The notes under the pieces: generated by a model
What the model saw: the letters and a program-made list of their open reading frames with translations, nothing else
Database searches by the model: none
Told to the model about the DNA's origin: nothing
DNA from: Macrocystis pyrifera
Lineage: Eukaryota; Sar; Phaeophyceae; Laminariales; Laminariaceae
Reading direction: 5' to 3'
Assembly: GCA_031763025.1 (NCBI GenBank)
Contig: JASSKH010000025.1
Span: forward strand, 1,116,001-1,180,000
Length of the DNA: 64,000 nucleotides
Program-made: the position numbers and the translations under genes
Shown: piece after piece, positions 1 through 64,000 of the stretch
Position numbering within the stretch: the first letter of the stretch is position 1
How the letters are laid out: each line of letters begins with the position of its first letter

Positions 1-67
1 CCCCCTTAGCTTTGCTGGAAATCGCCGTGGACAATTTGAAGAAAAGCGGTGAACTTGCTGTACTCAC

Positions 68-133
68 ATGAGCAAACCCCGTTTTCCATGCAACAGTACG
101 CGTCCGAGCAATCCACGTCCTCCTCGCACGCCA
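68..133 (-). CDS. Cysteine-rich peptide family, copy 1, exon 2 (rest outside window or unseen)
   Basis: Exon of 66 nt read on the minus strand. It follows an acceptor ending GTACAG and stops at a GTGAGT donor, and it starts and ends in the same intron phases as four paralogues further right. It encodes the family core C-x5-C-x4-CC-x5-C-S followed by a split codon (T plus two bases from the next exon); the middle reads CEEDVDCSDAYCCMENGVCS. The following exon would lie left of base 1, so this copy is cut by the window edge. No signal-peptide exon is recognisable between it and copy 2. The cysteine pattern suggests a small disulfide-stabilised secreted peptide. I recognise no named family, so function is unknown. 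Confidence 0.5.
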
Positions 134-272
134 CTGTACACGTGTACATTGCGGACGAAGCCTCGGGGTCAAGCAAAAAGCCGCCACTACAATAGCGAAG
201 GCACTGAGGGAACACTCCTGGCTATAAATATGCCGAAGTACAGGATATACCACATAGCGCGAGAATGTGACC

Positions 273-381
273 TATTACGGAGGTACATAGTTAATATGAC
301 CTATGGTTTACATAAAAACCCATATATTTACCTATTTTTACTAACAAAATTTGGTTCCGTTAACTATGAACCCCCGTAATA
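273..381. mobile_element. 109-bp MITE with 22-bp terminal inverted repeats
   Basis: The left end begins TATTACGGAGGTACATAG and the right end is the inverse of TATTACGGGGGTTCATAG. By eye 20 of 22 terminal bases pair. The interior is AT-rich and non-coding. The ends may include a TA target duplication, as in Tc1/mariner-type elements. The same termini bound the 3.28-kb element at 34303-37583, so this is probably its non-autonomous relative. Seen directly: the inverted repeat and the shared termini. Inferred: mobilisation by a related transposase. Confidence 0.75.
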
Positions 382-384
382 GGA

Positions 385-860
385 TGCTACAAGCAATATG
401 CTGCCGGCCCATCGTTATTCGCCGGGATAGTGATATCCGATTCGTTAGGATATGTCTGAAGGATAACGAATCTGCATGGTGCTCATGCAAATCGATTCTA
501 CATGTGACATTCCCTTGGACGCGGCCACGTCTCGCGCCTATATCAAAGTACGAGCACTCAAAACATATTTCCAGGAGCGGACGACATGTCGCTGAGGAGT
601 ACTCTCAGACACGTAAAATATTGCCTCGACACTCGGCCACCGAGAACAAACAAGCAGACGGATCACCGAATGCGCCTAGGCTCCTAGCGTGCACCCACAT
701 AGCTCAGCACCTAGACACTTCGTACAGAAGTCGCAACGTCATGTGGCACCAAGAATCGGACAAACACATCTGCAGCAAACCATGCAGATAGGTGTGGAGA
801 CATACCGCGTGCAGGACGTGACGTATGCGTTCGCCAAAAGCAGCTCCATGCTGATGAACC
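385..860. other. No supported gene
   Basis: This stretch lies between the MITE and the downstream end of cysteine-rich copy 2. The open frames on the plus strand have no recognisable domain, and composition is unremarkable. It may hold intron or intergenic sequence of the array. Confidence 0.4.
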
Positions 861-940
861 TTACAGACTCATTCCAACCCAGGCGAATCTACCTTGATGC
901 TGCGGATATCACATGCATCGCATTGGCCATTGTGACTCAC

Positions 941-1851
941 CGCATATGAGCCGGGTATTAATATTGCCACTTTGACATTCACACCGGTGTTCCGCTTGCT
1001 GGCCGTTTTCAACAGACCTTTTATGGCGTGCTGTTGCGGAGAGGGCAGGCAAGCAGTTGTGGGGGAAAACGTTTGTAACCGAGGACGATACTGTACTGCA
1101 AAGATAAGCGTGCGTTTATGGCTAACGGCTCCCGAATGGATGTCCAAGGGTCTAGCAAACACCAGCTATACCAATATATATGGCTCTATATGCTTGGGGA
1201 GCGTCCTTGCTTTTGTTTAATAATACGTCTTACCCAACCAGTGGCAACGGATACGATGTGTAGTCCACTCCCAAAACGGTGTGGACGATAGACAAATCGT
1301 TCAATGAAAGGTCTACGTTGGTGGCAATAACCGCATCGGGAGACATCGATCCCAGTAGCACTGTATTGTGCTGCCGCATAGCACATGTTCTGAAGGGGGA
1401 AATTCCACCCCACCCCGTTAGTGTTTAATTGGGACATGGGAAGACAACCGCACCAAGGAGGATGTTGCCCCCCCCCCCCCCCCTTCTCGCTTGCTGAGGC
1501 TATCGTGGGACACAACTTGCCTCTGCAGGCCTGCAAGTTAAAAGCGTGTATACTACAGCAGTACAGTAGTTGAGAATTGTGCAAAGTACAACCAAGCTAC
1601 CATGTAACGTATTTTGCGTGGGTGCATCCACCTCGACAAGCCTGTCGCCCCATAACGCCGCACAGCATGCGCGCAGGGTTGAGATGTATAGCCGGAGACA
1701 GCTCGCGCTCAAGCGCTAGCGGCAACAGGTTCATGCTTCCCCCTTTGCTCGCTATCGCCAACCACAGTTTAAGGGGATATGAAGGACTTACATGAACACT
1801 TGGCATTCCCCAGGCAGCAGAATGGATCGCAGTTGATGTCCTCCATACATA
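941..1851 (-). pseudogene. Cysteine-rich peptide family, copy 2 (exons 2 and 3; acceptor damaged)
   Basis: Exon 2 is 1792-1851 (60 nt). It follows an acceptor ending TAATAG, ends at a GTAAGT donor, and reads CMEDINCDPFCCLGNAKCS, one residue shorter between the second and third cysteines than its paralogues. Exon 3 is 941-1003 (63 nt): it encodes a C-E-C motif and a final cysteine, then a GTGAGT donor. Its start aligns with the other copies, but the acceptor dinucleotide there is CG instead of AG, so normal splicing of this exon looks impossible. A fourth exon may begin near 886 after CATCAAG, but I cannot confirm it. No signal-peptide exon is visible. I therefore call it a probable pseudogene; a nearby unannotated acceptor could rescue it. 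Confidence 0.45.
1468..1483. repeat. Poly-C tract, 16 bases
   Basis: An uninterrupted run of C within the predicted intron of copy 2. Runs of this length are prone to length error in assembly, so adjacent coordinates may be off by a base or two. Confidence 0.9.
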
Positions 1852-1959
1852 CTATTAAGTTGCAGATCACAAGTCGACACACACAGACAAGTAGAAAATT
1901 AGACAAGTTGAACATTGAATAGAGTATCGAAGCTGCAGCAGAAAAATAAATCACAAATA

Positions 1960-2780
1960 CTCGAAACGTTTTTTTTATTCATCCTCCGGCGGATCGGTAA
2001 AAATGAAGCAATATCTCACGCCCGACAGATCTGAAGTGGGATCGTGGGTTCAAATCTATCGGCGTTTCTGGACATGGCTACGTGGGACTGTGCATACATT
2101 GACGCACATCGTCCATGCTATTGCCATACGCACGATGAAATACCGGCCAATTTGGAGAGTGTGCGCATGCCACGAGATCGTATCTACACCTGTGATCCAC
2201 CCCGGACAGACGGGGACGATTCCGCAAAGTGTATGTACTTTGAGTCTGGAGTGTTTGCTGTAGACAATTGGCGACTTATAATTGCAGATAACTACGGTAC
2301 AAGCCAAAGGTGTGGATGGGTCAACACACAATGATATGCACGTGACAAGGCCCGCATACATAACCGGACGAAGCGATTTGACACATGGTTGAGGACGTTG
2401 TCCAACTCTTGGTTGACAAAACACCTGTCTGATTTGAAATGGTACCTGGCACCCGGTACGTCACTGTGCTGGGACCCTCGAGGCGTGTTCTTCGCAGGTG
2501 TTCTTGGGCTGCTTACAGAAGACTTGTACATAGTGTTATAATGCAGTACAGCAGTAGCAAACGAGAGAATTGACCCAGGGTACAGACGACCAATATTACT
2601 GGTAGGCAAATATTTTCGGTAGCCATTTCATATGAAACGAAGGTCACGATAATATTTTCCAGAAGCCAAATTGTTCTCGAAAAGACACGAGATGTACGAG
2701 CACAGTGCTGTAGTACAGTATTTATATGCACAGTAGAAAAAAAACGTTATTTTTATGTGCACAACATGATATGGGTATTT
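1960..2780. other. No supported gene
   Basis: Open frames of up to about 120 codons exist on both strands, but none has a recognisable domain or array-like exon. A tRNA-box-B-like GGGTTCAAATC occurs near 2046 without a partner box A. I see nothing else. Confidence 0.4.
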
Positions 2781-2831
2781 CGTAAGTTATAGCGGATTCG
2801 AGGAACCTATTCCTATGTACCCGTTAAACAT

Positions 2832-3552
2832 ATGTCTTTGAGAGGGGAACACGAGGAGAGACCTCGTAGAGTAACCTCGATCATCACCACGTCTTCTCCT
2901 CACCTACACCAAACCCTACGGGAATCAAGTACGACCAAGCCTAAAAAAATAGAGGAATATACGGCAACACAACAACCTACTCGTGCACGCATCGTCTTGT
3001 TCTTCGTGACCTCCAGAAGGCTGAGGGTATCAGTGGCTGTCTGTGAGGAAAAGGCACGCGTCGTCTACCCTTGGGCAGATATCGCCGAAGATACGCAACC
3101 CAGGTCGTTCGGTCCAAGAACCGAAGAGGGTCACAGGGAAATGGAACCCACAGCAGCAAGAAGCGGTCGAACACGGCAGAAATAACGATTCGGTGAAGAT
3201 CGTTGCGCATATTGTCGCAGAAACGGACTCGAGCTGCTTTACTGATGCGGCAGAAGCAACTGCGACCACAATTGCAGCAGCATAATCGGCGACGACAGCC
3301 AGCACTGTGCCAGGTCGCTACACATCTGCATTGACGTGGAACCCAATATCGTCTAGAAAAACGATGACTGAGATACAAGTCCACGGTTCAAGTGTACACA
3401 TTACATCTCTTGGCCGCGGTCGGGCTTTGTACTTACCAAAAGAGAAAAGAGGCAATAGTACGGACTTCGTCGACGATCACATAAATTTGCAACAGCTGCA
3501 CGAGGCTGTCAAGAACATCGCCAAGACGGACTCATCAAGACGTTGCGTTTGA
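2832..3552 (+). pseudogene. Unassigned open region, two overlapping frames, one internal stop
   Basis: An ATG at 2832 opens 117 codons to 3185, basic and serine/threonine-rich. A second frame is open from about 3043 to a TAA at 3283-3285 and continues in the same frame to 3552, so roughly 510 nt are interrupted by a single stop. The second frame has ordinary protein-like composition with alternating charged and hydrophobic residues near its end. No domain is recognised. It could be a decayed gene, part of an old transposon, or chance. No relation to the flanking cysteine-rich array is visible. Confidence 0.22.
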
Positions 3553-3559
3553 CATCGTG

Positions 3560-5100
3560 GAGCGTACCAAGTCATCCAGCGACGCCTGGTCACGGTTCAA
3601 ACATTCCACGTAGTAGTTCAGATACGACTAACGAGAAGCGGAGGATCCACCGCATGTCCAACACTATGTATGGCGTTGATTGCCGGTGATAGTCCGGAGA
3701 GGTTCGAGCTGAGGGTTGACCCGCGCAAGGAAACAGCTGGACGGAGTGCCTATGACCGCGAATATTGGCGAAGAAATATAACCATCATCAGGGGCTGATC
3801 AGAGCAGCACGTAACGTATCGCCGGGTGCTGGTTACTTACGGATTTTTCACGTGTATGATAATCATGATGTGATAATCATGAAAGCTCTCTCATAGCCGT
3901 TCGGGAGGATGAAATCTCCGAATAATAACCCAGGCGCTGGCGGCGTCGACAGACGTGGTTGAGAGCAGACGGGTCTGCCAGATACGCAAATTTACCCGGG
4001 GAACATGGCCCCAGACTGCTGGAAGCTAAAGACCCAGTCATCGGCGGGCAGGGAAAATTGTGGATTATAACCATGACCTAGCGGACTGCCGGAAACGAGA
4101 GCCGAGCAGGACCGGCAAGAGTGAAAAAAGGTATTCCGGCGAGTGTTACGCTTATGCCAACATTGGACCCCCCCGCAGCACAATACTGTAACATAAAATA
4201 CGAGGAGCCCACTCTCAGGAATTGATCCAAACAGATCACTCTGGGCGCATCCGTTCACGAGGCACGTCTCACGGTGGCCTTAAACACGGTGCGGGATGAA
4301 GAGTGGCTGCTGGAGTGCGGGGAAAGCGAACACATAACCGGTGACACTAGAGGGCCACCCGAGTACAACGAGTAACCCGGACAGTTTCTTCATGCTAGTT
4401 GACATGCGAGAGGTAAAGCGTTACAGGAAACAAGATCTAGACTTGACACAGTCTGCATCAACTAAAATTACAGCTATTCTGCAGAGAGTGGCATTCATTC
4501 GATTACAACCGAACTTCAATAGCAGTCAAAAGGCCAGTGATGGACATTATGATAGCCGTCATCGGTGGAAGTGATGTACATACCACATTGTATGGCAGAA
4601 CTAAGTGTGTTCTATTGATGGGATATGATGAAAATTCACCCAGGGACATTTCGGTTAGTGACGCTCCTGGGGGCACTTTAGTTCATTGGGCTGGTGGAAT
4701 TGGGGGCACATAATCCTAAACGTGCTCTCGAAATAAAAAAAAAAACAAAATATGCGCACGATGGTAGCGACCGCAGGATACCAGAACCTCGCAGGGGCTG
4801 CCTACGGTGTACTTCTGTGGTGTGTGCCACAATTTCGTCGTTCATCGTCGTTCATCGCTTTATGCTCGGTATACACACAGATTCGTACTCTCAATACACA
4901 TGGCATTTCATGCGCTGTTTGAAGGTACATAAAGCAAGAGGTGCCTTCGAAAATAGAAGCACGTAAGCACGCCACCAAAAGCGATGACGACGCCCGTAGG
5001 ATAGTTGACGTGTCTGGGGCTTGTCTGGGACATGTCTGCTGTGGTGTATGCTGTAGGTGTGGTGGTCGTCATATATAAACCAACCCTTGCGTATATAATC
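3560..5100. other. No supported gene
   Basis: Short open frames only. This segment separates copy 2 and copy 3 of the array and does not obviously match the repeated unit seen further right. A short A-rich tract lies near 4732-4748. Confidence 0.4.
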
Positions 5101-5107
5101 AAGATGC

Positions 5108-5947
5108 CTACAAACCCGTTGGACCTGAGATTCCCAATAACCGCGTGCATCAATGGTTGCAAAGAGAGTTGTTTCCGATGTACACTATTGGACATACCAA
5201 ATGCTTTGTGCGGGTCCACATGACTCACTGCATTCTGACGTTCTGTCCCACATTTTGTCCTTGCACTCGCAGATGTCCTGCGCTTGGCCGCCGCCTAAAA
5301 CAGATTCTAGTTTCTGCACTGATATGGATAGAGTGGGGACAATACGGACGCGGCATGAATAGCGAGAACGGCACATATTGTCGACATCCATGCAGCTGTT
5401 TTCGGAAGGTGAAATGTGTGGTTCAAGAGGATGTGAGACATTTGTTTGCGTCACACCGTCAATTGTGTTGCAATGATATATCATGCGGTGTCAGCGCTTT
5501 GAAGCTATCTTCCGTATGGCAGAGAAATATTCTAATATACAATTTTGTACAGCTGTATTGAACTGTACTCTGAGCAAACGGACGACGTCTATCGTGATGA
5601 CGTGTTTAAATCGTCGTTCGAAGAGAAAGAGAAACGTTTTGGAGGCGAACAGGGTTTGTCACCCTAGGTAGGTGCTTATCTATGCAGTAGAACGTGCAAC
5701 CTAATTCCAGAGTACACAGAATGCCGCATTTCGCAAATCGCCTCAGTGAGCTCCTCGTGGAGTCACCGTCTCATGTACCTTGCACGCGGGCATGGGTTTT
5801 GGCAACATAAAACCAACCAACGGTGACAGGTAGCTACCTCTCTTCGTGCGATATATGCCAGCCAAGCGCGCCTCAAGCACTTACATGAGCACATTCCATC
5901 TTCTTTGCAACATTTTCCATCCTTGCAGTGGCTGTCTTCGCTGCACT
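5108..5947 (-). CDS. Cysteine-rich peptide family, copy 3 (exons 2-4)
   Basis: Three exons on the minus strand: exon 2 at 5885-5947 (63 nt), exon 3 at 5229-5294 (66 nt) and exon 4 at 5108-5124 (17 nt with TAG). Acceptors end TTCACAG, TGTTTTAG and ATCTCAG; donors are GTAAGT and GTGAGT. Exon 2 reads CSEDSHCKDGKCCKEDGMCS. The T left at its end joins GC at the start of exon 3 and so rebuilds the last cysteine of a C-S-C motif. Exon 3 adds C-E-C and a final cysteine; exon 4 adds a few residues and the stop. Nine cysteines are predicted in about 45 residues. No signal-peptide exon was found upstream; the nearest compatible one is at 14800-14872. Function is unknown; secretion is inferred from copy 5. 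Confidence 0.55.
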
Positions 5948-7539
5948 CTGTGAACGCACAAATTGCAGGCGAGGGGGCACAGGGTTAGATAAAGGTGACT
6001 ATGAACACATAATATCAAATCTACGCTTAATGTCTAGATGCACAGGTTTGTGTACGTTCGGATACACACACTAGAAATGCCGCAGGACCGGGGGTTTCGC
6101 ACTTGGAGGTATGTTTTGTGTCCACCTGTGCGTTGCCACAGAGCAGTAAATGCATGCTAGTTGTAGAAGCTATTTGACGACGGTAACACGGGCTGATAGT
6201 GATCGTACCTCACGGTTCTACCTGCCAACCACAGATGGGGAATATTCGTGGAGCATCTTGAAAAAGTTGAAATAATAAAATTAATTTGTTTGTTCAGTGC
6301 ACGAACTGTAATTGTCCTGTTACATCAACCCTCGGCCAACAGTTACACGTAAACGAGAAGACACTCGGTTCGTCGTACGTGCCCTGCGCGGTCTGGCAAG
6401 TCCCTCTACGGTTGACTGACAAGGGGCATGAGTGAGTTCAGATACATTAGACGGGAAATTGTTGTAGTAAACATCGTGTGCCCCAGAAGCCTCTATGTGT
6501 ACCGTAGGAGCTGCACTTCAGCGAAAAGTGAACACGGTCGGGCTTTACGACCGAGATGCCGAAACAAGGCGTTTGCTTTTCCTTAGGGTCTGCAATCAAC
6601 GCCTGGTTTTAATGTTGTAGAAAAGGTGAATAATGTCCTGGTATGTTCTTCGAAACTATTGATTCAAAGTTCTGCTTAGTATTAATTAATTGAGAACTGA
6701 GGGCGACACCCTCATTTGGATTCTTGTAGTATCAGGTGACGAGAACCATCAAGAGGAGGTAAAGAACACGTGAATCAACCAACTCCCCCTTACCGTTCAA
6801 CTGGCCTTGGACAACATGCACGTTTAGATTTTCGACCATGAAGTAGTGGGTTATGCCGATCCCTCTGGGCGACACGAATCTAGGACTGCCGGAAACATTG
6901 TTCTGCAGCCGTGAAAGAAATAGAGAATGGTACGATACTCTCCATGTTGCGGGTGATTATATCAGGGAAACATCGTATATGTCGTCAAGCATCCATGTTG
7001 TTGCGTCGACCCTGTGCTCGGCGGAACTGAGAGCTTCATAGTGAGCTTGGGGTGCTTGTACTCAACTACATTGAGACAACATTTTGCTTTAGCATACATC
7101 GTCGACACAACAACCTCGGCAGCGCGTGTAGCCTGATGTTGGCGTGGTGACCAAAACCAGCTACCAAAGATGGCACTCCCGCCTCTGGTACAGGAATAGT
7201 GGCAATATTGGAGTGCTTGCAATATTTGCGCTCTGAACTTTTACTTCTCCAAACATTCTCCCGAAGAAAGAAATAACTTGAGGTAAATTTGAAAAAAACG
7301 GCTAACACGTAGTTCAAGAATGGTAGGATTTGATCGAAAGTAGAGGTTATATTTGTTTATCTGCGCGACAGGCCTATACACACCGAGCATTAACTCGATG
7401 TAGAACGCATATCCAACGGCACCATCAACGAGACAAAAGCACCGCTGCTCTACAAATTGCACAACAACTGGAGCTATGAGAGCGGAGGCCATAAAGGGTA
7501 CCCTGAGCATGACGCAGAGGCGCAAAATTAGAGATGTAA

Positions 7540-8030
7540 AGCTTCAACCGGCGACATGGAGCGCTCTCCAGCCGTGCGTGGTATAGGATTCATCACCTAC
7601 GGTAACTTGTGATGATATTTACGGAGCTCGGCTGAGTCCGACCGTCTTGGAGAAGGGGGTCGAAGGAGAGAGCGGGACAACACAGCGATTGTTACGACTA
7701 TTGTGTGCAACATCTGCCCGAGGAAGGCTGAGAGAGAGGCGACTTAGGCGTGGCGCCTGTCTTGATGCTGTGCGTCGGCTGGTGTGCGGTTTTGTGTGAG
7801 GATGGAGCGTGGTGTACCCAATAACGCAGACAACACTAATTCAATTTTTACGGCGCATTGCCTCCCCTCCCCACCTACCGTCCTATTTTCGCTGGCGTCG
7901 CCTGCTCATCTTGTTTACTTCACTCGCAAACACACCGAAATCAAGATGGGAACATAGTTCACTCATTTTGAGTTGGAAGAAAAGTGAATATTGTTAAACT
8001 TCTGTCGCAAACACTTGCACTACGATAATG
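7540..8030. other. No supported gene
   Basis: Unit-internal sequence without an obvious counterpart in the other units. I see no domain or splice-bounded cysteine exon here. Confidence 0.35.
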
Positions 8031-8232
8031 TTCACGAAGTATCATTTGTCACGCCATACGAGCAGCAAACGTGTATAATGTTGTCTACAGGTAAGTCCGT
8101 ACATAGGAAATGTGATAGCCGTCAACGCAAAATTAGAGGGGGGGTCTCTTACTTGGCATGGTCTTGCAATGCCACCCCACACAGTCCTTCCTGGCGTGTA
8201 TGTTAGTTACTGTAGACCTACGACTGTACCGC

Positions 8233-8290
8233 AACCACAACAACTACAACAGCAACAACAACTACCACTACTACTATTACTACTAAAGTA
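8233..8290. repeat. Imperfect ACA/ACT trinucleotide tract
   Basis: A run of CAA, CTA and ACT triplets ending the 8040-8290 block. The same position in the next unit (9776-9880) holds a longer CTA/ACT tract, and a shorter one sits at 12300-12325. Confidence 0.8.
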
Positions 8291-8759
8291 CTATTAATAG
8301 CTCGTACAGTGGTGCTGGGGCAAAAGTGTATTTACTTGTAGTGGGTGGTAGTTGTTGAGAAACAAATGGTAGAAACGGCATTTTCGCAGCATTCCAGTTA
8401 CACAGCCTTACGACCATCAGACACATCGCAGCAAGACGACCGCGGCCAACGCAAACCGAGACATGCGACGCACGATCCCCTTGAGTCACTTGAAGGACGT
8501 CTGCTTCTGTAGACGCTGGGGTTGCGGAAACAGGATGTGTGTAAGTCTAGAGAGCTTTGATGGAATCGACAAGAGACCGACAGGTAGAAACTTAAACTGA
8601 CAAGATTTCAGACCGATATATAGGCAGACCGATAGATGTCCAGACATACATATCAAGTTAAGGACGGACGCCTATATACTTATCACAATGAGGAAGCTGT
8701 AAAGACAAAGAAACATGACAGCATCTAATCTTGGTCAAGAGTTTCACGTGATAAAGAAG

Positions 8760-10300
8760 ACAACCAACTCATCGTACGTGTTTTACCAATTTAAGCAAGT
8801 GAGTTTACTGTTGACCGAAGGGCATGGGTTAGCTTGTATATTAGACGCGCGATTGTGGTACTAGACACCATATGCCCAATAAGCGTATATGTGTATCGCA
8901 CTTCAAGGAAAAGGACATACGGTCGAACTCCCGACATGTCGAGACGAGACGTTTGCTGCTCGTTTGGGTCTGGAACCTACGCTGGACAATGGAGGATTGC
9001 AAAGAGACGAACAAAACACCTGGTGCCTGGTACCTGGTACGTACTCCGACAAACTATTGATCCAACGTTCTCCTTGTATTCATAAACATGATAACTGAGG
9101 GTAACCCCCCCCCCTATGAAAACCATAAAATGCTAGGTGACGCGAACCACAAAGAAGAGGTAACTGAACCCACAAATCAACCTACATCTCTTACCGTGCA
9201 CCTGGTACTAAACAATATGCCTGCATTTGTTTTCGACATGAAGCAGCGTGTTAGAACGATCCCTCTGGCCGTTTCTATGACTACCGGAAACACTGTGATG
9301 TAGCAGTCAGATAAGGTGAAAGTGGTAAGATACTCTCGATATTGCTGGCGATGGGGATGGGGATACATTGCAAGTGTTGGCAAGCATCGTTCTGGTTGCA
9401 GCAACCCTGCGATCGGCAAGACTGAGAGGTAGAGAGCGAACTGTGTGTGTTTCTACACAGGCACATCGATATAACACGTTACTTCAATGTACACCGTCGA
9501 CATAACTACTACGACAGCGCGTATCGCCTGACGTTCAGATGGTCTTCAAACGCAACTACCAAAGGCAGCTCTCTTGCCACGGGCACACGGAATAGTGGCA
9601 AGATTGCCCGCGATTGATGGTTTGTCAAAACACACGAATAGAAAACGTGTGCTATGCTGTCTATAGGTAATGCTTAGATTGGATATGCGATAGTTGTCAA
9701 CGCATCACCATACGGGGAGGGTTTCACTTGGCATCATCTTGCAATGAAACCACACCTAGTGGTCCTTGGCCCTACAACTACTACTACCACTACTACTAAT
9801 GCTACGGCTACTACTACTAATACTCTTACTGCTACAACAATTACTACAGCTACAGCTACTACTACTACCACTTCTTGAGTACTAGCTCGTAGAGGAGTGC
9901 TGGCGCAAAGTGTCCTGTTCTAGAAGTAGATCGTGTTTGTTCATGTCAAATCTCGATAGTAACCGCTTTTCACTACATTCAAAATACACGGCCTCACGCC
10001 ATTTAAAACACGGCAGCACGGCGACCGCGGCTAACGCAAGACGATATTTGCGACGACAACCGCCACGAGTTACTTGAAGCTCGCCCGTTTGTAGACGCTG
10101 AAGTTGCGGAAACAGGATATGTGCAGGTTTATGAACGTTTAATGGAACCTACGAGAGAGACAGTTACACTTGTATCGACTGACAAGCACATAGGCAGACA
10201 TATAGGCAGACCGATAGATGGCCAGATATATCGATCAAGATAATGTTGGACATCTACACACGCAACACAACAAAGAATCTGTAGAGACAAGGAAAACAAC
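8760..10300. repeat. Extra array unit lacking recognisable exons
   Basis: This segment matches 6360-8690 block by block, including the microsatellite at 9776-9880. It is followed directly by the next gene-bearing unit, and no cysteine-rich exon is found in it. It looks like a partial duplication of the intron or spacer part of the unit. Confidence 0.55.
9776..9880. repeat. CTA/ACT trinucleotide microsatellite
   Basis: An imperfect run of CTACTAC and ACTACTA triplets at the conserved position within the array unit. Confidence 0.85.
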
Positions 10301-10552
10301 AGCCTCATTACAGTACCTTAAACGCGTTTCGGAGCCTACCTCGGCGTCATACTTCCAACGCCGCGAATTCTAAGCCAAGAGCATTCAGAAGTATTTCCAG
10401 CTTCAACAACGGTGACGCAGGTCGTCCGGGCTGGCGGCGCCGCTAAGCCAGGTTTCCATTGCGAAGAAACCCAGCATTGAACACGTGTGACAACGTTACA
10501 GATTGATGTTCAACGCTACTTGCATTCGGTGATTGAAGCAATGCAAGCATCG

Positions 10553-11455
10553 CTATCGCAGGCCATGGGCTGTCAAGGTGAACGTCATGTATACATCCGA
10601 AGTGACAACTGTTTGACCTAGCGTTCACAATAACCGGATGCAACATGGACATGATGAAAGTTGCGGAGTGCCATGTACAAGATTTTGCGGCCTATGTGTG
10701 GATGGGTGGATCAAGTGCGTTGTGGGTGTCAGTGCGACTCACTGCATATGCCTTCTTCGACATTGCCGGAATCGCACTCGCACATGTCGGTCGCTGCGCC
10801 GCCTGGATAAACAGACTTTCCATTCACCGCTGATGTGTATAGAGTGCGGACAATGCCGATGCGATAACGAGAACGGAACATATTATCGATATATATTCAG
10901 GTGCTTTCGAAGGAATAACCATTGGTTGCAGAGAATGTGAGGCATATGTTTGTATCACACCGTCAATTATGTTCGTAATGGTGTAGCATGGGGTGTCAGC
11001 GCTTTGAAGCGTTATCCCTTATAGCAGACAAATATTCCAATCTACAAACGTGTGCAGCTATTGTTGAACCGTACCTTGCGCATCCGACCCACTTCTATGT
11101 TGATGAGGTGTTTACATCGGCATTCCAAGGGAAAGAGAAGCGCATTGGAGGCGCACAGGGGTAGCCACGCGAAGTGGGTGTTTAGATATGAAGTATACAA
11201 CGTGCAACCTAGCCTACAAATAGACGGAATACCGAAATTTGCGATTTTCCTTAGTAAGCCTCTCGCGGAGTGACGACCCGTAAACACTGCATGCGGGCAT
11301 GTGTTTGGCAAAATCCAACGGACCAACGGTGACAGATCACTACTTCCCCCTTCGCAAAACCAATGCCAGTTAAGCGCGCCCGGCGTACTTACATGAGCAC
11401 GTCATGTTATCTCTGCAGCACGTTTCTCCCATGCAGTCGTCGTTGGTCTTGCACA
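10553..11455 (-). CDS. Cysteine-rich peptide family, copy 4 (exons 2-4; altered C-terminus)
   Basis: Exon 2 is 11393-11455 (63 nt) and reads CKTNDDCMGETCCRDNMTCS. Exon 3 is 10743-10802 (60 nt) with C-E-C and a final cysteine. Exon 4 begins at 10617. Acceptors end TTCACAG, TATCCAG and CGCTAG; donors are GTAAGT and GTGAGT. Junction phases match copy 3, and the exon 2/3 junction again rebuilds a C-S-C cysteine. In copies 3 and 5 exon 4 stops after about five codons. Here the aligned TAG is replaced and the frame runs about 15 residues further to a TAG at 10553-10555. No signal-peptide exon was recognised before 11455. An open 91-codon frame starting at ATG 11682 overlaps this exon in another frame and is probably intronic. 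Confidence 0.5.
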
Positions 11456-12309
11456 CTGTGAACGCACACATTGTAGGCGAGAGTGCACAGCGTCAGGAAG
11501 AAGCCTACGGTGAACACGGCGTTTTGATTGTACGCAGGACGTCTGGACGCACAGGTTTGTAGAGGTTCGTAAACACCTTCCCGAATAGCCGCAGGATTGT
11601 GAGATTCGCATGTAGCGGCATCTTTTGTTCCCACCTGGGCGTTGCCACAGATCAGTAAATCGTATTTATTTGTAGGAGCCATGCTACGATGGTAACACCG
11701 CCTTATAGTGATCGTACATCACAGCTTCACCTGCGACCCACTACCGGGAAATAATAAGTGCATTTCAGCAAAACCAAAACTAAAAAATCATATATTTTGT
11801 TCGGTGCGCGAACTATCATAGTCATGTTGCATCAGCCTTCGATCAACAATTATACGTTTGAAACAAGAAACCTGCTCGCCCGACGTCCTTCGCATATTTG
11901 TGCAAGTGCTTCTACGGAACAGAGGCAAAGGGCACGTGTTAGGTTGTATGCACACGACGCGGGATTATGGTAGTAAAAATCATTTACCCGACAGGTTCTC
12001 TATGTGTACCACGTAGCAATTCCACTTCAGCCAAGACTGCCTGCGGTCGTGCTCTACACAAGAGATGCAGAAACTTCGGGTTTGCAACTCGTTTGGGTTT
12101 GGAATGAACGGTTGGTTTTTGGTCCATTTTGAGAGACGTGAACAGAAGTGCGTGGTACAGTTTCGAAAGTGTTGAGCAAAGGTTCTGCCTAGTATGCACA
12201 AGGTTTAGAACGGAGGCCAAGCCCCTCCCTTTTTGGAACATCTAGCATCACTTGACGCGAACCATCAAGAAGAGATAACTTAACACACACAAATCAACTT
12301 ACTACCACT

Positions 12310-13010
12310 ACGAGTACTACTATTGCTGAAGTACTAGCTCGTAGAGTTGTGCCGGCTCAAATGTGTCTTGTACTGCGAGTGGGTGGTGTTTTTTCATGTG
12401 AAATCGCGATATAAACGGTTGTTCGCTGCATTCCAAATACCCAGCCCTCTATCCGCGCTACACACCACGGCAGCCATGCAACTACGGCCAACGTAAGACG
12501 AGACACGGGACGAACAATTACTACCCCGAGTACGTGAAGCTGGCCGACTTCTGTGGACGCTGAGGTTGTCGAACTCGGGTAGGCGCATGTCTAGGAAACG
12601 TTGATGGGATCAAAGAGAGACCAACAGTTAGACTTATAACCTGACGGGCATATACCCAAACATATACGAAGACCGACGAATGTCCAGACACGGCTATAAA
12701 CGCATCTCGACGAAGAGGTCGTACAAGTCAATACACATATCGAAGACATGTGACTGCGGCCAACGTAAGACGAGACATGGGACGAATAATTACCCCGAGT
12801 ACGTGAAGCTGGCCGACCTCTGTGGACGCTACGGTTGTCCAAATCGGGTAGGCGCAGGTCTAGGAAACATTGATGGGATCGACGAGAGACCAACAGTTAG
12901 ACTTATAAACTATATACCCAAACATATACGAAGACCGACAGATGGCCAGGCACGTCTATACACGCATCTCGACGAAGGGGCAGTATAAGTCAATACACAT
13001 ATCAAAGAGG
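12310..13010. repeat. Tandem duplication of about 280 bp inside the array
   Basis: 12470-12745 and 12755-13005 are close direct copies, for example both contain CGAGTACGTGAAGCTGGCCG. More distant relatives lie at 8440-8690 and 10000-10290. The similarity between the adjacent copies is visibly higher than between array units, so this duplication is younger than the array. Confidence 0.75.
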
Positions 13011-13267
13011 CCGTATGGACAACTTGATTACCAGCGTATCTTGGCGTCATATTTTCCACTTCGTCAATCTCAGGTCTAGAGCATTCCGACGTCTTTCTAG
13101 TGTCTACAGGCGGTGCCGGGTGTCTTCCAGACTGGCTGAGCCGCTACGACTACTTACCAATGCGAGTAAACCCACAGTGATTCGGTGCTGAAAACCGTTG
13201 CTTCATGCATTGCTTTCGGATCTTGTGCATTATCAAGGTGCGCCTGCCGTGTACACGATAGAAACGC

Positions 13268-14872
13268 CTAAACAACCGTTGAACCTGACGTGCACAATAA
13301 CCGGGCGAATTATGGTTGCGATGAGAGTTGCAGAGTCCCATGTACAATAGTGTCGGCCGATCAAATGCGTTGTTCGGGTCGACACGACTCACCGCATGTA
13401 GAATCTCCATCCCAATTCCTGCCCTTGCACACGCACTCGTCCTCCGCTTGGCCGCCTGGGTAAACGGACGTTACGTCCAACACTGATACGGATAAAACGG
13501 AGACAATACAGAAGCGGTAGCGAGAACGGTACATGTTATCGAGACATATGCATGTACGTTAGAAACATAAATTCGTGGTTTCAGAGAATTTGAGGCACAT
13601 GTTTATGTCACAACGTCAGCTGTGTTAGCAATGGTGTATCATGCGGTGTCAGCGCTTTGAACCTTTCTCGCGTACGGCAGATATGTATTCCATACTACAA
13701 ACTTGTGCAGCTAGTATCTGACCATACCTTGCGATATCCGGACCTCTTGCATGTTTATCAGGTGTTTATTTTGTCAATCAAAACTGAAGAAACACGTTTC
13801 GAGGCCCAGGGGTGGTCACCTTAGAGAGGAATTTTCACATAAAGTGCAACGTGCAGCCTAGCGCTGAAGTGTACGTGATGCCGCACTCTTGGTGGTGACT
13901 TGCGCATGTGTATTGCATGCTGACACGTATTCTGGCAAATATCGAACGAACCAACGTCGAGAGGTAGCTTCCACGCCCTTCGCTTAATAAATGCCAGTCA
14001 AGGACGCCCGATGAACTTACTTGAGCACATAAAGTTAGCTTTGCAGCACTTTCTTCCGAGGCAGTCGTCGTCAGTCCTGCACACTGTGTGGTCACACATT
14101 GCAGACGAGGGGCACAGCGGCAGGTAGAAAGCCATCGTGAACATAGCGTATAGAAATCGTGCAGAATGTCTGGACATACAGGTTCGTACAGGTTCAGATA
14201 CGCACTCCAGAATTGCAAAGGATTATGAGTTCCGCATCAAGCGGCATTTTTGGTGTCCGCGTTTGCGTTGCCACAGATCAGTAAGTGCATGTTATTTTTA
14301 GAAGCCATGCTACGATTGTGATAGTACAAATATTCTACCCAATACGTTTCGACGTGTACCGCAGCAATTGCACTTCAGCAGAACCTGCATACAGTCGTAC
14401 CCTGCTTCCGAGATGCCAACGCCAGGTGTTGCGGGCGGCGTCTTTAGGCCTGGAATCAGCGCTTGCCTTTCGTGGGTTGTGAAGAAGGTAGAGGAAGTAC
14501 CTGATATGAACTATGTACACATGACTCAAACGCTATGTGTACAGCGGTATGCAAAACGTTTAGAAATGAGGGCGAGACCCCCCCTTTTAAAGCATCTACC
14601 ATTACGTGTCGCCAACCACCAAGAAGAGGTAAGTGAAGGGCACGAACAAATACTCCCTCTGCCGCATATTGTAGGCATCTCCTGTTTCCGTATGTTGCGG
14701 AGCAGTCCATGTCTGACGGGCAAGCGATGGGGCCGAACCACGGAAGCTCGGTGTGGACTTTGCGTTTACACATGCTACAAAAATGTTTTTTTATCACACC
14801 TTGTGCCAAGCCCGTGGGTATCATGGCAAGGACCACGAACCCGACCAGTAGAAGCAAATCCATGGCCCTCAT
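13268..14872 (-). CDS. Secreted cysteine-rich peptide, copy 5 (complete four-exon model, 71 residues)
   Basis: Exon 1 is 14800-14872 (73 nt), exon 2 is 14021-14083 (63 nt), exon 3 is 13393-13455 (63 nt) and exon 4 is 13268-13284 (17 nt ending TAG). The total is 216 nt with all three introns in phase 1. Exon 1 starts at a true ATG and encodes MRAMDLLLLVGFVVLAMIP followed by TGLAQ, a classical signal peptide with a short N-region, hydrophobic core and small residues before a likely cleavage site. Its donor is AAG|GTGTGA. Exon 2 reads CRTDDDCLGRKCCKANFMCS and exon 3 carries C-V-C and a last cysteine. The exon 2/3 junction codon is AGC, so the C-S-C of the paralogues becomes C-S-S and eight cysteines remain. 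I expect a secreted, disulfide-rich peptide of about 47 residues. Function is unknown; defence, signalling and wall-associated roles are all possible. Confidence 0.62.
14640..14722 (-). pseudogene. Degenerate extra cysteine-rich exon inside intron 1 of copy 5
   Basis: On the minus strand this stretch begins C-P-S-D-M-D-C, matching the C-x5-C start of exon 2. In another frame it ends C-G-R-G-S-I-C-S-C, matching the C-x5-C-S-C end. The two halves are out of frame with each other and no GTAAGT donor follows, so it looks like a frameshifted exon 2 relic. It is continuous in frame with the signal-peptide exon if intron 1 is not removed. Confidence 0.4.
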
Positions 14873-14889
14873 GTCACGCTCCTAGTCCG

Positions 14890-15360
14890 GTTGCGGTGCT
14901 GACAAGCAGGGAATGTGATAGACGGTGAGATAAGAGGAGACGTGTGGAATGATATAGTGTGGATCACGTTGGTGAAGAGAGTTTTACACAAGAATAGGGG
15001 TTGTCTGCATGGGACAGAAACAAGACGCACATAGGAGCTTTCTACCTACGCAAGTACCCTATAAATGAATGAGTAGCTGGTGCACTGTTCGTCAGCAGCC
15101 AGGAGGAAACATGATGAACCGGTAGTAGTTCAAGCCCGCACAGATACGTGGGATACAGCTCGAAAGTTTGCCGGGGGTGCAACCGGGCACTACTTTTGGA
15201 CCTCCAGCACGGAGTTTATTCTTGGGGGATAATTTCGATAGACAATTGTCGTTCAAAATTGAGGGCTACGTGAAGCTGAACATAAGCAGGATCGCACACT
15301 AGGGGTTGAGGTTTTATTTAACGGGGAGATTGTGGTAGATGTTAGTTGCGGCAGTAATAT
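14890..15360. other. No supported gene; possible upstream region of copy 5
   Basis: No coding feature is recognised. Because exon 1 of copy 5 starts at 14872 on the minus strand, its promoter should lie here, but I see no convincing core element. Confidence 0.35.
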
Positions 15361-15372
15361 AGTGCCGCTACT

Positions 15373-15860
15373 ATTGCCCCCAATTCTACTACTGCTACTC
15401 TATCACTACTATTCCTACTCATGTTACTTCTACTTCTATTGCTACCAATTGTAATACTAATCCTTCTGGTACTACTACACTACTACTGTACAAATACTTC
15501 CACTATTCCTATCACTGCTACACCTACTTCTACTACTACAACTGCTACCTCCACGACTGCTACTACTCCTACTTTCTACGACTACCGCTGCTTCCACTAT
15601 TACTACTACTCCTCCTCCTCCTCCTCCTCCTCCTCCTCCTCCTCCTCCTCCTACTACTACTACTACTACTTGATATTGCTACTGCTGCCGCTACCGTGAC
15701 CGGCTTCCGCTTCAGCTACCGCTGCTACTTCCGCTACCGCTACCACTACCACTAATGCGGCCTCTACTGCTTCTACCACCGTTGCAGGTACCGCTACCGC
15801 TACGGCAACGGCAACGGCTATCACTACCTCTAACGTAGCTACCGCTATCGCTACCACTAA
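15373..15860. repeat. Compound microsatellite (ACT/CTA, CTC, GCTACC)
   Basis: Long imperfect ACT/CTA tract, then an almost perfect CTC run at about 15611-15650, a CTA run, and an imperfect GCTACC hexamer tract to about 15860. Open frames spanning it (Ser/Tyr-rich on plus, Val/Ala-rich on minus) are products of the repeat and not genes. Confidence 0.92.
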
Positions 15861-16261
15861 CGATACTGCTACCACGTGTCCATATGAAGCAACACGGGCC
15901 TCCAAAAGGCTGGTAGTTCCGTTGCCACAACTTTGTTTTCGTATTGGTGAATAATGTTAGTCTAGTGTCCGGTTCGGTTTTCCAAGGGGTCGGGCAGTTT
16001 GCCGTGTGAGAGCTACGAGGCACATCCTGGTGGAATCAAGATACGGGCGTAGACCTAACCCAACTCCCAATCCTAGCCTAGACCTTGAACCCAATTCGAA
16101 CCCCAAACGACTCAGAAACGGACACGAAGCGCGGTGCGCCGCTTTTTTTTTTTTCCCCGAACCTGCGGTCTACTGTTCCCGCCCTCACACCATCAGTGAT
16201 ATTCGAATTCCTGGAAACATCTCGGAAACTTCCCCCCGTTCACGTCGTGAATTACTAGATA

Positions 16262-16594
16262 TTGTGTTTGAAGGGACAATGGCGCCCTCAGGAATGCGTC
16301 AAGTACCCGCGCGTAGGTGTTTCGGCAGCATATGCATATGACCCGGAATTAGAGTGGGGGATTTGCAACCAAAGCCCGTATTTCGTAGTTGTAGAACAGT
16401 TGATGAAACAGTACAAGAATCCTGAGGTTTTTAGCCCTTTCTTGCACTTTTTTGGGCCCAAGAAATTACTACCCATCATGGTAACGAGGTTTCTCCGCCC
16501 GCGCCATCTTCGAAGACGACTTTCTAAGAGATATATGATCCGCCTGGAGAACGGCAACATTGTAGTGAAGGCCTTTTCTTCATCGGTGATGTAG
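16262..16594 (+). CDS. Unassigned open frame, about 110 codons
   Basis: The open frame has protein-like composition: an acidic/aromatic stretch DPELEWG, a hydrophobic segment around FLHFFGPKKLLP, then a basic cluster RPRHLRRRLSKR. There is no ATG at its start; the first codon of the frame is TTG, so a real product would need an upstream exon or would be a decayed fragment. A partly overlapping frame (16006-16341) ends in RSRRELLDIVFEGTM and may be the same reading displaced by a frameshift. No family recognised. Confidence 0.25.
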   Translation: MCLKGQWRPQECVKYPRVGVSAAYAYDPELEWGICNQSPYFVVVEQLMKQYKNPEVFSPFLHFFGPKKLLPIMVTRFLRPRHLRRRLSKRYMIRLENGNIVVKAFSSSVM

Positions 16595-16799
16595 CCATTA
16601 TGCTACGTTTCAGCGTTTGTTCGAGATTTTTGTGCTACTCGCTCGCAACTTCGAGAGCACGAAAAAATCTTGTGAGTCGCTTCTGGGTGCATACGACTGC
16701 CTTCTGGCGCACCCGATACCCTCAATCATCCTGCCAAGAGCATCCCTCAATTTCGCGGGTTGTAGTATGCTGTGAGGAGCTGTAGCTATCCGCAAGTCA

Positions 16800-17850
16800 G
16801 GTGCAAACGTTCAGTTGGGGATTGGTTTTCGTCTCATTTGGTGCACCCCGAATTTAAACCAATTTCGACAACTGCAGCACCTCTAAGTCGAGAGGTAGGC
16901 CTCTGTTGAGAACGGGCGGGAGATCAATCTCGGGAGAAACACAAGCTGCTGTGATGAACCTCTTTGAAGTCACCATCGCTCTCTGGAAAGCACGAACCAG
17001 CCGAGGTTGTAAACGCAGCGTGTGTAACTAGCGATGTGTTTTTCTGTTCCCATAAAACATCTAAATAAGAGAGTGACCGGAAGCCCGGGAACTAGGGGAC
17101 GCTTGGGTGCCAGCGTCCCTTCAATGGATTAAGCTGTTCAAGATAACGCAAGGCATGTCTGTCCATATATTCCCCCAATTTCTTGAAGAACTGACCGCGT
17201 AGAACCAAAATGGCAAGCGTAGTAACGCCTAATATTGATGTTGCACTAAACCCAAATAGGCACAAGGCAACGCCTTATAACCGTTGCTTTCACCGCAGTA
17301 AAGTCCAAGTGTCCCCGCTATTTTTCGCGTTGTTTGCACTCACTAAGGCGCGAATATGAACAAAATACTCACTTAGGAATACCCGGCAAGAATGAGACAT
17401 AAAAAAATCACCATTCGGTAACGGGTTGGCAGAGGTTCATAGAACACGCGATCAGAACTTCAGCGTATATTTCCAACAACGACGACTCTATTTCATGCCT
17501 TACGAAAGTTAGGGCGGTTGCTTTCGACCGGCTCGTAAGGCGTCATGAAATCATATGCAAAGGGAGTGAATAATATATATACGTACAAGCAAGAATTCCA
17601 CTTTTTCTTTTTTGGCATGCTGCTCTCCGGCGGCCGAAGGTTCTTTCTCGCACTTTCGGCTGCAGGGCTAGCAATGGGGGCGTGGGTACACTTTGATGCA
17701 TGTCTGGATCTGGGCCGCGCTCCGTGGCGGTGCTCGCCGAGCTGGCTCAATTTAACAAGGATATTGTTTCCGCCTCGACGAGCTGAGTAGGCAACATGGA
17801 AAACCCAACATATCCTGAAATGTTTAGTTCACATTTTTTTCATGGGTGAA
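16800..17850. other. No supported gene
   Basis: Short open frames only. One plus-strand frame (17545-17790) begins with a hydrophobic stretch but is short and poly-Phe-rich from a T run, so I do not call it. Confidence 0.35.
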
Positions 17851-17889
17851 TAGCCCGCCACCCTCGAACACTTTATCAAGGCCCCTCTG

Positions 17890-18770
17890 CTGTACATTAA
17901 TTTTCAACCTCAGCAGAAGAAGTAGCAGTAGAAGGACAGCAGCAGCAGCAGCAGCAGCAGCGACAACAACATACAGCAGCTACAGTACACGTCTGTCGGC
18001 CGTCGTATCTGTTGCCCCAAGCTCTTTGACGGGTACTTTGACGGGTAGTGTACACCTAACACCGAGCACGTTCGTGACCACAAACCTGCCCCCCTCGATC
18101 CCTCTACCAGGGAGAATTCGTTGCCCAGTAGTAGTGTCATACCTAGCAAGTTGCCCAGTCGCAGGCTCTCAGCCGCAGGTAAACGAAACGGGCAAGAGCT
18201 ACAGAGCCAGGCCCATACTGCCCCCCCGTCTCGCTGTACTGCCTCGGCGTGTCACCCGCCACAGACCACACTTCCCTACTGCCTGGCTGATGTTGTACTT
18301 GTAATAAAAATTCAGGACACGTATGATACGACGAGCTGTATGCACTTTTCAAAACGAAGATTGTTTTCTGCTCAACTCTCTCTGCGTTGAAAATATCACC
18401 ATATTTGAAATCGCCTGATTTTCCCTGTCATGTTTTTTGGTCAACCTCAGCAGCAGCAGAAGATAAAACAGCACAGAAGATATAGCAGCAGCAGTAAACA
18501 TCTGTCGAGCCACAATGTTTCACCCAGCCCTTTGACGTACATCACACACCTCATACCGACAACGAATGTGACCACAAAGCAAACTACCTTAGGCCCGTCT
18601 ACCTGGCGGACATTGGTACCAGATGTGTACTGTGTATGTAAGTATCATACCTAGCGAGTGTTCCAGCCGCACGCTCTCAGCAACAGGCAATCTTGCCGGG
18701 CAAGAATCATAGTGCCAGGCTCATTCTGCCACCCGTCTCCCTCTACTCCCCTGTCTCGGTGTGCATCTGG
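17890..18770. repeat. Direct duplication of a CAG-rich segment of about 350-400 bp
   Basis: 17900-18290 and 18440-18770 share a common order: TCAACCTCAGCAG, a CAG-rich tract, TTTGACG, GTGACCACAAA, ATACCTAGC, GCTCTCAGC and GTGCCAGGCTCAT/GAGCCAGGCCCAT. The copies are diverged and carry different CAG lengths. Not coding in any consistent frame. Confidence 0.65.
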
Positions 18771-18779
18771 CATCGTCAT

Positions 18780-19170
18780 AATGATAGTTGTAGTAGTAGT
18801 AGTAGCAGTAGTAATACTACTAGTAGTCGCAGTATTAGTAGAAGTAGGAGTAGTATTAATAGTAGTAGTATGAATAGTAGTATGAATAGTATTAGCAGCA
18901 GCAGTAGTAGTAGTAGTAGCAATAGTAGCAGTAGTAGTAGTAATAGTAGTATCGATCGTACTACTACAGTAGTAGCAGTAGTAGTGGGTAGTATTAATAG
19001 TTCTGCTGTTGCCACGAGTCTGCTGCTGTAACCATGAGCATATTATACTCCTTTTACAGGCCTTAATTTCAACGTAGAGAGAAGCATTTTAGTGACAAGT
19101 GTAGATATGTTTTTCATTATGCCCTCAATCGTGTGTAGACCTTTACAGGAACATATTATTAGGATCGGGA
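18780..19170. repeat. AGT-microsatellite-headed dispersed repeat, copy 1
   Basis: An AGT/TAG trinucleotide tract (18785-18980) is followed by a conserved stretch beginning TGCCACGAGTCTGCT and containing GCCCTCAATCGTGTGTA. The same order occurs at 33641-34110, and shorter relatives lie at 20050-20170 and 34120-34280. Confidence 0.65.
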
Positions 19171-19179
19171 ACCGATATG

Positions 19180-20050
19180 ATAATAATCTGCAGTTTGTCG
19201 TTGTAGATAGAATCAAGCGTTAAATTTGATATTATTTGGCCGGGTACGTATCAGTGTACGTAACTCTCACCTCGACGGCAGCAGCTGACATTTTTTTATT
19301 AAACACGCTTGTGGGAGTACCAAGTGGATACCGCACGAAACGGTGCCGGTAGACTGGTAGAACAGTCGAACAGACAGGGCCGTGGCTTGTACCCGGACAG
19401 CGGTCGCTCGCTGGGCCAGGTATTCGTGAATTATGATTCATCTCTAGCGGCGATTCGTGAAAAATGAAAAAAAAACAACATCGGAGGTGGAGCGCTTGAT
19501 GCGATGTTCATACGTGGCATAGACAGCGAGGGCGAAAGCGGGGACAACGTGCCCCCTATCGACCGGTAGGTTATTATGGGCAGATAAGAGTGTCCCTAAC
19601 CCCGGTGCTTATGGGGCGAGGGCGTGCGCGCTTGTATGTGGCTTGAGCGAGTTTTGCTGAATGTGCAAACAAAAAGCGGCCTAATAGCAACGATTGACCC
19701 TCATGATCAAGCACATGAAAAATGTAGTATCATACTCGTAGCCGAGAGAATGGTCGCGTTGGCAGGGTGATTGCGCCTTGTGATACTCTCGGCAGCCTGG
19801 GCGTGAATACACCACGACATTTCGAGTGTTTATGGCACAACGAAGGATGGCATTTATATGTATCACGATAGCAAGCGGTTGGCGTATACTATTGCTGGTA
19901 TGTAGGTCGAGGGGTCTTGTCATTTGTTTGCTGCACAGCAGTACATATACGTTCAAATTCAATAGCTGTGCTGGTTGCGGCAGGGCCACAAAAACAAAAA
20001 ATGTTGCTGGATATTGTGCATTGTATATTCTGCCGAGTTGCTACATATTA
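19180..20050. other. No supported gene
   Basis: No domain, repeat partner or splice-bounded exon was recognised in this stretch. Confidence 0.35.
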
Positions 20051-20164
20051 TTATTAATAGTGATGTTAGAGTTCTTCTGCTGCTGTTGCCACGTGTCTGC
20101 TGCTGTCGCCGTCAGTACTTATATGACAAATGAAGATAACGTTTTTATCGTGCCTCAACCGTAC

Positions 20165-23100
20165 GTATAGATGCGATCATCAAGGTCCTTCACAAAAAGA
20201 AGGGATTTCGCTTCTTGCTCACGCAGCAAAGTTTTGTTGAAAATCGTCGCGTCCCGCCTCAGCAACTACTGCGAGTCCGAGGGAGTACTCCCGGGGGAAC
20301 AGTGCGGCTTCCGCCCCGCACGATCAACGATTGGTATGTTGTTCGTCGTGCGCCGGTAGCAATAGCTCGGACGACAGAGGAATATCTCCCCGTGCTTGTG
20401 CTTTATCGATTAGCAGAAAGCGCACGGTTCTGTCGACCGAGAGCTACTATGGGGGGTACTGACAAGCTTTGGCGTACCATCCAAGATGCTGACAAATATC
20501 CGTAGTTTCCACGAAAGCACGTGGGCTCGCGCGCGTACGGATAACGGCGAGCACTCGGAATGGTTCGATGTCACGTAGGGGCTTCGGCAAGGCTGCATGC
20601 TATCACCGTTACTGTTCGACGTGTTCTTCGCTGTTGCGCGACACGTCGTACTAGTACGCTTCAGCCAAGACAAAGCCGTCGTAAGGGATTTGGTTCAACA
20701 CGGTGATGCTGGAGTAGTCGAACAGAGGAGAAGGAGCCGTTGGCGTGCGTGAGAAGGGCTGTATGGGGCATGTTGTACACCGATAACGCAGGAATTGTTT
20801 CTTAAGTCAGCTGAGGGGCTCGCGAAAATGATGACAGTCATCGTGACTGTCTTCGAAGCAGCAGGCCTCACGACACCGGACAAGAATACAGAGACAATCG
20901 AGACAATGCTTTTACTAACAGCAAACCAGGCAACCCTCGCACCACCGCTCGTCAACGAAGCAGCAGGCCAGAGGTATGAACAGACGGCCCAGTTCTTATA
21001 CCTAGGTGGCATTATCCACGAAATCTCAGACCTCTCGTTCGAAATCGCCCAACGGATCCGTCTCATGCGGGCATGCATCAAACGGTTTAGCCCGGAGTTG
21101 TATGATAGGGCGACCGCTCCCCTTAGCCTGAAAGTCTGAATACTGAAGGCCGAGGTGATTGAGACCCGGCGGTACGGGTGAGTGACGTGGACCCTCAGAG
21201 CGGAACACTTTGCCACGCTTCGAACGGCTCACCACCAAGTGCGCTTGCGAGTCATTGGCTTCCAGCGATGATTTCGTACTGACCACGCCACTCTCTCGTA
21301 CGCGAAGGCCCTCAAGATGACACGTTGCGAGAGCGCCGAAACGACCATCCGTAAACGGCGGCTCTTCTTTGCGGGGGCCGTGGCACGGCAAAGCAAAGAG
21401 CGATTACCCAGTCGGGAAATGTGCGGGACGATGGCTGGTGGGGAGGCCCCGAGACCTGACGGTCAGTTTTAACACCTAAGGGTCAACGGAACTTGCCCCC
21501 TTAGCGTTTGGAGTTGAGACCGCACTGTGGTCCACCGCAGCAAAAAAGGCGGGGAAGTGGTACCGAGGGATCCTTCACGCAGCCGAACGGTTCATGGCGA
21601 GGTGGCATGAGGATGAGGCACAACTGAGTAGGCAGCGCCGCGCATCCGCCATGGGTGGTGTCCAAGGGAATGGCGGGAAGGTGTGTAAGAAGAGAGGTGG
21701 AAGGAAACCCGACCAAGGGAATGCGGGGAGGGGGGGGAACAGGAGGAGTAGAAGGGAAACTGCGGTGGACGAAAGTAGGAAGGAGACGGCAGACAGGGTA
21801 GCAAGGCACCAGGCAGACTAGGAAGTAGAACATGCCGATGCTACTCGTGTCGCCAGCTGGTGCAGCTGGTACGAACGTGGTCTTCCTTGGTCTTCATTTT
21901 GTTCTTGTTTTTTCTTCCTGCGGTTGATCCTCTGTGATTTTCGTTTCATTTCTTTCTCTTCCCTGCTTCGTCTGATAAGCCTTAAGAAAGGAGTCGTGTG
22001 GCGTGGGTGGATGACGAGCCGTTTTTGCTTGTTTTGTGTTATCTGACGCCGAGGGGCAGGGCACAGTTGACGAAGGCAGGACGGAAACGGCCGACAGAAT
22101 GGCAAGGTCCCAAGCGGACAATTAATAATAGGGAGAATCTGGCTATGCTACTTGTACCACAAACTGCTGCCGCTACCTGGAGGGTATTTTGGGCTTCGGA
22201 TTGCCTGTTATTTTCCCTTGGCTCTTAGTCTCATTCTGTTTGTTAGTAGAGTGTTTTTTTTTTTGTTCAGAGCGCTTTTTTTTTCAAGTGTCTGCCACAT
22301 CCCCTGCGGGGCGTCACGACAGTTTTTTTTCTTTTCTACTTTGCTTTGTCTCTTTCGATTTGTTTTCGTTTTTTTTTGTTTGCTTTCGTTTTCTCTAATT
22401 CATAGAATACGTATGTCGTGCCGGTCATATCCAGCATAGTGACATGGTATTGCACTGTCTACCGTGCTTACTGTTTACGTAACAATGTACAGTATTAATA
22501 GTATCTCTGTGGCGTAGTTTTGTGACCATCTCTCCAGGATTTAAGAATCTGGACGGACACTGGTTGTGCTGGATGTCGACGGGTAGAAAGAACGGATGAA
22601 TATGAACAACACACACACAAATTTTTCTCTTCTTTTTTTTTCTTTCCTTTATTCCCGTTTGTTTTGTGTCTCTGTCTGTCCCTCCCTTTTTACTTTTTGC
22701 TACCTGCTGTTTCTTTTTGGTTTGCTTCGTCGTCTTCCTCTTCGTTTTCGATTTTTTGTCTATAAGTTTCTTTTTTTTTCTCCTCTGGTGTACTTACTAG
22801 CGGAGTAAGTATGTTTGTTTTTGTTCTTGTCTCTGTTCTACACCCCTGGCGTAGCTTGCGAGCCTGCAATCTGCGAAAAATTGCGCATTTGTTTTCTTTT
22901 CCTGATTTCTTGCTTTTTTGCTTTGATCGATTACTTTTTTTTCTCTTTTCCCTTGTTGATTTTTGTTTGTTCGATATCGTTTTCCGAGTTTTCGACGTCG
23001 AGTTTTTTGTTTTCATTCTGTCTATTTTTTCCTGGGTAGTATGCGGTCTTCGCGGTTTCTGTGGCGATTTATACAGCGTACCGCATGTACCTGATACGCA

Positions 23101-23290
23101 CGAGCGCGGACCTCACTTTTTTTTTTTTATGTCTGAGGTGTAGATGGGCTAGGGTTGTCATGCGTATCATTATTTGCTTGTTTCTTTATTTCTACCGAGC
23201 GAGGTGTTCTTCCACTCCAGAGTTATTGGAGCCTGTCCTGCGACCACAGAATGCATTGCATTGTGGCCATGAGTTAATGTGAGAACAGCA
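20165..23290 (+). mobile_element. 5'-truncated LINE, copy 1 (reverse transcriptase remnant plus 3' tail)
   Basis: Conceptual translation gives LINE reverse-transcriptase segments in shifted frames: [19 protein letters not shown] followed by [10 protein letters not shown] near 20230-20330, MLYTDNAGI near 20770, then AEGLAKMMTVIVTVFEAAGL and LYLGGIIHE to about 21139, and a C-terminal part to about 21820. The 3' non-coding tail is T-rich and runs to about 23290. The YADD catalytic motif reads YTDN, with one catalytic aspartate lost, and many frameshifts exist, so the copy is dead. The left edge abuts an AGT-family repeat fragment, suggesting insertion into or beside it. No terminal repeats were seen. 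It belongs to the same family as 27890-32720. Confidence 0.85.
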
Positions 23291-23349
23291 ACATATATGT
23301 ACATGAATAAACACAGAAGCTGGTTCAAGCGGAACGCCCAAAAATATGT

Positions 23350-23970
23350 CATCCACCAATGAGTGCATCTTGCAATGTCTACTCAAACATGAATTATTCG
23401 GATTTCATACCTACTTCCGTTAACAGCGGAAGAGGGTGACATATTGGCAGATATGCTTTTTTAGTTGAGGTATCGGCGCTGGCGCCAGCGGATAAACTGT
23501 GGCTCGATCAACCTCAGTCCTTTAGAAAAGGTCAGCAGTAGTGGGGCGTTTCCGCAGGTGGAGTACACTATATCCCATTTGCTTTTCCTCACGAGTAGGT
23601 TCCAAACTCCTGTATAGAAAAATGGTTGAGCGCATGGTCGAAGCCTCGATCGCATGGGACCAATATCGAGGTATATTTATAGCCCAAAGTCAATCCATAC
23701 TGAAACGAAGTGATGCCGAAGCAGCGACGCAAACACACAAGTTTCCGAACTGAAGCACACATCTTCGAGCCGTGTTTTAGAGACAGATTATCCTGATTTT
23801 TCCCACACGTGTTCTGAGAGTTTTTTTCTACCCGTTGACAAAGAACACCCTTTTTCTTTTCATTTTTTCTGTTGGAAATTTAGGATTACTTGAGGTCCAA
23901 ATGTCTTCAACAAACAACGAACAAGTATCTGGCCTAACAAGAAAACAAAACGCCGTCCTTTATCGACCTG
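23350..23970. other. No supported gene
   Basis: Flank of the LINE, with short open frames only. A plus-strand T-rich tract ends in TTTAG at about 23882 and could be a splice acceptor, but no confident exon follows. Confidence 0.3.
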
Positions 23971-23980
23971 AGAGAAGCTC

Positions 23981-24394
23981 ATGGAACAGTTAACACGTGT
24001 TCAAAGTTTCAATACCTATGGATCACCTAACGACGGCATGGACACTCCTCAAAATATTGTTTCTAGGACAACAGGCAAAAGCAGATTCACTGTTTTCGAG
24101 TTGAGCCTAAAACAGGTACATGCTAAAACCAAGAGACAAGTCAAGCACACGCCACAAGCGGTGTTTTGGGCCATTAAAAGTCACGGACATGATTTGTTTC
24201 GCGCACGAACAGTGATGAACATGCTGAGCAATGTAAAGTCGTATCATACCTTGTACACAAAGTATGTGTACCCATATGTGAATGATTTGACTGATTTCAA
24301 GTTCACGCCGGTCGCCCTAGTGGCTCGGAGGTATTTTGGAATGTTGCTGCTATTAATGGAGTTCATTCCGCGGGATCAAATCCCTCCGTTGTGA
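23981..24394 (+). CDS. Unassigned open reading frame, 137 codons
   Basis: A true ATG opens 137 codons to a TGA. The product is basic and threonine/lysine-rich in its first half and hydrophobic near its C-terminus (VARRYFGMLLLLMEF). A pyrimidine-rich stretch ending TTTAG lies about 100 bases upstream and another acceptor-like TATTTTCAG lies just after the stop, so it could be part of a spliced gene. No domain recognised and no second copy in the window. Confidence 0.28.
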   Translation: MEQLTRVQSFNTYGSPNDGMDTPQNIVSRTTGKSRFTVFELSLKQVHAKTKRQVKHTPQAVFWAIKSHGHDLFRARTVMNMLSNVKSYHTLYTKYVYPYVNDLTDFKFTPVALVARRYFGMLLLLMEFIPRDQIPPL

Positions 24395-24649
24395 TGATAA
24401 CTTTTATATTTTCAGAAAACAGAAAGGACCCACTGCTGAGAGCCCGTTGTAGCGTCGATAGGCGAAATACGACTCGTCGAGGAGCGGGGATATTACATAG
24501 CTGCAATGTTATCGCGATAAAAATGAAGGCACGAACCGTGACGATGAGTGGGCAGGAGAGGCTGCTATGTCACCTTGGATCTGAGTTACGACTATTAACA
24601 CGAGGGATAGGTAAAAGAATGTCGGAGATTACGAATATGTAGAGAAAGA

Positions 24650-25260
24650 AGAGAGGGAGAACGAAGACTCTTGCGCAGTAGCCACATATAATATTAATAG
24701 TTTATCAGCATATGTACAGAGCAACCGCAGTATAGGGCTTAGTTTGAGGTGGAACTGCTCGATACCCATGTAATTTCAGCATGCCACACCATCATTAAAA
24801 TGGGAACCGATATTGTGCGCGATGGCAAAAGTACTTATGGCGCCCTCTCCCGTTTCCGCCTTTGAAGCCTCGACAATCCTCGAATAGCCCTTCGTCACCA
24901 AGTTCCTTTGCTGTAATTAATATATTATAGGGGAGCCCGCCTAGACGCCGGGTATACGTAGTAGACGATTATCAGTATGTGACCATCAGTTAGCGGGTAT
25001 ATCGATATGACGGGTCGTGTGTACGAATTATAGTGCAGTGATGGCTTCGTGTAGGGAGCGTAGGAGACAGAGTGTACGTATGCCCTCCCATTGATCGGAT
25101 CGAAATTCGGCGAAAGCAGACGAAAGTATCAGCAAGACAAAGCCACGTGTGCATCGCCCTTTCAAGCAAGGATCAGGTTCGTTGTGGAGCTGGTCAATCG
25201 CAGGACTCCTGGTGGGTGATTCTTACTTGGGGTATGTGTGTACCTCTGTTTGGCTCAACG
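24650..25260. other. No supported gene
   Basis: No domain, repeat partner or splice signal series recognised. Confidence 0.35.
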
Positions 25261-25303
25261 TAGACCAGGTATACCCGTGTTTGGCTAGACCCCCTGTCTA
25301 TAT

Positions 25304-26404
25304 CAGGGTGGTCCTCGGTAATTTTCCCGTCATTAAATTACCGCCCACCAGGACGGTAACGGTATTTTGGCGGTTTACCGCCATATTTTTGAGATACCGC
25401 CTACCGCCGAAAAAACGAAAACCCGCCGACCGCCTGAAAAATACCGCCGTATTGCACTACTGACAAATAATTAACGCCGTATTTGGAAATACCGCCTACC
25501 GCCAAAAACCCCCGCCAACTCTAGATACCGCCCGAAACGTACCGTCGACACTGGATACATCAGGCACGGGCTAGGGCAGCCAAGGGTGCACAGAAATCAG
25601 CGGCGGCGCAGGAGGAGAGGCCAAACAATGTGGTTAAAACCTTGCCTTGTAGATGTCACGAATGGCCATGTGAATGGTATCCCCTGTCTGCCTGCCCTTG
25701 TGTGTTGCGTTCGTTGCCTCGTTGCCGTTCTGCGTTCTACATTATATATTTATTTTGCATTCAGGGCGGTCCTCGGGATCGGGGTTTTGATTTTCGTTTT
25801 TAAGGCGGTGGTATTGCCATTCGAAGGTATTGTTTTTGTAAAAAAAGTGCAGTGCTGGAGAAGAGCTGACATGGTTTTATGGCGGTAGGCGGTGTTTCAT
25901 TTTAGCATGAAAAAACATACCTGGTAGTTTGTAGCAGTTTTCCGTCTTGGGTTGGCCATGATTCCTCGCTTGAAAATAGAAATCGCCGTAAAACATTAAA
26001 AAACTAACGTGCAGGGCAACCGTCGGATGCAGGTTTGCCCTCTATTAGGGCTTCAACAACATCGCATATTGCGAGGCACCGCAAGAACCGCCAGGTCGTG
26101 CATGGTGCCGCCGAAGAAAGAAATTCGCTTCACCGACGAAACAAAAACGCCATATTGCACTACCGCCGAATAATGGCCGCCGTTTTTGGAAATCCCGCCT
26201 ACCACCAGAGCCGATACCACTGAAAAGCGAGAAACCGCTTTACCGCCCAACAATACCTCCGTATTGCATTACCGCCGACTAATTACCGCCGTTTTGGGAA
26301 ATACCACCTACCGCCAGAGTAGATACCACAAACAAAGATACCCCCGAATGACCAACACCGCCCGTCGGTGTCCGCCAAAAAAATCGTCACCGAGGACCAC
26401 CCTG
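25304..26404. mobile_element. Non-autonomous DNA transposon, hAT-like termini, 1.1 kb
   Basis: The ends are a perfect 16-bp inverted repeat, CAGGGTGGTCCTCGGT at the left and its complement at the right. Flanks read TCTATAT and TTTATAT, a possible imperfect target duplication. Terminal CAGGG fits the hAT pattern, but the duplication length (7 instead of 8) is uncertain. Subterminal regions contain tandem imperfect repeats rich in TACCGCC and GGCGGTA, which hAT transposases often bind. No transposase frame was found inside. Related subterminal repeats in inverse orientation fill the insertion at 40513-41530. Confidence 0.75.
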
Positions 26405-26419
26405 TTTATATTGTTTTTC

Positions 26420-27880
26420 ACTTACTTGATATCATTTTCTACTGGGTGTTGTTGTGGCTGACTATTAATGGTTTGTTTTTCATTTCTTGTATTGTTGCTC
26501 TTGCTTGTAGTTTTCACATGGCGATTAGGACAAGAAGACACTAGTTGATAGTACTGGTACACTACGCCTCCCAACCCGCTAACGAATTAACCACGCAAGG
26601 CGTTGCGATGACGGGCATCAATTAGAGTCGAAATATCGGTGTGAATGGTGTTGGTGATGTTGAGACCATCCAGCCCCCACACCAACCGATGTGTCCAGCA
26701 ACCTACCTACCCACCAACCCATACCCACGCAGCCAACATGAAGGGTTTCTGCGCTGACGCCCTTTGCTTAACATCGAATGTGATCTCAAACCTTCTGTTG
26801 AACACGGTAAAAATAGAAGAACCGCTAACGAAGTAGCTAAATGAGGTTTTTGGAGTACGGCCAATTCTAGGCGTCTGTGACGCTTCTCATGCTCACCGAT
26901 CTTGTATTGAAGAAACATGAACCTGAGAAGCGCGATAGCGCGACGATTTGATTTGTTTTTGCCGAGCTTACCATTGTTTGTAACGCTCGGGGGCAGAGGG
27001 GTGTAAGAGGGGAAAAACTATGAACCACGAATCCTATTGTGTGTGTATTACTCTCACCGGGTCTTTCACGTCTCGTCGTGTCGTTTTATCACCCTGCCCT
27101 TCGATATCACCACCGATCTTGACAACGACGAAGTCTATGGAGCCCCCTAATTACCACCTGGATCCTCCGCCACTTAGGTCTCAATTCTTATAGAGTTCAT
27201 TGAGCTAGATCGGGGTACTTGGTCTAGTTACCTAGGAACAGTCCCGCTCGTCACTGGGAACACTATGGTGGTACGATAAGTAGCCTAGAGACAGTACCGG
27301 GGCAGAGAGAGTGACGTTGCGCTTCGTAAACGTGCGGAACAATGATCTGCTCAGAAAAACCAATGACGCAGAATCTCCAATTCACATCCAATCAAACCGA
27401 GGCCTCAAGGGCTAGAGCTTGTAGGGCTCGGTGGGTGGCGTTGTTCATGTGCCCGTTGACCCCTGGATGAACGACCCTGCTCGTACCAGATCTCAGCGTC
27501 TGTTGGTTTGACATGAACACATTGGCCTAAATATCGAATGCGTAGACTGTGCAGGTATGTACTATACTTAGGCTGTTGACGACCATAATGGTTGATATCC
27601 ACCGACGGGCACGCTCTCATTCGGCCTGCCCCGTCTTTGGCGTGTACCAAAGAAGTCTGCCAGGACCTGCCCCGGTCTAACGACAGTTGTACGAGCATCG
27701 AGCCTCGGGCTGGATAGAGAGGAAACCCTGCGCGGTCTGGATGGTGGCTTGCTCACTGTAAGGACCCCGTGGGGTGGTGGCGATGTTTTAGCTTCTCACC
27801 CCCGACGCCAAGATATTCATTCCTGAGGCGGGGCGGGTACATACACCACAGCAAAGAGGGCTACATAGGCAGCCGATGCA
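26420..27880. other. No supported gene
   Basis: Minus-strand open frames around 27405-27756 are arginine/proline/serine-rich and without a recognised domain. Nothing else is supported. Confidence 0.3.
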
Positions 27881-30711
27881 TTTGAAAGGATGGCCACATC
27901 TTGGGTACGCATTGCACGACAGGACGAATGGGAGCGTTGGCGTTGGCTGGGACGGCTTCACCCAGCCAACGGAAACCAAGGTTCGTACGGGGCTACAAAA
28001 CGGAGAGCCACGCTCGTCATAGAGAAGAAAAATAAACAAAACAAGCAAAAAAAAAAGGAGGCGGGGACGAGCCTCACGTCGGCTTGCAAAGAAAGCAACA
28101 TGTGAGCCTAGTAAGAGACAGACGGAGGCACTAGTGGCAGTAGCGACCTACAACGTGCGCACCCTGGCTGTAAAGGGAAAGAAAGGCTACGGATATGATG
28201 AGCGTGTACTAGGGACGGCAACTCGGCTGTGACTTCTTCGGCCTCCAGGAACCTCGGAGGTCCGGCAGCACCACGTTCCGTGCGGCAGGGTATCACGGTT
28301 TCTTTTCAGGTCAGGAAAAGACGACTACCTGGCAAGGGCTGTAAAAAGTAGGTCTAGCTGCCAAGGAATCGTTGTGCACTACGTGTGTGTATACTCACCA
28401 GTTCATTGGCGAACGGCTTATGTCTATGCGCATTGAGCTGACCAGTAAATGCGAGGCAGTTGGTCGTTATCTACGCTCTCACGGATTGTACCTAGGACGC
28501 CGAACAGAAGCGTTTTTTCTGGCAGAAGCTGGAGGACTTGGTGGAACAGATTCCAACGAAAGAGTGTCTGCTTGTATTGGAGGATGCTAACGCGAAAACT
28601 GGCGAGAGAATGGCAGGGTGCGGGGATGATGAAAGTAGAGTGCTTGGAACATATGGACGTGATGATCGTAACGATTATGACAAACGACGTCCGTCGCTGG
28701 CTATCTGTTGCAAGTTTGCTCTCACCAACGCGTTTTTCAGCACGCGCAAGGTCGTGGTATCGCATGCACATAACGGCACTAGTCCAAATGGCCGTCAGCG
28801 CATAGACTACATCCTAACCCGTCAAGTCCGTCGACCTAGAGTACGTGATATTAACGTTGTCCCACAGCCTCCTGCTCACCTAAGGCTGACCCAGACCACA
28901 ACATATGCTATATCAAAGTCCGACTCAGTGGTCGTCTTGTGCCAAAACGATAAGCACGAAAACCGGCCAAATAGTGAGAGTACGACGGGCAGCGTTTTCT
29001 GTCCGATGACATGTGTCGTAAACGAGTAGTCGCGAGGGTCATTTCCAAGCTCAACCAGTTCATCCAGCCCCGTAATACGTCTGGCATGGTTGCGATTTTT
29101 ACCACGGCCATTAGTGTTGCGGTCGAAACAGCGATACCACCCCCTCGACGTTGCCACCGCAGACATGGCTGGTGTGAGTCGGGCGAAACCTTGGTTGAAT
29201 TCATATTATTATCAAGGAAAATGAGGGAGGATGCGCGACAATTTGGCGTGCCCGCCCCCGGCATAGACACTGAAATCTGGGTGTGCGATTCTGCAGGAAG
29301 TGAGGACTGCATGCGTACGTCGAAGAGTACCTCACTAAACTAAACGACGTCCAGCGAATAACGACCAGAGAGGATTCTACAAACACCTGAAATGTACTGT
29401 GCGATTGGAAGGGACTAAAACGATTAGTGAGACGTTATTTTGCGACGAGGATTCACACTGCTGAGGGGTAAGGTGCGAATTGGTGTACGATGGTCAGGGG
29501 TTTACCACAAACGCTTGAACTCGAAATCGTTGCGACTCGATCCCACGACCATTGACTTCTTGCCACCGCTACTGCATAAACCGTAGCTCGAAGATGAACC
29601 GTCTATGAAGGAGATGACGGAAGAAGTACAGATCACATCAAATTGGAAAGCTGTTGGGCCAGATCGCCTCCCGGCAAAACTCCTTAAAATCGACCACCCG
29701 GCATTCGCTCAGCGCTTTCACAACATCCTTGTCGTTGGTTGGGCAACAGAAGAGGTCTCCCAGCTATGGGAACATGCGACGATCAAGGTCCTTCACACAC
29801 ATACGGACCGAACTGGTTGCAACAACTACAGAAGGATTTCGCTTGTTGCCCACGCAGGCTTATTGTCGTTGAAAAATCGTCGCGTCCCGCCCAAGCATCT
29901 ACTGGGACACCGACGCGGGGAAACATTGCGGCTTCCGCCCCGCACGATCAACGATTGGTAGGTTGTTCAACGTGCGACGGTTGCAAGTGCTCAGATGACA
30001 AAGGAATATCCCCCTGTACGTGTGCTTGGTCGATCTGCCGAAAGGCTAAGACTCTGTAGACCGAGAGCTGCTGTAGAAGGTACACACAGGCTTTGGCGTA
30101 CTAACAACGATACTTGCAACTATCCGTAATTTCCACGAAGGTATGCGCGCTCGCGTGGGCACGGGCGCCGGCCAGCCCATGGAATGGTCTGATGCCACGC
30201 AGGGGGCCCTCAAAGCTGCGTGCTATCACCGTCCCTGTTCAACGTGCTCTTCTCTGCTGCGTTACACGCCGTACTAGTACGCTTCAGCAAGGACGAAGTT
30301 ATCGTCAGGTACTTCGTTCAACTCATTGATGCTGAAGTAGTTGGAACAGAGGACCGGCGGCCGTAGACATGCGAGCGAAGGGCTGTACGGAGCATGCTGT
30401 ACGCCGGTGAAGCAGGAGTTGTTTCGAAGTCGGCTGAAGGACCCGCTATAACGATGAGAGTCATCGTGACTGTTTTCGAAGTAGCAGGCCTCACGGTATC
30501 GGAAACGAGCACAGAGACAATGCTTCTACCAACACCAGAGTAGACAACCCTCGCTCCAACGCCCGTCATTGAAGCTGCAGACGAGAGGTATATACAGACG
30601 GCCCATTTCTTATACCTCGGCGACATTATCCACGAAACGCTGACCTCTCGCTCGACCTCGACCGACGGACCCGTCTCATCACGGCATGCCGCAAAACGAT
30701 TTGGCTCGGAG

Positions 30712-30950
30712 TTGTATGATACGACGACCGTCCCACATATCCTGAAATTCCGACAGCTGAAGGCCGAGCTGATTGAGATCCAGCTCTACGGGTGTGTGAC
30801 GTGCACCCTCAGAGCGGAAAACTTTGTCAAGCTTCGTTACGACGACCGTACCACTTATCCTGAAATTCCGACAGCTGAAGGCCGAGTCGGTTGAGACCCT
30901 GCTCTACGGGTGTGTGACGTGCACCCTCAGAGCGGAACACTTTGTCAAGC
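30712..30950 (+). repeat. 118-bp tandem duplication inside the LINE
   Basis: Two adjacent near-identical blocks each contain TCCTGAAATTCCGACAGCTG and end at AACTTTGTCAAGCTTCGT or its one-base variant CACTTTGTCAAGCTTCGT. Copy 1 of the LINE has a single block, so this is a private duplication after insertion. Confidence 0.8.
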
Positions 30951-32449
30951 TTCGTGCGGCTTACAGTCAAGTGCGCTTGCGAGTCAATGGCTTCCAGCGT
31001 CGACTTTGGACTGACCACACCACCCTCTAGTATGCGAAGGCCTCAACACGACACGTTGCCAGAGCATTGAAACGACATCCGTAAACGGTGGTTCATTTTG
31101 CGGGGGCCATGGCACGGGAACCAAAGAGACATTACCCACTAGGTAAATTTTCGGGACGATGGCTGGCGGGGAGAACCCGAGACCTTGCGGACAGTTTTAG
31201 AGTTGGCATAGATGCATAGTCAGAAACCTAACGGAGTTTCGAGCCACCGAACGGTCAACGAAACATTTACCCTTGAGAGCGCGCTGTAGTCCACTGCAGC
31301 AAAAAAGGAGGGGACGTGGTACCGGGGGGTCTGCAAAGCAGCAGGACGGTTCATGGTGAGGTGGTACGAGGATAAAGCACAGCTGAGTAGGCAACGCCAG
31401 GCATCTGCCGTGAGTGGAGGAGTGGAAGGAAACTCAACGACGGGAACGCGTGGGGGCGGGGCAACAGGAGGGGTAGAAGGGAGTCTGCGGTGGACGAAAG
31501 CAAGAAGGAGACGGCAGACAGGGTAGTAAGGCACCTGGCCGAGCAGTAAGTAGAACAACTGTCTGCCGCCAACTGGTGCAGCTGGTCCGAAGGTGGTCTT
31601 CGTTTGTCTTGTTGTTGTTTTGGCGCTTAATCCATGTGATTTTCGTACTTTTGATATTCTAATTACTTTTCTTCTTGTCCTTATAAAATGAGTCTTGTGG
31701 CGCGGGTGGCTGACGAGCCTGCTTTGCCTGTTTCTTATTGTCTAACGCACCCTCTCCCGGGGTGGGATATAGTTGACGAACGCAGGACGGAGAAGGCAGA
31801 TACAGTAGCATGGTACCCGACCGGCCGGCAGGGATAACTTGGCGATGCTACTCGTACGACAAATTGCTGCGACAACGTGGAGTGAGTTTGTCCTTTTGTT
31901 TTCCCGGTCCTTGGGTCGTAGTCTTACTCTGTGTATATATAGTGGTGGTGTGTCTTCAGCTCATTCAGTTCAAGTGTCTGACACACCACCCGCGGGCAGG
32001 CACGACAGTTTTTTCATATTTTTCCTCTTTCTATTTCTGTTTTGTTTCTTGTTCTCTTGCTTTTGTTTTTTCGTTTTTGCTTCTTTCGTTTTTCTCTCTT
32101 CCATAGAACGTGCATGTCGTACAACACGAGATCCAATATGATGACATAGGTTGCATTGTCTACTCTTGAGTACCCCTTTTTCCTTCTCGTATCTTTCCCC
32201 TTGCACGTCCCTATTGGCTCATGCTCGGGGTATGTATGTATGTGTCTGAGCTTTGGCTTCCCATTTTATTTGTTTATGTGGGATTCTTCTCCATTTCTTT
32301 TCCTTTTTCTTGTTCTTTTTCGGTTTGGTTTTTTCGTTGCTTCTCTTTCTTTATGGTGTATTTTGGTTGCTGGCGTATGTATGTATGTTGTGTCGGCCGC
32401 ACCTAGTGCGAAGGCATGGTATTGCGTAGGCTATTAATGCATTACGGTG

Positions 32450-32720
32450 TGTTATCTCTGTGTCGTAGTCTGTGACCACAGAGCTCGTATCTTTCTAGAG
32501 TGAATGATCAGCACGGACACTGGGCTTGCTGGATGTCGACGAGTAGAAGAACGGTTTAACGTGAAGAACACACACACACTGCATACCAATGCCGTATCTC
32601 TGTGGCGAAGGCTTGTGACCACATAAATTGTATACTTCCGTATTTGAGGAATCGGCACGGACGCTTGTGCTGGATGCCGAGGGGTAGAAAGAACGGAAAA
32701 ATGTGAAGAGCACATACACA
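32450..32720 (+). repeat. Tandem pair in the LINE 3' tail
   Basis: Two copies of a block of about 125 bp run from TCTCTGTGGCG (or TCTCTGTGTCG) through GTAGAA(A)GAACGG to GAACACACACAC. A single copy lies at 22500-22625 and an inverted relative at 60590-60790. Confidence 0.75.
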
Positions 32721-32729
32721 CCTGATCAG

Positions 32730-33310
32730 ATCCGAAAGCACCCTGGTACCAGGCGGCATACTACTGCTTTTGTATTACACTGATGTTATTAAGCATAAAC
32801 ATGTACAGCAGCAAGCAGTGTGGTTTTTCTTTCTTCGCTACATTACCTGGCATCCATGATGCATCCTAAAACCCCCCAAAGCTTGAAGGTTCCTGCGCTG
32901 ACGCGCATCGCCGAACATTTAGAATAAGATGCCAAGAAAGACTGTTGATATTGGAATGCTGTAAAATGGAAGACTTGCCAAACGACATAGTAGCCTAGTG
33001 CAATTAAGAGCTTGGCCAATTTAGCGTCTTACACGGTCCTCATTCCACGAACTGATTTAATAATAGCAGCAATCCGAGTGAGCGAAGCGATCGAAGATGT
33101 CGCAATCCTCTTTTGTAACGGTTGTGCGCGGGCGTGTGAGTAGGTCGGGGTGCGTGAACGTACATGAACGACAGAGCGTCGACTGATTTCACAATCTCGA
33201 CTTAGTAACCGTTGTCTTTCCGTTTGCTCCTCTGATCGGTTGTCGGCTTTGTTTTCACCATTTTGCGACACGTATAATACACGTGACTCCTGCAGACATA
33301 CCCGAGATAT
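32730..33310. other. No supported gene
   Basis: No domain or repeat partner was recognised. Confidence 0.35.
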
Positions 33311-33314
33311 ATAG

Positions 33315-33521
33315 ATGCCCCCTATTGAGGTCATCCGTCCTGTCCTGCTCGAGTCGAAAGCCGTGCCGAACTCGAAGAGTAGGGTGGTGGACGGTACTCT
33401 AATTGAACACTTCCTGGGCCAAATGTCAATCGAACCTGCGAGGATTGAAGCTCATCTCGCTGCCTCTCAAGAGCGCGCAATCAGACAGAGAAGTTTCAGC
33501 ACAACCAGCAATCACCACTAG
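33315..33521 (+). CDS. Unassigned small open frame, 68 codons
   Basis: A true ATG opens 68 codons with a balanced composition (IEVIRPVLLESKAVP, then EHFLGQMSIEPARIEAHLAAS) that looks more protein-like than the surrounding repeats. ATATATAG lies immediately before the ATG. It ends in a histidine-coding CAC-rich tract. No domain recognised. A real small gene or a single exon is possible; chance cannot be excluded. Confidence 0.25.
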   Translation: MPPIEVIRPVLLESKAVPNSKSRVVDGTLIEHFLGQMSIEPARIEAHLAASQERAIRQRSFSTTSNHH

Positions 33522-33640
33522 CGAACACCCCTACCACCATCACCACCAACACCACCACTTGGGGTGTCACTACTACCAGCAGCTATATTAAATGCCTAAA
33601 TGCGCAATATTCCAGTCTTGGTCGAGGTGGTCTAGTAGTA

Positions 33641-33719
33641 TTGATAGTAGTAGTAGGAGTAGTAGTAGTAGTAGTAGTAGTAGCAGTGGCAGCAGTAGCA
33701 GTAGTAGTAGTGGTATTAA

Positions 33720-33817
<98 letters not shown>

Positions 33818-34110
33818 ACAGGAGCAGAAGTAGTTATAGTAGTAGTTGTTGTTGTTGTAGCAGTAGTAGTAGTTGTTGTAGCAGTAGTAGTAGCTGAAGT
33901 AGTAGTGGTAGTGGTATTGCTAGTAGGTCGTAGTGCGGTGCTGCCGTTGCCACGAGTCTGCTCCTGGAACCACGGATATACTTTCGACAGTCATTAATTT
34001 AAAGGTGGAGAAGAGAGAAACAGTTCATAACATGACAAGTGCAGATACTTTTCCGTGGTGCCCTCAATCGTATGTACACCTGTATAGGTGCCTTTTGGTG
34101 TTAATAGGGA
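33641..34110. repeat. AGT-microsatellite-headed dispersed repeat, copy 2
   Basis: An AGT tract of about 260 bp (33641-33900, near-perfect from 33720 to 33817) is followed by TGCCACGAGTCTGCTCC and GCCCTCAATCGTATGTA, the same order as in 18780-19170. Poly-Ser, poly-Val and similar frames here are repeat artefacts. Confidence 0.85.
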
Positions 34111-34608
34111 TGCCACAGTAGTCGAGTTTTACTGCTGTCGCCACGACTCAGTTGCAGTGCCGTGAGTATTTATTTGAACATCATTCAGAGTAATTATAAA
34201 AAATTCATGACATACACGTAGATAGATGCAGATAACTTTTTCATAGTGACCCCATCGTACGTATACCTGCACATGAACACATACAGAGAAGCTGCTTCCT
34301 ACTATTACGGGGGACCATAGTAAATAGGGGACCAAATATTGTTATTAATAGTAAAAATAGGTAAATACAAGGCTTTCCTTCGGAGTGGGTATTCCGTCGT
34401 TTCGTGTACATATAACTGCAATTAATTGGCGACATAGCCCAAAGCCAACCAAACTATTTACAACTTCAAAATTTATAAAATGTATTCGTGTAAGAAACGG
34501 TGAAGGATGTATTAATCGCGTTTATTTATGAATGTAATGTGAAACGTAAGATCGGGTGACGCAAGAGTAAGAATGACATTCGTCTAATAATAAGAATAAC
34601 ATATTTCA

Positions 34609-35130
34609 TCAGTGTGGGGAGAGAGTGGAGTAGTGCTTGGCATGTGGATGATATACAACATACAGGCTGTTGTTTAAAGGAAGGTTTGGGACAGGAGAGA
34701 AAGCAGCAGTGCCGGCAACGACAACGGTTATGGAAATGTTGTATAGTTGCTGGGCGGCCGCGATTTCGATGTAGCCAGCATAGGAGTTTGGATGAGACAT
34801 GATATGTAAATAGTCTTCCAGGATGCTGTAGTAACGAGGCGGGAGGCCCAGAATGTGGATCTGTTCGCTGTTGTACCCGTTGGATAAGTGTCGGAAGAAA
34901 TAATCGTGATTTTGGGAAATGTGGGAAACAATTTGTTTCCTTTCGTTCGTCCTGGATGGCGACAATCTGCTTGGCGTACTGCTTCGGAATTCCGCGAAGC
35001 CCTGGAGCAGGCGAAATGGAAGGGAGAATTTTTGTGCTTGATGATGATGTCTCCGTCTTTGATGGTGGAGTCCGTCAGGCGGCAGTTGTAGCACTTGCCA
35101 CGGACCTGGTCGAAGTAAACATATAGGGTG
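34609..35130 (-). pseudogene. OTU-like cysteine protease segment, frameshifted
   Basis: Read on the minus strand in three successive frames. First comes a cysteine cluster GKCYNCRLTD...FHFACS (about 35030-35110). Then GIPKQYAKQIVAIQDERKE (about 34930-34990) in a second frame. Then IVSHISQNHDYFFRHLSNGY, ILEDYLHIM, SYAGYIEIAAAQQLYNISI and, near the stop, YVVYHPHAKHYSTL in a third. The order of helix (N-x-D-x-F), Y-L-x-x-M, G-x-x-E-I-x-x-x-x-x-L and a terminal H-Y matches the C-terminal half of OTU proteases, where the H of H-Y is catalytic. The D-G-x-C-L-F catalytic cysteine loop was not found, so activity is not supported. A diverged second copy of its last part lies at 39130-39290. Confidence 0.5.
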
Positions 35131-35174
35131 CGCGGGGCGGAAGTGGCGTGCAGGGAATGGCGGGGGAGGGGGAA

Positions 35175-35189
35175 GGGGGGGGGGGGGGG
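35175..35189. repeat. Poly-G tract, 15 bases
   Basis: Uninterrupted G run (poly-Pro on the minus strand) just upstream of the OTU-like segment. It could be a site of replication or assembly slippage, so frame across it is unreliable. Confidence 0.85.
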
Positions 35190-35339
35190 CAGAGTTCATT
35201 ATTTGTACTACTCTACAGCGGCACAACAGCAGTACGTAATCGCTTGCTATACGACGGCAGCAGCAGAAGCAGTAGAAGCAGCAAGTACGTAATTTCCTTG
35301 ACGATACAGAAATATGTACACACACAAGGGTAGTACAGT

Positions 35340-36640
35340 ACACACACAAATCACGTGCAGCATGATGCACGGCAACAACGCAGCAGCACCACAAAAAAAA
35401 TCATTGACGATACAGAAATACGTACACACGCACAAGTTTAAGTGTAATAGACACACAAATCATGTCCAGCATGATGTACGGCAACAACGCAGCAGCGCCA
35501 CAAAACGACCAGGAAACACAATTATCCGAGTACATACAAACATTCAGTGAATATTGCGGCAGCACTAAAAAAGCAGAGCAGCAGCAGCAGAAGCAGCAAC
35601 GGATCGCCACAGCGTTGGCGGCAGCAGCATAGCAACGATATGAAAAGAAAGGAGAAAAAAAGTATGTACCCCGAGGCCGTCCGAAAAGTATTTTTGGTAC
35701 CTCAATATAGACCCACCTCCGCATGCTGTACGGCAACAACGCAGCAGCAGCATAGCAACGATACGAAATACGAGAAAAAGTAGTACGTACGCAAAATGCA
35801 GGAGCAAAACGACCAAAATATTTTTTTTACGTATCAAAAAAACCATTTGGGTACAAAAACGGCCAATAAAAACAATAATCCGCGTTGGCAGCAGCAGCAT
35901 AGCAACGACATGAAAATAAGGAAGAAAAAAAGTATGTACCCTGGTATGCCGCAATCGCAAAACCCTCGGAATTTCATTGACGACACCGAAATATGTACAA
36001 ACACAAGTGCAGCATGATGTACGGCAACAACGCAGCAGCACCACAGCAGCAGCATAGCAACGATATATATGAAAATAACCAAGCCAAAAACGAGAAATTG
36101 CAGTACGTACGCAAAATGAAGGAGCAAAACGGCAAAAATATTTTTTCACGTATCAAAAGGAACCATTTGGGTACAAAAACGACCAAGAAAAACAGTAATC
36201 CGAGTACATACGAACATTCAGTGGATATTGCGGCAGCATTAGCAGCAGCAGCAGCAGAAGCAGCTACAGCATTAGCAGCAGCAGAAGCTGCAACGAATCG
36301 CCGCAGCGTTGGCAGCAGCAGCAGCAGCAGCATAGCAACGATATGAAAATAAGGAAGAAAAAAAGAGCATGTACCCTGGTATGCCGCCATCGCAAAACCT
36401 ACGGAATTGACGATCCGAAAATGTGTACGCTTCCAGCATGATGCACGGCAACAACGCAGCAGCACTACATACAGCAGCAGCAATTGCACAGGAGCAGCAG
36501 GTTGCCAGCACGGCAACAACACAGCAGCACCACAGCAGCAGCGAGTGCACAGGAGAAGCAGGTGCACAGCAGCGGCAGCACTCATGGCGTGGCGCTGACA
36601 GCAGCAGCAGCAGCAGCGGCAGCCGAAAACGAGCAAAATG
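35340..36640. repeat. Tandem imperfect repeats with a GTACGGCAACAACGCAGCAG core
   Basis: The core recurs near 35372, 35475, 35728, 36020 and 36440. Longer sub-blocks recur too: GCAACGATATGAAAATAAGG at 36336, with variants at 35632 and 35898, and TTGACGATACAGAAATA at 35299 and 35404. CAG tracts within them create long Ala/Gln/Cys-rich open frames on both strands that are not genes. Confidence 0.8.
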
Positions 36641-36895
36641 AGTACGTGGGGTCACCAAAACATGTACACACAGAAATCGTGTGCTTCACGTCCCGCAAAC
36701 AGTTGTGCATGTGCGCGTTCGCGTGCACTGTGTGTAAGAGGAGCCGACCCAACGCACGAAGGGGAAAGAACGAGCATGGATGAGTAAAAAAATAAATAAA
36801 CGCTTTGACGTAGGTTTGTATGCAAAAAGGCAATTGAAAACCCCGAAAAAACGTATTGGCAACATACAGCATGCACAATAGACATAGACACTCAC

Positions 36896-37262
36896 CACCG
36901 TCAGCAGTCTCGAGGGAGTACGAGACAGTCCCTTCCTTGATCGGGCGAGCACAGAACTCGCAGTTTGTTGCCCTGTCAGGATGATCCCGCCACCACGCAC
37001 GTGAGATCCTTGCAGGTGGCGAAGGCCACGTTTTTGCCGGAGTTCTTGACCAAGTGCTGGTCCGTGCACTGGTCGCAAACAACAGCCGGCACCAGGTCGG
37101 TCTTTGTCGTTGCCGCTCTCTTGCCAGAGGGCGAGGACCACGCGCCTCTCGACGAGGGGGCGGTGAGCTTAGGGAGCGTGGAGAAGGGAGAGGCGGGGGT
37201 TGCAGCACCAGCAGGTTCGCCACCGACAGCAGCAGCTTGGCCGCCGACAGCTGCACCTATCT
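36896..37262 (-). pseudogene. Cysteine-cluster (zinc-finger-like) coding segment with one frameshift
   Basis: On the minus strand an Ala/Gly/Pro/Ser-rich N-terminal part leads into VVCDQCTDQHLVKNSGKNVA and CKDLTCVVAG, then stops. In the next frame ATNCEFCARPIKEGTVSYSL follows and runs to a good donor, GGTG|GTGAGT, at 36895. The three cysteine pairs CDQC, CKDLTC and CEFC, plus the later CYNC/HFAC near 35030-35110, suggest a multi-exon protein with repeated zinc-binding clusters, interrupted here by one frameshift. Exact family not recognised. It lies at the 5' end of the element, as expected for the start of its gene. Confidence 0.45.
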
Positions 37263-37599
37263 ATGCCGTTCGTCGAAGGCGAGACGCCTCTTTTAGGCGC
37301 CGTGCGAAGAGCTGTCTATTGGTTGGCAGTTTACGGAAGAAGAAAGAAGAAAGAAAAGGTTGCTTGGCTGTTTGGCGAAGAAGAAAGAAGAAAGAAAGGT
37401 TGTTTGGCTGTTCGGCTGTTTCAAAGAAGGAAGAAAGGTTGTTTGGCTGTTCGGCTGCAAAGAAGAAGGGCTGTTTGCGAAGAGCTAGCAAGTGACAACG
37501 ACCTGAAAAATCGTAATTATAGTTGTATTTATATAGGTTTTTGTGTATTCCATAGGTCCTGTTAACTATGGACCCCCGTAATAATGCTAGACTATAGTG

Positions 37600-38000
37600 A
37601 TGTTTTTGGTTATTTGGCTTTTCTGTATTATTGATCCTGTTTTCGACAGGCATATAGTTCTGAAGCATGATGTACTTAGTAGAGTACATAATAGTTGTAG
37701 TTGAAGTATAAATATTATCAATAGCCCACAGTATGCAGTGCATGCTGCTTCGATTAACAATGCCTGTCCAGTAACAGTAGTAGTACCTGCACTAACCACA
37801 AGTCGTACAGTAGCAATATAGTCGTTTTCGTTGTGGTGTCCGCTACTGCTGTTGTTGCCGTCTGCATGCTGTTTCTACCTTCTACCTGGCCGATAGCAGT
37901 AGGTACCCTCAACCGTATAATACGTAGCCTGTACTTTTACTAAATCTTGATAGTAGTCGTAGTAGTATAGAATATTGTAGCGTGCATGCTGCTTTTACCT
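37600..38000. repeat. AGT-rich flank with short dispersed-repeat fragments
   Basis: 37780-37990 carries AGTAGTAGT tracts, GTTGTTGCCGTCTGCATGCTG and CCCTCAACCGTATAATACG, resembling degraded parts of the AGT-headed family. No gene. Confidence 0.45.
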
Positions 38001-38009
38001 TTACTGCAG

Positions 38010-38960
38010 AATATGTATGTGCGTAGTAGTGGTACGGGTGAATATTGAAAGACACAGTATAGTCGTCATTCTCCTAACCCATGGTTGTTGTGGTCGGGGG
38101 TTCTCTGCTCGGTGTGTTCCTGGTTTGTTTCTGTTGGGATGGTTTGGGAATTTTTTGTTTGGCGTATTTTTTCTTGCCTACCCCACCGCTCAGTTTCGGA
38201 GCTGGTCTGGGTAATCGGGCCACTCATTTGTGGCACAGGACACGTTTCTAGATTTGTGGGCTGGGTTTAGGTGGTTCTTGGCGCATTCCATGTGGTTTTT
38301 CGTCTCGTTTTTTGTGTTCACATTCGCTTTTCCGTAGAGATTTTCTGGCCCCACCCACGTTACGGTTGGCATGGCGATGGCTTTCGTTGACGGCTTGTTC
38401 TTGCCCCTCAAGGCTGGGACTTCCTTTCTTTCTCTTTTTTAACGTACCTTGCCGGTTTCGTTGCCTTGCCGTCCAGAGCTGTGGGAGTGGGTTTAGAGGA
38501 CCGCATATTCGACTCATGTTCTAGCTTGTAGAATCGGGGTTTCCACGAATTTCCACGAATTATGCATATACGGCTCATCAGAGTGGGCTAGTGCTACAAT
38601 ACTGCTTTGAATGAGGCTCAAAGCCCGGTAATTACCTGGCATCAGGTACTGGGATCGTATTTGTAGTGCTTGAGAGGTGTATCGTGCACGAAAACTAGGG
38701 TTTTTTCCGAGCTTGGCTCCCAGTTCCCGCGTGCACTAAAGGAATAAAACTGCTTCCCTTCAATCTCTAAGCAAAAAACCCACGTGAGTACCAACGAGTA
38801 CCGGCTTAATAGGCAAACGAGTACCGGCTTAATAGGCAAACCTGTCCAGGGATACAAAGTGTCCCGACTTCAGATCATAACATGGTAGCGCTTGCATGCT
38901 ACGTTGCCGTTGCATGCAAGTTAGTACTATAGTAGCAGTAGAATATTTGTGGTGGTAGGT
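38010..38960. other. No supported gene; 24-bp tandem duplication at 38793-38840
   Basis: GAGTACCGGCTTAATAGGCAAAC occurs twice in tandem, and TTTCCACGAA twice near 38545. A minus-strand frame (38190-38411) has spaced Cys and His residues (MECAKNHLNPAHKS, VSCATNEW) but no defined motif, so I leave it uncalled. Confidence 0.4.
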
Positions 38961-39860
38961 AGTATACATAGTGCAGTACAAGGCTTTCCTTCGGAGTCTG
39001 GGAGTAAGATGGAGTCGCTTCTTGTACGACTTGGTTTGGTTGGCTTTGGAATATTCTGTTAACTATCGCAGGTTGTAAGCCGCAATTGGGGTAATGGTGT
39101 AAAGAGAGTCAACCAAATAAACGAGGTTGTATTGTGCCATTTGGCCCGGGGCAAAGGTTGAGTAGTGGCATGGCGAGGATAATACATCAGGTTAGATACG
39201 GCGGGGAAGGAAGCAGTGCCCGCAACAACAACTGCTGTTGTTACGGAAATGTCGTGCAGCAGTTGTTGGTCGGCCGCGATTCCGATATTTACTGCGTATA
39301 GTATAGTTTCCTTCGTAGAGGTCGTGTGAATTCAATAACGACGGTGATGCAAGAAATGAAGGCTCGATCAGCATGACTACATGATTGTGTATCTATCTAT
39401 TTCGTCTGCCTTAATTCGGAAATAATTATGCCTATTTCCAGTACAAAATACAGACATTTGATTTTTACTTTTTGAATAGTGTGTTTCGATCAGATTGCAT
39501 CCTTGAATCGGAAAGTAAATAAATAATAACACACAAATACCAAGGTAATAATATTACCCACCCCCAAAAAGTACTGGAAATTAATTAATGCAGGAGGATT
39601 CGAATACACGTGTCTGTGTCTGCGCTCGTCTGTCGACCGCCTACTACCCACAACACATTTTTACATCGTCCCAGGTATAGTTTAGGTTTATCCCTTTGCG
39701 GTTATAGTTGAAAAATAAGAAATGGACCTTTCATCTTGGATTGAAGCAACGGGGGGGCAGAGTAAATAGGAATATACATTGTAGGTAAAAATAGCGAAAT
39801 ATATACCTGGTAGGTTCTGGTGTGTACCGTAGGTCCTATACACTATGGTCCCTCGTAATA
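38960..39860 (-). mobile_element. Second, strongly decayed relative of the 34.3-37.6 kb element
   Basis: 38970-38997 matches 34372-34399 (CAAGGCTTTCCTTCGGAGT). 39130-39290 matches the OTU-like segment on the minus strand, including GCAGTGCC.GCAACAAC and a TTACGGAAATGT stretch. 39831-39860 repeats the right terminus (AGGTCCTATACACTATGGTC, then CCTCGTAATA). The left terminus is gone and the interior is mostly missing. Confidence 0.55.
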
Positions 39861-40369
39861 TGAGGTGCTGTCTTGCTCAGTTTTGAGTATTCTTCGAGTC
39901 TGACTCGAGTTTTGGGGGTCCAATTTTATACTTGACTTGTTGAATAAAAAACGGACTTGTTAGTGTGGAAAAAACGGTTTTGTAACTAGCGTCGAAATGA
40001 TAGGCCTGAACATAGCGTGGAAGTATTGTCTTCGAATCAGTGTGGATTGGTTCATCACAATCCACCGTCGGGGGATCCGACCCCGCTCCCGGGGAGAGAG
40101 CGAGCCGCCACCGAGAGAGTGCCTCTGCCCCCCCCCCACTCGCTCTGACTTCGTCATCGGCGCCCACTCTTTTGTGGGGGTCACCGCGGGCGTTGTTACT
40201 GGTAGACCACAGCAAAAACAGCAAAAACAAAGCAGCAGTGTCGATTTTTTGTTATTGATCATAGTAAACTACGAGTAATAAAACACTCAAAACCTCTCTG
40301 TTAAATAGGAGCTGGAAGGTATACGTATATCAAACAGGAGGACCACCTATGTCAGGAGATATGTCAAGC

Positions 40370-41760
40370 ATACGTACTGTCTGTAGAGCAAAGTTGACCC
40401 TATGCTTCACACGTACACTGAATCCCTACCCCTCGCCGGCAGTTGCTTTACGGGATAGTTTTCCGAAACTTTTTCCGTCGCTGAAATAGTATGAGCGCAA
40501 GCAAGTTGAAAAAAGCAAGGAAGGGCTAATGGCGGTACTGCTTTTAAAGGCGGACTCAGGCGGGGCAGTATTGCAATACAACGGTACTTCCTCTTTGGCG
40601 GTTCCCGGTTTTTCGTTTTTTGGCGGTACTGTCTTTGGCGGTTCCCGGTACTACAAAATCTGGTGGTACTTTTTTCGGCGGTAATGCAACACCGCGGGAT
40701 TCGTTTCGGCGGTCCCCGGTACTATATTATTTGGCGGTACGTTTTTCGGCGATAATGCAACACGGCTGTATTTGGTTTGGCGGTTCCCGGTATTTCAAAA
40801 TTTAGTGGTGTGGTTTCGGCCGTAATGCTACACACACAGCGGTATTTCATTTGGAGGTTCCCGGTACTACAAACTCCCTAGTAGTAGCAGACCCAGCCAC
40901 TACACTACCAGCAACCCAGAATCTGTACTACTACTAGCGGCAATTGGATTCCCCTTTACACCGCTCGTTGTTCTCCTGGACCACGACTGAGCTTGATGTG
41001 GGAAGGTATGTGGGGGCAGGGCGTGGCGTCTCTCTGTTCTGTCTATCGAGAACGAACCCGAGAACCACATAGGAATACAGAATACAGAACACAGAACACA
41101 TCACGGAACACAGACATATGAATACATACTACAGACCACGAAAGAAACACAGAACACCGCACACGAGACAACACGTAAAGAAAGTCCGGTACTTCTTGGG
41201 CGGAGTCCAGTGTTGGCCGTGCCGTTTGGGCGGTATCCAGTACCGACGGTGACTTTTGGACGGTATCGAGAGTTGGGGCTACTTTCTGGTCGGTCTCGAC
41301 AGTTAGCGGTACAGTTTCAGCGGTTCCCGGTATATTCGAAATCTGGCGGGGCTTTTTTCGGTGGCAAAGCGATACGACGGTATTTTTAGGCGGTTCTGGG
41401 TCTTTCGTTATTGGGTGGAACCGACTTCGGCCGTTCCCGGTTCATACAAAATCTGGCGGGAAACCGCTAAGGTGTCGCGACCGTCCCCCAGGGCGGTATT
41501 TTGTCCCCGAGAAAAGAATCGTCCTCAACCCCGAAAAATCCTATCGATGGGAACAGGCAAGAAGTGCGAATATTGAACCATTTGGGTATGCGCAAATATA
41601 TCGAAGGCACCTGAAAGTGGGAAAAAGGAGACGCTACCTGTATCCACGCTGTGTCTCCAGAAGACAACTGAAGAAGGTGATCGCTCGTGCGAGTTGATTT
41701 TAGCTCTGACGGTTGCGGAATATACAAAATTACAAAGATATGAAACACTGCAGAGGGAAT
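40370..41760. repeat. Dispersed repeat split by a 1-kb insertion
   Basis: 40380-40512 matches 61075-61205 (for example GACCCTATGCTTCACACGTACAC) and 41530-41760 matches 61225-61480 (GAAGGCACCTGAAA, GGAGACGCT, CAGAAGACA). The two halves are contiguous at 61 kb, which is therefore the empty-site form. Confidence 0.75.
40513..41530. mobile_element. Insertion of GGCGGTA-repeat element, about 1.0 kb
   Basis: It is filled at both ends with imperfect tandem repeats of about 70-75 bp containing TTTTCGGCGGTAATGCAACAC and GGCGGTTCCCGGTACTACAAAATCTGG-like blocks. These are the complement of the TACCGCC repeats in the hAT-like element at 25304-26404. The middle (40900-41180) is a CACAGAACACAGA-rich non-coding stretch. 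GAAAAA-type sequence at both junctions may be a target duplication. Clear terminal inverted repeats were not seen. Confidence 0.6.
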
Positions 41761-41912
41761 GCTCCGAAAACGTTGAATATCGTATGGTCCAGGCACAACA
41801 GTTGTTCCAAAGGGGGTACCGTTTTTTCTCCGTCATTTTTGAGAATTGACATGTGAAATAACGTGCTCCAGAATCGCGCGGCCGAGAGGAATCCAAAACC
41901 GGTCTTAAAACC

Positions 41913-42470
41913 ATGTCCATGAACAACGGCCATTTTTCGAAAATTGTGGGAAAATCTACCCCGAAATTAACCCGAAATGCTGAACAAAAAAAAAAAAAGA
42001 TCCGAATCGAAAACAAAATAGAGATGACGCCCAACCCATACCTGATTTGTCGAGAAGACACATGTATGTATACAGGAGTAGGTACAAAATGTATATTATT
42101 ATGTATACCCACAATGATGCATCTGTCCATACACGATAATATACGTGTCATATACACCATCAATATTCATGAAAAGGCTTTTTCTCGGCCAACAGATTGT
42201 TTAAAAAAAAAAAAACAACAACGTAATCCAGGGTCCAGGTCCAATTCATCCGAATCCGAGGAGTTTTTCGACATCCATCGAGCTAGGTTTGCGGTAACAT
42301 CTCCACAGCTGGAGCCGGCAAAATTGGGCTTTTTGCCTATATCTCGCTTCAAAATAGATAAACCCAAAATCTGCATCCAAAGCAATTTGCTCAAAAACGG
42401 TGTCAAAAAGAAAACTTGGCGACTGTATGTCGGCCTCCATAATCTGAACAAAATTTTGTCGGAAAAATGA
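41913..42470 (+). CDS. Unassigned open reading frame, 185 codons
   Basis: A true ATG opens one of the longer uninterrupted frames in the window. The product is lysine-rich with a poly-Lys run from an A tract, then NPGSRSNSSESEEFFDIHRA, then a basic C-terminus (LLKNGVKKKTWRLYVGLHNL). A shadow frame of 212 codons on the minus strand covers the left part. A tracts of 11-12 bases lie inside, so frame is uncertain. No domain recognised and no homologous segment elsewhere in the window. Confidence 0.22.
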   Translation: MSMNNGHFSKIVGKSTPKLTRNAEQKKKKIRIENKIEMTPNPYLICREDTCMYTGVGTKCILLCIPTMMHLSIHDNIRVIYTINIHEKAFSRPTDCLKKKKQQRNPGSRSNSSESEEFFDIHRARFAVTSPQLEPAKLGFLPISRFKIDKPKICIQSNLLKNGVKKKTWRLYVGLHNLNKILSEK

Positions 42471-42838
42471 ATTACTCCGAGACAAAGACGAAAACAAAAA
42501 ATATAGCCCGATGGTACGATCGGTCTGAAACAGACCTAGCCGACGATATATTTGTGTGTTCCTTTTTTTTTTTTTTTGTCATCACTTTTACTTTCCAGCC
42601 CACTCGTAGGAGGTTTTACCCTCGACGATCTTCTGGACAAGCCGTGGTCACAGGTGTCGTCCCTTCTCCCCCCCGGTACGTGCCTTCATTTTTATCGCGC
42701 ATAGGGTTCAGCATTCCCACTGAAAGTAAGTGACCACCGCAAAACAATTAAATATGCGAATGAGTGTCGAATTTCTCGAAAATTTGTTGTGCATGGACTA
42801 TATTGCATCAGTGCATTTATGTGTGTGTTCTGAGTGTA

Positions 42839-43940
42839 CATGTGATATGAGTAGAGTATTCATGGGCTATAGATATAGATAATACGTTGCAGTCTTGTAG
42901 TTCCACGAATACGAGAATAATCCAAAGAATGGATTAACCCGGCGGTTATTCCGTTAGTCGAGAGTATCGTTATTTTTAGGAATGTTCCTTGATGCAGATA
43001 GGACTACGAAGTGAGAAGTTCTTATATTAGCAGAAGAACGATCGGTAGCCATAGGAAAGTTCTGTTGGAGTACATCAGATAAGAGGAATTTAGGAGAGCT
43101 TGTGGCGTGGGGTGGGACGAGTATATCTGGGCGTCGAGTCCCGCCCCCCCTACCTCTCACTTCTCTACCAGAGCACCTCCTCAGCTCTCGCCATCAATAA
43201 GAAGATCTAAATCAGAAGAAGCGAAGCACTGCTTTCCAGCTGCTAGAACAACCTGCGTCCCTTGCCACTACCCTTACCGCTACCCTAGACCGGTCTCCGC
43301 ATCACATACATGTATTACAAGAGCGTGCGCCAAATCGGTAGTACGGGCGATCGACATTTCGATCGACGTATCACACACTCTGATACAATGCAATACCTGC
43401 ATGAGTGAAGTACGTCGATATATAGCCATTGGTCTTTGTGATGCGGTTGACCGCCCTAGGGTAGTGGTAAGGGTAGTGGTAAGGGACGCAGGTTGTTCTG
43501 GCACCTGGAAAGCAGTGCTTCGCTTCTTCTGATTTAGATCTTCTTATTGATGGCGAGAGCTGAGGAGGTGCTCTGGTAGAGAAGTGAGAGGTAGGGGGGC
43601 GGGACTCGACGCCCAGATATACTCGTCCCACCCCATGCCACAAGCTCTCCTAAATTCCTCTTATCTGATGTACTCCTACAGAACTAGTCCTATGGCTACC
43701 GATCGTTCTTCTGCTAATATAAGAACTTCTCACTTCGTAGTGCTATCTTCGTCAAGGAACATTACTCTCGTCTAACGGGCTATCCGCCCTAGGGAACATT
43801 CCTAAGAGAACGTTACTCTCGACTAACGGAATATCCGCCGGGTTAATCCATTCTTTGGATTATTCTCGTATTCGTGAGACTACAAGACTGCAACATATTA
43901 TCTATATCTATAGCCCATGAATACTCCACCCATATCACAT
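42839..43940. repeat. Large inverted repeat, arms of about 470 and 500 bp, 130-bp loop
   Basis: The left arm 42839-43305 and right arm 43438-43940 are reverse complements with high identity, including CCCTACCTCTCACTTCTCTA and GAAGAAGCGAAGCACTGCTT. The right arm has an extra duplicated block of about 45 bp near 43755-43815. Each arm contains TGTTGGAGTACATCAG (or TGTAGGAGTACATCAG) leading inward to AGAACA, which resembles an LTR bounded by TG and CA, so the palindrome may be two LTRs in inverted orientation. The loop shares TTTCGATCGACGTATCACAC with 62595-62614. Confidence 0.85.
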
Positions 43941-44420
43941 TAGCCCACCCTGAATAGTCGTATATGCAGGCCACAAGATGGTCGGAGGGTGATGACGAAG
44001 TTCATCCCAAACGGCCAGGAAAAAGGTGGTCGAAGATGCGGCTATTCGAAACAAAATAAATGAGGCTATAGATCCCCCCACACCTCGTAATAAAACCCAA
44101 ACACTACGAAGAGGGGGTGCTCGCTGAGAACAACCACTGAAAGGGAGACTAAAGGAGAGAGAGACACAGAACTCAAACATGCGCCCTGTTTTTATAGTAA
44201 AGGCGCCGCCAGAGGTGCACCATGACGCTTGTTCTGTACCTCGTAGGGTAGAAGCAGCGTAAGGATGGGCCAATCTGAAGAGGGGTGCACATACGTACGC
44301 TGGTCCCAAAAGAGCTACGTGCAACCATATAAGATTCGTCTGCGAGTATATGCGTTCCTATACGATGGATGTGCGACTCCATCACAGCGAGACGGGGGGA
44401 CCGATCCACACACACATCTT
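43940..44420. repeat. Fragment related to the internal region at 54741-54960
   Basis: TAGCCCACCCTGAA followed by CGTATATGCAG occurs at 43941-43970 and 54750-54777. GTCGAAGATGCG/ATCGAAGATGCG and CCCACACCTC follow in the same order. The remainder to 44420 is without a recognised gene. Confidence 0.45.
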
Positions 44421-44424
44421 GCTC

Positions 44425-44515
44425 TACGTACCTGTGGAGGTGTTACCTGCTGAGCTATAGTAATAGGGGTAGAAGATCGATCGATTACCCAGCCCAGGGT
44501 AACTAGCATGGTGCC
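44425..44515 (-). mobile_element. tRNA-derived SINE-like copy 1 (partial)
   Basis: On the minus strand it reads ACCCTGGGCTGGGTAATCGA, then CTATAGCTCAGCAGGTAACACC, an excellent Pol III box A. Box B is missing. Confidence 0.6.
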
Positions 44516-44529
44516 ACCCCGGGCAACTT

Positions 44530-45290
44530 CGCGTGTGTGTATGTATGCAGCAGTGCCTGCCTTTCGTATGATCTTTCTCCCCCGCCCGTTTTTGTCCGTT
44601 TTTTGTCCCTTCTTTCCTTTTCTTTTTTTTGTATTTCCTTCTTTTCGTAGTCTGCCCTCTTTGTGTCTCTGTAGCTAACTTTTTTTTTTTTGCCATCTGC
44701 TTTTTCTTTTTACCTTGCTTCGTTTCCTTTCCGTTTGTTGTCTAGTATTTTCGTACTATTTTTTGCTCCCCTGGTGATCTTAGTAGCGGAATAAGCATGT
44801 CTGTCTTAATTTCTTGTCTCTGTTCTACACCCCTCGCGCAGCGTGCGAGCTTGCAATCTGCGAAAATACGGGCATATATATTCTCGTGTGTTTACTTGCT
44901 TTCTTTCTTGCCTTAATTGAACTTTTTTTTTTCTCTCTTCCCTTTTTGAATTTGATTTTTCCTATTTTGATTCGATTTTTCGACGTCGAGTTGTTTTTTG
45001 CATCTTGTCTATTTCGTCTGCGTAGTATGTGGTCTTCTCGGTTTCTGTGGCGACTTGCACAGCGTACCGCATGTACCTGATACGTACGTGAGCAGACCGA
45101 AACTTTCGTTTTCTTGTCTGAGGTGTAGATGTGCTTCAGTCGTCATGTGTACTATTATAATATTTATAGTAATTGCTAGTTTTATTTTTACTTTTACCGA
45201 GGTACTTCTTCCACTCCAGAGTTATTGGAGCCTATCCGGCGACTATATAGACTGCATTGTATTGTGGCGATGGGTTAATGTGAGAACCAC
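44530..45290 (+). mobile_element. LINE 3'-tail fragment
   Basis: Collinear with 22620-23290: a T-rich start, AGCGGAATAAGCATGTCTGT, CTGTTCTACACCCCTCGCGC, CTTGCAATCTGCGAAAA and CCACTCCAGAGTTATTGGAG, ending AATGTGAGAAC. No reverse-transcriptase part is present, so it is a strongly 5'-truncated insertion of the same LINE family. Phe-rich open frames here come from the T tracts. Confidence 0.75.
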
Positions 45291-45514
45291 AACAACAACA
45301 ATCCTCTCCCCCTTCTGTAAAGCCAGTTATGTGGGGCGCCGGTATCGTATGCGGTCGTACGCTGACCTACGCACGTACAAATATGATCGATTTGCGCGCG
45401 GCCCGTTCATGTTTATCCCTAAAGTTACAACTTTAGGTACATCTGCTCCTTCCACTGCTGTGTTTACTGCGGTACATAGCAGTATTCACTTGTTTTTTCC
45501 CCGTTTCGCCTCTC

Positions 45515-45725
45515 AAGCCCCCAAAGAGGGTATGTTATAAAGTTTACCCTGAGCTGGGTACTCGATCGATTTTCTACCACTATAGCTCTGCGGGTAACAC
45601 CTTCATATTTGCCATCGTCGAGGACACGGGTTTGAATATAACTTCGAACGTTTCTTTCATGGAGGCCCTCGGGCGTGTGGTCCAAAAAACAGGTATCCCT
45701 GGTTCCCAGGTATTATAAACGAAGC
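45515..45725 (+). mobile_element. tRNA-derived SINE-like copy 2
   Basis: On the plus strand it reads TTACCCTGAGCTGGGTACTC, GATCGATT, TATAGCTCTGCGGGTAACACC (box A), CACGGGTTTGAATATAAC (weak box B), ACTTCGAACGTTTCTTT and TCCCTGGTTCCCAGGTATTA, ending AACGAAGCG. The order and the 3' tail match copy 4 at 49480-49745. Confidence 0.6.
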
Positions 45726-45726
45726 G

Positions 45727-47940
45727 TTAGGCAACGTGGTCGAAGCTTGTAACCCCTGTACATACCCGATAGTCGATTAGTTTTGTTTGATTAGACCCCG
45801 TAGATGGAGCCCCACTGAATCGCGGGGCAAACGTTGACGGCAGAACGTGCCTAACGCGTGTTGTGCACCGTGCGATGCTGTCGACAAATAAAAAAAACTC
45901 TGAACGATTGCGTCTCGTGATAAAATAAGGAAGCAACACACTGCACTGGGGAGGAGGAAGAAGTGTCTCCCACGTACGTGACGGCGGATCATACTTTACG
46001 TACGAAAGCGGGGGGCAAACTAACGCGGTACTAGCTTAATCTATTAATATGAGATAGATGAAACTACTCAAGCGAACACAACTGTTGGTACGAATTATGA
46101 GCGTGGCGGCTATATTGTGTTTGTCTGTACACATGGTTTGGCAATACAGCTTTCCTCAAACCAGGAGGAGTAGGTTGGTTGATGAAGTAGTTTTGCAATT
46201 TTAGTGTTTGTCCGAAGGTTTCATTGGCGTAATATCGCGAGCTAGTTGTGCTTTCCCGGAGGGGTGGGAGACATCGGGGCGGTCGAGGTGACGTTTGGCT
46301 GCAAAAAACGTCGGACGATGCACCGGAAACGCTGGACACTCTGTATTTCTTGACCGATTGCTGTCGCGGAACATGCACCATTTCGAGTATGCACCCCACA
46401 TGATGACATTATATCCGGGGATTCTGCTTTAGGTGAATGTTGTGTAGACATAGCACAAAATTACGTAGTGGTCGATTCAATTGTAAAACGAAAAAGTTCG
46501 GGCGGGTACTCGTAGTAGATTACTTAGCGCGCAGGGGATGTGTATCATGTTTGGCCCACGTTCTAGCGGATGAAGCTCGTGGTTAAGCAACTTCCTGTTG
46601 CGCTTGCTTCGTTTATTACGTATAATACAAGGTATGAGGGATACTGGAGCTGATTTACGGAAGGATATTTGATTTATATCGGAACGGCATCTACGATCGG
46701 GTACCGAAAGCATCAGTTTTTGAATTCGGGGCGGGAGAAGAGTTAATATATATTCTTTAATATGTTTTTTTAATTCGGGGAGACGGAAAGCGGGTCCTCT
46801 TTTTAGGCATCGCTCAGGTACCGAAATCATTACTTTTTTAATTCGGGCGATTAATATCGATTTTAAATATGTATTTTTTTAATCCGGGGAGACGAATTTG
46901 GCGGAAGGCAAGCATAATAATACAAGGTCCCACGTATCAGATACGTTTGGTGACACTCCAGAACGACTGGTTTTCGAGTGAATACGTTCGAACACTCTCG
47001 CAAGCTTCGGATGTTTCAAAACATGCAAATCTGCGAAGGCGAGGAATCTGAAAAATAATGAGTAGCCTCTCCTACCCATCGGCTGGATTGGCGACGGCAG
47101 ATGGTTGGTGTGGTTGCTAAGAATCGAACTCTACTGTCGTGGGACGGACACCTAGTGCATGCTACGATGGTAGTGCGCTATTGCTATTCTGAGACTACTC
47201 ACTCGAGAAACTCTACTTTCACAGCCAAGCACTGGCCTTGAGAAAATGAAAGTGCATCCCGACGAACAACGCTATAGCCTACTTATTGTATTGATGGAAT
47301 ACTAATTTTACCCACTAATATTGATGTGTAAGCAGCACTACAGTAAGTAGATATGATAGTTTCTCAGCTGAGGAGCCCCATTAATCACAAAGAACTCTGC
47401 CCCAATGTCTACAAAATGCTGTAGCACTCGTTGGCAATATGTTAGGTTTCATATTAGAATACCCGGTTTTTTAGCTTACCATAAACGGGGAAAACGCAAT
47501 ATTAATGTCGACAGGACACAGACGACGCAAAGGGACCTCAATATCATCAAAGCGACTACGGGTTGACCCAAAAAGAGTTCTGCCGCAAACATCTCGGGGC
47601 ACGTTGTAGAATCATTGGGTATGAAGCAACACATTTACAAGCCTCGCGTGAGTCGATTTGCGCCATGCGCTGCCTACGGACGTTGTAGACATGCATACAT
47701 TTCCATAAGTAGATTTGCGTCCCAGATCTCGCAACTCGGGTGGTCCTACTCGAGTCTGGAGGCGAGCGTCGTGCGTGCAAATCGTGTACAAACCACATCA
47801 CCATCATCAGTTGTTAATAGTTTGCCCTTTTGGCTACAAAACGAGCTATGGCCTGGTTTGCAGCAGCCTCAGGATACTACGTTAGTGTGGCGGGGAGAGA
47901 AATGTATCTTGAGTACAGGCCGGCGGGTTATGTAATGAAG
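45727..47940. repeat. Unknown repeat family R, copy 1
   Basis: Starts AGGCAACGTGGTCGAAGC, as does copy 3 at 63113, and shares long stretches with copy 2 (47940-49320) that include GAGTAGCCTCTCCTACCC, GTGCATGCTACGATGGT and GGGACCTCAA(T/C)ATCATCAAA. Minus-strand translation of the right part is conserved with copy 2 (QxDxREAC near 47660), suggesting an old protein-coding segment. AT-rich, frameshifted, no domain recognised. Confidence 0.6.
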
Positions 47941-49320
47941 GTACGAACGCGGGGAGCTAACAAAAGCAACGGAGGCATAATATATGGGAAGGATTGAACT
48001 CTTGAAGCCAAAACAACTACGAACTATTATCGTAGCGACGGTATTGTTGTGTTCGTCTGTACAATCTTGGTTTACTAGTTCGGCTTTGCCCAGTACAGTA
48101 CAAATAGTTGGGTGGATGACGTAGTTAGCACTTCATTCTTTCAGTGAAGGCTTCGATCGGCTGGAAGTTGCGAGCTAGTTGTGCTCGATAGACGCTGCGT
48201 GCGTTATGCAGGGGTTGGGAGACATCGCGATGTTCGGGTAGGAGCCTGGTTGAACCCTTGCTCACGAAATCACTCGAGGAAATGGTGACAGCTTCTCTCT
48301 ATTTAGCGACTGATGCCTTTCGCGAAACATGAGTCATTTGTTGGGAAAATATACCCGTTTGAGAACCGTGAGGGTCCAGGTCTTCTGGTTTAGGTGTATG
48401 TGATGGGAGCATATGACACGAATTGACGTAGTAGTCGAGGCGTTTGGATAATCCAAAACGTTCGGGTTGATAGTAAGTTACTTGGCGCATTGTGGATAAT
48501 TTTCAAGCTACGATGCTAGTGGGGGAAGCTATGGGCCCAACGCGTTCTGGCTGATTGAGCTCGTGATGAAGTACGAATGTTTTTCGCTCGCTTAGGCTAG
48601 TAAGTATAATAATAGGTCCTACGTACCAGATACGTTGGTGACATTTCATGGCGATTGTTTTTTCTGGGTGGATGCGCACGAACATTCTCGCAAGATCGGT
48701 TCTCTCGGGACGTGCAAATCTGCGCAGGCGAGGAACCTAAAAACGAACGAGTAGCCTCTCCTACCCCTTCTCACAGCATGGCTGCTATGATTGGCAACAC
48801 CCGGTGGTGTACTTGTTGGAACCCAGGCGTGGTACGGGCGCCTACTAATAGTGTATGCTACGATGGTGGTGCACCTATTGATATTCGGAGACCTCTCACC
48901 TTAAGAGGTCTAGTGTAAGGGTGGAACAAAAAACAAACCCCCTACTATTGGTACCGGAGCGACATTGTGTTTCATAGTTTCTCAGTTGAGGAGTCTCACC
49001 AGTCACAAAGAGTTCTGCCTCAAACGTGCTACCATTACTGTAGCACGCGTGGGCAATAAGCTGACGTTTCTAGCTAGAACCCCGGGCTTTACAATTGCTT
49101 TTATGTGGGGAAACTTGCGCTCAATGTTAACAGTACCAAAACGACGAAAAGGGACCTCAACATCATCAAAACAATTACAGGCTGACTCACAAAGAGTTTG
49201 GCCACAAATGTCTCTCGCATGTTGACACATTGGAATCGTCGGGTGCGAACAAACGTGTACGCAAGCCTCGCGCACGTCGAGTTGCACCAAACGCTGCATA
49301 CAGATGTTGTATACCAATTG
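47940..49320 (-). repeat. Unknown repeat family R, copy 2, with a conserved 104-codon minus-strand frame
   Basis: Tandem to copy 1 and in the same orientation. A minus-strand frame at 49003-49317 stays open for 104 codons (VYNICMQRLVQLDVREAC, later CNCFDDVEVPFRRFGTVN), and its first half aligns with the corresponding part of copy 1 (VYNVRRQRMAQIDSREAC). Conservation of the reading frame between two diverged copies suggests past coding. No ATG is in position and no family is recognised. Confidence 0.5.
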
Positions 49321-49440
49321 TGATGGTATTACCTACTGAGCTATAGAGGGGTAATCGATCGATCGATTACCCAGCCCAGGGTAGTCCTTATAATACTCTC
49401 CCCCTCTCTGAACGGAGGGATCTTTGGGGCGTCAGAACCG
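49320..49440 (-). mobile_element. tRNA-derived SINE-like copy 3 (partial)
   Basis: On the minus strand it reads GTTCTGACGCCCCAAAGATC, a GGGGGAGAGTATTATAAGGA stretch, ACCCTGGGCTGGGTAATCGA, then TATAGCTCAGTAGGTAATACC (box A). It is cut off at the boundary with repeat R copy 2. Confidence 0.6.
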
Positions 49441-49479
49441 TATACCTGGTACGTCTGTACGCTGACCTACCCGCTTCGT

Positions 49480-49745
49480 TTCATTACCTGGAGAACCAGG
49501 GAGATGTGTTCTTTTTTCGTTTTTGTTTTTTTTAGGCACGCGCAAGCGTTTCTGTAAAAGAAACGTTCGAAGTGAGGTTCGAACCCGTGACCTGGACGAC
49601 GTCAAAGGTGAAAGTGTTACCTGCTCAGCTACAGGGGTAAAAGATCGATCGATTACCCAGCCCAGGGTAATCCTTATAACACTCTCCCGCCCTCTGAACG
49701 GCGGGATCTTTGGGGCATCAGAACCGTATACGTATATGTACCGTA
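49480..49745 (-). mobile_element. tRNA-derived SINE-like copy 4 (most complete)
   Basis: On the minus strand: a head GTTCTGATGCCCCAAAGATC, a GC-rich hairpin around CCGCCGTTCAGAGGGCGGGA, ACCCTGGGCTGGGTAATCGA, GTAGCTGAGCAGGTAACAC (box A, matching TRGCNNAGYNGG), then GGGTTCGAACCTCACTTCGA (box B, GGTTCGA), then ACGTTTCTTT and a short A-rich stretch. Spacing of A and B boxes is tRNA-like, but the T-stem pairs poorly and the acceptor stem is not formed, so I call it a SINE and not a tRNA gene. Confidence 0.65.
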
Positions 49746-50042
49746 GGTCTCGTAGCCCGGGGTGGTCCTACTCGAGTCCAAACGCGAGCGTCGTGTATGA
49801 ATATCGTGTGCAAACCACATCACCATCACGGCACCAAAAGAACCATCGTCTGGTTTGCAGCAGTCCTAGACTGTACCTGGTGTCATGCATACTTCAACTC
49901 GTAGGAGCGTTTAACCTTGGTGACCCTGAGGACACACCGTTGTAACAGACGCGTCACTTGCTCGCCCCTTGTACACTTCCTGACTTTCTACCAAGCATTA
50001 ATCCAGTTTTGCCGTTGCTCGTCGATTAACACTATCGTTCGT

Positions 50043-50400
50043 TTAGTCGCACTCTGGCGCTCTTCTCGCCCACCTTAATTGGCAGAAGCAGCGCCTGGAA
50101 TTGATATAGGGACTGTAGAGGTCGTCCAGCGCACTTGGCACTGCAGTTCGTCGAGCGTCAGACTGGGACACGGCGTGGGAGTACCTGTGGCGCCAAACCT
50201 GAGTTACTGAACGTGCGCACGCAATCTCCCCGACAGAGGAAGACAGATGGAGATGCAACGGAGATAATGTGAGGTTTCCGGTGGTAGTCTTCTAAATGTT
50301 GGAAGAACCCCTTGGCGTGTGCGTGTCGGTTATCGCGGATCGATGCAAACGAGGTCTCCACCAACAAAATACAAAGTAAAGCGACATACGACAGGTGCAC
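50043..50400 (-). other. Open minus-strand region with a hydrophobic start but no ATG
   Basis: The frame reading HLSYVALLCILLVETSFAS, then a His-rich stretch and SVFLCRGDCVRTF, ends at a plausible donor CCACAG|GTACTC near 50190. It resembles a secreted-protein exon, but the frame contains no ATG (it opens with GTG after an upstream TAG). It would need an upstream exon; I found none. Low confidence. Confidence 0.2.
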
Positions 50401-50459
50401 ATCATACTCTCCACGTGCGCACTAACTCCCTATCCGAGGGCTGACTACCAAGGGAAATT

Positions 50460-51800
50460 ACAGAGCGTTCTTCGGGACGCCGTTTGGACTCCTGCACGAT
50501 ATCGCGGGGAACCAAGGTTACCTGAGATTACGCGGGACTCTTCTTATGGGATGTGGCCACCGCGGGACGTGTATGAACCGGAACGATTCATATACTTTTC
50601 CATGGAACGAGATGATACATTTTGTGCGTTACACGTTTGCGCGGGTACGGGATATCATATTCATCACGGGACCAATGGGCTGTCGCAAACCCGGCACACA
50701 ACCGCGATATTTATGGTTGCCTTCGACTGAGGTGTGGTGCATCCGACATCATCAACCACCCTATTATTAACGGGACCCGAACTCGTTCGTTGTGGATTTT
50801 CGTGGGGTGCTGTATCGCAGGTGTCCGCAAGTGAGGCGCGGACGTTCAGCTGAGGGATTTTCGTTGTTTTCATTTTGTGCGCTACTCATTTGTGTGGAAA
50901 CGGGACTCACTCTTTTCCGTGGCGCGGGAGCGAGATATGCAATTTGTTCGGGACGCGTTTACGCGGTCGCGGGACTTTCGTCAAGGCGACAATACAGGAT
51001 TATCTCCAATCCCGCATAAATGCCGCGAAAAAGAAAAACGAGGACTGAATTGGAAAATTCCCTTCCTCTCGTTCTGAAAATTCCAAATAGTATACACCTA
51101 TGCGCTTGCCTAGCAGGTGCCGGTACGAGTATGAGGTACCCGTAGTGAGAACAACATCAGTTAATGCGAAATCTTCCTGATGATATATAGAAGTTGCACG
51201 AATCTTTGCATGCGAAAATAGCTACTGTGACATAATGTATATCCACATTTTGAAAACAGGCAGTGTTGTTTCGAAACGGTACGCACGGGAAAACTCCAGA
51301 TGGAAGAACGTGATCGGGACGTGGATGGTATGGAACGGGGAATCGTGTCTTATTTCATCTCCGATGGTGATTTCCAAAGTCGTACTGTGGTCAGTTTATG
51401 TCCCGACAGTCTTCCGTTCCGTCTTAAGATGTCATGTGCCCGTCACGAATGGGTCCCATCGTACTGCCTGCCCAGTACCGATTTTTTCCCGTTTTACCAT
51501 TCTACCTCGACTTACGTACACATTGTTTCTCCCAACCCGCATACCACCATTGGGGCAGATATTTTCCTAAATTTACCAACGGGTCAACCGTTTTCTCAAC
51601 ATATTACCACGGACACAATTGGACTATGCTACGTAATGCTTGGAGACCATAGAAGGACAGGAGACGGCAAACAGGAGACATGAATACAGTTTTAATTGTT
51701 TTCCCTCTTTCCCCGACGCCTTTAGAATTGCTGTCCGTTTATTGGAACAAACCACAGTCAAATTCTAAGCAGTTTGTCCCGAAAACGGGACTGCAGTCCT
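50460..51800 (+). other. Region enriched in the hexamer CGGGAC
   Basis: CGGGAC occurs about ten times between 50474 and 51792, for example at 50526, 50563, 50668, 50770, 50903, 50951, 50970 and 51315, and once as the palindrome GTCCCGAAAACGGGAC at about 51777-51792. Overlapping frames here contain repeated R-D residues (FVRDAFTRSRDF). No explanation is evident. Confidence 0.5.
51300..51683 (+). CDS. Unassigned open reading frame, 127 codons
   Basis: A true ATG opens 127 codons. The N-terminal part is acidic (EERDRDVDGMERG), followed by a Pro/Ser/His-rich middle with isolated cysteines (VSLCPDSLPFRLKMSCARHE, YCLPSTDFFPFYHS) and IGADIFLNLPTGQPFSQH. Composition is protein-like and codon use is not repetitive. 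No domain recognised. A plus-strand acceptor-like tract (CCTTTAG at about 51726) follows the stop. Confidence 0.3.
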   Translation: MEERDRDVDGMERGIVSYFISDGDFQSRTVVSLCPDSLPFRLKMSCARHEWVPSYCLPSTDFFPFYHSTSTYVHIVSPNPHTTIGADIFLNLPTGQPFSQHITTDTIGLCYVMLGDHRRTGDGKQET

Positions 51801-53560
51801 AAAGGGGTTGTCTAAAAGCCACGAAAAACACACTGCACACACAAGATATATATCGCAAGCATGCAGGCCCATCAACTGCACATCAGTTGCCATCGAGAGC
51901 TGTCGGTCATACTCCGGCAATACTATCTACCTGGTACCATATAAATAGATGTTATTCAAATGCGAACAGCCCGGATTTGTGTACTCGCCTTATCCCTTTC
52001 TGCATGATTTTTGTGATACCTGGTTCCAGATATTTCTGTTTACTTTTTCCTTCTCATTTATTACCTTTGTCCTTTTTTAGTATCTCTCCCCCATAACCGT
52101 AACCCGGATCCAGGGTCATATCCTCTAGCAGCCTCTCCTGTGTTGTAATCAAAACTCGATGTTGAAGTAACCTGAACTTTGCCCTCGAGTGGGATCAAAG
52201 TTAACAGGTACACAATTGTCGGATTTTATAACTTTATAAAAACAAAAATTGAGAAAATGACAAGTAGTGAAGAAAAAAACGTCTAAACGGCAAACTTCTT
52301 CCATTCGTAAAATAATTCAAGTCTGATAGGCTCAAAAAGTATGTACTCTTCAACAGCAACCGAACGCACTTACTCTTGCAAAAATAGAAAGAGAACAGCC
52401 GTAGTTGCAGTAAAAACCATATATTTGCCGCGGATTCTTCATTATCGCTTCAAACGCTTGCTTTTGCCGTACCTCCGGCTGCACTGGTTCGATTTTATCT
52501 AAAGTAAATATGTCCGGTTGCTGTTGAGGAGGACATAGTTTTTGAGCCTATGAGACATGAACTATTTTACGAATTGAAGAAATTATTAGCCGCTTACACC
52601 TATGCCAATGGGAAACCGAAGTATCAATAATAAGTTTGAATTTCAAAGATAGCCCCCCCCAAAAATTAGAGCACGCTTCCTATGGGCACGTTTTGAAAAC
52701 AAAAAAGTTCCCAACTTTTGGAGAAGACCGAAAAAAAACAGATCTGGGGCCGATGTTGGGTCAACATCGGCTTGAGAAAAACTCAGGCCGATCATTGGTT
52801 CGAAGCGGCGAGATTCCGAGTCTTCGACAGACATCGATCGACAAAACGAACGACTGCGTCATGAATTCTGAACGGAGTGCGCTCGTTAGGGGCTCCGACC
52901 CACCCTAGCGTCACCGTGTTCACACAATGTCCAGTGACGTGTGGCGGGCGCTGGCCAGGCGTACGGTAAAAAACCTACTAGCCGCTGGTGTGCACAAAAC
53001 AGTTTTTTTTCAGGTTTGGGAGGATACCGTAGGACGCCGCCGATAGGCTCTCGCCGCCTAGAGCATGGATTCACCTTCTATCTACGAGGCCATCATCTGT
53101 ACTCGTTGGCCTTGCCCAGCATCAAGCAGGTTGGCCGTGGGCTGAGTCTATATCGAGATAGAGCGTCTGTCGTCGCACGAGCTGATTTTTATCAGCGTGT
53201 TGACAACTTGCAACGAGGAAAAACAAATTGCGCCGCTTGCAACCGTTAGAAAACAAAGAAGAATATAGCAATCGTTTTCTCCCTTTTTTCCCACAGCGGC
53301 GGTACGACGATATGAGCGTCTTTTGTTCTGCTCACGATTCAATATCTCTCCACAAACCCCAGATTTCCTCCGCTCAACCCTCTACGTTTTCTTGAAAACA
53401 TTTTTTTTAAAAGAAAACTTTTGGGCTTCGTCTTTCCATTGGCATAGGTCGTAGACGTGTTTTTTCTCAATTACTTGTCATTTTATCAAGTTTTAAAATC
53501 TAGTGTTGAAAAAACAAGATTATTATTTAACTTTAATTGATAGCATTCGACGCATATTTA
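51800..53560. other. No supported gene
   Basis: Several plus-strand pyrimidine tracts end in TAG or CAG (about 52080, 53296) and could be splice acceptors of an intron-rich gene, but I could not build a consistent exon series. A 102-codon frame at 52941-53249 ends in NLQRGKTNCAACNR. Confidence 0.3.
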
Positions 53561-53574
53561 CAATTTCCCTCTTT

Positions 53575-54063
53575 TTAGATGTAGTCCCCAGTCACCGTTC
53601 TCGATATTTTGCCCAACCATTCCCGACTGCCGTTCTCGACCGTGGTTCCGAATATTTTCGCGACATATTTCTCGTTAGGTTTGCGACCCGTTACCCGATC
53701 GTTTTCCGTTCCGCCCGTAAATCGTCGTGTTGTCTGGCCCCGTTCCGTCAACAAAAATATCTTCCCACCTTCCCGTCCCACTCCCATCCGCGGCAAACAA
53801 ACGGGGCACGTTTGCCTTTCCTGCCATTCTTCAGGAAAAACAATTAATTTCCTTCTCACGGTAGGCGAGGCGATCTCATACCGCACCGCGCGTTCTCTAC
53901 GGGACAGGCTTCCCCCCTGGTTTCTCTTGGTGTTGACTGGGAGGAATCGAAAAACAAGGCAGCATAAGTGAACACCTTTCGCAGACATTTTTATTGCGGG
54001 GCTGCGTTTTTCATACGTTTGCCTTAGATTTACTGGGCATGCGTTGTTTATGCCGTCCGTCAA
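53575..54063 (-). CDS. Unassigned open reading frame, up to 162 codons
   Basis: Open on the minus strand; the first ATG inside is at the residues MSAKGVHL. It contains FPEEWQERQTCPVC, a lone C-x-x-C, and basic stretches. A competing plus-strand frame (53609-53971) of similar length overlaps it, so which strand codes, if either, is undecided. No family recognised. Confidence 0.22.
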   Translation of the reverse strand: MTDGINNACPVNLRQTYEKRSPAIKMSAKGVHLCCLVFRFLPVNTKRNQGGSLSRRERAVRYEIASPTVRRKLIVFPEEWQERQTCPVCLPRMGVGREGGKIFLLTERGQTTRRFTGGTENDRVTGRKPNEKYVAKIFGTTVENGSREWLGKISRTVTGDYI

Positions 54064-54494
54064 AAACCTTTTCGTCTTTATTAATACAACACTCAGTAAT
54101 GGTGTGTGTGCTGTCTTTACGTTAAAAAGTTCTCTGTACCAAACTACTCAAGCACACAAACCCAGTGTCAGTCCTGATTATTTATCATAGAGAGATTATT
54201 TTCATTGATATTTCATCAAAGAACCAAACATGCCGAGAAGAATAAGCCGATATCAGCAGCATTTTGTGATTTTGGAACGGCGATAATGTGTCACAGATTT
54301 TTCTCTGATCAGACGTGGTCGCCGTCCGCGTGCAGTCCACAGGAAATAATTGAAAGCACGGGGAAAAACTCGAGGAGATAACTCGTTGAGTTTCAAATTA
54401 GTCGGCGCCGACACGCGAAAATGCCCAAACGCACGTTTTTGACGATTTTTCGTTCAAAAACCCAAAATTTGAAAAAAAAAAACTAAATGAAGAT

Positions 54495-54740
54495 TGTTAA
54501 GTGTAAGGCGGTATGGACGTAAGAACCGACTACTACTAGCAGGTTGATGCCTTTCTGGTCACTCACACGAGGTGCTTGACGACGCTATAAGATCTTGTAC
54601 TAGTTGCTGTTTGCCCCGCCAGATGTCTTCTGAACGAAGGGGCGAGGCGCTCATCAGAACGGCAGGCGATAACGCCTGCCTGGTATGATGAGGGGACGAT
54701 TGCTACAAACCATAACGCCGCAACAGGGGGGAGGGGATAC
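54495..54740. repeat. Direct repeat (probable LTR), left copy
   Basis: Begins TGTTAAGTGTAAGGCGGTAT and ends with AACAGGGGGGAGGGGATAC. It matches 58866-59123 along its length, including GCGCTCATCAGAA and GGTTGATGCCTTT. Flanks do not show a clear target duplication. Confidence 0.7.
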
Positions 54741-55934
54741 CATAATCCTAGCCCACCCTGAAAGGCCGTATATGCAGATTCATAGAAAACTCAGGTAAGA
54801 ACAAAAACAATACGGAGAATTCGGAGAATGGATCGAAGATGCGACCCTTCACAATCCACTCCCACACCTCTAACGTGCGAGGCGGGAGCCGAATACACGT
54901 GGGCATTGCGAATCAGACAACCACAAGTCCGAAAGTACGGATAGGCGGAAGCAGGCAAAACAAGCTAGAACAACCCGGAAGCTAAATCGAGGACTTGAAC
55001 TCGAGGAAGCAGTGTGGCTCGCGTAGCCAGGAGCGGCATAAACTAACCTGAGAGCGAGACACAAACACAAAGAACAAAAAATGACCGATACAGCCTAATG
55101 CGAAGGCACGGGGTGCTTCGATAATTTAAACGAACGGGGGGGTAACGCAACCGAAACAAGTGCTGGCGCGAAGGGGTTCACTCGAATAGTGAGAACAGTG
55201 TCGGAAATATGGAAATCACGCTATGGGAGAACCCAAGACAGTCACGACCCGAACCCATAAAAAAGAGGGCAGAAACGACGCGTGCGAGATTTCGCCGACA
55301 CTGAACGCGCTATATAGAACACAAAAGTTACGCTGAGCAGACATCGTTACGGCCTATCGTTAAGGTCTGAGTCCGTTGGGTTATCGGCAAAAGGTTACCC
55401 AATCGCTTACCACCCAATCTAAACTTGATATCAGTCTGCAATATCGCGCGGGAGAGGGCGGAATGGAAAAGGTCGCGAAAAAAAACGAAATCTATCACCT
55501 CGGCCCGCTTGGGGGTATTAAGAAGGCGGAGGGGGAACTCATGAATGGAAAATGGGGTCAGACCTAAACCTAGGGCAACCTGTACGATGCGAAAAAAAGG
55601 CTCACGAACATGGCCTCGGGAAACCCAAAGAGGGGCCAAGGGATACAAGAAAAACAACAAGAAAAAAATTGGTACGACTGAAGGAATCGCAACGCTTACG
55701 AACTTTTTCGCCGCCCTCGAAGAGGGGGCGTAAACAATCGTAGATACCGAACTCAAGAGACGCATGAAAGCGGCCGCGTTCGTCGAATAATAATATACGA
55801 GTGGGAGTAGCAGGGTAGCGAGAAACTGGAGGCACGATTTGGGGGGGGCGTGAGAGTGCGGTTCCGTTCAAAAAAAAAAAAAAAACCCACCGCGCGAAAA
55901 AATTCGGTGGGTGAATGGGGTGACTCATCACCGA

Positions 55935-56045
55935 CTGGAAATCATCCACCGGAAAATCATCCACGGAAAAATCACCCAATGGAAAATTACCCCATGGGGA
56001 ATCATCCACGGAAAAGTCACAGAATGGAAAATCAGTGGGTTGTGA
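55935..56045 (+). repeat. 15-bp tandem repeats encoding an N-H-P-x-x pentapeptide
   Basis: AATCATCCACCGGAA, AATCATCCACGGAAA, AATCACCCAATGGAA and similar units run in register about seven times. In the plus frame starting near 55850 they encode NHPPENHPRKNHPMENYPMG and onward. Confidence 0.75.
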
Positions 56046-56545
56046 ATCGACGTCTCTATCTCGAAAAATACGAGAAGGGACGGATTCCGCCGCAGATAGG
56101 GGGTATATTCAAATCGCAAACAATGAATAGATGGCCGCAGAAAGAAATTACCGTACTGGAGGGGGTATATTCGCCAACAATGGTTGACGGCAAAATAGAA
56201 ATAAGAGAGGGGGTATAATCCAATCGCAAACCGGGGGTCGCCGCCAAAGAGAATCACCCGACTCTTCCGAGCGAGGCAGATCCAAATCGCAAATCGTGGG
56301 TGATGAGTCGACGTCTCTCTCGAAAAATACGAGGAGTGACGGATGCCTTTGCAGACCGAGCGCAAACCGTGGTTGGTGAGTCGACGTCTCTGTCGAACAA
56401 CGCAAACTCTTCCGAACGAGGCAGATCCAAATCACAAACCGTGGCTCGCCGCAGAATCACCAAGCTCTTCCGAGCGATTCAAATCCCAAACCTGAGTCGA
56501 CGTCTCTCTCGAATACTGAAGAGATTTACCAAGCTCTTCCGCGCG
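56040..56545. repeat. Imperfect tandem repeats around GAGTCGACGTCTCTCTCGAA
   Basis: The core recurs near 56047, 56307, 56378 and 56494 with linked segments (CCAAATCGCAAACCGTGG, ACTCTTCCGAGCGAGGCAGA). Spacing is irregular. Confidence 0.65.
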
Positions 56546-57099
56546 AGGCAGATTGAAATCTGCAAACATTGGTTGGCAGGCCGATGACGGATATGCCGCC
56601 TTCGGAAAGGTTGCACACCGGTACTGTGGTCGTAAACCCTGTGGGCAGGAATGCGAACGACAGTCGGAGGGGCCGGCCCCGCGGCTTGAGGAAAGTCGCC
56701 GCGCGACCAATTTGAACCAATGTCACTTTAAAAAACTTTGGTCGCAGGGCACTTGTGCGGGTGGAAATAATATGGTCAGCACACTGGAATTCCCCAGATT
56801 GTCGTGCTCCCGGTCGAGCAGGGATACGCATGCCAGATCCCAAACGTCACGGATAGAACGTAGGGGAATACAATGCGCACGTACGTCAGCGAGAGACATC
56901 AATGGGCCGTGCTCGCTGGGCGCTAGTAAAAACTCCAAACGCGAAAAACGATGAACCTCAGACTCGTATGTAGTCTCTACCTCGAGTGGAACGTTCTTGC
57001 TGTACGAAGATATCGGCACGTACGGCCCGGACTAGGCGCCAGGCATAAACAAGGAACCCGACCGGTTAATACGCTCCCTTCGACCGGCGGTAGCACCAA

Positions 57100-57790
57100 A
57101 AATATCTATGGTCAACATGAAAATGACTGCACGGTGGGTCAGGAGTAAAAGATGAGAGTCCTGCTGCTGTTCCAAAAAAGTCGCTGTCTGCTGAGGCATA
57201 AAAATAATCCCTGGTGTATTACGACGGTACGTCTGCGGTTTGATGGACGTGTAGTGCAGGAAAAACTGCACTAAAAAACTCGACACTCGGTGCAACATGA
57301 AAACGACTGGACGGTGGGTCAGGAATAAAAGCTGAGAGTCCTGCTTCTGTACAACAAATGTCGCCGTCTGCTGTGGCATGAAAATGATCACTGCTGTACG
57401 ACGGTACGTCTGCGGTTTGATGGACGTGTAGTGCAGGACAAAACTGCTCTAACAAAATCGATACTCGATGCAACATGAGAATCACTTCACAGCAGTGGTT
57501 CAGCACTAAAAACTAATAGCGCTGCTGCTGGACCTAGATTGTCGCTGTGGGCTGCGGCATGAAAACCTTCACTGTTGTATGGTTGCAAGTGTAGCGTAGG
57601 AAACTCTGCGCTGCTTGGCTCAAACAAGATATTATCGTACGAAGCCATAGTGGAGTATCGTTGCTCCTCGGGTACGGCAAAAAAAACTGCTGTACTGTTC
57701 GCTGTCTGCTGTGGCATGAAAATAATCACTGCTATAGGGCGGCACAGCGGTGGCTTGCTGGACGTCTAGTGTAGGAAAAACAACTCCACT
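57100..57790 (-). repeat. About 180-bp tandem repeats encoding repeats of about 60 residues
   Basis: Three to four diverged units each contain a TGTGGCATGAAAATGATCAC-like block, a GACGGTACGTCTGCGG-like block and a GATGGACGTGTAGTGCAGGA-like block. On the minus strand they encode repeats with F-H-A-T-A-D, P-P-S-S-R-F-H-V and P-A-L-H-V-H-Q-T-A-D-V-P. They follow directly on the coding remnant at 57632-58345. Confidence 0.7.
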
Positions 57791-58345
57791 GTTATTGCTA
57801 CTAATGGGCGCAGCCGAAATATCACAATGCGATGGCATAGTGAAATCAAGTTGTTCTTCAGGCACAACAAAAATAAATATGCTAGCAGGCGGAGCTTGTG
57901 CCGACGCACGAGCTGCGCGTCGGGCACGTCGTACATCTCGCGCGGGCGATGAAAAAACAAAAAGTCTCGCATCAGCTTCAGAACGAACGGAATGGTCCAT
58001 GCGAGACATGAAGCCAGGCGACAGGCAGTCGCCCGAGGGATACATGTTGTGTGACTGCAAAAGCGCAGCAGCGCGTCTTGTCTGCGAACGGGTACGAGGG
58101 CCAAGCGTGGTTTCAGGTGCAACAACTGTGCCGAGCTCGGGTGCGATGAGCAGAGAGAGAGGTGAGCACGAGGACCAAACGCCCTCTGGTCCCACCTCAC
58201 TAACATATAATCGTGCACCGAAACTATCCGTGTTCATACTAGAAATAGAGGGCGCTGCATGCAGGGCATGGAAGTAATGATGGGGGGGGCCGAGCCGACC
58301 ACGAAAACAAATTGTCGGATTTTTGGCGTGACAGACATCATACAC
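57632..58345 (-). pseudogene. Polyprotein remnant of the LTR-type element, about 237 codons open
   Basis: Open on the minus strand, and the frame continues upstream without an ATG (SLSWVYDVCHAKNP precedes). Content: CFRGRLGPPHHYFHALHAAP, a Ser/Pro/Gly stretch, LGPRTRSQTRRAAA, an Arg/Ala-rich stretch, then FPTLDVQQATAVPPYSSDY leading into the 60-residue repeats. Retroelement origin is inferred from position between direct repeats and from the RTRSQTR phrase. Catalytic motifs are absent. Confidence 0.4.
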
Positions 58346-58865
58346 CCAAGAGAGGCTCGGCCGACTATCCTGCTGCGCCTAGAACGGAACCGGCTGCCCG
58401 GAGTGCCGTTCTGTGGCCAGCGCGCTTGTCGCTATGTCCGGCTTTGCAACGGGCTGCAGAGTCGAATCAGCGGCAAGCATGCGCGACAGGAACGAGGGTC
58501 TACCTATTGCAAGCAGTGGCAGAGCGGCTGTGGCACCACCAAAAACAGTAGCGGTGACACAGATGCTCGAGTTGCAAACAAGCAAATAACCAGGCAGACC
58601 GGGAGAATACGAAAAATCCCCTGCGTCGCGCGGACCAACAGCGCGCGAACCAATAACGGCTGTCGCATCAGTTTCACCGCGCGACGCACTGGGGAAGCGG
58701 CGGATATCCTACTCTCTAACGCAATCACCCAAAGGAGAAGACATCAAATAAACAGCAAGAAGCCGAAAAAAAAACAGACTACAAGAGCGAAAAAACCAAA
58801 TTGTCGGCGTACAAAAACAAACAGACCTCGAACACGTACCAAAAGCATCTAATCGACGACGCCAG

Positions 58866-59123
58866 TGTTAAGGGTAAGGCAGTATGGATCTAGGGGCCAA
58901 CTACTGCTAGCAGGTTGATGCCTTTGGCTCTGTTCTGGTCATTCACACGAGGTGCTTGACGATGCTATAAGCTCTTGTATTAGTTGCTGTTTGCCTCGCC
59001 AGATGTCTTCTGAACGAAAGGGCGAGGCGCTCATCAGAAAGGCAGGGGATAACGCCTGCCAAGTATGATGAGGGGGCGATTGCTACAATAAACCATAACG
59101 CCGCAACAGGGGGGAGAGGATAC
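58866..59123. repeat. Direct repeat (probable LTR), right copy
   Basis: Matches 54495-54740 with a small insertion (GGCTCTGTTC after GATGCCTTT). Begins TGTTAAGGGTAAGG and ends AACAGGGGGGAGAGGATAC. Confidence 0.7.
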
Positions 59124-59129
59124 TTTAAC

Positions 59130-59960
59130 ATGATCCCACGCCGACGTCGATCGAGTACCATTAAAGCGTAACAATTGAACTGTTTGATCAGCTCCAAAAT
59201 CACGATATTGCCCGCTTCTTCTCGAACGTTTTTTTCAGTCGTTTCATGAATATCATGTTTTACATGGATACAGACTGAGACAGAGAAAATACTTCGTAAT
59301 GATTTGTAAAATTACAGCAAATGTACCTGTAGAATGGGTTAAACACGTGAAATGTCAACTTACCGGGTACGAGAACAGAACAACACTGTCTAATGGACTA
59401 GTACTTAGAGCAGAAAAGAAGGAACAAAACCACATTAATACAAAAGCATCATGAAACCAAAAACAACACGAATGACGCAAGGAGATCAGAAAGGCTGCAA
59501 GATAAAATGTTACGTACTCAAGAGGAACGTATACCTGCTGCACGGACGAAGCAACACAATGTACATGGAAAAGAAAGACACAGGAATTGGGACGTCGGAG
59601 AGGGGAATGTAAACAACGGGAAAACAAGGCAAAACACATGAAAGAAGAGAGAAGAGGGTAGAAAGAAGATCGGACTCAGCACGGTGATCTTAACATGCGG
59701 AGGCGTTCTACGCTAGAGGTTAACCCTTCATTCTCTACTGAGGCTCCTCACTTGAGGAGCTCCGTCCGAGTACCTTATCCGAAAACTGACTTTCAGTAAA
59801 AACCAAATGCATCCCCCCGATAAATAATACCATGGCCCAAGCATACAAAACGTCGTTTCTGTGATGCTGAAATTCATAATTCACCATCCATGCAACGTAA
59901 GTTATGTGCATCCACAACTAAGTCTAGACAACAGACACAACAACCCATTGTACGTGGTGG
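59130..59960. other. No supported gene
   Basis: An A-rich stretch (59380-59680) gives hydrophobic minus-strand frames (59355-59639) that I attribute to composition. ACTGAGGCTCCTCACTTGAGGAGCTCCG near 59738-59765 contains a short hairpin. Confidence 0.35.
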
Positions 59961-60115
59961 GGGTCCCCTAAGGTGAACAAGGATATTCTAAGACGAGTGG
60001 GGATCCCCTAAGGTTAGTTGAGATCCCCTAAGGGGATGCGGAATCCTCTAAGCTAAGAGGGGATCCCCTGAGGCAGAAGAGATCTCCTAACTAGGGGGAT
60101 CCTCTAACTCGCAAC
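59960..60115. repeat. Minisatellite with GGATCCCCTAAG core
   Basis: About eight imperfect units of 18-22 bp (GGGTCCCCTAAG, GGGATCCCCTAAG, GAGATCCCCTAAG, GGAATCCTCTAAG, GGGATCCCCTGAG, GAGATCTCCTAAC, GGGATCCTCTAAC). Confidence 0.85.
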
Positions 60116-60149
60116 AGAGAAGCTTTTGAGTAAGAGAGCGGGAAATATT

Positions 60150-60345
60150 TTGAGAGTCGGATCCGCGAGCCGCATACGCAGGTCCGACCCGCGGGTCAGC
60201 ACAGGACAACTCGCGAGTCATGCGGGCGGGCCCGACCCGCGAGTGACCAGTTCCTCGAGGGTCATGACCAGACCCGACCCGTGAGCTTTTCATCACCTCT
60301 TGACCCGACCCGACCCGACCCGACAGGTGAGATATTTAACACTTT
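60150..60345. repeat. Minisatellite of GACCCG and CGCGAGT words
   Basis: Imperfect GACCCGCGAGTC and GTCCGACCCGCGGGTC units, then a near-perfect run of GACCC pentamers at about 60302-60325. Confidence 0.85.
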
Positions 60346-60559
60346 TCCTGACTCCACCCGCGGATCGGGTCATGACGCGCGAAAAGCCCTGGAAATTTCG
60401 GTATTTTGTTGCATAGGAAAATACCGACGAATACCGAAACTTCGGGAAAATACTGAAAAACATCTGAAAAACAGTGCTCGTCACGGTCAGCCACTAAACT
60501 GCCCGAGCGATTTGCTGGAATGAGTATATAAATCGTGCACCTCGGACTTTGAAGCGTGC

Positions 60560-60800
60560 ACGCGAACAAATAACACGTACGTACGTGTGATACATGTGTG
60601 TGTTCTTCACATTAAGCCGTTCTTTCTACCCGTCGACCTCTGGCACAAACAGTGCCCGTGCCGATTCTTCGATCCTATTAATAGAAGAGATACATGTTCT
60701 GTCGTCACAAAGCTAACACACAGAGATACTACGTTGCCAAAAGTACGCAGTAAGCACAGTGGGCAATACAACGCCATGTCATCATACTGGATGCATATTA
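60560..60800 (-). mobile_element. Inverted fragment of the LINE 3' tail
   Basis: Reverse complement of the block found at 22440-22625 and 32450-32720: GTGTGTGTTCTTCACATTAA, CGTTCTTTCTACCCGTCGAC and, at the other end, GGGCAATACAACGCCATGTCA. Confidence 0.65.
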
Positions 60801-61069
60801 TATATACGATATATCAGGTATGAATACGCCCTACAGCGGTACACGACAGGAGATAGATGCTAGTCTCCTCTTAATATTTCGGCTCGCGGCTTGTTGTTGT
60901 CATGCATGTGGACGTTGAGCGTGTGGGCAGGATATTTAAGGCAATTACAGCACGACGAATGCTCACCTTGTAACCACCTCGTCGTAGTAGCTGGAAATTC
61001 CTATTTAAACAAAAATCTCTTTATCTGATAAAATCAACTACTAAATCATCCAAATTTTAAACGCATGTC

Positions 61070-61480
61070 GCGTACTGTAGAGCGAGGTTGACCCTATGCT
61101 TCACACGTACACCGAGTCCTTGCGCCTCGCCGGCAGTAACTACGATCTATCTGTTGCTTTTCGGGATATTTTTCCCAGGCTTCTTCCGTCGCCGAAAGAG
61201 AAACAGCGCCAGCCGAAAAAATCTTATCCGGTGAAAATCAAAAACAACTGGGAATGTTGAACTATTCATTGGTATGGGCGAACATCTCGAAGGCACGTAA
61301 AAAAGAGCGCAAAGGGAGACGCTGTTAATACGTGTATCTACGCCGTGTCCAGAAGACAGCCGAAGGTAAATGATCTTGCTATTAATTCGTAGTTGATTCT
61401 GAGCTTTGATGGTGAGGGAAAGAGCACAATATATATATATATATCAAGCATTGCACAGGGAATGACACCAAAACATTGCT
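61070..61480. repeat. Dispersed repeat, unsplit (empty-site) copy
   Basis: Uninterrupted counterpart of 40380-40512 plus 41530-41760. A TA dinucleotide run of about 17 bases lies at 61428-61444. Confidence 0.7.
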
Positions 61481-61737
61481 TTTCGTATTGCAGCAGTGTG
61501 TTCATGTACAAATATATTCCTAGAGCGTACACCAAACTTATACTACAGTATAGGCCAACTAAAACGAAACTCCTATTTCGGGTGAGCCTCATACTCTTAT
61601 TTGATGCTCAAGGCCAGGTCTTTTTCTTATATCAGGTTTCTTATCCACCGTAGGTATTGAAACAATTTTTCTTATATAGAGATGTTTCTTTTTTACGCTG
61701 GATATTCGGAAAGGGTGACTCTTGCGTCGAATCATCG

Positions 61738-62379
61738 ATGGCAGTGAGTGCTGGGAGTGGCACACGAAGCGTGCCACATGCAGCCACCAACAACAAACTA
61801 CCGGGTAATGGTATAAATAACTTGGACACGGAATACAATGTAGCCAAATGTACTGTAGATGCTTGCGCGTACTTCAATCATGTAGGCGATCAACAACATC
61901 CGCACCGTCCCGTGTCTCTCCGTGTTGCCACTGAATTTAAAGTATCCCTACTCGCCATATATATTGTATTCCAGGTACTACATCAGGACAGAAATAATAC
62001 AACAGACACATCCCGGCATGGTGTTGGTATGGAGCATTGGGGGAGGTTAGCCTTCCCGACCTGTTCATGGCGCGTGGAGTCGAATCCGCAACAGGGGCGT
62101 GCTGAACCGGTGCGAAGTTCGCTTCGAGCAGCACCCGTGCGCTTAGGGCGGCCTGCTCGTCTGTATCGTGCAACTCTAGCTGCAATTTCATGCTACTTAC
62201 GGATGCTCTCGTCACGCTCAAGCACCACACGGTATAGTCGTATACACCTGACATGGCGTGTACGCTCCTGTGCTTTGCGTGGAATCAATATACATATATA
62301 TCCTCTCTTCAATGCGTTGTCAGTTGTTGACGATGCGGTACTGTACTTATGTAGGTGTACTGCTGTACGACAAGTGTGA
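61738..62379 (+). CDS. Unassigned open reading frame, 213 codons from the first ATG
   Basis: The frame is open from 61657, and the first ATG is at 61738. The product starts MAVSAGSGTRSVPHAATNN, has a hydrophobic patch near VSLLAIYIVFQVLHQ, an Arg/Ala-rich middle (RSSLRAAPVRLGRPARLYRA) and a cysteine-containing end. This is among the longest repeat-free open frames in the window. A minus-strand frame (61937-62254) overlaps it and is also protein-like (MKLQLELHDTDEQAALSARV). I recognise neither, and cannot decide which strand codes. Confidence 0.28.
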   Translation: MAVSAGSGTRSVPHAATNNKLPGNGINNLDTEYNVAKCTVDACAYFNHVGDQQHPHRPVSLRVATEFKVSLLAIYIVFQVLHQDRNNTTDTSRHGVGMEHWGRLAFPTCSWRVESNPQQGRAEPVRSSLRAAPVRLGRPARLYRATLAAISCYLRMLSSRSSTTRYSRIHLTWRVRSCALRGINIHIYPLFNALSVVDDAVLYLCRCTAVRQV

Positions 62380-62399
62380 GGGCCTGGCACGAGTTTCTT

Positions 62400-63110
62400 A
62401 CTGAACTCAGCGTAAAGGCGGAAACTACATATTTTTTTACTGAAACTTGGCCCGTATGTTGCTCTTTCTTCTCTGGTCGATAAACCCAGGTCTCATTCTT
62501 AGGGCATTTTTCTTCATTTCGATACAAACTTGAGCCTTTTGTGCTTAGTAGGCTCTTTCTTGTTCGCGGGCCTATACTCTGTGCGCGATCAACGTTTCGA
62601 TCGACGTATCACACACTATGGTACAATGCAATAATACCTGCATAGCATAAGCGAAATACCGAAAGAGATGGGCTGTTTGTCTTGCTATACGTACCCTCTT
62701 TGGGGAGAGGCGAAATAGGGAATAAACAAGTAAATAATACTACTGCTGTACAGAAAACAGATCGGCAGCAGCAGTAGCAGTAGTAGTAGTAGATGTGCCC
62801 AATGTTGTAACTCAGGTATAAACATGTACGGCGCAGATCGATGATATTTGCGCGTTCTACTGCGCGCGTGCTCTAGACGGTTGGAAAAACCGCCCTTCTC
62901 ATAATTGTTCTATAGCGTCCCCAAGTCCAACCGAAATACCCGGCATCCCCGCTGGGGGTGTATGTTTTGTTCACATATAACGGTTGTTTCGACGTACCCA
63001 GTGACATTCAACACATGTAACGTCCGTGCTCATTTATCTCTCAGAGAGATTTAAGCTAGGTGGTCACAAACTACGAAACAGGGATGCATCAACAATATGC
63101 AGCACGTGTT
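62400..63110. other. No supported gene; CAG/TAG tract at 62765-62795
   Basis: 62585-62665 shares a TTTCGATCGACGTATCACAC block and a CAATGCAATA...ACCTGCAT segment with the loop of the 43-kb inverted repeat. Otherwise nothing is recognised. Confidence 0.4.
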
Positions 63111-63112
63111 TT

Positions 63113-64000
63113 AGGCAACGTGGTCGAAGCTCGTAACCCCTGAGCATATATAGCCAACGAGTTTAGTTAGACTAGACCCCCTAGAAGGAACCCCACTCAG
63201 TCTTGAGCAAATGTCGACTGCGGAACGCACCTAAAGTGTGTGCACCATGTGATGCGAGTCGACATGTGAAGAAAACCTTGAACGATTGCGTCTCGTTATA
63301 ATAACGAAGCAGCACACTGCCGTGGGGAGGGGAGAGGAGCGTCTCCTACGTACGTGACGGTATCTCATACTAACGCCGGGGGCAAACGAAGGCGATACAG
63401 GTTAAATCAATGAGATTGATAGGATTGCTGAAGCAAACAAAACTATTTGCACGAACTATGAGCGTAGCGGCGATATTGGGTTGGTCTGTATACATGGTTG
63501 GTTTGCCAACCCAGCTTTGCTCAAGACAGGAGGAGTAGTTTGGTGGATGACGTACTTGTCAATTTGGTGTTGTGTGGAAGGCTTTCATCGGCGTGTGATC
63601 GCCGGCCAGTTGTGCCCGGTAGACGCCGGGTGCGTTCCCGGGGGGTGTGGGAGACACCGGGGCGTTCGAGGTGAAGTTTGGCTGCAAAACGTCGCACGGG
63701 GCACCGGAAATTCTGGGACACTCTGTATTATTGATCGATTCCTGTCGCGGAACATGCACCACTTCGAGTTTACACCCCGTTGGAGCAACATGATGTCTGG
63801 GTCTGCTGCTTTAGGTGTATGTGGTGTGGACATATGCCACGAAGTTACGGAAAAGTCAAGACATTCGGAAAACCAACAAGTTCGGGTGGGTAGTAGATTC
63901 CTTAGCGCACAGGGGATCCGTGTCGTGCTTCGATGCTAGACGGAGATGCTGTGGGCTCAATGGGTTCTGGCTGATGGGGGTCGTGGTTTAGGAACCAAAT
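63113..64000. repeat. Unknown repeat family R, copy 3 (cut by window end)
   Basis: Collinear with 45727-46600 from AGGCAACGTGGTCGAAGC onward, through TGAACGATTGCGTCTCGT and GTCGCGGAACATGCACCA. Parallel minus-strand frames exist in both copies (HVPRQxS near 63755 and 46375). Confidence 0.65.

Follow-up and report, generated by a model that had tools for sequence, protein, structure and literature searches.

Two secreted proteins of Nasonia vitripennis, nasonin-2 and nasonin-6, carry four to five Cys-rich domains whose repetition is ascribed to exon duplication; nasonin-6 has a signal exon, phase 1 introns and a series of domains encoded by one exon each (PMC2853521). In bivalent funnel-web toxins of the inhibitor cystine knot (ICK) type, both domains are reported to lie within one exon (PMC13172734). 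Class 1-1 exon shuffling is described as restricted to Metazoa (PMC8001218). The term SCREP denotes an architecture, that is, a secretory signal joined to repeated disulphide-rich domains, and not a family; the word "exon" is absent from the main text of that paper (PMC6262176).

In the window (the whole stretch of 64,000 nucleotides analysed, to which all positions refer), we identified on the minus strand an array of small Cys-rich exons which, with a probability of roughly 55%, represents one gene, open at the window edge, that has expanded through duplication of two paired exons within it and encodes a secreted chain of eight-Cys domains. Modelled in this way, the exon-duplication architecture has a precedent in nasonin-6. 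As in the nasonins, the signal peptide would come first and Cys-rich domains would be repeated, with phase 1 introns as in nasonin-6; different from them, where each defensin-like domain has one exon, the domain takes two exons and has eight Cys with another spacing (PMC2853521). If the one-gene model holds, the array would also resemble the SCREPs in architecture (PMC6262176). Unlike the bivalent funnel-web ICK toxins, the domain is split over two exons (PMC13172734). With the class 1-1 modules the array shares a symmetrical phase 1-1 unit in a presumably extracellular protein; in contrast to shuffled modules, the duplication would have occurred within a gene and the module extends over two exons (PMC8001218).

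Exon 2, carrying C1 to C5, occurs in five copies, as a preliminary description had proposed: copy 5 at 14021..14083 (63 nt, phase 1-1, with the layout C-x5-C-x4-CC-x5-C), copy 4 at 11393..11455 (63 nt), copy 3 at 5885..5947 (63 nt), copy 2 at 1792..1851 (60 nt) and copy 1 at 68..133 (66 nt). The splice context it had indicated was likewise confirmed, with AG before the exon, GTAAGT or GTGAGT after it and a single phase in all five copies. A regular expression of the layout, applied to both strands of the whole window, returned these five copies and nothing more, and gave 0 matches in 40 sequences simulated from the window with a first-order Markov model. Exon 2 of copy 1 was recovered by a profile built solely from copies 5, 4 and 3 (E 1.4e-4); that of copy 2 was missed by the exon-2 profile of the same three (E up to 2), and a reciprocal exon-2 profile, built from copies 2 and 1, recovered none of copies 5, 4 and 3.

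A matching exon 3, carrying C6 to C8, had been reported for four copies and was found in copies 5, 4, 3 and 2, that of copy 2 being recovered with a profile based only on the remaining three (E 3.7e-4). Downstream starts for it (13455, 10802, 5294 and 994) were rejected, as they give 8 or 9 Cys (counted by eye) at uneven spacing. An upstream AG common to all four complete copies is a candidate acceptor, and the sequence indicates that exon 3 probably starts there, at 13393..13482 in copy 5 (90 nt, phase 1-1), 10743..10829 in copy 4 (87 nt), 5229..5318 in copy 3 (90 nt) and 941..1030 in copy 2 (90 nt). It follows that every complete domain would have eight Cys; in four of four, the layout is C-x5-C-x(3-4)-CC-x5-C-x17-C-x-C-x(9-10)-C, the x17 spacing being constant by eye count. 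The C-S-C motif formerly included in the pattern depends on the downstream start, which is probably wrong. Both starts keep phase 1, and their alternative use may occur. The donors at 10743 and 5229 score low (1.8 with a generic matrix), and exon 3 of copy 1, like the last part of the gene, would be located past the window edge.

All nine internal exons, as modelled, have lengths that are multiples of three and phase 1-1 ends, so that each duplication would add a whole domain and leave the frame unchanged. Joined as modelled, the chain of internal exons is open through 248 residues, the last Cys of one domain and the first Cys of the following one being separated by one or two residues. A link of one residue is tight and counts against a one-gene chain, as do an intron that would span 4.8 kb, the two low-scoring donors and the exon-2 profiles that failed to recover one another's copies.

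Self-comparison outlined the duplicated units, with approximate ends. Unit 5, comprising head, exon 2, exon 3 and tail, covers 12303..14651 (the head match extends from 14674), and unit 4 covers 9186..12302; a further unit, at 6791..9185, contains neither exon 2 nor exon 3 and passes directly from its head (to about 8721) into its tail (from about 8725), and unit 3 follows at 4857..6790, where the end is not sharply defined. The units start near 14650-14675, 12294-12309, 9168-9198 and 6762-6790, leaving exon 1 (14800..14872) outside. This exon, the top-scoring hydrophobic start-exon candidate in the window, contains a start codon and a predicted signal peptide, counts 24 codons, ends in phase 1 and has a moderate donor (GTGTGA, score 4.2). 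The region around it, 15100-14652, resembles nothing else in the window (next best E 3). A single strong separate signal exon serves as candidate for five copies; it lies ahead of the duplicated unit and was left out of the duplication.

The preliminary description regarded the sequence between the exons as badly diverged. This is accurate for copies 1 and 2, whose flanks align weakly to a profile of the other three (E 7e-11, 1.6e-7 and 9.9e-5), but not for copies 5, 4 and 3, whose noncoding sequence is 65 to 78% identical by pair, with means of 69 to 71%. For the pairs 5-4, 5-3 and 4-3, exon 2 is 78, 62 and 60% identical and revised exon 3 is 64, 63 and 55% identical, the noncoding mean lying above exon identity in five of the six comparisons. 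The argument for selection from conserved exons and diverged introns is therefore reversed for these three copies. Selection is supported by Cys retention: copies 5, 4 and 3 each retain the full 8 Cys, an outcome reached in 0 of 20,000 neutral simulations at 30% divergence, in which freedom from stops was reached 904 times. It is also supported by an excess of silent change, replacement changes being proportionally fewer than silent ones in four of the seven pairs containing copy 1 or 2 (uncorrected p < 0.05). Among copies 5, 4 and 3, replacement rates are not significantly below silent rates; a first dN/dS estimate with the shorter exon 3 (2.01, 0.53 and 1.08 for 5-4, 5-3 and 4-3) was superseded by the run on revised exon 3. 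In one of these three close pairs, residues other than Cys outpace the introns while the Cys stay fixed. The nine exons contain neither stops nor frameshifts, and their sequence supports the view that they are coding and selected for cysteines.

The earlier statement that no named family is known with this exact spacing agrees with all the searches made, in proteins, Pfam, PDB and viral and prokaryote contigs. The protein search with the chain gave 27 candidates, none at E up to 1, the query having the shorter exon 3 and thus four complete domains each without eight to twelve residues; with a domain profile based on revised exon 3, 1 candidate appeared, again none at E up to 1. The same profile gave 75 pattern matches in viral contigs and 55 in prokaryote contigs, 0 confirmed in either, in scans that seek exon-size pieces with a limit of 1e-3 and could overlook split genes. 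Pfam showed nothing above cut-off on 20 of the 60 listed open reading frames (ORFs) of the window, where Rfam (gathering thresholds) and tRNA searches each gave 0 hits. A transposon ORF has 16 relatives at 48 to 70% identity in public records and, against viral contigs, 1 pattern match with 0 confirmed.

Below the cut-offs, the domain resembles ICK (knottin) peptides in the C-C-CC-C order of exon 2 and differs from them in having another three Cys, arranged as C-x-C-x(9-10)-C. PDB returned seven matches up to E 10 (best E 0.081), which we take to be six squash-type trypsin inhibitors or grafts and one ICK toxin, and the squash family PF00299 reached 9.5 bits against a cut-off of 22. The EB module (PF01683), also a small Cys-rich module, was weakly matched by two of four queries with the shorter exon 3 (10.2 and 8.1 bits against 24.3) and by one of four in another Pfam run. 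The C-x5-C-x4-CC arrangement resembles defensin-like (nasonin), WAP and prokineticin/colipase folds; no Pfam entry of these kinds was listed up to E 10, a range in which the HMMER filters discard most matches beyond about 0.1.

We propose that the gene is eukaryotic, exceeds 14.8 kb and is cut by the window edge. The signal peptide would derive from a single exon and each domain from a small exon pair, which would have been duplicated in tandem within the gene together with the surrounding introns. Spliced into one message, the exons would yield a secreted product whose disulphide-stapled units probably serve extracellular binding (of pathogen, prey, mate or protease), with diversifying loops.

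A possible, less favoured alternative is that put forward initially, in which separate genes form a tandem cluster and encode a signal peptide and one eight-Cys domain apiece. The 71-residue precursor claimed for copy 5 can indeed be built from exon 1 (14872-14800), exon 2, exon 3 and a candidate last exon of 17 bases with a stop (13284-13268), provided that exon 3 has the downstream start at 13455. At least three terminal exons had been counted: one that ends in a stop is common to copies 5 and 3, and in copy 2 visual inspection shows a short stretch from AG to a stop, which is weak; the homologous stretch of copy 4 aligns with a 5-base gap and shows no stop within the 61 bases inspected. The surroundings are homologous anyway, so that the copy 3 match is not independent. 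The terminal exons were set aside as evidence. Weaker candidate starts occur at 7492-7384 before copy 3 (at the scan cut-offs), at 2992-2920 before copy 2 (looser scan only) and from 13534, in frame into exon 3 of copy 5. At copy 2, an in-frame ATG and hydrophobic run (1915-1852) join exon 2 without an intron, a doubtful fused start of a kind that arises in 161 of 3000 random sequences of equal make-up. However, the unit leaves out exon 1, which has no homologue in the window, and the start-exon scans, covering all five copies, did not find the signal exon per copy that marks a small-peptide gene cluster, with no separate candidate before copy 4 or copy 1.

Within a single gene, it is possible to hypothesize that the signal exon is joined to a selected pair or a small number of them, so that many isoforms result, although we consider this unlikely. 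Every pair is symmetrical, so that skipping would keep the frame, the loops of one close pair diverge fast with the Cys kept, and a 32-base intron element is conserved in units 5, 4 and 3 (0, 3 and 2 changes). However, nothing indicates choice among pairs, a constant downstream exon would fall beyond the window, and the element was not found in unit 2 at up to 9 mismatches in 32. More speculative still is a diversification array, possibly outside animals, in which one signal exon would feed two-exon cassettes of an undescribed eight-Cys domain through combinatorial splicing, with loops under diversifying selection of an immune or recognition type. A decaying array, in which part of the copies are pseudo-exons and only some are expressed, is improbable: one unit lacks both exons and the three close copies show no significant deficit of replacement changes, but the reading frames are intact, splice sites are present in every copy and the four complete domains all retain eight Cys. 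That the exons are chance open stretches of a noncoding tandem repeat or transposon is very improbable, since, even though the entire unit is repetitive and parts of it are better conserved than the exons, the Markov and Cys controls, the silent-site excess and the unit profile, whose best match elsewhere in the window is at E 2.3, all argue otherwise.

Under the one-gene reading, the locus would capture a secreted protein in the course of its growth through tandem duplication of paired exons: the more diverged copies 1 and 2 stand next to the closer copies 5, 4 and 3 and to an exonless unit. Its disulphide-rich domain is apparently undescribed. In such arrays, a conserved exon next to a diverged intron cannot be presumed. 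The combination of fixed Cys with residues that outpace the introns in one close pair suggests an arms race or a recognition role.

A search of both strands of the window with the exon-2 layout (an AG acceptor, a phase-1 start, C-x(4-7)-C-x(2-7)-CC-x(3-8)-C-x and a phase-1 GTRAG donor) returned five matches, all on the minus strand, at 14083-14021, 11455-11393, 5947-5885, 1851-1792 and 133-68 (copies 5, 4, 3, 2 and 1, respectively), which are the very sites named in the preliminary description, and no others; the same pattern had no match in any of 40 randomised windows generated with a first-order Markov model. Furthermore, exon-2 and exon-3 protein profiles, built with the copies they recover, clearly detected the known copies alone when run against all six frames of the window (E 0.78 and 0.57 for the next matches). 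In leave-out tests, the profiles of copies 5, 4 and 3 retrieved exon 2 of copy 1 (E 1.4e-4) and exon 3 of copy 2 (E 3.7e-4) as top outside matches; up to E 2 they missed exon 2 of copy 2. An exon-2 profile made from copies 2 and 1 missed copies 5, 4 and 3, and exon 3 of copy 2, as the sole query, matched copy 4 at 6.2e-4, copy 5 at 0.076 and copy 3 at 0.22.

The 71-residue precursor proposed earlier for copy 5 requires exon 3 to start at 13455, the equivalent shorter starts in copies 4 and 3 being 10802 and 5294. A second AG with a pyrimidine tract, in the same phase, is present 27, 27 and 24 bases upstream of these three positions. In copy 2, the AG before 994 (the shorter start) is also phase preserving, and the upstream CAACAG before 1030 yields the frame and the S-V-x-x-G motif common to copies 5, 4 and 3. 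From the upstream starts (13482, 10829, 5318 and 1030), the four exon-3 copies form a 29-column alignment interrupted by one single-codon gap, and each complete domain, made of exons 2 and 3, has exactly eight cysteines, spaced C-x5-C-x(3-4)-CC-x5-C-x17-C-x-C-x(9-10)-C, where x17, counted by eye, is unchanged in all four; the C-S-C of the originally proposed pattern is lost once exon 3 begins there. Exon 3 of copy 1 falls beyond the window. The loop of exon 3 of copy 2 (1030-941, minus strand) reads R-H-K-R, which we take to be a possible furin-type site and which is absent from exon 3 of copies 5, 4 and 3.

The DNA between exons had been described as badly diverged, which does not hold for copies 5, 4 and 3: in pairs 5-4, 5-3 and 4-3, mean noncoding identity (0.71, 0.69 and 0.71) exceeds five of the six exon values (0.78, 0.62 and 0.60 for exon 2; 0.64, 0.63 and 0.55 for revised exon 3). 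The exception is exon 2 of pair 5-4, which exceeds that mean, 622 of 693 overlapping noncoding windows being no better. In pair 4-3, of 1025 overlapping 63-column windows of noncoding sequence, 7 have an identity as low as that of exon 3. Replacement differences, counted at codons other than the shared cysteines and compared with introns, were 0.38 versus 0.30 (p 0.15), 0.41 versus 0.32 (p 0.08) and 0.55 versus 0.27 (p 1.5e-7) in pairs 5-4, 5-3 and 4-3, an excess significant in one of three close pairs, which are non-independent and whose p values are uncorrected; gene conversion of introns could contribute to it. Replacement and silent rates did not clearly differ in the same pairs (p 0.65, 0.19 and 0.66). 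The claimed conservation of cysteines was borne out, all eight being fixed in copies 5, 4 and 3; a neutral simulation of three copies at 30% pairwise divergence, assuming a star tree and equal base rates, retained all eight in 0 of 20000 runs and stayed stop-free in 904 of 20000. Of 24 gap events in the main intron, summed over the three pairs, 18 have lengths that three does not divide, and the exons show one 3-base event, visible in two pairs. In the seven pairs involving copy 1 or 2, pS ranges from 0.58 to 1.02 and pN from 0.26 to 0.45, differing in four at uncorrected p < 0.05. Pairs with diverged copies look constrained, and the close copies look to have kept their cysteines while, in at least one pair, the loops changed fast; since there is constraint in the former and cysteines are fixed in the latter, the sequence indicates that the exons are very probably coding.

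Self-comparison aligned the tandemly duplicated units around copies 5, 4 and 3 (14319-12752 with 11693-10023, 66%; 12309-10712 with 6790-5198, 70%; 14315-13251 with 6180-5091, 67%) and a further unit at 9185-6791 that lacks exons 2 and 3, its head joining its tail at about 8722; a profile search recovered the head of this unit alone (9198-8722). Unit heads start at about 14651-14674 (unit 5), 12294-12309, 9168-9198 and 6762-6790, so that exon 1 (14872-14800, minus strand), with the start codon and a predicted signal peptide, is upstream of the head of unit 5 and outside the duplicated unit, and the region around it (15100-14652) has no second match within the window (next best E 3). The exon 1 frame stays open beyond the donor (14760-14640, minus strand), where C-P-S-D-M-D-C resembles the start of exon 2, with no suitable splice sites found by eye. 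The tail of unit 5 carries an additional duplication (13008-12732 and 12746-12459, minus strand, 85% identity). Between exons 2 and 3, a 32-base intron element (13659-13628, 11006-10975 and 5501-5470, minus strand) carries 0, 3 and 2 changes, respectively, in units 5, 4 and 3, and conservation across the aligned unit peaks in the 63-column windows surrounding it (86%), above that of the exons.

All nine internal exons are multiples of three with phase 1-1, and the modelled chain of 248 residues is stop-free. We consider it somewhat probable (roughly 0.55) from these sequence features that the array is one growing multi-domain gene for a secreted chain, to which unequal exchange between introns would have added domains; this is the simplest history, because every internal exon is symmetrical and the unit excludes exon 1. 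A scan of the whole window, both strands, for start exons (ATG, hydrophobic core and phase-1 donor) gave no candidate on the plus strand and five on the minus strand: exon 1, ending at 14800, with the top score; 7492-7384, right at the cut-offs; 35846 and 59948, both outside the array; and 1915-1792, an in-frame start fused with exon 2 of copy 2. A looser scan gave five on the minus strand of 1-17000, four elsewhere on that strand and five on the plus strand, with two extra candidates in the array: 2992-2920, and 13534, where an in-frame start continues into exon 3 of copy 5 (both minus strand). The fused start at 1915 is the best point for a cluster of separate single-domain genes, which we regard as unlikely; it may be a chance product of the pyrimidine tract, because 161 of 3000 random sequences of equal make-up also show one (19 to 80 of 3000 for the other copies). 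Of the array first described, the five exon-2 copies are real, and separate genes are less likely than one multi-domain gene, exon 1 lying outside the unit.

No relatives were found for the chain with the shorter exon 3 among 5.8 billion proteins, for the revised domain profile in a protein search, or in viral and prokaryote contigs. Up to E 10, a first PDB search gave 0 matches and a second gave seven (best 0.081), none a relative, and the best Pfam values (CarbpepA_inh 0.088, CBM_1 0.18, EB 0.85 and Squash 1.3) indicated no relative, with cut-offs missed by CBM_1, EB and Squash where shown. These absences do not prove the family novel, because the collections searched cover split eukaryotic genes poorly, and a protein search with the window's transposon likewise gave no near-identical match. 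The domain is apparently undescribed, in a literature search that did not address this spacing as such.

The window has a G+C content of about 48%, with spliced-looking exons; tRNA and Rfam searches of it gave no match, and a Pfam scan of 20 of 60 listed ORFs gave nothing above a cut-off. The composition, the exons and the empty tRNA and Rfam searches are read as a sign of eukaryotic DNA. Microsatellites surround the array, long TAG/TAC trinucleotide arrays occupy 33633-33916, 18785-19001 and 15470-15670, and a 118-base unit is repeated twice at 30720-30955 (93%). Fragments of a LINE-like endonuclease element occur at 28387-29244 (plus strand) and 20228-20331; it has 16 relatives in public records (48 to 70% identity), with weak Exo_endo_phos matches below cut-off in two of nine scanned. 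An ORF at 34609-35400 (minus strand) weakly matches OTU protease (E 0.011, below cut-off), and the overlapping frame 34728-35195 shows, by eye, a zinc-finger-like C-x2-C stretch.

The exon phases can be set beside a review that is presumably by Patthy. That review limits frame-safe shuffling to symmetrical modules, reports that shuffled modules belong to class 1-1, and raises the question of why Metazoa alone show exon shuffling (PMC8001218). The array can be likened to nasonin-6, a Cys-rich domain reported to be repeated through exon duplication with phase 1 introns (PMC2853521), in contrast to bivalent Hc1a-type spider toxins, which are reported to have arisen within one exon (PMC13172734). 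If the one-gene model holds, the protein would have the architecture named SCREP (PMC6262176). A binding role of the chain in recognition, defence or inhibition can be guessed at, and the locus would represent a variant on a known type of gene architecture, with an apparently undescribed domain.
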